Assembly: GCF_001013905.1 (NCBI RefSeq)
Contig: NZ_LN831790.1
Coordinates: forward strand, 7,144,001 to 7,208,000
Direction: 5' to 3'
Source of the DNA: Streptomyces leeuwenhoekii
GTDB lineage: Bacteria > Actinomycetota > Actinomycetes > Streptomycetales > Streptomycetaceae
Length of the DNA: 64,000 nucleotides
Shown here: piece by piece, positions 1 through 64,000 of the stretch
Layout: every line of letters begins with the position of its first letter
Position numbering within the stretch: the first letter of the stretch is position 1
Position numbers and translations under genes: made by a program
The notes under the pieces: model-generated
The model's database searches: none
Told to the model about the DNA's origin: nothing
What the model saw: the letters and a program-made list of their open reading frames with translations, nothing else

Positions 1-375
1 CGCCGACTCCTGGGCCACGGTGACATCGGCGGCGAGAGCCACGGAGCAGCCGACACCGACCGCCGGCCCGCCCACGGCCGCCAGGACCGGCTGGGGTGTC
101 CGCCGCAGTGCCAGTATTAGCCGGTTGGCCGCGTCGATTGTGTCAGTGCCGGGCAGCTCCCCGGTTTCGCCCCCGGCGAGGTCGGCCCCGGCACTGAAGG
201 CGCGTCCAGCCCCAGCCAGCACCACGGCCCGGACGCCGGGGTCCTCGCCCGCCGCCTCCACCGCCTCGGCGGCGAGCGTCAGCATGCCGGTGGTGAAGGC
301 GTTCAGGCGCTCGGGCCGGTTAAAGGTTATCCGCAGCACATAGCCGTCGTGCTTGACGAGGATCGGCGGTGTCAT
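1..375 (-). CDS. Enoyl-CoA hydratase/isomerase (crotonase) family, 3' end outside window
   Basis: The first 125 codons are visible from the ATG at 375; the gene continues beyond the left edge. The N-terminal crotonase half is clear: NRPERLNAF near residues 19-27, the first oxyanion-hole segment GRAFSAGADL (57-66) and the second, GGPAVGVGCS (102-111). Members of this family hydrate, isomerise or cleave acyl-CoA thioesters. The catalytic acids usually lie further downstream and cannot be checked, so the exact reaction is unknown. It is the third gene of a leftward operon: only 15 nt separate it from the CoA-transferase gene, and a weak Shine-Dalgarno (AGGAC) precedes the start. The neighbours suggest a beta-oxidation-like degradation route. 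Confidence 0.88.
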   Translation of the reverse strand, partial: MTPPILVKHDGYVLRITFNRPERLNAFTTGMLTLAAEAVEAAGEDPGVRAVVLAGAGRAFSAGADLAGGETGELPGTDTIDAANRLILALRRTPQPVLAAVGGPAVGVGCSVALAADVTVAQESA

Positions 376-390
376 CGGAGGTCCTGCCTT

Positions 391-1497
391 TCAGGCTTTC
401 CAGTCGGTGAGCACAGTGTCGGTGTCGCTCCCGGGCCGCGGGGGAGCGGTTGGGGTCTGCGGGACGGTCCGCGAGAAGCGCGGCGCCGGTGCGGCCTGCA
501 CCACCCCGTCGATCTCCGCCACCGTGCCGCGAGCGGCCAGGTGAGGGTGGTGCGGCACTTCTCCGGGGGCCAGGACCGGGGTGACACAGGCGTCGGTGTC
601 GGCGAAGACCTGGGCCCACTCGTCGCGGGGACGGGTGCGAAAGGCCTCGGCGATCCGCTCCCGCAGCAGCGGCCACCTGGCCCGGTCTCCCTGGCTGGGC
701 AGCGCATCGTGGTCGATTCCGAGTCCGGTGAGGAATGCTCGGTAGAACTGGGGCTCGATGGCTCCCACGGCGACGTGGCGGCCGTCCCGACACTCATAGG
801 TGTCGTAGAACGGGGCACCGCCGTCGAGAAGATTGCTGCCCCGCTCGTCGGTCCAGGTGCCTTGGCCGCGCATCACCCACATCATCTGCAGCAGCACGCT
901 TGTGCCGTCGACCATGGCCGCGTCCACCACCTGGCCCTCGCCCGAGCGCTCCCGCTCCCATAGCGCGGCCAGGATTCCGACCAACAGGAACATCGAGCCG
1001 CCGCCGAAGTCGCCGACGAGGTTGAGAGGCGGAACGGGGCGTTCACCGCGCCGTCCGACGGCGTGGAGGGCACCGGTCAGACCGATGTAGTTGATGTCGT
1101 GTCCGGCACGCTGCGCCAGGGGACCCTGCTGTCCCCATCCGGTCATCCGTCCGTACACCAGGCGGGAGTTGATCCGGTGACAGTCCTCGGGGCCGACGCC
1201 GAGGCGTTCGGCGACCCCGGGCCGGAACCCTTCGAGGAGCACGTCGGCGCGGGCCACCAGCCGCAGGACCAGCGCACGCCCCTCGGCGGTCTTGAGGTCG
1301 GCGGCCACCGAACGGCGACCGCGCAGCAGGTGGTCCGGCCCTCCGTCGGTGAGGTCGAGCGTCCCCTGGGGACGCTCGACGCGTACGACGTCGGCGCCCA
1401 GGTCGGCCAGGACCATCGCCGCGTGCGGTCCCGGCCCGATGCCCGCGAGCTCGATGACACGCAGTCCTGCGAGCGGTCCCGTCATGCCGTTACTCAT
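391..1497 (-). CDS. Family III CoA transferase / alpha-methylacyl-CoA racemase-like (CaiB/BaiF)
   Basis: A 368-residue protein, the usual length for alpha-methylacyl-CoA racemases. It has the N-terminal [20 protein letters not shown] segment, AGHDINY (131-137) and VGDFGGGS (161-168). From knowledge of the mycobacterial racemase MCR, the catalytic pair would be His133 and Asp163, spaced 30 residues apart as in MCR. The likely role is racemising the alpha-methyl centre of a branched acyl-CoA before beta-oxidation; CoA transfer is the alternative. The ATG at 1497 overlaps the TAA stop of the upstream gene (1490-1492), which suggests translational coupling. A second ATG at 1485 is possible. The same transcript continues into the crotonase gene. 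Confidence 0.85.
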
Positions 1498-2902
1498 CGC
1501 CGAGATCGAGGCTGGCGAGCCGCGTGACGTAGTCGCGGGCCCGGGCGGGGTCATAGGAGCGGGCGATCTGCAGCTTCTCAGCCTCTAGCGACCCTTCGGC
1601 ATGCGTGGCCAGGACGGCCTGGTAGCCGCCGTAGTCGCGCGCGGTCAGATCGCCGATGAAGTTGAGCATCCGCAGCCGCTGCTCGGCGGGTACGGCGCCC
1701 GAGTAGTACTTCTCGAGTACGGCGCGGATCTCGGGGTCGGCCCAGTCCTCGCCGCCGGGGCCGGTGACCAGCAGGCCGCCGGCGAGGTCCATAAGTGTGG
1801 CGACGGCGTCGTGGAAACCGTGCGCGAAAGTGTACTTGGCGGTGTTGACCGCGAGCGGGTCGGGCTGCTGGATACCGTGCTGTCCTGGCCGCGACCGGAC
1901 CGTGGCCAGCTCGCCGAGTCCGCGGACGGTCTCGGCGTAGGCGATGAGCTGAGCGATCTTGTCCTTGACGTGTCCGGCCCGACTGATGCCGTTGTACTCG
2001 GCGACCAGCGAGGCCGACCCGACCAGGATGTCCAGCAACGGCAGTTTGTAGTTGACGGCCGTGAACCGGTGGTAGTCGACGAACGCGATCGCCAGCGGGC
2101 CGGCCAGCTCGGGGCGGCGGTCGAGGAAGACCCGGTCCTTGGGAACGCGGACGTCGTCGAACACCGTCAGGCTTTCGAGCAGCTTGTGCCTAGACGACAG
2201 AGGGAACTCGAAGTCGTTGCGCTCGCCGGCCGAGTACGGCGAGACATACAGATGCAGGCCAGGGGTGTCGACGGGGATCGCGAACGAGACCGCGTAGTCC
2301 CGGTCCTCAGGCCCCATGGCGCGGGTGGGGAGCACGACCAGTTCGTCGGCGTTGGCAGAGAAGGACGTGTGGCACTTGGCGCCGCGTACCGTGATCGACT
2401 CCGCGTCCTCGTCGACGACGTGTAGGTAGAGGTCAGGGTCCGCCTGCCGGTGCGGGGGGAGGGACCGGTCGCCCTTGACGTCCGTCTGCGCCACCGCCAA
2501 TGCCAGGTCCCCGTCGCACACGTACTGGTGGTAGGCCCGAGCCTTCTCCAGATTGGCCCCGTCCAGTGCCCGCAGCAGGGCGAACAGGGCGTCGCTGCCC
2601 ACCTCCTTGAGCACGATCGTGCCGGCTCCGAGAGAGGAGACGGTCTCGATCAGCTCGCCCCGGGTGCGCAGGTCCTCTGCCGTCCGCGGTACCTGGTAGA
2701 AGGCCGAGTAGGCGCCGGTGGGCCCCTGGGTGACGGCGAGTTCCGGGTGCGAGTCGGCGATGCTGTAGCAGAGCGCCGAATGGTCGACCGCGCCGGTCAG
2801 CTCGGGATCCTGCACGACGTCGGGAACACGGCGGCCACGGTAGAAGACGGACCTGCCGTCGCGAAGACCCTCTCGGTACTCCTTGGCGGTACGCAAAGTC
2901 AT
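1490..2902 (-). CDS. 4-hydroxyphenylacetate 3-hydroxylase / 4-hydroxybutyryl-CoA dehydratase-like flavoprotein (HpaB fold)
   Basis: A 470-residue protein with the two-domain acyl-CoA-dehydrogenase-like HpaB fold: [13 protein letters not shown] at the start, [11 protein letters not shown] (140-150), [16 protein letters not shown] (173-188), PKDRVFL (254-260) and DYHRF (276-280). It looks closer to 4-hydroxybutyryl-CoA dehydratase (AbfD) than to classical HpaB. However, the positions that in AbfD hold the [4Fe-4S]-binding cysteines appear here as Ile96, Glu100 and Tyr285; only the His ligand (His278) remains (alignment from memory). A flavin monooxygenase or an iron-sulfur-free dehydratase is therefore more likely. 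The ATG at 2902 is preceded by GGAGAGAG. It is the first gene of the leftward operon and is transcribed from the divergent region carrying the TATCGATCGATA sites. Confidence 0.8.
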
Positions 2903-3021
2903 CGGATCGTTCTCTCTCCATCGGTGGGAGGGCAGTGAGTGAGGCGCTCTGTGCCGGTGGTACTGACCGGACCGCAGCCCTCGCACACAGCACCCAAGAG
3001 GCCGGCTTGAGTACGGCTGAC

Positions 3022-3049
3022 CTGCTATATCTAACGATCGATATAGCAG
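3022..3049. promoter_or_regulatory. Inverted-repeat operator in divergent promoter region (site 1)
   Basis: Perfect 10-bp arms CTGCTATATC (3022-3031) and GATATAGCAG (3040-3049) flank TAACGATC. The centre, CTAACGATCGATAT, is a two-mismatch copy of the CTATCGATCGATAG palindrome at 7057-7070. It lies 120-150 bp upstream of the leftward HpaB-like gene, where a repressor could overlap its promoter. The spacing suits a TetR- or GntR-type dimer. The binding protein is unknown. Confidence 0.65.
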
Positions 3050-3102
3050 CTGCGGGTGTCAAGCGCCCCGCGTTCCCCGGAAGATCGCCACCTTCCTCAT
3101 GA

Positions 3103-4143
<1,041 letters not shown>

Positions 4144-4326
4144 CGCACCGCCCCGGGGCGCACACGTGCGGTGTGACGTGTAGGTGTTTAGGAAAAGCAA
4201 ACAGCGCCAGGGTGTCGGGCTAAGGATCCTCCGCCCTCACTCTTGCAGTTTGTGCTGATATGAACGGAAGATGATGCCGCTCGCTGACCGACCGACCGAT
4301 CGGCATCGTACGCAAAGGAGCCAGCC

Positions 4327-5301
4327 ATGGCAGCGACGAATCAACCACCGCCGATGCGTGAACTGTTCGGTGACCACCCACCGTTGAACTGGGGAAAGTG
4401 GGGACCGGACGACGAGCTCGGCTGCCTCAACTATCTCGGCGCGGAGCAGGTGCTGCAGGGCGTCCGTCACATCCGCAAGGGCCAGGTCTTCACCCTGCAG
4501 ATCCACATGGGCCATCCGGAGCCTCCGGGCGACCCGGTCTGGCCGGGGCGTGAGGCTGCCCATCGGGAGAACGTACTCGACGAGAGTCACTGGGAACGCG
4601 GTGAGGCGCCCGAGTTCCCCGGCGGACTGCACTACGCCGACGACGTCGCCAAGATCTTCCTTCAGGGTTCGACGCAGTACGACGCCCTGGGACACGTCTG
4701 GTACGACGGCAAGGTGTGGAACGGGTACGACGCCAGGCACACCGTCGGCGGTATGGAGAGGGCTTCGGTGCTCCCCATCGCCGAGAAGGGTGTGGTCGGA
4801 CGCGGCGTCCTCATCGACATGGCCCGCCACCGCGGCAAGACCTGCCTGGACAAGGGGGAGACCTTCGACCACCGCGACCTTCTCGAAGCGGCCGCGGCGC
4901 AGGGCACCGCGATCCAGCAGCGAGACATTCTGCTGGTCCGCACCGGCTGGATCCCGTCCTGGTACCGGACCACGCCCGAGGAGTTCTACGACGGCTTCAA
5001 CGAGCCGGGTCTGACCTACTCCCGGGAGCTGGTGGAGTGGTTCCGGGACATGGAGATCCCGAACCTGATCACCGACACGATCGCCAATGAGGTGACCTAC
5101 GACCCGAAATCTGGCGTGGCCTTGCCACTGCATTGCGCGCTGATGCGCAACCTCGGCGTCGCCCTGACGGAAATGGCCTGGCTGGACGACCTGGCCGCGG
5201 CGTGCGCCGACGACGGGGAGTGGACCTTCCTCTACGCCGCCGCGCCCTTGAAGGTGGTCAAGGGTACCGGCGCACCGGTCAATCCGATCGTCATCCGCTG
5301 A
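4327..5301 (+). CDS. Cyclase / kynurenine formamidase-like metal-dependent hydrolase
   Basis: A 324-residue protein of the cyclase superfamily (PF04199-type). The family's metal motif HxGTHxDxxxH appears as QGSTQYDALGH (113-123), keeping Asp119 and His123 but with Gln at the two other His positions. As I recall, a TQ(W/F/Y)D version is common in the longer members. Small subunits of this family hydrolyse amides, lactones or cyclic diketones. ATG at 4327 follows AAAGGAG (4314-4320). The next gene starts 12 nt downstream, so the two are one transcript. In context it may open a ring or lactone before CoA activation (inference). An imperfect stem GATGCCG/CGGCATC (4273-4279/4301-4307) lies just upstream. 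Confidence 0.78.
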   Translation: MAATNQPPPMRELFGDHPPLNWGKWGPDDELGCLNYLGAEQVLQGVRHIRKGQVFTLQIHMGHPEPPGDPVWPGREAAHRENVLDESHWERGEAPEFPGGLHYADDVAKIFLQGSTQYDALGHVWYDGKVWNGYDARHTVGGMERASVLPIAEKGVVGRGVLIDMARHRGKTCLDKGETFDHRDLLEAAAAQGTAIQQRDILLVRTGWIPSWYRTTPEEFYDGFNEPGLTYSRELVEWFRDMEIPNLITDTIANEVTYDPKSGVALPLHCALMRNLGVALTEMAWLDDLAAACADDGEWTFLYAAAPLKVVKGTGAPVNPIVIR

Positions 5302-5313
5302 CGGGAGTATCCG

Positions 5314-6975
5314 ATGGCTTCGATCTACGATCAGCGCCCCTGGCTGTCCCAGTACGGCCCGGGCCAACCGCCCGACATCGTTCCCGAACACGCCCATGCG
5401 TTGGAGATGTTCGCCGCGACGGTGCGGCGGACGCCGGAGGCGCCGGTCATCCGGTACTTCGACGGTGTCATCACCCGAGGCGAGCTGGACGTACTGTCCG
5501 ACGCGTTCGCGTGCGGCTTGCGCGACGCCGGCGTCGGGGACGGCGACCGGGTCGCGCTCTATCTGCAGAACGTGCCCCAGTTCGTGATCGCACTGCTGGG
5601 CGTCTGGAAGGCCGGCGCCATCGCGGTGTCGGTGAATCCGATGAATAAGCAGCGCGAACTCGACGAACTCCTGCGGGACTGCGGTGCGAGCGCGGTCGTG
5701 TGCATGGAGAATCTGTACGCCAACGTCCACGCGGTCTTCGACGGCCCGGTAGTCACCACGTCGGAACTGGAGTACCAGAGCCGGAACGACGAGCGGGCTC
5801 TTGGGGGTGCTCAACGCGTCGACTGCATGGGCGCGCAGGACATGGGCGACCTGATCGCGCGATACTCGGGACGGCGACCGCCAATGGTGGCACCGGAGCC
5901 GAACGACGTGGCGGTCCTGACGTACACCTCGGGAACCACCGGGCCGCCCAAGGGTGCCATGATCACCCATCGGAATGTGGTGTTCAACGCGCAGACGTAC
6001 CGGGACTGGATGGAGCTGGGACCCCACGACGTGATCCTCGGCGTGGCACCGCTGTTCCACGTCACCGGCCTGATCGGACACATCGGGGTCGCACTGCTTG
6101 AGGGGGCACCGCTGGTCCTCCTCCATCGCTTCGAGGCGTCACTCGTGATCGACACGATCCGGGAGACCGGCGCCACCTTCACCGTCGGCTCGATCACTGT
6201 GTTCATCGCCCTGCTGAACGCGCCGACCGCCGACCGTGCCGCGCTCGCCACGCTCACCAAGGTCTACTCGGGCGGTGCTCCGATACCGCCCAGCACGATC
6301 CGGGCGTTCGCCGCGCGGTTCGGGCCGTACATACACAACATCTACGGGCTGACCGAGACCACGTCGCCCTCGCACGCCGTGCCCCTGCACGCCCACGCCC
6401 CGGTGGACGAGAACTCAGGGGCGCTGTCGGTCGGAGTGCCGGTCTTCAACACCGTGGTGCGCATCCTCGGCGAGGACGGCGCGGAGCTGCCGCCGGGCGA
6501 GATTGGCGAGATCGTGATCTCGGGCCCTCAGGTGGTCGCCGGGTACTGGCGGAAGCCGGAGGAGGCGGCCGAGGCCATTCGGGACGGCGGGCTGCATACC
6601 GGCGACATGGGCTATATGGACGCCGACGGCTGGTTCTACGTCGTCGACCGCAAGAAGGACCAGATCAACGCGGGTGGCTACAAGGTCTGGCCGCGTGAGG
6701 TCGAGGACGTCCTGTACGAGCACGAGGCGGTGCGGGAGGCTGCCGTGGTCGGTGTGCCGGACGAGTACCGGGGGGAGACCGTGAAGGCGTTCGTCAGCCT
6801 GCGCCCCGGCCGGCGGGTGACGTCCGAGGAACTCGTCACGTACTGCGAGGCCCGGCTGGCGGCCTACAAGTACCCGCGTGAAGTGACACTCCTGGAGGAG
6901 TTGCCGAAGACCGCGAGCGGCAAGCTGCTCCGCCGCGAGCTGCGGGAACTCCACTGTCCGACGCGCGACGCATGA
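5314..6975 (+). CDS. Acyl-CoA synthetase (AMP-forming, FadD/ANL superfamily)
   Basis: A 553-residue adenylate-forming enzyme of normal length. The P-loop LTYTSGTTGPPKG lies at about residue 202. Further on are YGLTETT, the hinge region GDMGYMDADGWFYVVDRKKD, INAGGYKVWPREVE and the C-terminal catalytic-lysine motif PKTASGKLLRRE. It makes an acyl-adenylate and then the CoA thioester. The acid is unknown; the family covers medium/long-chain and aryl acids. The start at 5314 follows GGGAG (5304-5308), with only 12 nt between it and the cyclase gene, so both are probably co-translated. Its natural role is to feed the racemase, crotonase and flavoprotein encoded to the left. Confidence 0.9.
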   Translation: MASIYDQRPWLSQYGPGQPPDIVPEHAHALEMFAATVRRTPEAPVIRYFDGVITRGELDVLSDAFACGLRDAGVGDGDRVALYLQNVPQFVIALLGVWKAGAIAVSVNPMNKQRELDELLRDCGASAVVCMENLYANVHAVFDGPVVTTSELEYQSRNDERALGGAQRVDCMGAQDMGDLIARYSGRRPPMVAPEPNDVAVLTYTSGTTGPPKGAMITHRNVVFNAQTYRDWMELGPHDVILGVAPLFHVTGLIGHIGVALLEGAPLVLLHRFEASLVIDTIRETGATFTVGSITVFIALLNAPTADRAALATLTKVYSGGAPIPPSTIRAFAARFGPYIHNIYGLTETTSPSHAVPLHAHAPVDENSGALSVGVPVFNTVVRILGEDGAELPPGEIGEIVISGPQVVAGYWRKPEEAAEAIRDGGLHTGDMGYMDADGWFYVVDRKKDQINAGGYKVWPREVEDVLYEHEAVREAAVVGVPDEYRGETVKAFVSLRPGRRVTSEELVTYCEARLAAYKYPREVTLLEELPKTASGKLLRRELRELHCPTRDA

Positions 6976-7014
6976 GTACGGGCGCCCCGGCCCGGCACAA
7001 GCGGTGCACAGGTA

Positions 7015-7043
7015 TTGACGCCCCTGTCACCGCTGCGTAATTT
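7015..7043 (+). promoter_or_regulatory. Candidate sigma70-type promoter for second acyl-CoA ligase
   Basis: TTGACG (7015-7020) and TAATTT (7038-7043) are separated by 17 bp, the best -35/-10 pair in this 171-bp gap. The predicted transcription start near 7050 lies just before the operator at 7056-7071, about 100 bp ahead of the ATG at 7147. Confidence 0.5.
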
Positions 7044-7055
7044 CCAGACAGTGGT

Positions 7056-7071
7056 TCTATCGATCGATAGA
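7056..7071. promoter_or_regulatory. TATCGATCGATA operator (site 3), perfect 16-bp palindrome
   Basis: TCTATCGATCGATAGA is a perfect 16-bp palindrome just downstream of the predicted transcription start of the second ligase gene, a classical repressor position. It is the best copy of the motif also found at 3022-3049 and 3108-3123. Confidence 0.7.
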
Positions 7072-7146
7072 TAAAGCCCGTCGTGGAGTACTGCACACGG
7101 TGTTCGTGATCGCCGGCCCCAGCGACGGCCAGCCAGGGAGGATGCC

Positions 7147-8706
7147 ATGTATCCAGGAAAGTGGGCGGCCCTGAAGCCCGACGCACCGGCGGTGATCATG
7201 TCGGGCTCCGGTGCGAGCCTCAGCTACGCCGAGCTGGAAGCAGGATCGGTGCGGCTGGCCCGGCTGATGCGTGACGCAGGTCTGCGCCCGGGGGACTGCG
7301 TGGCACTGCTGTCGGACAACAACCCGCGGTGCTACGAGATCTACTGGGCCGCCCAGCGGTCCGGGCTGTACATCACGGCTGTGAACCGTCACCTCGCGCC
7401 GTCCGAGGTGGCGTACATCGTGAGTGACTGCGGGGCGAAAGGGCTGTTCGCCTCCGCGGCGAAAGCCGAGCTCGCCGAGGCCGTGGTCGCGGAGGGGCTC
7501 CCCGAGGTGCGACTGCGGCTGTCCTTCGGCGGTGACGTCAAGGGGTACGAGCGGTACGAACCGGCTGTGGCTGCGTTCCCTCCTGCGCCGATGGGGGACC
7601 AGCCCAGGGGCGCCGACATGCTCTACTCCTCGGGCACGACCGGCCGTCCCAAAGGCATCCGGCCGCCGCTGCCGCAGCGTCAGGTGAACGAGCCCGGAGA
7701 TCCTCTGGTCGCCTTGTTCGGTTCCCGGTACGGCTTTGGGCCCGACACCGTCTACCTTTCTCCTGCCCCCGTCTACCACGCGGCTCCCTTGCGCTTCGGC
7801 GCGGTGGTCCACGCACTCGGCGGAACCATCGTGATGATGGAACGCTTCGACCCGGAGCAGGCGCTGGCCGCCATCGAGCGCTACCGTGTCACCCACACGC
7901 AGATGGTGCCGACCATGTTCGTCCGCATGCTCAAGCTCCCCCAGGACGTCCGTGACGGCTACGACCTGTCTAGCCTGCGGGTCGCCGTGCACGCCGCAGC
8001 GCCCTGCCCCGTCGATGCCAAGCAAGCGATGATGCGATGGTGGGGCCCGATCCTGCACGAGTACTACTCCTGCACGGAGACCAATGGCATCACCTTGATC
8101 GGCCCGGACGAGTGGCTCCGCAGGCCGGGATCGGTCGGCCGCGCGGGCATCGGCGTGCCGCACGTCTGCGATGACGAGGGACGCGAACTGCCAACTGGCG
8201 AGATCGGCACGATCTACTTCGAGCGCGACGAGCTGCCGTTCGAATACCACAACGACCCCGAGCGCACACAAGCCGCGCAGCACCCCCGGCACCCCACCTG
8301 GACCACTGTCGGAGACGTGGGCCACCTCGACGACGACGGCTACCTCTTCCTGACCGACCGCAAGAACTTCATGATCATCTCGGGTGGGGTGAACATCTAT
8401 CCGCAGGAGATCGAGAACGTCCTGGTGATGCACCCCGACGTCATTGATGCCGCGGTCATCGGGATTCCCGACGACGAGATGGGTGAACAGGTCAGGGCCG
8501 TCGTTCAGGCGGCCGAAGGTGTAGAAGCCGGGTCTGAACTCGAACAGCGGCTCATCGCCTTCGTCCGTCGGCACATCGCCCACTACAAGGCACCGCGGAG
8601 TATCGACTTCGTCGACCGGCTGCCCCGCACGCCGACCGGAAAACTCGTCAAGGGCCGGCTCCGTGACCGATACCTGAGCCAGGGGGTCGACGTCGGCGAC
8701 AGGTAG
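7147..8706 (+). CDS. Acyl-CoA synthetase (AMP-forming), second paralogue
   Basis: A 519-residue ANL-superfamily ligase, distinct from the one at 5314. The nucleotide motif LYSSGTTGRPKG is at 159-170, followed by EYYSCTETNG, GDVGHLDDDGYLFLTDRKN, ISGGVNIYPQEIENVL and RTPTGKLVKGRL near the C-terminus, so all core motifs are present. ATG at 7147 follows AGGGAGG (7135-7141). It has its own predicted promoter and a TATCGATCGATA operator, tying it to the same regulon as the genes at 1490-4143. Two ligases in one locus suggest two acids, for example a starting acid and a cleavage product (inference). Confidence 0.88.
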   Translation: MYPGKWAALKPDAPAVIMSGSGASLSYAELEAGSVRLARLMRDAGLRPGDCVALLSDNNPRCYEIYWAAQRSGLYITAVNRHLAPSEVAYIVSDCGAKGLFASAAKAELAEAVVAEGLPEVRLRLSFGGDVKGYERYEPAVAAFPPAPMGDQPRGADMLYSSGTTGRPKGIRPPLPQRQVNEPGDPLVALFGSRYGFGPDTVYLSPAPVYHAAPLRFGAVVHALGGTIVMMERFDPEQALAAIERYRVTHTQMVPTMFVRMLKLPQDVRDGYDLSSLRVAVHAAAPCPVDAKQAMMRWWGPILHEYYSCTETNGITLIGPDEWLRRPGSVGRAGIGVPHVCDDEGRELPTGEIGTIYFERDELPFEYHNDPERTQAAQHPRHPTWTTVGDVGHLDDDGYLFLTDRKNFMIISGGVNIYPQEIENVLVMHPDVIDAAVIGIPDDEMGEQVRAVVQAAEGVEAGSELEQRLIAFVRRHIAHYKAPRSIDFVDRLPRTPTGKLVKGRLRDRYLSQGVDVGDR

Positions 8707-8738
8707 CCCTCGAGAGCCCGTGGCGATCGTCCCGTATG

Positions 8739-8760
8739 CTAGGTAGACCTACCTACCTAG
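8739..8760. promoter_or_regulatory. Probable autoregulatory operator of the TetR gene
   Basis: Arms CTAGGTAG (8739-8746) and CTACCTAG (8753-8760) are perfect inverted repeats separated by 6 bp, and CTACC repeats inside. The site ends 8-11 nt before the TetR start, where binding would block transcription or initiation. It differs from the TATCGATCGATA motif, so this TetR probably controls itself and the following exporter rather than the ligase regulon. Confidence 0.6.
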
Positions 8761-8771
8761 TTTGGAATGTG

Positions 8772-9368
8772 ATGAGCGAGACCGACGTGAGCGCGGGGCG
8801 CCGACGGCCGGCCCGGAAACGGCTTTTGGAAGCGGCGGCCCGGCGCTTCTACGCCGACGGCGTGGCCGCCACGGGCATCGACACGATCACGGCCGAGGCC
8901 GGCGTGGCGAAGATGAGCCTGTACAACAACTTCGCCTCCAAGGCGGACCTGGTCCGGGCCTACCTGGACGCCCGGCACCAGGAGTGGCTCGGTCTGTACC
9001 GGGCCCGGCTCGAGCAGGCCGACGGCCCCCGCGAAGGGGTGCTGGCGGTCTTCGACGCGTACTCGGACCACGCAGCGTTCGCGTACGAGCACGGCTTTCG
9101 TGGGTGCGGGCTGCTCAACGCCGCCGCCGAACTCCCGGCCGAGGACGAGGGCCGGGCTGTGGTGCGCGCGCACAAGGAGGAGGTCGAGCGGCTGATCGCC
9201 GGGCACCTGGAGCAGCTGCTGCCCAGCCGGATCAACGAGGCTCGCGTGGTGGCCGAGCATCTGTCCTTCCTGCTGGAGGGCGCGATGGCGCGAGCCGGAC
9301 TGGAGGGTGACGGCGAGCGCGTCGCGCACGCCCGCTCAATGGCCGCGGCGCTGCTGGACCAGCTGTGA
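8772..9368 (+). CDS. TetR-family transcriptional regulator
   Basis: A 198-residue regulator. The N-terminal helix-turn-helix is clear: RKRLLEAAARRFYADGVAATGIDTITAEAGVAKMSLYNNFASKADLVRAYL (split here only by description, residues about 15-66), with LYNNF as the recognition-helix end. The C-terminal ligand domain is alpha-helical and uncharacterised. Start at ATG 8772 (GTG 8769 is an in-frame alternative); an upstream in-frame start would fall inside the operator palindrome. Its stop overlaps the next gene's GTG start, so the EamA transporter is the obvious regulated partner. That is the common arrangement in which a small molecule releases the repressor and is exported. Confidence 0.88.
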   Translation: MSETDVSAGRRRPARKRLLEAAARRFYADGVAATGIDTITAEAGVAKMSLYNNFASKADLVRAYLDARHQEWLGLYRARLEQADGPREGVLAVFDAYSDHAAFAYEHGFRGCGLLNAAAELPAEDEGRAVVRAHKEEVERLIAGHLEQLLPSRINEARVVAEHLSFLLEGAMARAGLEGDGERVAHARSMAAALLDQL

Positions 9369-10369
9369 CCGGCCACGGCCGGTCCGCGGGGATCGGTGCC
9401 TTGTGCGTTCTGGCCGCCTCCGTGCTATGGGGCACGACGGGAACGGCTGCCACGTTCGCTCCGGACGTGGGTCCACTGGCCATCGGCGCCGCGGCCATGG
9501 GACTGGGCGGCCTCCTCCAGGCCCTGATAGCAGCACGGCAGATCGCCCGCCACAGCGTCGGTCTGCGTGAGCGGGGTGGCACGGTCCTGCTCGGCGCGGC
9601 CTCGGTGGCGGTATACCCTCTGGCGTTCTACAGCTCTATGCACCTGGCCGGCGTCGCCGTCGGCACCGTCGTGTCGATCGGCACGGCCCCGATCGCCTCC
9701 GCGCTGATCGAACGAGTTGTTGACGGCCGTCGGCTCACGCGTCGCTGGACGCTCGCGGCCGCCCTGGGCCTCCTGGGCACAGTCTTGCTCTGCGTCGCTG
9801 AAGCCGCCCACGCCACCGGCGACTCGCGCAGCGCGTCCACAGCGGGCACGCTGCTCGGCATCGGCCTCGGGATTGTCGCGGCCATCACCTACGCCCTGTA
9901 CTCCTGGGCCGCTCACCGGCTCATCAGCCGACGCATCCCCTCCCGTGCGGCGATGGGCGCCGTCTTCGGGATCGGCGGGCTCCTCCTGTTGCCCGTTCTG
10001 GTTCTCACGGGCGCGCCGTTGGTCGACTCATGGCCCAACGCCTCGGTTGGCGTGTACATGGCGCTCGTCCCGATGTTCGCCGGCTATGTCCTGTTCGGCT
10101 GGGGCCTCGCCCATGTGCCGGCCAGCACCGCCACCACCCTGTCCCTACTCGAACCCGCCGTCGCCGCCATCCTCGCAGTCCTGGTGGTCGGCGAACGCCT
10201 TCCCGGCACCGGCTGGGCAGGCATCGCCCTCGTCATCGCCAGCCTGGCCGTCCTGACCACCCCCGCACCCTCCCGCCCTCCGCGCGACGGGCTGCGGAAC
10301 CCCGCCGGACAGGACAGCGAGGCTCCCGCCCAGGCCGGTCAGGACGTTGTAGGACGAGGGTCGAGCTAG
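9365..10369 (+). CDS. EamA/DMT-family transporter (probable small-molecule exporter)
   Basis: A 334-residue integral membrane protein with about ten hydrophobic segments in two EamA repeats. The first repeat starts at IGALCVLAASVLWGTTGTAA and the second at GIGLGIVAAITYALYSWAA; the typical final segment SLLEPAVAAILAVLVVGERL is present near residue 265. The family moves metabolites or drugs across the cytoplasmic membrane. Its GTG start at 9365 overlaps the TetR stop by 4 nt (GTGA), so the two are translationally coupled. The last 30 or so residues are polar and probably cytoplasmic. The substrate is not predictable. Confidence 0.85.
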   Translation: MTGHGRSAGIGALCVLAASVLWGTTGTAATFAPDVGPLAIGAAAMGLGGLLQALIAARQIARHSVGLRERGGTVLLGAASVAVYPLAFYSSMHLAGVAVGTVVSIGTAPIASALIERVVDGRRLTRRWTLAAALGLLGTVLLCVAEAAHATGDSRSASTAGTLLGIGLGIVAAITYALYSWAAHRLISRRIPSRAAMGAVFGIGGLLLLPVLVLTGAPLVDSWPNASVGVYMALVPMFAGYVLFGWGLAHVPASTATTLSLLEPAVAAILAVLVVGERLPGTGWAGIALVIASLAVLTTPAPSRPPRDGLRNPAGQDSEAPAQAGQDVVGRGSS

Positions 10370-10746
10370 GGCGCTTCCTTCCGATCACCGGATCGTTGCT
10401 CTGGTCGTGCCGTTGACCGGCGCGCGGTGGGCACGTACAGAACCGTAGTTGCCGAATCGGACGCCGCGACGGGGCGGTCCTGGCGTGATCACCATCAGGT
10501 GATCGATGCGATCGCCTGGTAGTTCCAGACCAGGTCTCCGCGGGTGCATTTTCCACGCCGAGTACGGCTCGTGGAAGGGCGCCTATACAGGGTTGAGGAA
10601 CTGGGCCATCGACGGCACCCTATGCCAGGTCCTCGATCTCCTTCAGGACCTTCTGAGGTGCTGGACCGGTGCCTGCACCACCTGCGGACGACCTCTACCC
10701 AACCCGCGAAGCCGCCACCGACAACCCAGAACCTGACACAGCACTA
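10370..10746. other. Gene-poor gap between exporter and IS element
   Basis: About 377 bp without an intact gene. It holds an inverted repeat GATCACC/GGTGATC (10487-10493/10498-10504), a short transposase-like fragment (listed separately) and no other recognisable coding signal. The left part may be the exporter's 3' untranslated region. Confidence 0.6.
10545..10640 (+). pseudogene. Degraded IS5-like transposase fragment
   Basis: Translation in the plus frame gives AEYGSWKGAYTGLRNWAIDG followed by TLCQVLDLLQ. This resembles the YGSWQTLYTRFRRWALDGTFSRML stretch of IS5-family OrfA proteins, including the one encoded 700 bp to the right on the other strand. Only about 30 residues are left, with no start, catalytic residues or inverted repeats. 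It is probably a relic of an older insertion. The similarity is short, so confidence is modest. Confidence 0.45.
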
Positions 10747-10766
10747 CTAGAGATCGTCTTCAAAGG

Positions 10767-11285
10767 TCAGATCCAGAGCAGGATTGAGGCGATGGTGACG
10801 GCGGCCTGGTAGGACTCGCGGGTCTTGTCGTAGCGAGTTGCCAGGCCGCGCCACTGCTTGAGGCGGTTGAAGCAGCGTTCGACGACGTTGCGGCGGCGGT
10901 AGACGGACCGGTTGAAGCCGGGTGGCCGGCCGCCGCGTGTGCCGCGGTTCAGCCGGCCGAGGGCCTGGTCGACGCGTTCGGGGATCGTGTGCGGGATGCC
11001 GCGCCGGCGCAGGTAGGCGCGGATCTTCCGGGAGCTGTAGCCCTTGTCGGCGACCACGTGGTCGGGGCGGGTGCGTGGGCGTCCGGGCCCGATCCTGGGC
11101 ACGCTGATCGAGCCCATGACCTGCTCGAAGCGGGTGCAGTCGTTGGCGTTGCCGCCTGAGAGGACGAAGCCGAGAGGGCGGCCGATTCCGTCGCAGGCGA
11201 GGTGGACTTTGGTGCTCAGTCCGCCTCGGGATCGGCCGAGGGCGTGACCACCCGCTTCGTCCCGGTCGACCGCCCCCTTTTGCCG
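10767..11285 (-). CDS. IS5-family transposase OrfB (C-terminal part, expressed by frameshift)
   Basis: This frame carries HALGRSRGGLSTKVHLACDG, the second catalytic Asp in DHVVADKGYSSRKIR and the final catalytic Glu in RRRNVVERCFNRLKQWRGLA, ending ASILLWI. The start given is approximate: it is where the frame takes over from OrfA at the A4G5 run (11273-11281), not an independent start codon. An ATG further upstream exists in this frame but encodes unrelated sequence overlapping OrfA. Confidence 0.78.
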   Translation of the reverse strand, partial: RQKGAVDRDEAGGHALGRSRGGLSTKVHLACDGIGRPLGFVLSGGNANDCTRFEQVMGSISVPRIGPGRPRTRPDHVVADKGYSSRKIRAYLRRRGIPHTIPERVDQALGRLNRGTRGGRPPGFNRSVYRRRNVVERCFNRLKQWRGLATRYDKTRESYQAAVTIASILLWI

Positions 11286-11626
11286 CCGGCGGCGTGCTGG
11301 TGGGCCCGCACGATGGTGGAGTCGACCGACACCAGCCACTGGATGTCCCCGGCCGCGTCCTTCTCGGCCTGGATGGCCCGCAGCATGCGCGAGAAGGTGC
11401 CGTCCAGGGCCCACCTGCGGAAACGCGTGTACAGGGTCTGCCAGGAGCCGTACCGCTCCGGCACATCACGCCAGGCCGATCCGGTCCGCAGTTTCCACAC
11501 GATCCCGTTCAGCACCACCCGGTCGTCCGAACGAGGCCGCCCCGCGGTCCCTGAACTCGGCAGCAACCGCGACAACACCGCCCACTCGGCATCCGAAAGT
11601 TCATGACGACGCACCACGACAAGCAT
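11216..11626 (-). CDS. IS5-family transposase OrfA
   Basis: A 136-residue N-terminal part. It has the DUF4096-like start RRHELSDAEWAVLSRLLPSS, then GRPRSDDRVVLNGIVWKLRT, RYGSWQTLYTRFRRWALDG and the first catalytic Asp in VSVDSTIVRAHQHAAG (near residue 105). The frame ends soon after an AAAAGGGGG run. A frameshift there would fuse it to OrfB, the known strategy in the IS427 group of IS5 elements. Confidence 0.82.
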   Translation of the reverse strand: MLVVVRRHELSDAEWAVLSRLLPSSGTAGRPRSDDRVVLNGIVWKLRTGSAWRDVPERYGSWQTLYTRFRRWALDGTFSRMLRAIQAEKDAAGDIQWLVSVDSTIVRAHQHAAGGKRGRSTGTKRVVTPSADPEAD

Positions 11627-11662
11627 GATCCCTCATCACATGGACACCTTTGAAGACGATCT

Positions 11663-12580
11663 CTAGGCCTTGACACTGCCGGCGGTGAGACCGTGCTGCC
11701 AGTAGCGTTGCAGGTAGAGAAAGGCGAGTACCAGCGGGACGATGGAAACGAGCGACCCGGTGATCACCGTGCTGAACTGCACCTCCGCCCCGGTTCCCGA
11801 GTTGCTCTGCCCGCTCAGGTGGGCGAGCCCCACAGTGACCGGGTAGAGCTCTCGACTTCGGATCATCAGCAACGGGAGGAGGTAGTTGTTCCACGAGCTC
11901 ACGAGGGCGAAGAGGAAGACGGTGACCGTGCCGGGCGTCAGCAGCCGCAGGGCGATCGTGGCGAAGATGCGGAATTCGCCGGCGCCGTCCATCCGTGCGG
12001 CCTCGAGCAGTGATTCCGGCACCGCGTCAGCCGCGTAGACCCGCATGATGAAGACGCCGATCGGGCTGGCGAGGGCCGGCAGGATTACGGCCAGGGCCGA
12101 ATTGGTCAGCTGGTAGTTGCTGAACAGCAGGTACTGCGGCAGGGCGAGCGCACTGGTCGGAATCATGATCGCGCCGAGTGCGACGGAGAAGAGTATCCGG
12201 TCACCGGGGAAGCGGTACTTCGCGAAGGCGTAACCCGCCATCGTGCACAGCAGGGCCGCACCGGCCGCCGCAACCACACAGTAATAGGCGGAGTTCAGCA
12301 TCCACCGGCCGAACAGACCGTCGTCGAACGTGAAAAGCGTCTGCAGGTTTTCCCACAAGGAGATCTCGTCGTCGAACCACAGACCGAAGCTGTCGAAGAG
12401 CCCCGCGTTGGATTTGGTGGCGGATATGGCCAGCCAGACGATGGGAAGGAGGAAGTAGGCGGTGCAGAACCAGAGTAGGGCGGTGAGCAAACCTTTGCGT
12501 GGGCGGTGCCTTGAGCGGCCCGCTGCTCCTCCGCCGGTGGACTCCGCGACCGAGCGCGACTCGAGCAGCTGTGCGGTCAT
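11663..12580 (-). CDS. Sugar-type ABC transporter permease (MalG/UgpE-like)
   Basis: A 305-residue inner-membrane permease with about six membrane segments. It has the EAA loop that contacts the ATPase, ESLLEAARMDGAGEFRIF (around residue 200), and the usual ending YLQRYWQHGLTAGSVKA. ATG at 12580 overlaps the TGA of the partner permease (ATGA). Its TAG stop lies in the CTAG where the IS element inserted: the element's first base G recreates the stop codon, so the protein is unchanged. No solute-binding protein or ATPase gene is next to it. Many actinomycete sugar permeases share one MsiK-type ATPase encoded elsewhere, but a missing binding protein is unusual. Confidence 0.87.
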   Translation of the reverse strand: MTAQLLESRSVAESTGGGAAGRSRHRPRKGLLTALLWFCTAYFLLPIVWLAISATKSNAGLFDSFGLWFDDEISLWENLQTLFTFDDGLFGRWMLNSAYYCVVAAAGAALLCTMAGYAFAKYRFPGDRILFSVALGAIMIPTSALALPQYLLFSNYQLTNSALAVILPALASPIGVFIMRVYAADAVPESLLEAARMDGAGEFRIFATIALRLLTPGTVTVFLFALVSSWNNYLLPLLMIRSRELYPVTVGLAHLSGQSNSGTGAEVQFSTVITGSLVSIVPLVLAFLYLQRYWQHGLTAGSVKA

Positions 12581-13503
12581 CGCCGCTCCTTCCTCGAAGC
12601 CACCATCTGCACCACATAGGAGGCGACGACGATGACGAATCCAAGCACGAAGGACATCGCTGCGGCGTAGCCGAGGTCCTGGCCGGCGAACGCCGTGTTG
12701 TAGACGTACAGGTTTGGGGTGTAGCTGGAGGAGATCGCCCCAGGTGCCAGCGCCGCCAGTAGCTGTGGCTCGTTGAACAGCTGGAAGGCGGTGATCAGCG
12801 CCAGCAGGACGCACAGCAGAACGGATGGCATGATCGCCGGGATCTTGATGCTCCACGCGATGCGGACCTGGCCGGCGCCGTCAAGTGCGGCGGCCTCGTA
12901 GAGTTCCTCGGGCACGCTGCGCAGAGCGGTGTACAGAATGATCATGTAGTAGCCGAGGACGCTCCACAGCACCACGTTGACTATCGAGCCGAAGATGTGA
13001 TCAGGGCTCAGCAGGTGGGGCGCGGGGAGGTCGAGGGACCGGAAGGCCTGCGCGAACGGTCCGAAGTCGTCACCGTAGAGATAGCCCCACATGAGAGTGG
13101 CCACCACCGCCGGGACTGCGTTGGGGACGAACATCAGCATCCGTGCCGCTTTTGCGCCCCGCACGCGGCCGCTGTCGAAGGCCAGCGCGAACACCAGGGC
13201 CAGCCCGACGGTCAACGGCACCTTGACGAGCATGAAGAGGCCGACCCGGCCGATGCCCTCGAGGAACTCGGGATCAGTGAAGGCTTTCGTGAAGTTGTCG
13301 AGCCCGATGAACCTCGTTTCTCCGAGGATGGTCTCCCGGAAGAGACTGGAGACGAAGGCGTAACCGAGCGGTGCCAGGACCATCAGGGCGAACACCAGGA
13401 AGAACGGAGCGACCATCAGGTAGGCGAAGACGCGGTGCCGGGGGCGGTGAGCGCCAAGACGCAGGGGCGCGGCGGCCAGCCCGCGCAAGGTCGGGGCGGT
13501 CAC
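12577..13503 (-). CDS. Sugar-type ABC transporter permease (MalF/UgpA-like)
   Basis: A 308-residue partner permease. The N-terminal cytoplasmic stretch is followed by VFAYLMVAPFFLVFALMVLA, and the EAA loop is EELYEAAALDGAGQVRIAW. It forms the heterodimeric channel with the downstream-encoded permease. The GTG at 13503 is the likely start. It lies only about 10 bp from the end of the second IS element, and no Shine-Dalgarno is visible, so the original promoter and any upstream binding-protein gene have been cut off. Expression now depends on read-through or a promoter from the IS. Confidence 0.84.
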   Translation of the reverse strand: MTAPTLRGLAAAPLRLGAHRPRHRVFAYLMVAPFFLVFALMVLAPLGYAFVSSLFRETILGETRFIGLDNFTKAFTDPEFLEGIGRVGLFMLVKVPLTVGLALVFALAFDSGRVRGAKAARMLMFVPNAVPAVVATLMWGYLYGDDFGPFAQAFRSLDLPAPHLLSPDHIFGSIVNVVLWSVLGYYMIILYTALRSVPEELYEAAALDGAGQVRIAWSIKIPAIMPSVLLCVLLALITAFQLFNEPQLLAALAPGAISSSYTPNLYVYNTAFAGQDLGYAAAMSFVLGFVIVVASYVVQMVASRKERR

Positions 13504-13522
13504 GACTGCGGCCTAACAACGG

Positions 13523-13993
13523 CTAACACAATGAGCCGAGTTGTCGGTGGGTGATCAGGCAGCAGGCGAGTTTGAGGAACGCTTCGTGGATGTCAGCCCG
13601 TCGTTCCCAGCGGATCCGCAGTCGTCGGAAGCCGTGCAGCCAGGCGAAGCTGCGCTCAATCACCCACCGGTAGGTACCCAGCCCGGTGCCATGTCGCGTG
13701 CCGCGCCGGGCGATCGCGGGCAGGATGCCTCGGTCGCGGACCCGGTCGCGGTAGATGTCGTGGTCGTAGCCCCGGTCGGCGAACAGGGCGTCGGGCTTGC
13801 GGCGCGGACGGCCCACCCGGCCGCGGACCGGCGGAATCGCATCGAGCAGGGGCAACAGCTGGGTGACATCATTGCGGTTGCCCCCGGTCAACAGGACCGC
13901 GAGGGGTGTGCCATGCCCGTCGGTGATCAGGTGGTGCTTCGAGCCGGCCCGCCCGCGGTCGACCGGCGAAGGGCCCGTGTGCTGCCCCCTTTT
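13523..13993 (-). CDS. IS5-family transposase OrfB (second element, frameshift product)
   Basis: This frame carries GSKHHLITDGHGTPLAVLLTGG, the catalytic Asp in ALFADRGYDHDIYRD and the Y-R-E signature YRWVIERSFAWLHGFRRL with the catalytic Glu. The start given marks the frameshift site; no independent start is proposed. Apart from the frame change, the transposase looks intact. Confidence 0.77.
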   Translation of the reverse strand, partial: KRGQHTGPSPVDRGRAGSKHHLITDGHGTPLAVLLTGGNRNDVTQLLPLLDAIPPVRGRVGRPRRKPDALFADRGYDHDIYRDRVRDRGILPAIARRGTRHGTGLGTYRWVIERSFAWLHGFRRLRIRWERRADIHEAFLKLACCLITHRQLGSLC

Positions 13994-14373
13994 AGGGCCC
14001 TGACGTGGGAGGAGTCGATCACGCAGCGGGACCAGTCCAGTCGCGATGCCGCGTTCAGCTCTGCGAGCAGAACTTCGTGGAGTCGCTGCCAGACGCCGGC
14101 CTCGTTCCAGTCCCGCAGCCGCCGCCAGCAGGTCATGCCCGAGCCGAAGCCCAGCTCCCTGGGCAGGTACTCCCACTGGATGCCGGTGTGCAGCACGTAC
14201 AAGATCCCGCACAGCACCTCCCGGTCCGGCAGCGGCTTGCGACCCGGGTACCGAAAGCGCCGCTCACGCTGCGGAAGCAGCGGCTCCAAGCGGTCCCACA
14301 GCTCATCCGACACGATCCACGGTGATGTCCCCACAACGAGGGGAACGCTCAACTCCTGCCCTGGACACGGCAA
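13927..14373 (-). CDS. IS5-family transposase OrfA (second element)
   Basis: About 148 residues from a TTG; a TTG a few codons later is an alternative start. It contains IVSDELWDRLEPLLPQRERR, PDREVLCGILYVLHTG, GSGMTCWRRLRDWNEAGVW and the first catalytic Asp in CVIDSSHVRALKGG. The frame runs out after the AAAAGGGGG run, where ribosomes would shift into OrfB. Confidence 0.8.
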   Translation of the reverse strand: MPCPGQELSVPLVVGTSPWIVSDELWDRLEPLLPQRERRFRYPGRKPLPDREVLCGILYVLHTGIQWEYLPRELGFGSGMTCWRRLRDWNEAGVWQRLHEVLLAELNAASRLDWSRCVIDSSHVRALKGGSTRALRRSTAGGPARSTT

Positions 14374-14561
14374 GCAGCAGTGATCCGCCTCATTGTGTTA
14401 GCCGTTGTTAGGGCAGGGGTGATCTGCCTACCTCGTACACCCTCTGAGACCAAACACGGCATCGGGTTTCTGCGCGCTTGTTGAACCCGCCACGGTCACT
14501 TCTTGGTGGTCAGTCGACATAATCGCCTGACCAATCGCTTACTGCAAGTTCTTCGGTGGTT

Positions 14562-14583
14562 GCGCAAAGAGTGCTACTTGCGC
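14562..14583 (-). terminator. Weak hairpin after the methyltransferase stop
   Basis: GCGCAA (14562-14567) pairs with TTGCGC (14578-14583) around a 10-nt loop, 7 nt past the methyltransferase TAG. No T-run follows on the transcribed side, so this would be an actinomycete-style I-shaped terminator at best. Confidence 0.35.
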
Positions 14584-14589
14584 GTGGAG

Positions 14590-15438
14590 CTACCGTGCCT
14601 TTTCCGCTGTCAGGAGAGCGTAGCCGACGTAGTCGGTGAAGGCGTTCAGGCCGTCGGTCGCCAATTTCAGATACTGAGGTTTGCTCGACTGAGTGATTTC
14701 AACGGAGTTTGCGCGAAGCATGCTGAGTAGCCAGGACACTGACGGAACGGCGGACTCCTGGGTGATGTCCCGGGCTTCCACGATGTGAAAGCTGGCTTCG
14801 GTGAACAGTTCGCTCAGGCTTTGCAGTGAACAGGTGGCGCGGGTGTCCTGGGTGAGCACCGGCATGAACTTCGACCAGATGTCGTGTTCCTGCGCCGTGG
14901 TGGGCCTGCGGCGGATGAAGTCGGCCAGGGCGAGGCGGGCTCCAGGGCGCAGGACGCGATGCAGTTCGGTCACCGCCGCCACCGGATCGGACATGTGGGA
15001 GATCGACTCCAAGGCGATGGCGGCATCGAACGACTCATCCGGGAACGGCAGGCGCATCGCGTCGGCGACCTGGATGCGAACCTGGTCGGTCAGGCCTTCG
15101 GACAGCGCGAATTCGGCCGCGGCGGCGGCTTGTGCTGAGCTGACCGTGATGCCGGTGACCAGTGCGCCGGTGCTGCGGGCCAGGTGCACGGCGGGCTGGC
15201 CGTGCCCGCAGCCCACGTCGAGCACCTCCGATCCCGAGCTCACCCCCGCCTGCGCCGCGATGATGTCGGTCAGCCGGTCGGCCGCTTCCGGCAATGACAT
15301 GCCCGAGCCCTCGTCCCAGTAGCCGAAGTGCAGCGCCGACCGGGTACCCAGCAGTGCCTCGAAGAACGGCTTCAGTTCGTCATACATCTCGCCAACCTCG
15401 CCGGCGGATACGGACCGCGGTTCTCTGGATTCTGGCAA
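14590..15438 (-). CDS. SAM-dependent small-molecule methyltransferase (probable tailoring enzyme)
   Basis: A 282-residue class I methyltransferase. The SAM-binding motif I is VLDVGCGHGQPAVHLA (near residues 73-88), followed by VADAMRLPFPDESFDAAIALESISHM and LHRVLRPGARLALADF. The N-terminal MYDELKPFFEALLG and LHFGYWDEG are typical of natural-product O-methyltransferases of the AveD/RebM/rifamycin type (from memory). The TTG at 15438 has AGAAGGA about 8 nt upstream, which supports it over the internal ATG. It is divergent from the P450-like gene and the PKS, so it probably methylates a hydroxyl of the polyketide or its sugar. A strong palindrome and promoter lie just upstream. Confidence 0.85.
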   Translation of the reverse strand: MPESREPRSVSAGEVGEMYDELKPFFEALLGTRSALHFGYWDEGSGMSLPEAADRLTDIIAAQAGVSSGSEVLDVGCGHGQPAVHLARSTGALVTGITVSSAQAAAAAEFALSEGLTDQVRIQVADAMRLPFPDESFDAAIALESISHMSDPVAAVTELHRVLRPGARLALADFIRRRPTTAQEHDIWSKFMPVLTQDTRATCSLQSLSELFTEASFHIVEARDITQESAVPSVSWLLSMLRANSVEITQSSKPQYLKLATDGLNAFTDYVGYALLTAEKAR

Positions 15439-15514
15439 TGTGAAAATCCTTCTGTGTTAGGGAAAGGGAGGCAGCCCGAAAGGGTGCTCCGAACTGGGGT
15501 GGGCGCGAATAGGT

Positions 15515-15533
15515 CTCGACGGTGACCGTCGAG
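15515..15533. promoter_or_regulatory. 19-bp perfect palindrome over the methyltransferase transcription start
   Basis: CTCGACGGTGACCGTCGAG has 9-bp arms around a single central base. It lies 5-23 bp downstream of the predicted leftward -10 (15538-15543), where a bound dimer would block initiation. No other copy was noticed in the window. Confidence 0.6.
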
Positions 15534-15537
15534 TGAG

Positions 15538-15565
15538 TATCTACTGAGAGTGTCACTTTCGGCAA
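15538..15565 (-). promoter_or_regulatory. Candidate leftward promoter of the methyltransferase gene
   Basis: Read on the minus strand: TTGCCG (15565-15560), 16-bp spacer, TAGATA (15543-15538). The transcript would start near 15531, giving a leader of about 95 nt before the TTG start. Confidence 0.45.
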
Positions 15566-15568
15566 CTA

Positions 15569-15583
15569 GTCCTACTATAGGAC
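15569..15583. promoter_or_regulatory. Palindrome GTCCTA-cta-TAGGAC upstream of the methyltransferase -35
   Basis: A perfect 6-bp inverted repeat with a 3-bp spacer, 4 bp upstream of the predicted leftward -35. The position fits an activator site or a rightward promoter element (it contains TACTAT). Confidence 0.4.
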
Positions 15584-15759
15584 AATCTGATTGATGGACC
15601 TCAGTACAGGTCTACCTGGTGTGTGGTCTCGCACTCATTTTCCATCATTCGCCCGAAAGGGGGATGGCTAAGTCCGGCATGATTATCGCAGACTGATTCG
15701 GAGCCGACCCTTTCGTCGTCTGTACCAGATGTGACACCTACGACCGGGAAGGGCCGGTA

Positions 15760-17061
15760 GTGAATCTCTCATCAACAGGCACGGTGACCTATCCGTTTGA
15801 CGATGGCAAGGAAAAGGCACTCGCCCCGTATGACCCCGAACTGCGGGCGAGTTCCGGACTGGCCGAAGTGCGCATGTCCTTCGGTGACCCGGCCTGGCTG
15901 GTGACTCGGAACGTCGAGGTGCGCACCGCTCTTATGGACCAGCGGTTGCGCAGCAGGGAGCCAAGCATGGACCCTGGAGCGCCTCGGATGCATCCGGATA
16001 CACCGAGCATCCCGGTGAATATCGCGGCACTGAGCGGCCCCGAGCATGTGTGCGGGCGCAAGGTGATGGCCAAGTCGTTCACCGCGCGGCGTGTGCCCGA
16101 GTTCCAGCCGCGCACGACCGAGAGTAGCAGGGGCCTGGTGGACCGCCTGGTCGGCAACGGTCCGGTGGCCGACTTCGTGGACGTGTTCGCCCTGTCGCTC
16201 CCACTGCATGTTATCTGCGACATGCTGGGGGTGCCCGCCGGGGACGTCGGCCAGATCATGGAGTGGTCCGACGCCTTTCTGGAGATGAAGTTCACCGAGC
16301 CGGCCCCCCAGCAGGTCGGTGAGTACGTTACGGCGTTCACCGAGTACCTCGGCGGAATCATCGCGGCGCGGTTGGTCACCCTGGGCGAGGGAGTGATGGG
16401 CGAGATGGCCGAGGCCGTCGCGGCGGGCGCGGCCACTCTCCCCGAGGCGGCGATGCTGGCGCTGGGCCTGATGGTCACCGGGCTCGAAAATTCCAGCATC
16501 GCGCTGGCCAACTTCGTTTACGTGCTCGACCGCACGGACCAGCGGCGCGCGCTGTGCGACAACCAGCACTTGGTGCCCACCACGGTTGAGGAGCTGTTAC
16601 GGTTCCTGCCGTTGAGCGCGGGCGCCGTGCTGGCCGGGCAGGCAACCGAGGACGTCGCGGTCGACGACCACCTCGTCCGGGCGGGCGAGACGGTGATCCT
16701 CGCCTACGGCGCGGCCAACCGGGACGAGGCGGTGTTCCATCAGCCCGCTGAAGCGGAGCTGGACCGCGAGGCAAACACCCTGACGGAGCTGACCACGCGA
16801 ATGCCGGAGCTGCGCGTGCACGCCGCCGACGGCGAGCTGGCTTGGCTGATCACGAGGCAGTCCCGCGGGTTCGCGGAACTAGTGCCGCGGCAGGCAACGT
16901 TCGCCCGGTCGCGACGCCCGGCACGCCCTCTCGCCACACCGGCCGGAAGTCCGAGTACGTCCAGTACGAGAACTTCCGGCCGGCACACCGAGAGCACACA
17001 CCGGACGCCGCTCCTTGACGGGCAAACGTTGCCTGCCGCGGCACTAGCGGTTTCGTGGTGA
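15760..17061 (+). pseudogene. Cytochrome P450-like gene lacking the heme-binding loop, 3' end split by an insertion
   Basis: The frame is open for 433 codons from GTG 15760 (GGAAGGG upstream). It looks like a macrolide-cluster P450: GDPAWLVTRNVEVRTALMDQRLRSRE near the start, a weak I-helix LMVTGLENSSIALANF and the ExxR motif EELLR. After AANRDEAVF it goes straight from ELDREAN to TLTELTTRMPEL. The loop with the invariant heme Cys (FGxGxHxCxG) and the following helix, about 25 residues, are gone, so it cannot bind heme normally. Codons 375-429 come from a 165-bp insertion; without it the protein would end RGFAELAVSW, a standard P450 C-terminus. The stop overlaps the PKS start. P450-like glycosyltransferase helpers (EryCII, DesVIII) also lack the Cys but keep the loop length, and no glycosyltransferase is near. 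Confidence 0.8.
16880..17046. mobile_element. 163-bp MITE-like hairpin element inserted at CTAG in the P450 3' end
   Basis: The element spans 16882-17044, flanked by TA (16880-16881 and 17045-17046) within CTAG. Its ends are 25-bp inverted repeats with one mismatch, beginning GTGCCGCGGCAGGCAACGTT. Inside is a second stem, CCGGCCGGAAGT/ACTTCCGGCCGG (16939-16950/16972-16983), plus CTCTCG/CGAGAG (16928-16933/16989-16994), so the whole element folds into a long hairpin. It carries no gene. Insert plus duplicated TA is 165 bp, exactly 55 codons, so the reading frame stays open. Target and duplication match the two IS5-family elements in this window, suggesting mobilisation by an IS5-type transposase encoded elsewhere; the ends differ from both. 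Confidence 0.75.
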
Positions 17062-19980
17062 CCGAGCATCTGGGGGCGGGGCCAGTGGGTATCACACCGG
17101 AATCCAGGATCGACCGGCGGATCGCGATCGTTGGCTGGGGGTGCAGGCTCCCTGGCGCCGCAAACCCCTCGGCTTTCTGGCAACTGCTATGCGCGGGCGT
17201 GGACGCCGTGGGCACACCGCCTGCCGACCGGGTCGCCGACGGGGTGGCCGCGACGGCGATCGGCGGCTTCCTCGACCGCGTCGACGGCTTCGACGCCGGC
17301 TTCTTCGGCATTTCCCCGCGCGAGGCCGACGCCATGGACCCTCAACATCGGCTGCTCCTGGAGCTCACCTGGGAGGCACTGGAGGACGGGGGGCACCTCC
17401 CCGCCCGGCTGGCGGGCACTCGCACCGGGGTTTTCGTCGGTGCGATGTGGGGCGACTACGCGACCCTGACCACCCGGCACGGTGCTGACAGGCATTCAAT
17501 GACCGGGACCCAGCGGGCGATCCTGGCCAATCGGGTATCCCACCTGCTCGGTCTGCGCGGCCCCAGCCTGACCGTCGACACCGGGCAATCATCATCGTTG
17601 GTGGCCGTGCACCTTGCCTGCGAGAGCCTGCTCGCCGGCGAGTCCGAGATGGCTGTCGCCGCCGGGGTGAACCTCGTGCTGGCCGCGGAGAGCACCGCCG
17701 ATTCGGCCGGTCTCGGCGGGCTTTCCCCGGACGGCCGGTGTTTCACCTTCGATGCCAGGGCCAACGGCTACGTCCGCGGTGAGGGCGGGGTGGTGCTGAT
17801 GCTCAAGCCGCTGGCGCGCGCCCTCGCCGAGGGGGACACCGTGCACTGTGTGATCCGCAGCAGCGCGGTGAACAACGACGGCGCCACCGACGGCCTCACC
17901 GTGCCCAGCGCCGACGCGCAGCGCGAGGTGCTGCGCCTGGCCTACGAGCACGCCGGCGTCGACCCGGCGGACGTGCGCTATGTGGAGCTGCACGGCACCG
18001 GGACACCGGTCGGTGACCCGGTCGAAGCCGCGGCGCTCGGCGCTGTCCTCGGAGCGGGCCGGGCGGACGACGATCCGGTGCTCGTCGGCTCGGTCAAGAC
18101 CAACATCGGTCACCTGGAGGGTGCGGCGGGAATCGCCGGCCTGCTCAAGACAGGGCTCGCGATCGCACACGGCCACCTGCCGCCAAGCCTGAACTTCACC
18201 ACGCCGAACCCCGAGATCCCGTTGCGGGAGTTGAACCTGCGGGTCGTGCAAACGCCGCTGCCGTGGCCGGAGCCGGCCCGCGTCGCCGGGGTCAGCTCGT
18301 TCGGCATGGGCGGGACCAACTGCCACCTCGTGCTGTCAGAGGCGCCGAAGAGTGCCACCGCAGCACCGCCCGAGGTGACGCCGCTGCCGTGGTTGCTCTC
18401 CGCCTGTGGTGACGCGGCGCTGCGGGAGCAGGCTACGCGGCTGCGGGACACCATTGCTGAGCACGACCCGCACCCGGCCGACCTCGCGCACTCCCTGCTG
18501 CACCACCGGACGGCATTCGAGGACCGGGCCGTGGTCGTGGGCGCGGACCAGGACGAGCTCCGCCACGGTCTGGCCGCCTTCGCCGAGCACGGCGTCGCGG
18601 CGAACGTCGTGGGAGGCAAGGCCGTCGGCGGGCGGCGCCCGGTGTTCGTCTTTCCCGGGCAGGGCTCCCAGTGGGCGGGGATGGCCACTGAGCTGCTGGC
18701 GTCCTCCCCGGTCTTCGTCGAGCGGATCCGGGCGTGCGAACAGGCCCTGGCCCCGCACGTGGACTTCTCGCTCATCGACGTGCTGGGAAACGCGGTCGAT
18801 CTGGAACGGGTTGAGGTCGTGCAGCCCGCGCTGTTCGCAGTGATGGTCTCCCTCGCCGCGCTGTGGGAGGCGCACGGGGTGCGCCCGGCGGCCGTGCTCG
18901 GCCACTCACAGGGCGAGATCGCGGCGGCCTGCGTCGCCGGTGCCCTGTCACTGGCGGACGCGGCGAAACTGGTCGCGCTGCGCAGCCGGGCACTGGCCCG
19001 GCTCAGCGGCCGGGGCGGCATGGCCTCGATCATGCGGCCCGCCGCCGAGGTGACGGGCTGGCTGACGCGCTGGCCGGGCCGGATCGCCGTAGCCGCGGTC
19101 AACTCCCCGGCCGTCACCGTGGTGTCCGGCGAACCCGAGGCACTTGCGGAGCTGCTCGCCTGGTGCGCGACCGAGGGGGTCGACGCCCGCCGCGTCGCGG
19201 TGGACTACGCCTCACACTCAGCGCAGGTCGACCAAGTGCGCGAGGAGCTGCTCGAGGTGCTGGCCGGAATCCGGCCCCGACCGTCCGACGTCGCGTTCCT
19301 CTCCACGGTGACCGGGGCGGCGGTGGCCGACACCACCGCGCTCGACGCGGGCTATTGGTTCCGCAACCTGCGCGAGACCGTGCTCTTCGAGCCCGTCACC
19401 CGGGCGCTGCTCGACGCCGGGCACGACCTGTTCATCGAAGTCAGCCCCCACCCGGTGGTCGGCGTCGGGTTGCAGGAGATCATCGACGACACCGGCCACC
19501 CGGCCGCAGTGGTCGGCACCCTGCGTCGAGGTGACGGTGGCGCGCGCCGGTTCCTGACCGCGCTGGCCGAGGCGCACGTCCGGGGCGCCGACGTCGACTG
19601 GGGGGAATTCGTACCGCCCGCTCGCCGCGTGCCGCTGCCGACCTACCCCTTCCAGCGGGAACGGCACTGGCTCGACGGCGCGGAAGACCTGCCCCGGCCC
19701 GGCGCCCGCCCTCGCCCGGCACGCACTCGGATCCGGCCGGACCGGCCGTCCGCCGATCTGGTCCGCACCACCGTCGCCGCGGTACTGGGACATCCGGAGC
19801 CGGCCGCGGTTGACGTCAACCGCACCTACCGCGACCTGGGTTTCGACTCGATCGGTCTGACCGAGTTGCGCACCAGGCTGGCCGAGGCGACCGGGGCGCC
19901 ACTGACCACCACGACGTTGTTCAACAACCCCACCCCAGCCGCCCTGGCCCGGGCACTGGCCGCCGGATCTCGATCCGCTG
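17055..19980 (+). other. PKS loading module: KSQ-AT(methylmalonyl)-ACP
   Basis: The KS active-site Cys is replaced by Gln178 ([15 protein letters not shown]), the mark of a decarboxylating KSQ. The AT has GHSQG (Ser618) and YASH (718-721), which indicate methylmalonyl-CoA. ACP Ser932 lies in DLGFDSIGL. Prediction: propionate starter. Confidence 0.92.
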
Positions 19981-22900
19981 AAGCCGCGCTCGCCGCCGAA
20001 GTGACCGATCCCGACGACCCGGTGGCGATCCTGGCTATCGGCTGTCGCTACCCCGGCGGAGCGGGGACACCGGAGCGGCTGTGGCGGCTGGTCGCAGACG
20101 GGCGGGAGGCTCTCTCCACGTTCCCGGAAAACCGGGGCTGGGACCTCGGCGCCTTCACCAGGGCGGACACCACGTTTCCCCGCCGGGGTGGCTTCCTGCA
20201 CGACGCAGACCGGTTCGACGCCGCGCTGTTCGGCATCTCACCACGTGAGGCGCTGGCGATGGACCCGCAGCAACGGCTGCTGCTGGAGGTCTCCTGGGAG
20301 GCATTCGAGCGGGCCGGGATCAACCCGCACTCCTTGCGAGGCAGCGACACCGGCGTGTTCATCGGCGCGACCGCGCTGGACTACGGCCCTCGCCTGCACG
20401 AAGCGCCGGGCGGCGTCGCGGGCTACCTGCTGACCGGCAACACCACCAGTGTCGCCTCCGGGCGCGTGGCTTACAGCTTCGGACTGGAAGGCCCGGCGGT
20501 CACCGTGGACACCGCGTGTTCCTCGTCGTTGGTGGCCCTGCACCTGGCGGCGCAGGCTCTGCGGCACGGGGAGTGCGACCTGGCGCTGGCCGGTGGCGTG
20601 ACCGTCATGTCCACCCCAGGCATGTTCGTGGAGTTCGCCCGGCAGGGCGGTCTGTCCACGGACGGCCGCTGCAAGCCGTTCGCGGCCGCCGCGAACGGCA
20701 CCGGCTGGGCCGAGGGAGCCGGGCTCCTGCTGTTGGGACGACTGTCCGACGCGCGCCGCGATGGTCTTCCGGTGTTGGCGGTGGTGCGGGGCAGTGCGGT
20801 GAACCAGGACGGGGCGTCGAACGGGTTGACCGCGCCGAACGGCGTGGCGCAGGAGCGGGTGATCCGGCGGGCGTTGGCGTCGGCGGGGTTGGTCCCGTCT
20901 GATGTGGACGTTGTGGAGGCGCATGGGACCGGTACGGTGCTGGGTGATCCGATCGAGGCGCAGGCGTTGATCGAGGCGTACGGGCAGGGCCGGGACCGGC
21001 CGTTGTGGCTGGGGTCGGTGAAGTCGAACCTGGGGCATACGCAGGCGGCGGCGGGGGTCGCCGGTGTGATCAAGATGGTGCAGGCGATGCGGCACGGGGT
21101 GTTGCCGCGTACGTTGCATGTGGATGAGCCGTCGCCGCATGTGGACTGGTCGTCGGGTTCGGTGGAGTTGCTGACCGAAGCCCGGCCGTGGCCGGAGACC
21201 GGGCGGGCGCGGCGGGCCGGGGTGTCCTCGTTCGGCATCAGCGGCACCAACGCCCACGTCATCATCGAGGAGGCCGAACCCGTCGCGGAACCGGTGTCCG
21301 TGGCGCCGGACCGCTCGCTGGTGCCGTGGGTGCTGTCGGCGCGATCGCCGGAAGCTCTGCTGGAGCAGGCCGCACGGCTGTGCTCCTTCGCCGCCGAGGA
21401 GACCGCCGGCGCTGACGACGTCGCGTTCTCCCTGCTCACGGGCAGGGCGGGGCTGGCCTACCGCGCAGCTGTGACGGGACCCGACCGGGCCGCCCTGATG
21501 CGGGGGCTGCACGCGATCACCCCTGTCGCGGCAGGTGAGGGCCGGGTGGCGTTCTTGTTCTCCGGTCAGGGTTCCCAGCGCAGGGGAATGGGACGGGACC
21601 TCCGTGCCCGGTTCCCGGTGTTCGGGGAGGCCTTCGACGAGGTGTGTGCGTACTTCGATCCGGCGGTGGTGTCGGCGTTGGATGATGCGGAGGCGTTGGA
21701 GCGTACCGATCATGTGCAGCCGATGTTGTTCGCCTTCGAGGTGGGGTTGTGTCGGTTGCTGGGGTCGTGGGGTGTGCGGCCGGATGTGGTGTTGGGGCAT
21801 TCGCTGGGTGAGTTGGTGGCCGCGCATGTCGCGGGTGTGTGGTCGCTGGCTGATGCGTGTGCGGTTGTGGTGGCGCGGGGCCGGTTGATGGGTGCGTTGC
21901 CCTCTGGTGGGGTGATGGTGTCGGTTCGTGCGAGTGAGGCGGAGGTGTTGCCGCATCTGGTTGATGGGGTGTGGGTTGCCGCGGTGAACGGGCCGCGTTC
22001 CGTGGTGCTGTCCGGGGATGAGGGGGCGGTGCTGGCGGTGGCCCAGCGGTGGGAGTCGACTCGCCTGCGGGTTTCGCATGCTTTCCACTCTCATCATATG
22101 GATGCCGTGCTTGATGACTTCGCGGAGGTGTTGCGGGGTGTGGAGTTCCATGCTCCGGTGATCCCGGTGGTGTCCAATGTGTCCGGTGCGGTGGCGGGGG
22201 AGGAGATCGCTACCCCGGAGTACTGGGTGCGCCACGTCCGGGAGGCCGTCCGCTTCGCCGATGGGGTGGACACCCTGACCGCACTCGGCGCCACCACCTG
22301 CCTGGAAGTGGGCCCAGATGCCGTGCTGACCGCGATGGCCGGGGACCGGGTCACCGCCTTCCCCACCGCTCGCCTGGGCCACGACGAGGACCGGACCCTG
22401 CTCACAGCCCTCGCCCAGGCCCACGTCCACGGCGTCGAGGTGAACTGGGCGGAGGTGTTCACCGGATTCGGCGCCCGCCGAGTCGACCTGCCCACCTGTG
22501 CCTTCCAGCGCGAGAGCTTCTGGCTGACCGGGGGCGCGCACCGGGCCGACCCGGTCGCGCTCGGCCTTGCCGCGGCGGACCACCCGCTGCTCGGTGCTGC
22601 CCTTCCGGTCGCCGATGCCGACGAGGTGTTGCTCACTGCTCGATTGTCCCCGGCCGGACAACCGTGGCTCGCCGGTCACACCGTGCTCGGCGGGGTGGTG
22701 CTGCCCGGTACAGCGGTGCTGGAGCTGGCGTTGCGGGCGGGGGAGGAGGTCGGCTGCCCGGTGGTGGACGACCTGGTCCTGGCCCAACCGCTCGTCCTGG
22801 CCGACGGCACTCAGGTGCAGGTCAATGTCGGCGCCCCGGGGACCGACGGGCGCAGGCTGCTCACCCTGCACTCCCGCGACGGTGACGGCGACTGGACCCG

Positions 22901-25900
22901 GCACGCGAGCGGGTTCCTCACCGACGACCCCGCACCCCCGGCTGAGGACCTGATCGAGTGGCCGCCCCCGGGGGCCACCGCGGTCCCGGTGACTGGGCGC
23001 TATGACACCCTCGCCGAGCTGGGTTTCGAGTACGGACCGGCGTTCCAGGGGTTGCGCGGGCTGTGGCACCGCGGTGCCGAGGTCTTCGCCGAGGTGTCGC
23101 TGCCCGAAGCAGCCGACCCCCCAGCCGACCGGTTCGGCCTGCACCCGGCGCTCGCGGACGCGGCCGTGCAGGCGGTGGCCTTCGGTCCTGCCGGGGCCGT
23201 CGAGGCGGGCCGCTTGCCGTTCTCCTTCACCGGTGTGCACCTGCACCGCCGGGGGGCTGGTGCGCTGCGCGTCCGGTTCACCCCGGTAGGCACGGACACT
23301 GTCGCGGTGCTGTTCGCCGACCGGACCGGCGCGCCGGTGGCCTCGATCCAGTCGCTCGTGCTGCGGCCAGTGCCAGAGGACCTGCGCGCCACCCTGCGTG
23401 GGAAGGCCGCTCTGCCGGTGCACCGCCTCGAGTGGGCTCCGGTGGCCGCGCCGGCGGTGGCCGCCACGCACGCCCGGCTCGGTGACTGCGACCTAGGAGA
23501 CGGCCCCGTTCACCCCGACCTCGCCCATCTGAGCCGCACGATCACTGAGGGCGCGCAGGCCCCCGATCTCGTCGTCACCGACTGGCGGGGCGCGGGCACG
23601 GCCGATCCGGTCGCCGCCGCGCACGCCGCGACGGCCGCAGTGCTGGCGCTGGTGCAGGAGTGGCTGGCCGACGAACACTTCGCGGGCTCCCGGCTGGTCG
23701 TGGTGACCCGGCACGCCATCGCGGTCCGGCCCGGCGAGGACGTGCCCGACCTCGCGCACGCGCCGCTGTGGGGCCTGCTGCGTTCGGCGCAGTCCGAGCA
23801 CCCCAACCGGTTCGTCCTCATCGACCTCGACGACTCCCCGCTGCCCGCCGACGCGCTCCGCACCGACGAGCCACAGTTGGCCGTCCGGCGCGGAGAAATC
23901 CTCACCCCCCGGCTCACCGTGGCACCGGCCACCTCCGCCACCCCGGTCTGGCGCGGCTCCGGTACGGTGCTCATCACCGGTGGTACCGGCGCCCTGGGTT
24001 CGGCCATCGCCCGCCACTTGGTGGCCGAGCACGGCATCCGGTCCCTGCTGCTGACCGGCAGGCGCGGGCTCGCCGCGCCCGGTGCCGAACAGCTCCGGGA
24101 CGAGCTCACTGCGCTCGGCGCCGAGGTCACCGTCGCCGTGTGCGACGTCACCGACCGGGCGGACCTCGCTCGGTTGCTGGCCGACGTGCCACGTCTGACC
24201 GGCGTCGTGCATGCCGCGGGCGTCTTGGACGACGGCGTGGTCTCCGCCCTGACGCCGGACAGGGTGCACACCGTCGCCCGGCCCAAGGTCGACGCCGCGT
24301 GGCACCTGCACGAACTGGCCGGGGAGGTCTCCGCCTTCGTGTTGTTCTCATCGGTGTCCGGCCTGCTCGGCACGGCAGGTCAGGCAGGGTACGCCGCGGC
24401 CAACACCTTCCTTGACGCCCTCGCCGCACACCGCAGGGCTCGCGGTCTGCCCGCCACGTCGCTGGCCTGGGGTCTCTGGGCACTCGGGGGCGGCATGGCG
24501 GCGGGCCTGGACGAGGCCGGACTCGCCCGCATGGCCCGGCTCGGCGTCGGCCCGCTGACCGTTGCCGACGGGCTGGCCCTGTTCGACACCGCCTGCGCCG
24601 CCGAGGCCGCTCTGGTCGTCCCCGTGCGCCTGGACCGGTCGGTCCTGCGGGCCGCCGAGGTTCCGCCGCTGTTGCGAGGGCGGGGCTCGCGCCCGGGCGC
24701 GAGCGAGTGGAACCGCACCGGCCTGGCGGAGCTTGCCGACGCCGACCGTGAGCGTGCCCTAACGGCGCTGATCTGCGCAGAGGCGGCGACCGGGCTGGGT
24801 CACGGCAGCTCGGCCGCCGTCGATGCGGACCGGGCGTTCAGCGACCTCGGTTTCGACTCGCTCGCCGCGGTCGACCTGCGCAACCGGCTCGCCTCCGCCA
24901 CCGGCCTGCGGCTGTCCGCGACCGTGTTGTTCGACCACCCCACCCCGGTGGCCCTCGCCGCGCATCTGGCGAGGGAGTTCGGCCTGCAAGCGGAGCCGGC
25001 CGTCAGGGTCACCGCCGTGTCCGGTGAGCCGATCGCCATCGTGGGCATGGCCTGCCGCTACCCGGGCGGCGTTGCTTCACCGGAGGGCCTGTGGCGGTTG
25101 GTGGCCGCCGGTGGCGATGCCATCACCGGCTTCCCGATCGACCGGGGCTGGCCGCTGGCGGAGCTGTTCCACCCCGACCCGGATCGACCGGGGGCGTCGT
25201 ATGCGCGGGCGGGTGGGTTCCTGCACGGGGCGGCGGAGTTCGATGCGGACTTCTTCGGGATCTCCCCGCGTGAGGCGCTGGCGATGGACCCGCAGCAGCG
25301 GCTGCTGCTGGAGACGGCGTGGGAGGTGTTCGAGGAGGCGGGGATCGACCCGCTGTCGTTGCGCGGCAGCCACACCGGGGTGTTCGCCGGGGTCATGTAC
25401 CACGACTACGCCGCCCGGGTGCGGGTTGCGCCCGACGGGCTGGAGGGTTACCTCGGCAACGGCAGTTCTGGCAGTGTGGCTTCCGGCCGGGTGGCTTACG
25501 CCTTCGGTTTCGAGGGGCCGGCGGTCACGGTGGACACGGCGTGTTCGTCGTCGTTGGTCGCGTTGCATCTGGCGGCGCAGGCGTTGCGGCAGGGGGAGTG
25601 TGATCTGGCGCTGGCCGGTGGGGTGACGGTGATGTCCACTCCCACTACGTTCGTGGAGTTCTCCCGTCAGCGGGCGTTGGCCGCGGATGGGCGCTGCAAG
25701 TCGTTCGCGGCTTCGGCTGACGGTACCGGTTGGGGCGAGGGTGTCGGGCTGTTGTTGGTGGAACGGCTTTCCGATGCCCGGCGGAACGGCCACCAGGTGT
25801 TGGCGGTGGTGCGGGGCAGCGCGGTCAACTCCGACGGGGCGTCCAATGGGCTGACCGCGCCGAACGGTCCGGCGCAGGAGCGGGTGATCCGGCAGGCGCT

Positions 25901-28900
25901 GGGGTCGGCGGGGCTGGTCCCGTCCGATGTGGACGTTGTGGAGGCGCACGGGACCGGTACGGTGCTGGGTGATCCGATCGAGGCGCAGGCGTTGATCGCG
26001 GCGTACGGGCAGGACCGGGACCGGCCGCTGTGGCTGGGGTCGTTGAAGTCCAACATCGGGCACACCCAGGCGGCGGCCGGGGTCGGTGGTGTGATCAAGA
26101 TGGTGCAGGCGATGCGGCACGGGGTGTTGCCGCGTACGTTGCATGTGGATGAGCCGTCGCCGCATGTGGACTGGTCGTCGGGTTCGGTGGAGTTGCTGAC
26201 CGAAGCCCGGCCGTGGCCGGAGACCGGGCGGGCGCGACGGGCCGGGGTGTCATCCTTCGGTATCAGCGGCACCAACGCCCACGTGGTGCTGGAACATGTG
26301 GCAGAACCGGAGACCGCGGCGCCGGCGAGCATGCCGGTCGTGCCGCTGGTGTTCTCCGCGCGCTCCGCTGATGCAGTCCGGGAACAGACCGCGCGGGTAG
26401 CGGGGCTGCTGCGCGGCGACGCGGCACCGGACCCGGTGGACCTCGGGTTCTCGCTGGCGACGACCCGGGCAGCGTTGCCTTGCCGCGCGGCTGTCGTGGG
26501 AGCCGACCGCGCCGAACTGGTGCGCGCCCTGACGACCGTGGTACCCCGCGAGGCGCGGTCCGGGCTGGTGGCGTTTGCCTTCTCCGGTCAGGGTGCGCAG
26601 CGGGCAGGGATGGGGCGTCGGTTGGCGGAGGCGTTCCCGGTGTTCGGGGAGGCCTTCGACGAGGTGTGTGCGTACTTCGATCCGGCGGTGGTGTCGGCGT
26701 TGGATGATGCGGAGGCGTTGGAGCGTACCGATCATGTGCAGCCGATGTTGTTCGCCTTCGAGGTGGGGTTGTGTCGGTTGCTGGGGTCGTGGGGTGTGCG
26801 GCCGGATGTGGTGTTGGGGCATTCGCTGGGTGAGTTGGTGGCCGCGCATGTCGCGGGTGTGTGGTCGCTGGCTGATGCGTGTGCGGTTGTGGTGGCGCGG
26901 GGCCGGTTGATGGGTGCGTTGCCCTCTGGTGGGGTGATGGTGTCGGTTCGTGCGAGTGAGGCGGAGGTGTTGCCGCATCTGGTTGATGGGGTGTGGGTTG
27001 CCGCGGTGAACGGGCCGCGTTCCGTGGTGCTGTCCGGGGATGAGGGGGCGGTGCTGGCGGTGGCCCAGCGGTGGGAGTCGACTCGCCTGCGGGTTTCGCA
27101 TGCTTTCCACTCTCATCATATGGATGCCGTGCTTGATGACTTCGCGGAGGTGTTGCGGGGTGTGGAGTTCCATGCTCCGGTGATCCCGGTGGTGTCCAAT
27201 GTGTCCGGTGCGGTGGCGGGGGAGGAGATCGCTACCCCGGAGTACTGGGTGCGCCACGTCCGGGAGGCCGTCCGCTTCGCCGATGGGGTGGACACCCTGA
27301 CCGCACTCGGCGCCACCACCTGCCTGGAAGTGGGGCCGGGGGCGGCGCTGACGAGCCTGGTGACTGAACAGGGCAACCTGCGCGCGGTGGCCGTCGCGCA
27401 CCACGGCGGCCAGGACGAGGTCCGGTCAGTGGCCACCGGTCTCGGCCACCTGCACGAGGCAGGCGTTCCGATCGACTGGGCCGCCTTTTTCGCGGGCACC
27501 GGGGCGCGGGCGGTTCCACTGCCGACCTACCCCTTCCAACGGTCCCGGTACTGGCTCGACGCCGACGAGCACCCAACGGGCGAGGCCTCCGGGGCGGCGG
27601 ATGACCGCTTCTGGGGACTGGTCGACCGCGGTGACGTCTCCGCGCTGGCGGACGCGCTGGAGCTCGACGGGGCCGACGTGGCGCGGGTCCTGCCCGCTCT
27701 GGCCATGTGGCGGCGGGAGCACGAGGAGCGGTCCGAGGTGGCCGGCTGGCGTTACCGGCTCGAGTGGCGGCCGGTGGCCGGGAACCGCGCCGGGCGGCTA
27801 TCCGGGACCTGGTTGTGTGTGCTGCCCGCCGGAAATCCGGATTGCCCGATCGTCGACGGGCTCACCGCCCGGGGCGCGCGGGTGCTGACCGTCGATGTCG
27901 GTGCGGGTGAGGACCGAACCGACGTGGCCGCGCGGGTCGGGGCCGAGCTGATCAGGGATGGCGACCTCACCGGAGTGGTGTCGCTGCTGGCATCCAGTGG
28001 ACTGGAACCGACCTGTGCGCTCGTGCAGGCGTTGGGTGACCTGGGGATCACCGCGCCCCTGTGGTGCCTGACCCGGGGTGCGGTGTCGGTCTCCGCCGCC
28101 GACCGGTTGCACAGTCCAGACCAGGCCCAGATCTGGGGTTTCGGTCGCGTCGCGGCCCTGGAACACCCGGACCTATGGGGCGGATTGGCCGACCTGCCCG
28201 TGACCGTCGACGAACGCGCACTGGACCTGCTGGTCCGGGTGCTGACCTCGGCCGAGGAGGACCAGGTTGCGATCCGGGCGGCCGGGGTGTTCGCCCGCCG
28301 CCTAGTGCCTGCCGCACTTCCGGCGACCGCGAACCCGCCGACGTGGTCCCCGCCCTCGGGCACGGTGTTGATCACCGGCGGCACCGGGGACGTCGGCGCG
28401 CACGTCGCCCGCTGGCTGGCCCGGCACGGTGCTCAGCACCTGCTGCTGGCCAGTCGCCGGGGCCCCGAGGCGGCCAGCGCGGCGGCGCTGGTAGAGGAAC
28501 TGGTCGAGCTCGGCGCCCACGCCACCGTCGCCGCGTGCGACACCGCCGACCGTGACGCGCTCGCCGCTCTGCTGGCCGGTATCCCGGCGGATCGGCCGCT
28601 GACCGCGGTGATGCACGCGGCCGGGGTCCTCGACGACGGCCTGGTCGACTCACTCGACGCCGACCGGCTGGCCCGGGTGCAGCGGCCCAAGGTCGACGCC
28701 GCCCGCCACCTCGACGAACTGACCCGTGAGGCGGACCTCGCCGCGTTCGTCGTCTTCTCCTCCCTCACCGGCACCGTCGGCAACCCCGGCCAGGCCAACT
28801 ACGCCGCGGCCAATGCCTACCTCGACGCGCTCGCCGCCCAGCGCCGCGCCGACGGCAGGGTGGCCACGGCGATCGCCTGGGGCCCGTGGTCGCAGACCGG

Positions 28901-31900
28901 CATGGCCGCAGCCCCCGATCTCGCCCGAGGACTGCGCCGCGTGGGTCTCACCCCGATGCCGCCCGACCGGGCGATCACCGCGCTGGGCCGGGTGCTGGCT
29001 GAGGGCGATGCCGAGGTCACCATCGCCGACATCGACTGGAACCGGTTCGCCCCCGCCTTCACCGCAGGCAGGCCCAGCCCGCTGCTGACCGAGCTCCGCC
29101 CCGGGAACGACGCCCCGGCCGCCGTACCGGGAGGGCTGCGCGAACGGCTGGCCGGGCTGGTCGGCCCGGACGCCGAGCGCGCCGTGCTGGACCTGGTCCG
29201 CACCGAGGCCGCCGCCGTGCTCGCCCACTCCGACCCAGAGACCGTCGCCGCCGAGCGGGCCTTCCGCGACCTCGGTTTCGATTCGCTCACCGCCCTCAAC
29301 CTCCGCAACCGGCTCGTTGCGGCAACCGGCCTGCGGCTGTCGGCGACCGTGGTGTTCGACCACCCGACCGCCGCCGCTCTGGCCGGGCACCTGCACGCGG
29401 AGCTGACCGGTGCGCCCTCGGGCGGACCGGCCGAACGGCCCTTGCCCGCCGCGGTGTCCGACGACCCGGTCGTGATCGTGGCCATGGGCTGCCGCTTCCC
29501 CGGCGGGGTGGCCGATCCCGAACAACTGTGGCGGTTGCTGGCCGACGGCCGGGACGCCATCGGTCCGTTCCCCGGCGACCGGGGCTGGGACCTCGAACGC
29601 CTGCTCAACCCGAACCCGGACCGGCCGGGCACCAGCGCCAGCGTGGTGGGCGTCGGCGCGTTCCTCGACGACGTGGCCGGGTTCGACCCGGCGCTGTTCG
29701 GGATCTCCCCGCGTGAGGCGCTGGCGATGGACCCGCAGCAGCGGCTGCTGCTGGAGACCGTGTGGGAAACCCTGGAACGCGCGGGCATCCCCCCGACGCT
29801 GCTGCGCGGCAAGCCGGTGGGGGTGTTCGCCGGGACCAACGGGCAGGACTACGCGACCCTGCTCACCGAGGCCGACGCCGACGTGCGCGGCCACCTGATG
29901 ACCGGCAACGCGGCGAGCGTCCTGTCCGGCCGGGTGGCCTACACGTTCGGTTTCGAGGGGCCGGCGGTCACGGTGGACACGGCGTGCTCCTCGTCGCTGG
30001 TGGCCATGCACCTGGCGGCGCAGGCTCTGCGGCAGGGGGAGTGCGACCTGGCGCTGGCCGGCGGGGTGACCGTCATGTCCGGGCCCGGCGCGTTCGTGGA
30101 GTTCTCGCGGCAGCGCGGGCTGGCTCCGGATGGCCGGTGCAAAGCCTTCTCCGCCTCGGCTGACGGTACCAGCTGGGGTGAGGGTGTCGGGCTGGTGCTG
30201 CTGGAACGGCTTTCCGATGCCAGGCGGAACGGCCACCAGGTGCTGGCGGTGGTGCGGGGCAGTGCGGTGAACCAGGACGGGGCGTCGAACGGGTTGACGG
30301 CGCCGAATGGTCCGTCGCAGCAGCGGGTGATCCGGCGGGCGTTGGCGTCGGCGGGGTTGGTCCCGTCTGATGTGGACGTTGTGGAGGCGCATGGGACCGG
30401 TACGGTGCTGGGTGATCCGATCGAGGCGCAGGCGTTGATCGCGGCGTACGGGCAGGGCCGGGACCGGCCGTTGTGGCTGGGGTCGGTGAAGTCGAACCTG
30501 GGGCATACGCAGGCGGCGGCGGGGGTCGCCGGTGTGATCAAGATGGTGCAGGCGATGCGGCACGGGGTGTTGCCGCGTACGTTGCATGTGGATGAGCCGT
30601 CGCCGCATGTGGACTGGTCGTCGGGTTCGGTGGAGTTGCTGACCGAAGCCCGGCCGTGGCCGGAGACCGGGCGGGCGCGGCGGGCCGGGGTGTCCTCGTT
30701 CGGCATCAGCGGCACCAACGCCCACGTCATCATCGAGCAGGCGCCCCAAGACACCGCCCCGGCCGCCGAGCCGGCCGAGTCGCCAATGGCGCTGGTACCG
30801 CTGGTAATGTCGGCAGGGTCGGCCGAGGCGCTACGGGAACAGGCACGACGCTTGCACACCGCGGCAACCGGTGACCTCACCGCCCTGGGCCGATCCCTAG
30901 TCACGACCCGGTCGGCGCTGGACCACCGAGCGGTCGTGCTTGTTGAGGACCGGACGTCGACGGTGGACGGCCTCACCGCGCTCGCCGAGGGCAACCCCTC
31001 GGCCGCAGTGGTCACCGGAGTGGTGCGCCGCGCCCCGGGGCGGACCGGATTCCTGTTCCCGGGTCAGGGCTCCCAGTACAGGGGAATGGGACGGGACCTC
31101 CGTGCCCGGTTCCCGGTGTTCGGGGAGGCCTTCGACGAGGTGTGTGCGTACTTCGATCCGGCGGTGGTGTCGGCGTTGGATGATGCGGAGGCGTTGGAGC
31201 GTACCGATCATGTGCAGCCGATGTTGTTCGCCTTCGAGGTGGGGTTGTGTCGGTTGCTGGGGTCGTGGGGTGTGCGGCCGGATGTGGTGTTGGGGCATTC
31301 GCTGGGTGAGTTGGTGGCCGCGCATGTCGCGGGTGTGTGGTCGCTGGCTGATGCGTGTGCGGTTGTGGTGGCGCGGGGCCGGTTGATGGGTGCGTTGCCC
31401 TCTGGTGGGGTGATGGTGTCGGTTCGTGCGAGTGAGGCGGAGGTGTTGCCGCATCTGGTTGATGGGGTGTGGGTTGCCGCGGTGAACGGGCCGCGTTCCG
31501 TGGTGCTGTCCGGGGATGAGGGGGCGGTGCTGGCGGTGGCCCAGCGGTGGGAGTCGACTCGCCTGCGGGTTTCGCATGCTTTCCACTCTCATCATATGGA
31601 TGCCGTGCTTGATGACTTCGCGGAGGTGTTGCGGGGTGTGGAGTTCCATGCTCCGGTGATCCCGGTGGTGTCCAATGTGTCCGGTGCGGTGGCGGGGGAG
31701 GAGATCGCTACCCCGGAGTACTGGGTGCGCCACGTCCGGGAGGCCGTCCGCTTCGCCGATGGGGTGGACACCCTGACCGCACTCGGCGCCACCACCATCG
31801 TCGAGGTCGGCCCGGGGCACCAGCTTACGGCCGCGGCGCGGGAGAACACCGGCCAGGGTGTGTTCCTGGTACCGGCCCTGCGCCGTGAGCGCGCCGAGGA

Positions 31901-34667
31901 GCGCGCCGCGCTCACCGCCCTCGCCGAACTGCACACGCACGGCGTGCCCGTCGACTGGGCCGCCTTGTTCCCGGACACCACCGTCGTCCCACTGCCTACC
32001 TACGCCTTCCAGCACAAGCGATTCTGGTTGCGTCCCCAGCCCTCCGAGGGCAACCTCGCGGGTGCCGGGCTCGACCCGGCCGGGCACCCGTTGCTCGGCG
32101 CCGCCGTCCGGCTCGCCGACGACGGACTGGTCTTCACCGGCACGGTGTCCACCACGACCCACCCGTGGCTGGCCGACCACACGGTCTCCGGCTCGGTGCT
32201 GCTCCCCGGCACCGCCCTGCTCGACCTTGCCGCACACGTAGCCCGGCACTTGGGCCTGGCCTCGGTGGCAGAACTGACCCTGGCCGCACCGCTGACCCTC
32301 ACCGGCGAGGCCGCCGTGACGATCCAGCTCGAGGTCAGCGCCCCGGACGACACCACCGGGCGCCGCACCCTGGTCGTGCTCTCCCGCCCCGACACCGGCA
32401 CCCCATGGACCCGGCACGCCACCGGGGTACTGGAGACGGACCCGGGCACACCGGCCCGGTTGGACGCCTGGCCGCCTCTGGGTGCCACACCACTGGCTGT
32501 CGACCACCTCTACCCGGAGCTTGCCGAGGCCGGTTTCGGTTACGGACCTGCCTTCCAGGGCCTGCGCCGGGCCTGGCGGCACGGCGAGGACCTCCTCGCC
32601 GAGGTAAGCCTCCCTGAGGGCACCGGCGAGGAGCCCTCGGGCTTCACCGTGCACCCGGCCCTGCTCGACGCCGCCCTGCACACCCTGGGGCTGCGGCCGG
32701 GCCAGGCCACCGGCCCTGGCAGCAGCGGACTGCCGTTCTCCTGGCAGGACGTGCGGCTCGGCGCCCTCGGCCGCACCGGTCTGCGGGTCCGGCTGGCACC
32801 GGTCGCGGACGGCTGGTCACTGACCACCACCGACGAGCGCGGTGAACCCGTGCTGTCGGTCGGCACCGTTGTCTTCCGCCCGGTCTCCCTCGGCATCGCT
32901 CACCGGAACTCTCTGTTCCGCCTCGGCTGGGTGCCCGGTCCCCGGACGCCCAGGCAGGCCGCCGTGCTCGGCTGCCTGCCCCACGGCGACGGCGGCCTGC
33001 CGTGCTTCCCGGACCTCGACGCACTCGCCGCCGCCGGCTCGATGCCGGAGGTCGTCCTGGTCTCCGCGGGCACCGAGGCACTGCGAGAACGGCTCGCCGC
33101 CGTGCTACAGCTGGTCCAACAGTGGTTGTCTGACACCAGGTTCGCCGGGTCGCGACTGGTGTTCGTCACCAGCGGCGCGGTCTCGGCGGGCGCTCCGGCC
33201 AGTGACGTCGCTGGTGCCGCCGTATGGGGGCTACTGCGCTCGGCCGAGGCCGAGTACCCCGGGCGCTTCGGTCTGCTCGACGTGGACGGCGGGTCCGCGG
33301 TGCCGACCGGCGGGCTGCCCGAGAGCGCCGTGCGCGACGGCGTGGTGCTGGTGCCCCGGCTCGCCCGGGTCACCGCGCCTGCCGGGAACCCGCCCCGGCT
33401 GGCAGGCACGGTCCTGGTCACCGGCGCGAGCGGCCGCCTTGGCGCGGAGATCACCCGACGGCTGGTGCACACCCACGGGGTGCGCAGGCTCGTGCTGATC
33501 AGCAGGAGCGGAGCCGACGACCTCGCGGCCGAGCTCACTGATGCGGAGGTCGTCTCCGTCCGGGGCGATGCCGCGGACCGGGACACCCTCGTCCGTGTGC
33601 TCGCCGGCATTCCCGCCGAGGCGCCGCTGACCGCCGTCGTGCACACCGCGGGTGTGCTCGACGACGGAGTGGTCAAGGCACTTACCCCGGAGCGGCTCGA
33701 CACCGTGCTGCGCCCGAAGTTCGACGCCGTCACCCACCTCGACGAGCTGACCCGGGACCACGGCCTGGCCGCGTTCGTTGTGTTCTCCTCGGCCGCGGGC
33801 ACCCTCGGCAGCGCGGGCCAGGCCGGCTACGCTGCCGCCAACGCCGCCCTTGACGCCGTGGTCACCCGGCGGCACACCCTCGGCCTTCCCGCGACTGCGC
33901 TGGCGTGGGGGCCGTGGGCCGGGGAGCACGGGATGACCGCTGGGCTAGGCGAGGCCGACCGAGCCCGCCTGGCCCGCAACGGAGTGCTGCCGTTGCCGGT
34001 CGAGGACGGACTGGCCCTCTTCGATGCCGCCCTCGGCCTCACCACCGATCCTGTGCTGCTGCCGGTCCGGCTGTCCGAGTCCGCGCCGGACGTACTGCCC
34101 CCGCTCGCCGACGTGCTGCGCTCCCGGACCACCCGGACGGCGGCCACCGAGTCACCGGATGCGTTGCGGGCCACGGTCTTCCGGCTCGGCCCGGCCGAGG
34201 GCGAGCAGGCACTGCTCGCCATGGTGCGCGCACACGTCGCAGTGGTCCTCGGGCACGACCACACCGAGGAGGTCGACCCGGACCGCGGCTTTCTCGACAC
34301 CGGGCTCGACTCGCTGACTGCGATCGAGCTGCGTAACCGGCTTATCACCGCAACTGGGCTGGCTTTGCCGCCGACCCTGCTGTTTCAGTACGCCACCCCG
34401 TCCGAGCTCGCCGCCCACCTGCGCGCCGAGCTGGTCACCGAGGACCCCGGAGTGGCCCCCTCGTCCGTGCTCGGCGAACTCGACCGGATCGAAGGGGCCC
34501 TGCCCGAGATGACCGGCGGTGCGCGGGAGGAGGCCATCGACCGGTTGCGCCGGATGCTGGCCGCACTCAGTGCCGGACCGGCCGGGGACAGCGTGCTCGC
34601 CGGGCTCGACGACGCGACCAACGACGAGATCTTCGACTTCATCGACACCGAGTTCGGAGCGTCCTGA
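17055..34667 (+). CDS. Modular type I PKS, gene A: loading module + modules 1-3
   Basis: A 5870-residue polyketide synthase. Domain order: KSQ-AT-ACP / KS-AT-DH-KR-ACP / KS-AT-KR-ACP / KS-AT-DH-KR-ACP. It starts the chain by decarboxylating methylmalonyl-ACP to propionyl-ACP and then adds three malonyl units. All extender KS domains have the active Cys and all ACPs the phosphopantetheine Ser. The start GTG 17055 overlaps the P450-like stop (17059-17061); GTG 17085 is an alternative, since the KS only begins near 17115. No Shine-Dalgarno precedes 17055 because the hairpin insertion ends 8 nt before it. The C-terminus ([14 protein letters not shown]) is a docking helix for gene B. The three AT domains are identical in DNA over about 700 bp. 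Confidence 0.95.
20013..24990 (+). other. PKS module 1: KS-AT(malonyl)-DH-KR(B)-ACP
   Basis: KS Cys1155. AT GHSLG (Ser1583) and HAFH (1675-1678) indicate malonyl-CoA. DH has [10 protein letters not shown] (His1875) and Asp2035. KR has GGTGALG, VLDD (B-type), Ser2433 and Tyr2446. ACP Ser2602. Predicted product: an E double bond next to the starter. Confidence 0.9.
21581..22312 (+). repeat. AT repeat, copy 1 (module 1)
   Basis: Bases 21611-22312 match 26633-27334 and bases 21581-22298 match 31079-31796 with no difference seen by eye. The stretch covers nearly all of the malonyl AT, from just after the first AT motif to the end of its core. It is rich in TTG, CAT, GAT and GCG codons, unlike the flanking C-ending codons. 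Confidence 0.9.
25470..25897 (+). repeat. KS patch shared by modules 2 and 8 (gene A copy)
   Basis: 428 bp identical to 55080-55507 in gene D, 29.6 kb away. It spans the KS active-site Cys region and the following core. Confidence 0.88.
26633..27334 (+). repeat. AT repeat, copy 2 (module 2)
   Basis: 702 bp identical to 21611-22312 (offset 5022). The flanks before 26633 and after 27334 diverge at once, as expected for a copied patch. Confidence 0.9.
30099..30763 (+). repeat. KS patch shared by modules 3 and 5 (gene A copy)
   Basis: 665 bp matching 40595-41259 in gene B with a single difference (A at 30171, Ser versus Gly). Identity continues through the KS-AT linker start and stops abruptly at 30763. 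An upstream segment around the KS Cys is shared as well. Confidence 0.88.
31079..31796 (+). repeat. AT repeat, copy 3 (module 3)
   Basis: 718 bp identical to 21581-22298 (offset 9498). The 5' end of identity is 30 bp longer than for copy 2, so the copies had different crossover points. Confidence 0.9.
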
Positions 34668-34708
34668 GTGGACACGCGCCGGAACACCCGAGCCCAGGGG
34701 GACACCAC

Positions 34709-37700
34709 GTGGCTGACGAAGTGAGGTTGCGGGAATACCTCAAGCGAATCACCGCCGAACTGCATCACACCCGGCAGCGGCTGCGCGAGACTACCGCACG
34801 CGCCGGGGAACCGATCGCCATCGTCGGCATGGCTTGCCGGTACCCGGGTGGGGTCACCTCGGCCACGGAGCTGTGGCGGCTGGTTGACCAGGGGCGCGAC
34901 GCGGTATCGGGCTTCCCCACCGACCGCGGCTGGGACCTGGACACGCTGCTCGCCGACCCGGATCGTCCGGGGGCGTCGTATGCGCGGGCGGGTGGGTTCC
35001 TGCACGGGGCGGCGGAGTTCGATGCGGACTTCTTCGGGATCTCCCCGAGGGAGGCGCTGGCGATGGACCCGCAGCAGCGGCTGCTGCTGGAGACGGCGTG
35101 GGAGGTGTTCGAGGAGGCGGGGATCGACCCGCTGTCGTTGCGCGGCAGCCGCACCGGGGTGTTCGCCGGGGTCATGTACCACGACTACGCCGCCCGGGTG
35201 CGGGTCGCGCCCGAGGCCGTGCAGGGGTACGTGCAGAACGGCAGCGCGGGCAGCATCGCCTCGGGCCGCCTCGCCTATACCTTCGGATTCCACGGCCCCG
35301 CCGTCACGGTGGACACGGCGTGTTCGTCGTCGTTGGTCGCGTTGCATCTGGCGGCACAGGCGTTGCGGCAGGGGGAGTGTGATCTGGCACTGGCCGGTGG
35401 GGTGACGGTGATGTCCACTCCCACTACGTTCGTGGAGTTCTCCCGCCAGCGGGCGTTGGCCGCGGATGGGCGCTGCAAGTCGTTCGCGGCCTCGGCTGAC
35501 GGCACCGGTTGGGGCGAGGGTGTCGGGCTGTTGTTGGTGGAACGGCTTTCCGATGCCCGGCGCAAGGGGCACCAGGTGTTGGCGGTGGTGCGGGGCAGCG
35601 CGGTCAACTCCGACGGCGCCAGCAGCAGACTGACCGCGCCTAATGGCATCGCCCAGGAGCGGGTGATCCGCCAAGCCCTCACCGCCGCCGGGCTCGCCCC
35701 GGGCCAGGTCGACGCCGTGGAGGGCCACGGCACCGGGACGGCACTGGGCGATCCCATCGAGGCCGAGGCGCTGCTCGCCACCTACGGCCGGGACCGGGAC
35801 CGGCCCCTGTGGCTGGGATCGCTGAAGTCCAACATCGGGCACACCCAGGCGGCGGCCGGCGTCGGTGGCGTGATCAAGATGGTGCAGGCGATGCGGCACG
35901 GGCTGCTGCCGCGCACCCTGCACGTCGATGCGCCCTCCCCCGCCGTGGACTGGTCCGCCGGTGCGGTACGATTGCTCACCGAGGCCCAGTCGTGGCCGGA
36001 TACCGGTGAACCGCGGCGCACGGCCGTCTCCTCCTTCGGGGTCAGCGGCACCAACGCGCACGTCATCGTCGAACAACCCGCGCCCGAACCTGCGTCCGAG
36101 GCCGCGTCGGAGCGGACCACCACCCCATCAATCGTGCCGGTCGTCGTGTCGGCCAGGTCGGCGCGCGCACTGCGGGAGCAGGCCGGCCGGCTCGCCGAGA
36201 CCGGCGTGGACCCACTGGACCTCGCGTTCTCGGCCGCCACCACCCGCGCCGCGTTCGCCCACCGGGCCGTCGTGGTAGCCGGAGCACCGGAGCAGGGGCT
36301 GCGGGCACTCGCCGAGGGGCACCCCACACCCGGGGTGGTCACCGGCGTCGCCGCCAAGACGCCGGGCCGTGTGGCGTTCCTGTTCTCCGGCCAGGGCTCA
36401 CAACGCGTGGACATGGGACGGGAACTGGCCTCGCGGTTCCCGGTGTTCGCCGAGGCCTTCGATGAGGTCTGCGGACACTTCGATGCGCTGCTGGGCCACT
36501 CGCTGCGGGAGGCACTGGCCGACCCTGAGGCCGTGCACCGGACCGAGATCACCCAGTGCGGGCTGTTCGCGGTCGAGGTGGCGCTGTGCCGGGTGCTCGC
36601 GGCCTGGGGGGTGCGGCCAGACGTGCTGATCGGGCACTCGGTCGGTGAGCTGGTGGCCGCGCACGTGGCAGGGGTGCTGTCCCTGGCGGATGCCTGCGCG
36701 GTGGTCACCGCCCGAGGCAGGCTGATGGGGGCGCTGCCCGAAGGCGGAGCGATGGTCTCGGTCCAGGCGGGTGAAGCGGACGTGGTGCCGCACCTGGCCG
36801 ACGGGGTGTCCCTCGGCGCGGTCAACGGCCCGGAGGCGGTCGTACTCACCGGCGACGAGGACGCTGTGCTGGCACTCGCCCAGCGGTGGAAGTCCACCCG
36901 GTTGAAGGTCTCCCACGCCTTCCACTCGGCCCGGGTGGAACCCATGCTGGCCGAGTTCGTCCGGGTACTGGGGTCGGTGACCTTCGCGCCGCCCCGGCTG
37001 CCCGTCATCTCCAACACCACCGGCGCCGAGGCCGGACCGGAGATCACCACACCCGGGTACTGGGCGCGGCACGCCCGCGAGGCCGTTCGGTTCGCCGACG
37101 GCCTGCACACCGCCGCCGCGCTCGGCGTGCAAACCTGGATCGAGATCGGGCCCGACGCCGTGCTCACCGCACTGGTCCGTGACTGCCTCGGCGCCGACGC
37201 CACCCCGGCGCAGCGGCGCGGCGTGCCGGAGGAAGACGCACTGCTCACCCTGCTGGCGAGCCTGCACACGCGCGGCACGCCGGTGGACTGGCCCGCCTTC
37301 TTCGCGGACACCGGTGCCCGCACCGTCCCCCTGCCGACCTACGCCTTCCAGCGGGAGCGCTTCTGGCTGCCCGCCGGTGACGACCCGGCGGCCGCGGGCC
37401 AGGTGGGCCTGGCCACGGCCGGGCACCCGTTGCTGGGCGCGAAGATCAGCTTGGCCGGCGGCGAGGGCACCGTGTTCACCGGGCGGCTCGCCTTGGACGA
37501 CCACCCGTGGCTTACCGGCCACGAGGTGCACGGCAGCGTTCTGCTGCCGGGCACGGCTTTCCTCGACCTTGCCTGGCATGCCGCCCGGGAGACGGGCCAT
37601 GACCTGGTCGAGGACCTGACCCTGGAAGCGCCGCTCGCCGTCCCCGCGACCGGGGCCGTCATGCTGCAGATCACCGTCGGCCACCCCGAAGGCACCGCGG

Positions 37701-40700
37701 CCTCGTTGAGCATCCACTCCCGTACCGAGGGCGCTCCCGACGACCGACCGTGGACCCGGCACGCCGCGGGCACCCTCACCACCGGCGCCGGACCGGGAGC
37801 GGAGCTGGCCGAGTGGCCGCCCGAGGGCGCCGAGACCGTCGACCTCACCGGTTTCTACGACCGCCTGGCGGCCACCGGCTTCGGCTACGGCCCGGCTTTT
37901 CGCGGCGTTCGCGCGGCCTGGCGGCGTGGGGAAGAACTGTTCGCCGAGGTCGCCCTGCCGGAGGCGGCGCAAACCGGGACCGGTGGCCACGGCCTGCACG
38001 CGGCCCTGCTCGACGCCGCGCTGCACCCGGCCATCGGCGAAGCCGCCACCCCGCGTCTTCCGTTCACCTGGAGCCGTGCCGCGCTGCACGCCACCGGTGC
38101 TTCCGCACTCCGGGTGCGGCTGATCCCCGACGGGCCCGATGTGGTGGCGGTGACCGTCGCCGACGACACCGGGGCACCGGTGGCCACCATCGGTTCGTTG
38201 ACCGCCCGCGCCGTCTCGCCCGCCCAGGTCGAGGCAGCCCGGATGGAGACAGCCGAGGTGCCCGCCGTGGACGGCTGGTGCTACCGGGTGGCGGAGGAGC
38301 CCGTGCTCACCGGCGCGCCAGCCGTCCTGTCCGGCCGGTGGGTGCTCGTGCTGCCAGCCGGGTACGAGGACGATCCGTGGACGGACGCGGTCGCGGGCGC
38401 GCTGTCCGCCGCGGGCGCCGAGGTCGAGCGGAGCACCGCCGGCGGTGTGCGCGAACTCGCCGGGCCAGTGAGCGGCGTGCTGTCGGCACTGGCCCTGGCC
38501 GAGGACCCGCACCCCGGCGCCCCGGCCGTGCCCACCGGTCTCGCCGCCACCCTGGACCTGCTGCATGACCTGGCGAGCAGTGACTCCGGCGCGCGCCTGT
38601 GGTGCCTGACTCGTACAGCCGGTGGCGCCGAACAGGCCATGGTGGCGGGCCTCGGCCGCGTCGCGGCGCTGGAGCTGCCCCGGGTGTGGGGTGGGCTGAT
38701 CGAGCTGCCCGCCGAGCCCGGCACGGGCACCGACGGGCTCGTGCGCGCGCTCGCGCAGGACACCGAGGACCAGATCGCGGTCCGCGCCGACGGTCCGCGC
38801 GCCCGCCGCCTCGTCCCGGTGCCCCGCACCGCCGCGCCGCAGCCCTGGAAGCCCCGGGGCACCGTGCTGGTGACCGGCGGCACCGGCGGCCTCGGCGCGC
38901 ACCTTGCCCGGCACCTGGCCCGCCCCGGAGTCGACCTGGTGCTGCTCAGCCGCCGAGGCCCGGAGGCACCCGGTGCGGAGGAGCTCCGCGCGGAGCTCCT
39001 CTCCGCGGGCGCCTCGGTGACGGTGGCGGCCTGCGACGTCACCGACCGGCAGGCACTGGCCGAGCTGCTCGCGGGCCTGCCTGAACCGCCGTCGGCCGTC
39101 GTACACACCGCCGGGACCAGCCGGAGCCAGCCGCTGGCCGAAACCGGGCCCGCCGAGCTGGCCGAGGTCTTCGCCGCCAAGGTGCTCGGCGCCCACCACC
39201 TCGATGAGCTGCTCGACGGACCGCTGGACGCCTTCGTGCTGTTCTCCTCCATCGCGGGGGTCTGGGGCAGCGGCGGCCAGGCCGCCTACGCGGCGGCCAA
39301 CGCCTACCTCGACGCCCTGGCCGAACGCCGCCGCGCCCGAGGACTGCCCGCCACCGCCGTGGCCTGGGGACCGTGGGCGGGCGACGGCATGGTCGATGAC
39401 TCCACCGCGGAATACCTGCGCGGACGCGGACTGCGGGTGCTGCCGCCCGAGGCGGCCCTCACCGCGCTGGAGCGGGCGGTGGCCGAGGACCACACCGCCC
39501 TGGTCGTCGTCGACGTGGACTGGGGCCGCTTCCTGCCCGCCTACACCTCCGCCCGCCGTGCTCCACTGTTCGACCGCCTCACCGCCACCCGCCCGCACCG
39601 TGCGGGCACCGCCCGGACCCGGACCGCCCGGAACCAGGCCGCCCAGACAGAGTGGGCGGGCCTGTCCGAGGCCGCCCTGCCCGCCGCCGTGCTGGGCTTG
39701 GTGCGCGGCCAGGCCGCAGCGGTACTGGGGCTCGCTTCGGCGGAGGAGGTCGACACCGGGCGTGCGTTCACCGCCGCCGGGTTCGACTCGCTGATGAGCA
39801 TCGACCTGCGCGACCGGCTCGCCGCGGCCACTGGGCTGCGGCTGCCCGCCACCCTGGTGTTCGACCACCCCGATCCCGAGGCGCTCACCCGCCACCTGTG
39901 CGCCGAGCTGGCCGGGCGCCCCGGCACGGCCACCATCACGGCCCCGGCGCGGGTCACGGGTGAGGAGCCCGTCGCGATCATCGGCATGGCCTGCCGCTAC
40001 CCCGGCGGGATCACCTCGCCGGAGGAGTTGTGGCGGCTGGTCGCTGACGGCGCCGAGGTGCTCGGCCCGCTGCCGCGCGACCGGGGCTGGGACGTCGACG
40101 CGCTGGTCCACCCCGACCCCGACCGGCCCGGCACCACCTACGTCGGCGTCGGCGGCTTCCTCCCCGACGCGGCCGCCTTCGACCCGGGACTGTTCGGGAT
40201 CTCCCGCCGCGAGGCACTGGCGATGGACCCGCAGCAGCGGCTGCTGCTGGAGAGCGCGTGGGAGGCGCTCGAACACGCGGGCATCGACCCGACCTCGCTC
40301 AGGGGCAGCGCCACCAGCGTCTTCGCCGGGGTCATGCACCACGACTACCTGACCCGGTTCGGCACCGTGCCGGCCGAGGTCGAAGGCCACTTCGCCACCG
40401 GCAACGCGGCGAGCGTCCTGTCCGGCCGGGTGGCCTACACGTTCGGTTTCGAGGGGCCGGCGGTCACGGTGGACACGGCGTGCTCCTCGTCGCTGGTGGC
40501 CATGCACCTGGCGGCGCAGGCTCTGCGGCAGGGGGAGTGCGACCTGGCGCTGGCCGGCGGGGCCACTGTGATGGCCTCACCCACGATCTTCACCGAGTTC
40601 TCGCGGCAGCGCGGGCTGGCTCCGGATGGCCGGTGCAAAGCCTTCTCCGCCTCGGCTGACGGTACCGGCTGGGGTGAGGGTGTCGGGCTGGTGCTGCTGG

Positions 40701-43700
40701 AACGGCTTTCCGATGCCAGGCGGAACGGCCACCAGGTGCTGGCGGTGGTGCGGGGCAGTGCGGTGAACCAGGACGGGGCGTCGAACGGGTTGACGGCGCC
40801 GAATGGTCCGTCGCAGCAGCGGGTGATCCGGCGGGCGTTGGCGTCGGCGGGGTTGGTCCCGTCTGATGTGGACGTTGTGGAGGCGCATGGGACCGGTACG
40901 GTGCTGGGTGATCCGATCGAGGCGCAGGCGTTGATCGCGGCGTACGGGCAGGGCCGGGACCGGCCGTTGTGGCTGGGGTCGGTGAAGTCGAACCTGGGGC
41001 ATACGCAGGCGGCGGCGGGGGTCGCCGGTGTGATCAAGATGGTGCAGGCGATGCGGCACGGGGTGTTGCCGCGTACGTTGCATGTGGATGAGCCGTCGCC
41101 GCATGTGGACTGGTCGTCGGGTTCGGTGGAGTTGCTGACCGAAGCCCGGCCGTGGCCGGAGACCGGGCGGGCGCGGCGGGCCGGGGTGTCCTCGTTCGGC
41201 ATCAGCGGCACCAACGCCCACGTCATCATCGAGCAGGCGCCCCAAGACACCGCCCCGGCGGTTGTCCGGCGCGAGTTGCCGGTGCACGCGTGGGTCCTGT
41301 CCGGCCACACGCCCGAGGCGGTGCGCGCCCAGGCGGCCCGGCTGCGGGCGGTGGCCGCCGAACTGGACCCCGCCGATGTGGGCCTGTCGCTGGTGACCGG
41401 ACGCGCCCTGCTGGACCACCGCGCCGTGGCCGTGGGCGCGGACCGGGCGGAGCTGCTGCGGGCACTGGAGTCCGTGGCGCCGGTCGAAGCCCGGCCGGGG
41501 GCGACGGCGTTCGCCTTCCCCGGCCAGGGTTCGCAGCATGCCGGGATGGGGCTCGCGGAGACAGCGGCGTACCCAGTCTTTGCCGAGGCCCTGGACGAGG
41601 TGTTCGGACACCTCGACCCGCTACTGGGGTGCTCGCTACGCGAGGTCCTCGGTGATGAAGAAGCGTTGGCACGCACCGAGTTCACCCAGTGCGCGCTGTT
41701 CGCGGTCGAGGTGGCGTCGTGCCGTTTGCTGGCGTCCTGGGGGGTGCGGCCGGACGTGTTGATCGGGCACTCGGTCGGTGAGCTGGTGGCCGCGCACCTC
41801 GCGGGCGTGTGGTCGCTGGCGGACGCGTGTGCCGTCGTAGCCGCGCGGGGCCGGCTAATGGGTGCGTTGCCGCCTGGCGGGGCCATGGTCTCGGTCCGGG
41901 CCGGCGAGGCCGAGGTACTGCCCCATCTGGTCGATGGTGTGTCGATCGCCGCGGTGAATGGGTCGGAAGCCGTTGTGCTGTCCGGAGATGAGGACGCCGT
42001 GCGCACGCTCGCCCAGCGTTGGCGGGGCAAGCGGCTGCCGGTCTCGCACGCCTTCCACTCCCACCATATGGACGTCGTGCTCGACGACTTCGCCGCCGTG
42101 CTCGACCGGGTCGAGTTCTCGCTCCCGCGCATCCCCGTCGTGTCGAACCTGACCGGGACGGTGGCAGGGGAGGAGATCACAACCCCCGCCTACTGGGTGC
42201 GGCACGTGCGGGAGACGGTTCGGTTCGCCGACGGCGTCGCCGCCCTGCCCGGCCTCGGCGTGACCAGGTGCCTGGAAGTCGGACCGGGCGCCGTGCTCAC
42301 CGCGCTCACGCGAGAGGTCCTTCCCGCCGGTGGCCCGGTCGCCATCGCCACCGCCCGGCCGGGCCGGGACGGGGCAGGCTCCCTGGTCCGCGCCCTCGGT
42401 GACCTTCACGCGCACGGCGGTACCGTCGACTGGCGCGCCTTCCACGCCGGATCAGGGGCCCGAGCGGTGAACCTGCCGGCTTACGCCTTCCAGCGCGAGC
42501 TGTTCTGGCTCACCCCGGCTCCTCTCGCCCAGCCCGGTGCGGGGCCGGGCGCGGAGGAGCTGTGGTCGGCCGTCGACCAGGGTGACGCCGACCGGCTCGC
42601 CGCCGCTCTGGAAATCACCGACCCGGCCGCCCGCTCCGGCCTGGCGGCCGTCCTGCCCGCACTGGCCTCCTGGCGCGGCAAGTCCACAGTGGACGGGTGG
42701 CGGTACCGGGTGGACTGGCGGGCGCTGCCCACCCTCGGCCGCGCGGTGCCCACCGGCCGGTGGCTGTTCGTTCACCCAGGCGACGACGGGGGCGAACTCG
42801 CCGAGGCCCTGGCCGAACGCGGCGCGGATCTCATTCCGATCCCGATGGCCGACCGTGAGGTGCTGGCCCGTCGTATCGCCGAGCTCGGGCCGCTCGCGGG
42901 TGTGCTGTCCGAACTGGACGCCGGCACCGCCCCGGACACCACGGACCTCCCCGGCACGGTGACCCTCCTGCACGCCTTGGGCGACGCCGGGGTCAGCGCC
43001 CCGCTGTGGTGCCTGACCCGCGCGGCGGTCACCACCGACCCCGCCGACCCGCCACCCGAGGTCGGCCGCGCCCGGCTCTGGGGGCTGGGCTTGGTCGCCG
43101 CGCTGGAGCACCCGGCCCGGTGGGGTGGTCTGATTGACCTGCCCGAGCATACGGACAGTCGGATCGTCGAGGCGCTGCTCGCCGTGCTCGCGGGCGGCCA
43201 CGGCGAGGACCAGTTGGCCCTCCGCGCGGGCGGCCCGCTCGTCCGCAGGCTCCGCCGAGCCCCGCTGCCCGGCGGGGCCGGCGACGGCTGGGCCCCGCAC
43301 GGCACCGTGCTGATCACCGGGGGCACGGGGGTGCTGGGCGCGGGGGCGGCCCGCTGGCTGGCCGCGCGCGGAGCCAAACACCTGCTGCTGGTCAGCAGGC
43401 GCGGCCCGGACGCTCCCGGTGCCCAGGCACTGGAGGCGGAGCTGACCGCGCTGGGCGCCCGGAGCACTATCCTCGCCTGCGACGTCACCGACCGCGCCGC
43501 GCTGGCCGCGCTGCTCGACGGAGTTCCGGCCGAGCACCCGCTCACCGCCGTGGTGCACACCGCGGGCGTACTCGACGATGGGGTGCTCGACGAGCTGACC
43601 CCGGAGCGCTGGTCGGCAGTGCTCGCTCCGAAGGCGGTCGCGGCCTGGCACCTGCACGAGCTCACCCGCGACCGCGACCTGGACGCGTTCGTCCTGTTCG

Positions 43701-44590
43701 GCTCGGCCGCGGGCACCACCGGCAACCTCGGTCAGGCCGGGTACGCCGCGGCCAACGCCGCACTCGACGCCCTCGCCGAGCGCAGGCGCGCCGAAGGCCT
43801 TGCCGCCACTTCCGTCGCTTGGGGCAACTGGTCCTCCGGCATGTCCAACAGCAGGGTCGCGACCGACCGGTTCGACCGCTTCGGTCTGCGCGGCATGGAC
43901 CCCGACCTCGCCTTCTCCGCGCTGGGCCAAGCCGTGGACCGCGGGGAGACCCGCGTTGTCGTCGCCGACATCGACTGGACGCGCTTCGGCGCCTCCTACA
44001 CCGCGCTCCGGCCCAGCCCGCTGCTGGCCGAGGTGCTCGACACCCCGGCCACAGCATCGGAGACGGGTGCGGGTGCCTCGCTGCGCGCCCGGCTCGCCGA
44101 GATGAGCCCGGAGGAAGCCGCGCGGGTGGTCACCGGCGTCGTCCGCGACCACGTCGCAGCCGTGCTCGACCACGGGGACCCGGCAACACTGCCCACCGAC
44201 AGGGCCTTCCGCGACCTCGGCATTGACTCGCTCACCGCCGTGGAACTGCGCAACCGGCTCAGCACCGTGACCGGGCTCGCCCTGCCCGCAGGCACGGTTT
44301 TCGACTACCCGCACGTGACCGCGCTGGCCCGCCACCTGCTCGACAGGCTGGCCCCCAAGGGCACCGGGGAGCCCGCTGCCACTGAGGAGGCCAGGTGCCG
44401 CGCCGCCCTCGCCACCGTGCCCTACACCCGGCTGCGCGAGTCCGGCCTGCTGCCCGCCCTGCTCGCCTTGGCGGACGGCGCCGCACCGGAACCCCCGGCC
44501 GCCACCCGCGGCCAGGAACTGGGCGACATGGATCTCAACCAACTCGTCCTGCTGGCACTCGACAGCGAGAACCCGGAGGCTTCCCGATGA
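34709..44590 (+). CDS. Modular type I PKS, gene B: modules 4-5
   Basis: A 3293-residue PKS with order docking / KS-AT-DH-KR-ACP / KS-AT-KR-ACP / docking. It takes the tetraketide from gene A and adds two malonyl units. GTG 34709 is preceded by AGGGGGA; only 41 bp separate it from gene A. The N-terminal coiled-coil docking helix ([21 protein letters not shown]) fits the C-terminal helix of gene A. The C-terminus, [20 protein letters not shown], is a different docking type that matches the N-terminus of gene C. The KR of module 4 is A-type, unusual beside a DH. The stop overlaps the gene C start (ATGA). Confidence 0.95.
34809..39930 (+). other. PKS module 4: KS-AT(malonyl)-DH-KR(A1-like)-ACP
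   Basis: KS Cys205. AT GHSVG (Ser644) and HAFH (from 736) indicate malonyl-CoA. DH has [10 protein letters not shown] (His938) and Asp1102. KR has GGTGGLG, Ser1514, Tyr1527 and Trp1519 in GVWGSGG, with TAGTSRSQP instead of LDD: an A-type KR, with Gln rather than His before AAY (A1-like). ACP Ser1694. A Z double bond is possible. Confidence 0.88.
39960..44370 (+). other. PKS module 5: KS-AT(malonyl)-KR(B)-ACP
   Basis: KS Cys1925. AT GHSVG (Ser2355) and HAFH (from 2447) indicate malonyl-CoA. KR has GGTGVLG, VLDD, Ser2999 (in FGSAAG, catalytic Ser kept) and Tyr3012: B-type. ACP Ser3174 in DLGIDSL. Predicted product: a beta-hydroxyl. Confidence 0.9.
40595..41259 (+). repeat. KS patch shared by modules 3 and 5 (gene B copy)
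   Basis: Partner of 30099-30763 (offset 10496). Confidence 0.88.
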
Positions 44591-47500
44591 CCGTGCCCGT
44601 GGACAAGGTCACCACCGCACTGCGCGCCTCGCTCAAGGAGACCGACCGGTTGCGCCGGGAGAACCAGCGGCTCACCGACGCAGCCACCGAACCGATCGCC
44701 ATCGTGGGCATGGGCTGCCGGCTGCCAGGCGGTGTCCACTCACCCGAGGACCTGTGGGCACTGCTGCGTGAGGGCACCGAGGTGGTCACCGACTTCCCTG
44801 CCGACCGCGGCTGGGACCTGGACCGCGTCTACCACCCCGACCCCCATCACCAGGGCACCTCCTACGTGCGCACCGGCGCCTTCCTGGAGGGCGCTGCGGA
44901 GTTCGACGCCGCCTTCTTCGGTATCTCCCCGCGCGAGGCAGTGGCCATGGACCCGCAGCAGCGGCTGCTGCTCGAAACCTCCTGGGAGACCTTCGAACGC
45001 GCGGGCATCGACCCGGGGAGGCTGCGTGGCAGCCGCACCGGAGTGTTCATCGGCACCAACGGGCAGGACTATGCCACTTGGTTGTCCAAGACCCCCGACG
45101 CGGTCGAGGGCTTCGTCGGCACCGGCAACGCGGCAAGCGTCGTCTCCGGGCGGCTGGCCTACACCTTCGGCCTGGAGGGCCCGGCCGTCACCACCGACAC
45201 CGCCTGCTCCTCCTCGTTGGTGGCCTTGCACTTGGCCGTGCAGGCGCTGCGCCAGGGCGAGTGCGATCTGGCGCTGGCGGGCGGGGTCACCGTCATGTCT
45301 ACCCCGCTGATCTTCGTGGAATTCTCCCGACAGCAGGCCCTGGCCCCCGACGGCCGCTGCAAGCCTTTCGCCGCCGCCGCCGACGGCACCGCCTGGGCCG
45401 AAGGCGCGTGCCTGCTGCTGGTCGAACGGCTCTCCGACGCCCGCCGCAACGGCCACCGGGTACTCGCCGTGGTGCGGGGCAGCGCGGTGAACCAGGACGG
45501 GGCCTCCAACGGGCTGACCGCCCCCAACGGCCCGGCGCAGCAGCGGGTCATCCGGCAGGCCCTGTCCGCCGCCCGGTTGTCCGCGCGTGACATCGACGTG
45601 GTCGAGGCGCACGGGACCGGTACCGCGCTGGGTGACCCGATCGAGGCCGAGGCGCTGATCGCCACCTACGGGCAGGACCGCGACCGGCCTCTGTGGCTGG
45701 GCTCGGTGAAGTCCAACATCGGCCATACCCAGGCCGCCGCCGGCGTCGCCGGGGTGATCAAGATGGTGCTGGCCATGCGGCACGGGGTGCTCCCGCGCAC
45801 GGTCAACGTCGACGCGCCGACCCCGCACGTCGACTGGCAGGCAGGCGCGGTGCGCCTGCTCACCGACGAACTGCCCTGGCCGCAGACCGGCGGTCCGCGC
45901 CGGGCGGCGGTGTCCTCCTTCGGCATGAGCGGCACGAACTCCCACGTCGTGCTCGAAGCGGCCCCGCCGGAGGCCGGCCCCGCCGAACGGCCCGACCTGC
46001 CCGGACCGATCCCGTGGTTGCTCTCAGCTGCGGACCCGGAGGCGCTGCGCGAGCACGCCCGCAGGCTCGCCGCCCACGCCGGCACCGGTCCCGACCCGGC
46101 CGACGTCGCGCACGCCCTGGCCACCTCGCGGGCCGCGCTGGAGCACCGCGCCGTCGTCCTCGCCGACGACCTCCCCGGGCTGACCCGAGGACTGCGCGCG
46201 CTCGCCGACGGTGCCGTGGACCCGGCCGTCGTGCACGGCACCACCTCCGGCGCCCCGGGCGGAGTCGTGTTCGTCTTCCCCGGCCAGGGTGCGCAGTGGG
46301 CGGGCATGGCCGTGCGGTTGCTGGACTCCGCGCCGGTGTTCGCCCAGCGGATGCGGGAGTGCGCCGAGGCGCTCGCGCCGTACGTGGACGCCTCCCCGCA
46401 GGACGTGCTGCGCGGTGTTCCCGGCGCGCCCACGCTGGACCGGGTCGACGTCGTGCAACCCACCCTGTTCGCCGTGCTCGTCTCGCTCGCGGCGCTGTGG
46501 CGGGCGCATGGGGTGCACCCGGTTGCGGTGCTGGGGCACTCCCAGGGGGAGATCGCCGCGGCCTGCGTCGCCGGCGCGCTGTCGCTGGCCGACGCGGCGA
46601 AGGTCGTCGCCCTGCGCGCCCGGGCGCTGGTGGACCTCGCCGGGCGTGGCGGCATGGTGTCGGTGCCGCTGCCCCGCGAGCGGGTGTCGGAGCTGATCGC
46701 GCGCTGGGGCACCTCGCTGTCGGTCGCCGCGGTCAACGGACCCGCCAGCACCGTGGTCTCCGGCGACACCACCGCGCTGGAGGAACTGCTCGCCGATTGC
46801 GCCGAGCACGACATCCGCGCCCGCCACATCCCGGTCGATTACGCTTCGCACTCCACTCAGGTCGGCTCCCTGCGCGAGCGTATCCTCACCGACCTGGCCG
46901 GCATCACGCCCGCCCGGCCGGTGGTGCCGTTCCTGTCCACCGCCACCGGCAGATGGATCGGCGCGGAGGAGGTCGACGCCGGGTACTGGTACCGGAACCT
47001 GCGCGGCACCGTCCGCTTTGAGGAGGCCACCCGCGCGCTGCTGGCCGAGGGCCACCGGACTTTCCTGGAGGTCGGCCCGCACCCCGTGCTGACCGGCGCG
47101 ATGCAGGAGACCGCCGAGGCCGAGGGGGTAGCCGCGGTCGTGCTGGGCACCCTCCGTCGGGACACCGACGACACCGCCCGGTTCCGGACCGCTCTCGCCG
47201 AGGCGCACGTCGCGGGCGTCACCGTGGACTGGGTGCCCCTGTTCGCCGCCCGCCCGCCCTGCCCGGTCGACCTGCCGACCTATCCGTTCCAGCGGCGGCA
47301 CTACTGGCCGAGGCCACCGGAGCGGCAGGCGGCCGCCGAGGGCCTCGAACCGGCGTTCTGGGCCGCCGTCGAGCGCCGCGACGCCGCCGGGCTGGCCCGC
47401 ACACTCGACGCGGGCGGGGCTGAGCAACGCGCCGTGCTCGACGCGGCGCTGCCTCTGCTGGCGGCTTGGCGCGAGCGCGCCCGGGCAGAGTCCACAGTGG

Positions 47501-50500
47501 ACGCCATGCGCTACCGGGCCCGCTGGGCGGCCCTGGGGTCCGGCGGAAACGCCCGTCCCACCGGCACCTGGCTGCTGGTCGTGCCCGCCGCGCACGCTGG
47601 GCACGAGTGGGTCACCGCCTGCGCTGAGGTGCTCACCGGATGCGGGGCCGCCACCCGGGTACTGCCGCTCGCGCCAGAGGAGGACCGCGACGGGCTCACC
47701 ACCCGGCTCGCCGAGCACGCGGGCACCATGGCGGGGGTGCTGTCACTGCTGGCGCTCGCCGAGGAACCCCACCCCCGGCACCCGGGCCTGACCGCAGGCC
47801 TCGCGGGCACTCTGCTCCTCGTCCAGGCGCTCGGGGACGCCGGTGTCAAGGCCCCCCTGTGGGTGCTGACCACCGACGCGGTCACCACCGGCCCCGCCGA
47901 TCCGCCGCCCAACGCCGCGCAGTCCCAGTTGTGGGGCCTGGGCCGCGTGGTCGCGGTGGAGCACCCGCACCGCTGGGGTGGGCTGGTCGACGTGCCCGCC
48001 GCAGTCACCGGCCGCGTCACCGCCCGGCTCGCCACCGTGCTCGCGGGGGCCGGCGGAGACGACCAGATCGCCCTCCGCGACACCGGCGCCCTCGGTCGCA
48101 GGCTTGCCCGCGCCCCGCTCGCGAGGACCCCCGCCGTGCGGAACTGGACCCCGCGCGGCAGCGTCCTGGTGACCGGCGCCACCGGCTCACTCGGTTCGCA
48201 CCTGGCCCGGTGGCTTGCCGGGCGCGGCGCCGGGCACCTGGTGCTGGTCAGCCGCCGGGGTGCCGAGACTCCCGGAGCCGCCGCGCTGGTTGCCGAACTG
48301 GCCGAGCTGGGCACCGAGGTCACCTTCGCGGCCTGCGACGTCACCGACCGGGACGCCCTGGCCACCCTGGTGGCGCGGCTGGCCGAGGAGGGCCGGGACG
48401 TGCGCGCGGTGATGCACGCCGCCGCCGTGATCGAGCTGGCGTCGCTGACCGGGACCACGGTGGAGGAGTTCGCTCGGGTCGTGGCGGGCAAGGTGCTCGG
48501 CGCCCGCAACCTCACCGAGGTCTTCGCCGACCGGCAGCTCGACGCGTTCGTGCTGTTCTCCTCGATCGCCGCCCTGTGGGGCAGCGCCGACCACGCCGCG
48601 TACAGCGCGGCCAACACTTACCTGGACACCCTCGCCGAGCACCGGCGGGCCCACGGCCTGCCCGCCACGTCCGTGCAGTGGGGAGTCTGGGCGGTCGAAC
48701 GCGACGGCGTGATCGCACCGCACAGCGCCGAGTTCGAGCGGCTGCGCAGGCAGGGCCTGCCACCGATGGACCCGGACACCGCCTTCACGGGCCTGGGCCA
48801 GGTGCTCGACCGGGATGAGACCACCGTCGCCGTCGCCGAGGTCGACTGGCCCCGCTTCGCCCCGGTGTTCACCGCCGTCCGCCCTAGCCCGTTCCTCGAC
48901 GGTCTGCCCGAGGCACGCCCGGCAGCCCCGGACACCCCGGCCGAACCGGCGGAGTCCGGGCTGCGCGCCCGGCTGGCCGCGTTGCCGCCAGCCGAGCGTG
49001 ACCACGAGCTGCTCGACCTGGTCCGCGCCCACGCGGCGGCGGTGCTCGGGCACACCTCGCCCGGCGCGGTCGATGCCTCCCGGGCCTTCCGCGAGCTGGG
49101 CTTCGACTCGCTGACCGCCGTGGAGCTGCGCAACCGCCTCAACACGGCAGCGGGACTGCGGCTGCCCGCCACGGCGGTGTTCGACCACCCGACCCCGGCC
49201 GCGCTGGCCGGACTGCTGCACACCGAGCTCCTCGGCACCCCGGAACCGGTCACCGCGCCCGCTATCACCTCGGGTACCGAGGACGAGCCGATCGCCATCG
49301 TGGCCATGAGCTGCCGGCTGCCCGGCGGGGTGGACTCCCCGGAGGCGCTGTGGCGCCTGCTGCTCGACGAAGGCGACGTGGTGTCCGGCTTCCCCGACGA
49401 CCGGGGCTGGGACGTTGACGGCCTGTACCACCCCGACCCGGCGCACCCGGGAACATCCTCGGCACCCGGCGGTGGTTTCCTCACCGACATTGCCGGGTTC
49501 GACCCGGGGTTCTTCGGGATTTCCCCGCGCGAGGCACTGGCGATGGACCCCCAGCAACGGCTGCTGCTGGAGCTGGCCTGGGAGGTGCTGGAACGGGCGG
49601 GCACCGACCCGCTGTCCCTGCGCGGCAGCACCACCGGCGTGTTCGTCGGCACCAACGGCTCCGACTACCTCAACCTGCTCGGCAGCACCGGTGAACCGGT
49701 GGAGGGCTACGTCGCCACCGGCAATGCCGCCAGCGTCGCCTCCGGGCGCCTGGCCTACACCTTCGGCTTCGAGGGCCCCGCCGTCAGCGTCGACACCGCC
49801 TGCTCGACGTCCCTGGTCGCCCTGCACCTGGCGGCGCAGGCGCTGCGCCGTGGCGAATGCTCGCTCGCCCTAGCCGGGGGCGCGGCGGTGATGTCGACCC
49901 CGATGAGCCTGGTCGAGTTCTCCCATCAGCGGGTGCTCTCAGCCGACGGGCGGTGCAAGGCCTTCGGCACCACTGCTGACGGCATGGGCATGGCCGAGGG
50001 AGTCGGTCTCGTGCTGGTGGAGCGGCTCTCCGACGCCCGCAGGCACGGGCATCCCGTGCTCGCCGTCATCCGGGGCAGCGCGGTGAACTCCGACGGTGCC
50101 TCCAACGGGCTGACGGCGCCGAATGGTCCGGCGCAGCAGCGGGTGATCCGGCAGGCGCTGGCGTCGGCGGGGCTGTCACCGTCCGATGTGGACGCGGTGG
50201 AGGCGCACGGGACCGGTACGGCGCTGGGTGATCCGATCGAGGCGCAGGCGCTGATTGCTGCTTACGGGCAGGGTCGTGCCCGGCCGTTGTGGCTGGGTTC
50301 GGTGAAGTCCAACATCGGCCACACCCAGGCCGCGGCGGGGGTCGCCGGAGTGATCAAGATGGTGCAGGCGATGCGGCACGAGATGTTGCCCGCGACCCTG
50401 CACGTGGACGAGCCGACCCCGCACGTGGACTGGTCGGCCGGAGCGGTTGAACTGCTCACCGTACGACGTCCCTGGCCGGAGGTGGGTCGGCCGGCACGGG

Positions 50501-53500
50501 CTGCGGTGTCTTCCTTCGGGATCAGCGGTACCAACGCCCACCTGATCCTGGAACAGGCACCGCCCGCCGAGACCGAGGAGATCGAGCGCCGCGAGCCGCC
50601 GTGGGTGCCGTGGGTGCTATCGGCCCGCTCACCGCGGGCGCTGCGTGAGCTCGCCGCCCGGCTGGCACCGGAGGACCTGCTCGACGTGGGCCTGTCCCTG
50701 GCACGTACCCGGGCGGCGCTCGACCACCGCGCGGTGGTCGTCGCCGACAGCCTCGACTCGGCCGCGGCCGGGCTGGCGTCACTGGCGGCGGGGAAACCGG
50801 CACCGTCGGTGCTGCGCGGCGTCGTGCACGGCGGCGGGCGGACGGCGTTCGCCTTCTCAGGGCAGGGCTCGCAGCGGGCCGGGATGGGCCGGGAACTGGC
50901 CGAGGCGTTCCCGGTGTTCGCCGCTGCGTTCGACGAGGTGTGCGCGCACCTGGACCCGTTGCTGGACCGGCCGTTGCGGGAGGTGCTGGACGACGCGGAG
51001 GCGTTGGGGCGCACGGAGTTCACCCAGTGCGCGGTGTTCGCCTTCGCGGTGGCCTCGTGCCGTTTGCTGGCGTCCTGGGGGGTACGGCCGGACGTGTTGA
51101 TCGGGCACTCGGTCGGTGAGCTGGTGGCCGCGCACCTCGCGGGGGTGTGGTCGCTGGCCGACGCGTGCGCCGTGGTGGCGGCGCGCGGCAGGCTGATGGC
51201 CGCGCTGCCCGAAGGCGGGAGCATGGTGTCGGTGCGCGCCACCGAGGCCGAGGTGGCGCCGCACCTGGTGGACGGCGTGTCGGTGGCCGCGATCAACGGG
51301 CCGGGATCCGTTGTGCTGTCCGGGGAGGAGACGGCCGTGCTCGCCGTCGCGCAGCGGTGGCGGTGGCGGCGACTGGCGGTCTCGCACGCCTTCCACTCGG
51401 CGCTGGTGGAACCGGCGCTGGCGGAGTTCGGGGCGGTGCTGGCCGGAGTCGAGTTCTCCGCACCGGCCCTGCCGGTGGTGTCCAACGTAACCGGTGCGGT
51501 GGCGGGGGAGGAGATCACCACGCCGGAGTACTGGCTGCGGCACGCGCGGGAGGCGGTGCGCTTCGCCGACGGCGTCGGCACGCTGAGCGCCCTGGGTGTC
51601 ACCACTTGCCTGGAGGTCGGCGCGGACCAGGTGCTCGGCCCCCTGGTCCGCGAGAGCGCGCCGGAAGGGCTCGCCGCGGTCGGCCTCACCCGACGCGGGC
51701 GCGGGGAGGTGCGGTCGCTGGTGCTGGCGCTGGGTGAACTGCACGTGCGCGGGGCGGCCGTCGACTGGCCCGCCTACTTCGCGGGCACCGGCGCGCGGGT
51801 GGTCGACCTGCCCACCTACCCTTTCCAGCGGCAGCGGTACTGGCCGAGGCGCACCGGAGCAAAGCCACTGGCTGCCGGGGTGCCGCTGGCCGATGGCGGG
51901 GTGGTGTGCACCGGCAGGCTTTCCCCCCGCGAGCAGCCGTGGCTGGCCGACCACGTGGTGGGCAACTCGGTGCTGGCGCCGGGAACGATGCTGCTGGACC
52001 TCGCCGGGCACGCCGTCCGCGAGTCGGGTGGGGGCGTGCTGGAGGAGCTGACCTTGCACGCACCACTGGTGCTGCCCGGCGAAGGCGCGGTCGACGTGCA
52101 GGTCCGCCTCGGCGCGGCGCGGGAGGACCGGCGGGAAGTCACCGTGTTCTCCCGCACCGGTGACCAGCCGTGGACCCGGCACGCCTCCGGTATCTCCGGC
52201 GCCGACACCGCTCCGGCCCCGGGCCCGGGACCGGAGTGGCCGGTGCCGGGAGCCGAACCGATCCCGACCGACGGGCTGTACGGGCGCTTCGCCGACGCGG
52301 GGATCGACTACGGTCCCGCCTTCTCCGGCCTGCGCGCGGTCTGGCGGCACGGCACCGACGTGCTCGCCGAGGCCGTGCTGCCCGAGGAGGTCCGGGCGGA
52401 TGGGCACGGGGTGCACCCGGCGCTGCTGGACGCGGCGCTGCACGCCGTCGTCGCGGGCGGCCTGCTGACCGTCGAGGACGGTGCCCGGCGTGTGCCGTTC
52501 CTGTGGAGCGGCGTCCGCTGGCACCGCGCCGAAGCACGGGTGCTGCGGGCGCGGCTCTCCCCGGGCGGGCCCGACACCGTCTCGCTCACCGCCACCGACG
52601 AGCACGGCAGACCTGTGCTCACCGTCGCATCGCTCGTGCTGCGCCCGATGGCCCCGGACGCCCCCGTGGTCCGGGCCGGCTCACTGTTCGCGGTGCGCTG
52701 GCGGCCCGTCGGCGGCACACCCGCCCAAGGGCGCTGGGGCGTACTCGGCGGTGACCCGCTCGGGCTTGGCTTCACCGCCGGCCCCGACGCCGACCTCACC
52801 GTGCTGTCGGCTGTGGACACCATCGACGTCCGAGCCGGCACCGCCCGGGTGCTCGGCCAGCTCCAGTCCTGGCTGGCCGGTGCACCGGCAACGGCCCGGC
52901 TCGTAATCCTCACCAGGGGTGCGGTCGCCACCGCGCCGGGCGAGGACGTCACCGGCCTCGCGCACGCCGCGGTCACGGGCCTGGTGCGCTCGGCCCAGAC
53001 GGAGCACCCGGGTCGGATCATCCTGGCCGACCTGCCCGCGGACCTCCCCGAGGGCACCGCGCCAGGGCTGCTCGCACTCGCCGCAGGCGCCGGGGAACCC
53101 GAGGTGGCGGTCCGCGACGGGGCCGTGCTGGCCAGGCGGCTCGTCCACGCCCACCCGCCCGGCGGGCGCGAACCGTGGCGGCCCGACGGCACGGTGCTCA
53201 TCACCGGCGGCACCGGCGCGCTGGGCCGCGCCCTCGCCACCGATCTGGTCACCCGGCATGGGCAGCGGCACCTGCTGCTGACCAGCCGGAGCGGGCCCGG
53301 CGCACCCGGTGCGGCCGCCCTGGTCGCCGAGCTGAGGGCAGCCGGGGCCACCGTCACCGTCGTCGCCTGCGATGTCGCCGACCGAGCCGCGCTGGCCGAG
53401 GTACTGGCAGCCATCCCGGCCGAGCACCCGCTCACCGCCGTGGTGCACGCCGCCGGGGTGCTCGTCGACGGGGTGGTCGACACCCTCACCTCGGCGAGGC

Positions 53501-54471
53501 TGGACACCGCCCTGCGCGCCAAGGCCGACGGGGCGCTGAACCTGCACGAGCTGACCCGCGATGACGACCTGGCCGCCTTCGTGCTGTTCTCCGCCGCCGC
53601 GGGCACGTTCGGCAGCAGCGGGCAGGGCGGTTACGCCGCGGCCAACACCGTCCTGGACGCACTGGCCGCGCACCGGCGGGCGCAGGGCCTGCCCGCCCTG
53701 TCGGTGGCGTTCGGGCCGGTCCACGCCGACGGGGGCATGGCAGACCGCCTCGGCACGGCCGACCTCGCCCGGATGGCCCGGGTCGGTGTGCACCCGCTGC
53801 CGGTCGCCGAGGCGCTCGCCGCGCTCGACGCCGCCCTCACCGCCGAGGACCCGCTCTTGCTGTCGACGCGCCTGGACCCTGCGGCCCTCGCCGCCTTCGG
53901 CGACGGTGTCCCGGCCGTCCTGCGCGACCTGGTGTGCCCCGCCCGGTCCGCGCCCGCCGAGCCGGAGCCGCAACCACTGGCCGCACGGCTGGCCGCCGCA
54001 TCCGCCGCCGAACGCGACCGATTGCTCACCGACCTGGTGCGCACCCAGGTCGTCGCGGCGCTCGGACTGCCGGGCGCCCAGGTGGTCGACCCGGCGCAGC
54101 CGCTGGCCGAGCTCGGGTTCGACTCGCTGACCGCGATCGAGCTGCGCAACGGCCTGAGTGAGGCGACCGGCGTGCCCATCCCGGCCACCCTGGTCTTCGA
54201 CCACCCCACCCCGGGCGCGGTCGTCGCCTACCTGCACCGCGAGCTCACCGGCGCGGCCGGGGCGCCCCCCGTCCTGGCCGAGATGGACCGGCTGGAAGCC
54301 CTGTTGGCAGAACCGCACGAGGACCTCCGGCCCGAGGTGACCACCCGCCTGGAGACCCTGCTGGCGCGGTGGAAGGACGAGGCGGCCGAACCGGCCGGTG
54401 GCGACCGGTTCGCCTCCGCCTCCGCCGAGGACCTCCTCGGGCTGATCGACAGCGAGTTCGGCCTCTCCTGA
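44587..54471 (+). CDS. Modular type I PKS, gene C: modules 6-7
   Basis: A 3294-residue PKS with order docking / KS-AT-KR-ACP / KS-AT-DH-KR-ACP / docking. The ATG at 44587 overlaps the gene B stop by 4 nt; the frame is open further upstream, but the docking helix [23 protein letters not shown] starts right after this ATG. Module 6 adds methylmalonyl and module 7 malonyl. The module 7 KR has Ala3003 where the catalytic Ser should be, and its DH motif is altered, so this module probably leaves a ketone. The C-terminus ([14 protein letters not shown]) is again the gene A type of docking helix and fits the N-terminus of gene D. Confidence 0.95.
44686..49240 (+). other. PKS module 6: KS-AT(methylmalonyl)-KR(A2-like)-ACP
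   Basis: KS Cys207. AT GHSQG (Ser652) and YASH (from 752) indicate methylmalonyl-CoA. KR has GATGSLG, Ser1326, Trp1331, His1336 and Tyr1339, and no LDD. Trp plus His in these positions is the A2 signature, predicting an L-hydroxyl next to an epimerised methyl. ACP Ser1508. Confidence 0.87.
49282..54250 (+). other. PKS module 7: KS-AT(malonyl)-DH(doubtful)-KR(probably inactive)-ACP
   Basis: KS Cys1739 (ACSTS). AT GHSVG (Ser2175) and HAFH (from 2267) indicate malonyl-CoA. The DH motif HxxxGxxxxP reads [10 protein letters not shown] (His2456, Asn2460), and the usual HPLLG at its start is missing; Asp2615 is kept. The KR reads LFSAAAG, so the catalytic Ser is Ala3003, and AWGPW has become AFGPV. 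Tyr3016 is kept. ACP Ser3180. Confidence 0.85.
49993..50571 (+). repeat. KS patch shared by modules 7 and 9 (gene C copy)
   Basis: 579 bp matching 61428-62006 with one difference (C at 50110, T at 61545). It covers the second half of the KS up to the first residues of the KS-AT linker. Confidence 0.88.
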
Positions 54472-54512
54472 CTGCCCCGCACCACCCGTCCCATCACACG
54501 AGAGGGCCACAC

Positions 54513-64000
<9,488 letters not shown>

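Follow-up and report, generated by a model that had tools for sequence, protein, structure and literature searches.

A MITE with IS630-type ends in a P450-like gene of Streptomyces leeuwenhoekii and the hairpin core that it shares with IS5-ended elements

The window considered here is a stretch of 64,000 nucleotides of the Streptomyces leeuwenhoekii genome (contig NZ_LN831790.1, positions 7,144,001–7,208,000), in which a P450-like gene overlaps the start of a long PKS gene. A short palindromic element lies within the 3′ end of the P450-like gene, immediately ahead of the PKS start. The features of the locus, in window coordinates, are the following.

15760–17061, plus strand: P450-like ORF of 433 amino acids, of which residues 375–429 come from the insertion (ORF, Pfam and homologue alignment)
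16776–16777, plus strand: site of a gap of about 24 residues, heme-binding cysteine loop included, by comparison with homologues (alignment and structure)
16880–16881, no strand: TA target duplication, left copy, within CTAG at 16879–16882 (homologues without the insert)
16882–17044, no strand: non-autonomous MITE of 163 bp with IS630-type ends (sequence, inverted repeats, folding and end comparison)
16882–16907, plus strand: left terminal inverted repeat, GTGCCGCGGCAGGCAACGTTCGCCCG (inverted-repeat search)
16912–17010, minus strand: 99-nt core hairpin, shared with IS5-ended elements (95.2 bits on the minus strand and 45.4 on the plus strand with a covariance model built on 56 sequences, this core being one of them)
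17019–17044, minus strand: right terminal inverted repeat, with one mismatch to the left repeat (inverted-repeat search)
17045–17046, no strand: TA target duplication, right copy, within CTAG at 17044–17047 (sequence)
17055–34667, plus strand: PKS ORF of 5870 amino acids, starting 8 nt past the duplicated TA (ORF)

Anatomy of the insertion and its neighbouring genes

The original prediction described a palindromic, MITE-like hairpin of 163 bp with near-matching inverted ends and a TA doubled within CTAG, and this description proved accurate. The single inverted pair reported in 16700–17200 by an inverted-repeat search consists of the MITE arms at 16879–16907 and 17019–17047 (29 nt, 97% complementary), and the right terminal repeat differs from the left at one position; CTAG is present at both flanks. 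The plus strand of 16870–17060 folds with a free energy of −122.5 kcal/mol, compared with −76.3 ± 4.3 kcal/mol for shuffled sequences (z = −10.85), and none of 200 shuffles was as stable. The element is short, bears terminal inverted repeats and contains neither a transposase gene nor any other gene, as expected of a MITE. Together with the duplicated TA it amounts to 165 bp, or 55 codons, stop-free in the P450-like frame, and the ORF at 15760–17061 is unbroken. The proposal of a non-autonomous, TA-flanked mobile element that kept the reading frame is thereby supported.

Removal of the insert had also been predicted to restore the original P450 ending. In all eight aligned homologues, drawn from 538 matches of which 120 were listed, the motif RG...(L/M) runs directly into PV(A/S/G)W; the 55 residues are absent, and in none of the eight do they form a conserved P450 tail. 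A search of genome contigs with the P450 returned one distant locus and no close orthologous cluster, and the empty site is therefore documented at the protein level only. Pfam still recognises a P450 in the ORF. A gap of 24 residues in the window protein falls where eight of eight homologues carry the heme loop and its cysteine, and the best solved structure aligns with the protein up to residue 339 only. Because the heme-binding cysteine loop is missing, the P450-like protein is probably inactive and has probably lost heme binding.

The hairpin arm had been placed 8 nt ahead of the PKS GTG, which is correct when counted from the duplicated TA to 17055; an alternative PKS GTG at 17058 overlaps the P450 stop codon TGA. 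An influence of the hairpin on PKS translation had been suggested as well, and its proximity to the GTG and the stability of its stem would favour strong control. Folding lends no support to an effect of this size. For the stretch between 20 nt before and 17 nt after the GTG at 17058, the predicted unpairedness was, with the insert and in the empty site respectively, 0.34 and 0.32, 0.34 and 0.30, or 0.22 and 0.31, according to the context folded; the shifts in accessibility are small and inconsistent in direction. The stem, moreover, lies inside the translated P450 ORF, whose stop overlaps the PKS start, and strong control of PKS translation by the hairpin at this locus is accordingly unlikely. 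The plus strand, which is transcribed in the P450–PKS direction, yields the weaker form of the hairpin (−114.2 versus −142.8 kcal/mol). Since the P450–PKS transcript carries this weaker form, we expect a mild effect at the locus, and translational coupling between the two genes is expected to persist, given the overlapping stop and start.

Ends, transposases and copies of the element

An IS5-type transposase had originally been named as the mover of the element. The target (CTAG/TA), the CTAG-style ends of some IS5-family elements of the genus, the occurrence elsewhere of the same core between IS5-type ends and the presence of IS5-family genes in the window are all consistent with this. The ends, however, match IS630-family ends at 15 of the 17 positions after CTAG and six IS5 ends at 6 of 17 at best, and the window's own IS5-family element (approximately 13510–14410) has quite different ends as judged by eye, so that movement by an IS5-family transposase was not borne out and appears very improbable. 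In a random control, none of 5000 sequences reached 14 matches against the best of eight ends, the top value being 13 of 17. Judged by its ends, the window element is thus assigned to the IS630-derived MITEs. The IS5-family element in the window comprises two overlapping minus-strand frames (13523–14373) and has the ends CTAACAACGGCTAACACAATGAG (by eye); a second IS5-family (DUF4096) transposase match lies at 11384–11599 of the window on the minus strand (G000:C3:7155384–7155599).

The IS630-type ends can be followed to transposases. Some single ends adjoin a transposase C-terminus, and two of the transposases in question pass the NCBIfam IS630 equivalog NF033545 with 131 and 147 bits (cut-off 100), the one at 131 bits also carrying DDE_3. 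The loci of the closest transposases (30 loci, L123–L152), at which the IS630 ends read about CTAGTGCCGCATCAGGCAACGTTCGCCC by eye, were screened for bracketing ends. With up to 8 mismatches of 25, ends stood on both sides at 21 of the 30 loci, on one side at eight and on neither at one, against none on both sides and three on one side for a reversed-pattern control; with up to 5 mismatches the figures were 18, 11 and one, and the control gave none on both sides and none on one side. Between some IS630-type ends there is no transposase but a passenger gene: RibD_C at L104, a similar ORF at L115 (by eye), an alpha/beta-hydrolase-like gene at L116 (below Pfam cut-offs) and a gene without assignment at L099. 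Mobile insertion cassettes are likewise built of ends that enclose passenger genes without a transposase; these four loci resemble them, whereas the window element carries no gene.

Further copies of the element and of its ends, for which the original prediction had called, occur in the host and throughout the genus. The host genome holds four further full-length copies (81–93% identical), one copy lacking the right end (76%) and shorter pieces, so that several copies occupy unrelated sites. Across the genus, 163 of 295 genomes, host included, contain a match to the element (E ≤ 1e-6), and among the matches listed many cover only the core. When no more than one mismatch was allowed, the end pattern was found in 48 of the 295 genomes, again including the host, and a control pattern had no matches. 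One host copy (L005, G000:C3:655294–655461) has as a neighbour, at most about 200 bp away, an IS630-like gene whose product is 27% identical to the partner transposase. Matches were found in 15 plasmid records of Streptomyces and two of Embleya, one match of the plasmid search being that in NZ_CP107797.1 (Streptomyces sp. NBC_00557) at 49625–49726, and a search of phage records with the element gave no match. The core covariance model, run with filters that lose weak matches, detected the core at E ≤ 1e-6 in 14 of 28 genomes from this genus but in none of 268 other genomes of the class; the core is nevertheless not strictly confined to one genus, because Embleya plasmids match the element.

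One genome, G539, contains a 1738-bp IS630 with matching ends and 83% transposase identity. Thirteen core matches score alike in this genome, and from them 12 elements were obtained, each flanked by different sequence and 10 of them identical over 169 bp; as extraction demanded CTAG on the left and GGCACTAG on the right, the CTAG flanks of these 12 elements are not independent evidence. A recent burst has thus taken place in G539, a genome with a matching IS630. A candidate helper transposase is therefore present in G539 and missing in the host, where the search for a close IS630 transposase gave as its best matches a protein 27% identical over 287 residues and a 48-residue fragment at 44%. 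Five copy-rich genomes (G125, G172, G046, G229 and G248) likewise lack a close IS630 transposase, the nearest being at most about 39% identical. The absence of a close helper suggests that the host copy is probably stranded and now immobile; it does not exclude derivation from IS630, since a MITE may outlive its helper. We infer that the element was transposed in trans by an IS630 transposase, a candidate helper having been identified in G539 but not for most copies.

Among 117 distinct placeable copies, counted at loci with recognisable ends after removal of duplicates and short flanks, 36 have convergent neighbours, 19 and 10 lie in the two orientations relative to tandem genes, three have divergent neighbours, and for 49 the neighbour on at least one side could not be called clearly. 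Placement is thus mostly at gene 3′ ends (convergent 36 versus divergent 3, P = 4e-8), and the orientation bias relative to tandem host genes is not significant (19 versus 10, P = 0.14). Copies at L043, L047, L050, L053 and L058 seem by eye to begin exactly at the TAG stop of the upstream gene, which is to be expected because the target is CTAG.

In the history that we propose, an IS630 transposase acting in trans would have inserted the MITE at CTAG with duplication of TA; the additional 163 + 2 bp, stop-free in frame, would have extended the C-terminus of the P450-like protein by 55 residues, and the overlap with the PKS start would have been left intact.

The inner core and its pairing on the minus strand

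Within the genus, many listed matches are limited to about positions 31–132 of the query. At 20 such core-only places that were fetched, the same core is bounded by quite different ends, which start on the left with CTAG in 11 cases, with a variant such as CCAG or CTGG in eight and with neither in one (by eye). Compared with ends of the IS5 family, the ends of type c (G038) and of type h (G056) match at 16 of 17 positions each, and weaker matches were obtained for types b (12), e (13), f (11), d (9) and g (7). The transposase at L194 is IS5 by the NCBIfam IS5 equivalog (295 versus 110 bits), and the second end at this locus is not intact; among 30 IS5-family loci screened, only some have clear inverted ends near CTAG. 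The end sequences firmly indicate that one core is carried between the ends of two unrelated transposase families, the assignment being firm for type a (IS630) and for types c and h (IS5). The inner 99-nt core is a distinct module. Some short palindromes have similar ends yet no core, and an extra short hairpin (approximately TCCCCCAAGCTCTTCGAGCAGGGGG) is visible by eye within the left arm of the core at L006, L007, L069 and L070.

The arms of the core pair fully on the minus strand only. Of 62 distinct cores, 55 are exactly 99 nt long; in these, the arms read on the plus strand contain 515 A·C cells and 12 G·U cells; on the minus strand, these A·C cells become G·U wobbles and the G·U cells become A·C mismatches. 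The consensus folds with −89.2 kcal/mol on the minus strand and −57.5 kcal/mol on the plus strand, and for every one of the 62 distinct cores the minus strand gives the better fold. The skew of A·C to G·U recurs in IS630-type (329:7), IS5-type (313:8) and unassigned cores (88:6), these sets having been sorted roughly by simple patterns. The core alignment comprises 56 sequences, lengths of 95, 97, 101 and 106 nt and the diverged 98-nt cores of L178 and L167 having been left out. In it 97.6% of the cells are paired, both sides have changed at 10 pairs, and double-change cells number 52 against 11.0 in shuffles (none of 500 as high), although neither these counts nor the shuffles remove the relatedness among the copies and the counts are not phylogenetically independent. 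At consensus Watson–Crick pairs, uncompensated states are A·C in 66 cells and G·U in 11, or 20 versus 8 by pair positions (P = 0.036). The minor alleles at paired sites are balanced (15 G>A and 14 C>T), and strand-biased mutation therefore does not explain the 66:11 excess. There is a strong, though not conclusive, case for constraint on the core as a hairpin of the minus strand, the counts not being corrected for phylogeny.

The core is also present, without recognisable ends, in the leader between ilvC and serA at two loci (L252:1501–1599 and L256:1501–1599), as detected by the covariance model with 89 versus 42 and 51 versus 16 bits on the minus and plus strands, respectively. The other 50 serA loci gave no full-length core match (best 29.2 bits over 41 nt), on which ground the serA leader was rejected as the ancestral source of the core. 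When the leader flanks were compared in both directions, a flanking motif was found in 34 of 52 serA leaders, the two carriers included; it encloses an uninterrupted GGCTAG in 13, other sequence in 16 and a related GACACCGA stretch in five, namely the two carriers, L281, L286 and the host's own L288. We read the serA-leader core as a probable CTAG insertion with later internal deletions, which could have been co-opted or be decaying; it may instead be an older segment of the leader.

These observations bear on the alternative that the core is inert filler spread by recombination between MITEs, its minus-strand pairing having come from one ancestor or from strand-biased mutation. Nine consensus A·C pairs could indeed stem from a single ancestor, the cells are not independent, and no significant orientation bias toward host genes was found; yet the uncompensated states are skewed toward A·C despite balanced minor alleles, the skew persists by pair positions, ten pairs show double changes, and the copies in the serA leader favour the minus strand even without ends. 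We regard inert filler as possible though doubtful. A small peptide encoded by the core is hardly credible: some families have AAGGAG ahead of a possible minus-strand GTG, and the b family lacks it (both by eye), cores of 95, 97, 98 and 101 nt exist beside those of 99 nt, and the minor alleles are flat over the codon positions (34, 33 and 31), which ruled this candidate out.

Searches of Rfam with the element returned only two miRNA families, far below gathering scores, and those with L252 and L256 returned nothing at E ≤ 0.5. We infer that the core hairpin works as RNA, for example as an RNase III-sensitive or stability-modulating stem in 3′-UTRs; action as single-stranded DNA is less likely. 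Our reading, which is plausible though put forward tentatively, is that selection maintains the core as a hairpin RNA module with strand specificity, which has repeatedly swapped ends, rides in one genus on MITEs of two unrelated DDE transposase families (IS630 and IS5) and is sometimes kept without recognisable ends, as in the serA leader of two genomes.

Relation to known elements and biological meaning

Mobile palindromes of comparable design are described from other bacteria. According to the passages that concern it in two papers (PMC2229807, PMC3049150), RUP of Streptococcus pneumoniae is a 107-bp MITE with IS630-Spn1 as its proposed mover. It resembles the window element in being a short, multicopy palindrome with a TA target and IS630-like ends; the window element differs in genus and sequence, in its CTAG target and GC-richness, and in a core shared with IS5-ended elements. 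In BOX of Streptococcus suis, as presented in the section of PMC3049150 that treats it together with RUP and SPRITE, the same boxB lies between boxA/C or boxE/F flanks, a precedent for module sharing. The likeness, one internal module with different end modules, is one of architecture and not of sequence; the Streptomyces elements contain one core each instead of a tandem array, and their two end types can be assigned to transposase families. The accounts in PMC2229807 further cover NEMIS/Correia of Neisseria, whose hairpin RNA is proposed to act on mRNA via RNase III, as well as RPE of Rickettsia and ERIC/RU-1, with in-frame fusion to proteins for RPE and RU-1. The likeness to NEMIS thus lies in the hairpin RNA and that to RPE and RU-1 in the in-frame fusion; the hosts are unrelated and, as far as these accounts extend, the strand-specific G·U pattern is seen for the Streptomyces core only. 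The window element is a fresh variant among bacterial MITEs such as RUP and BOX. A literature search, most subscription journals being outside its reach, gave no report of the element or its core in Streptomyces among the matches listed.

As a whole, we consider it very probable that an IS630 (Tc1/mariner-like) MITE of the host genus was inserted here in trans and that its core is a separate module. The family provides a test case of a structured nucleic-acid module carried by unrelated transposases, mostly at gene 3′ ends. For natural-product work in a genus of important antibiotic producers, the locus illustrates how the in-frame insertion of a mobile hairpin can make a biosynthetic protein longer, and it flags the P450 of this cluster, the gene in which the MITE sits, as probably dead.
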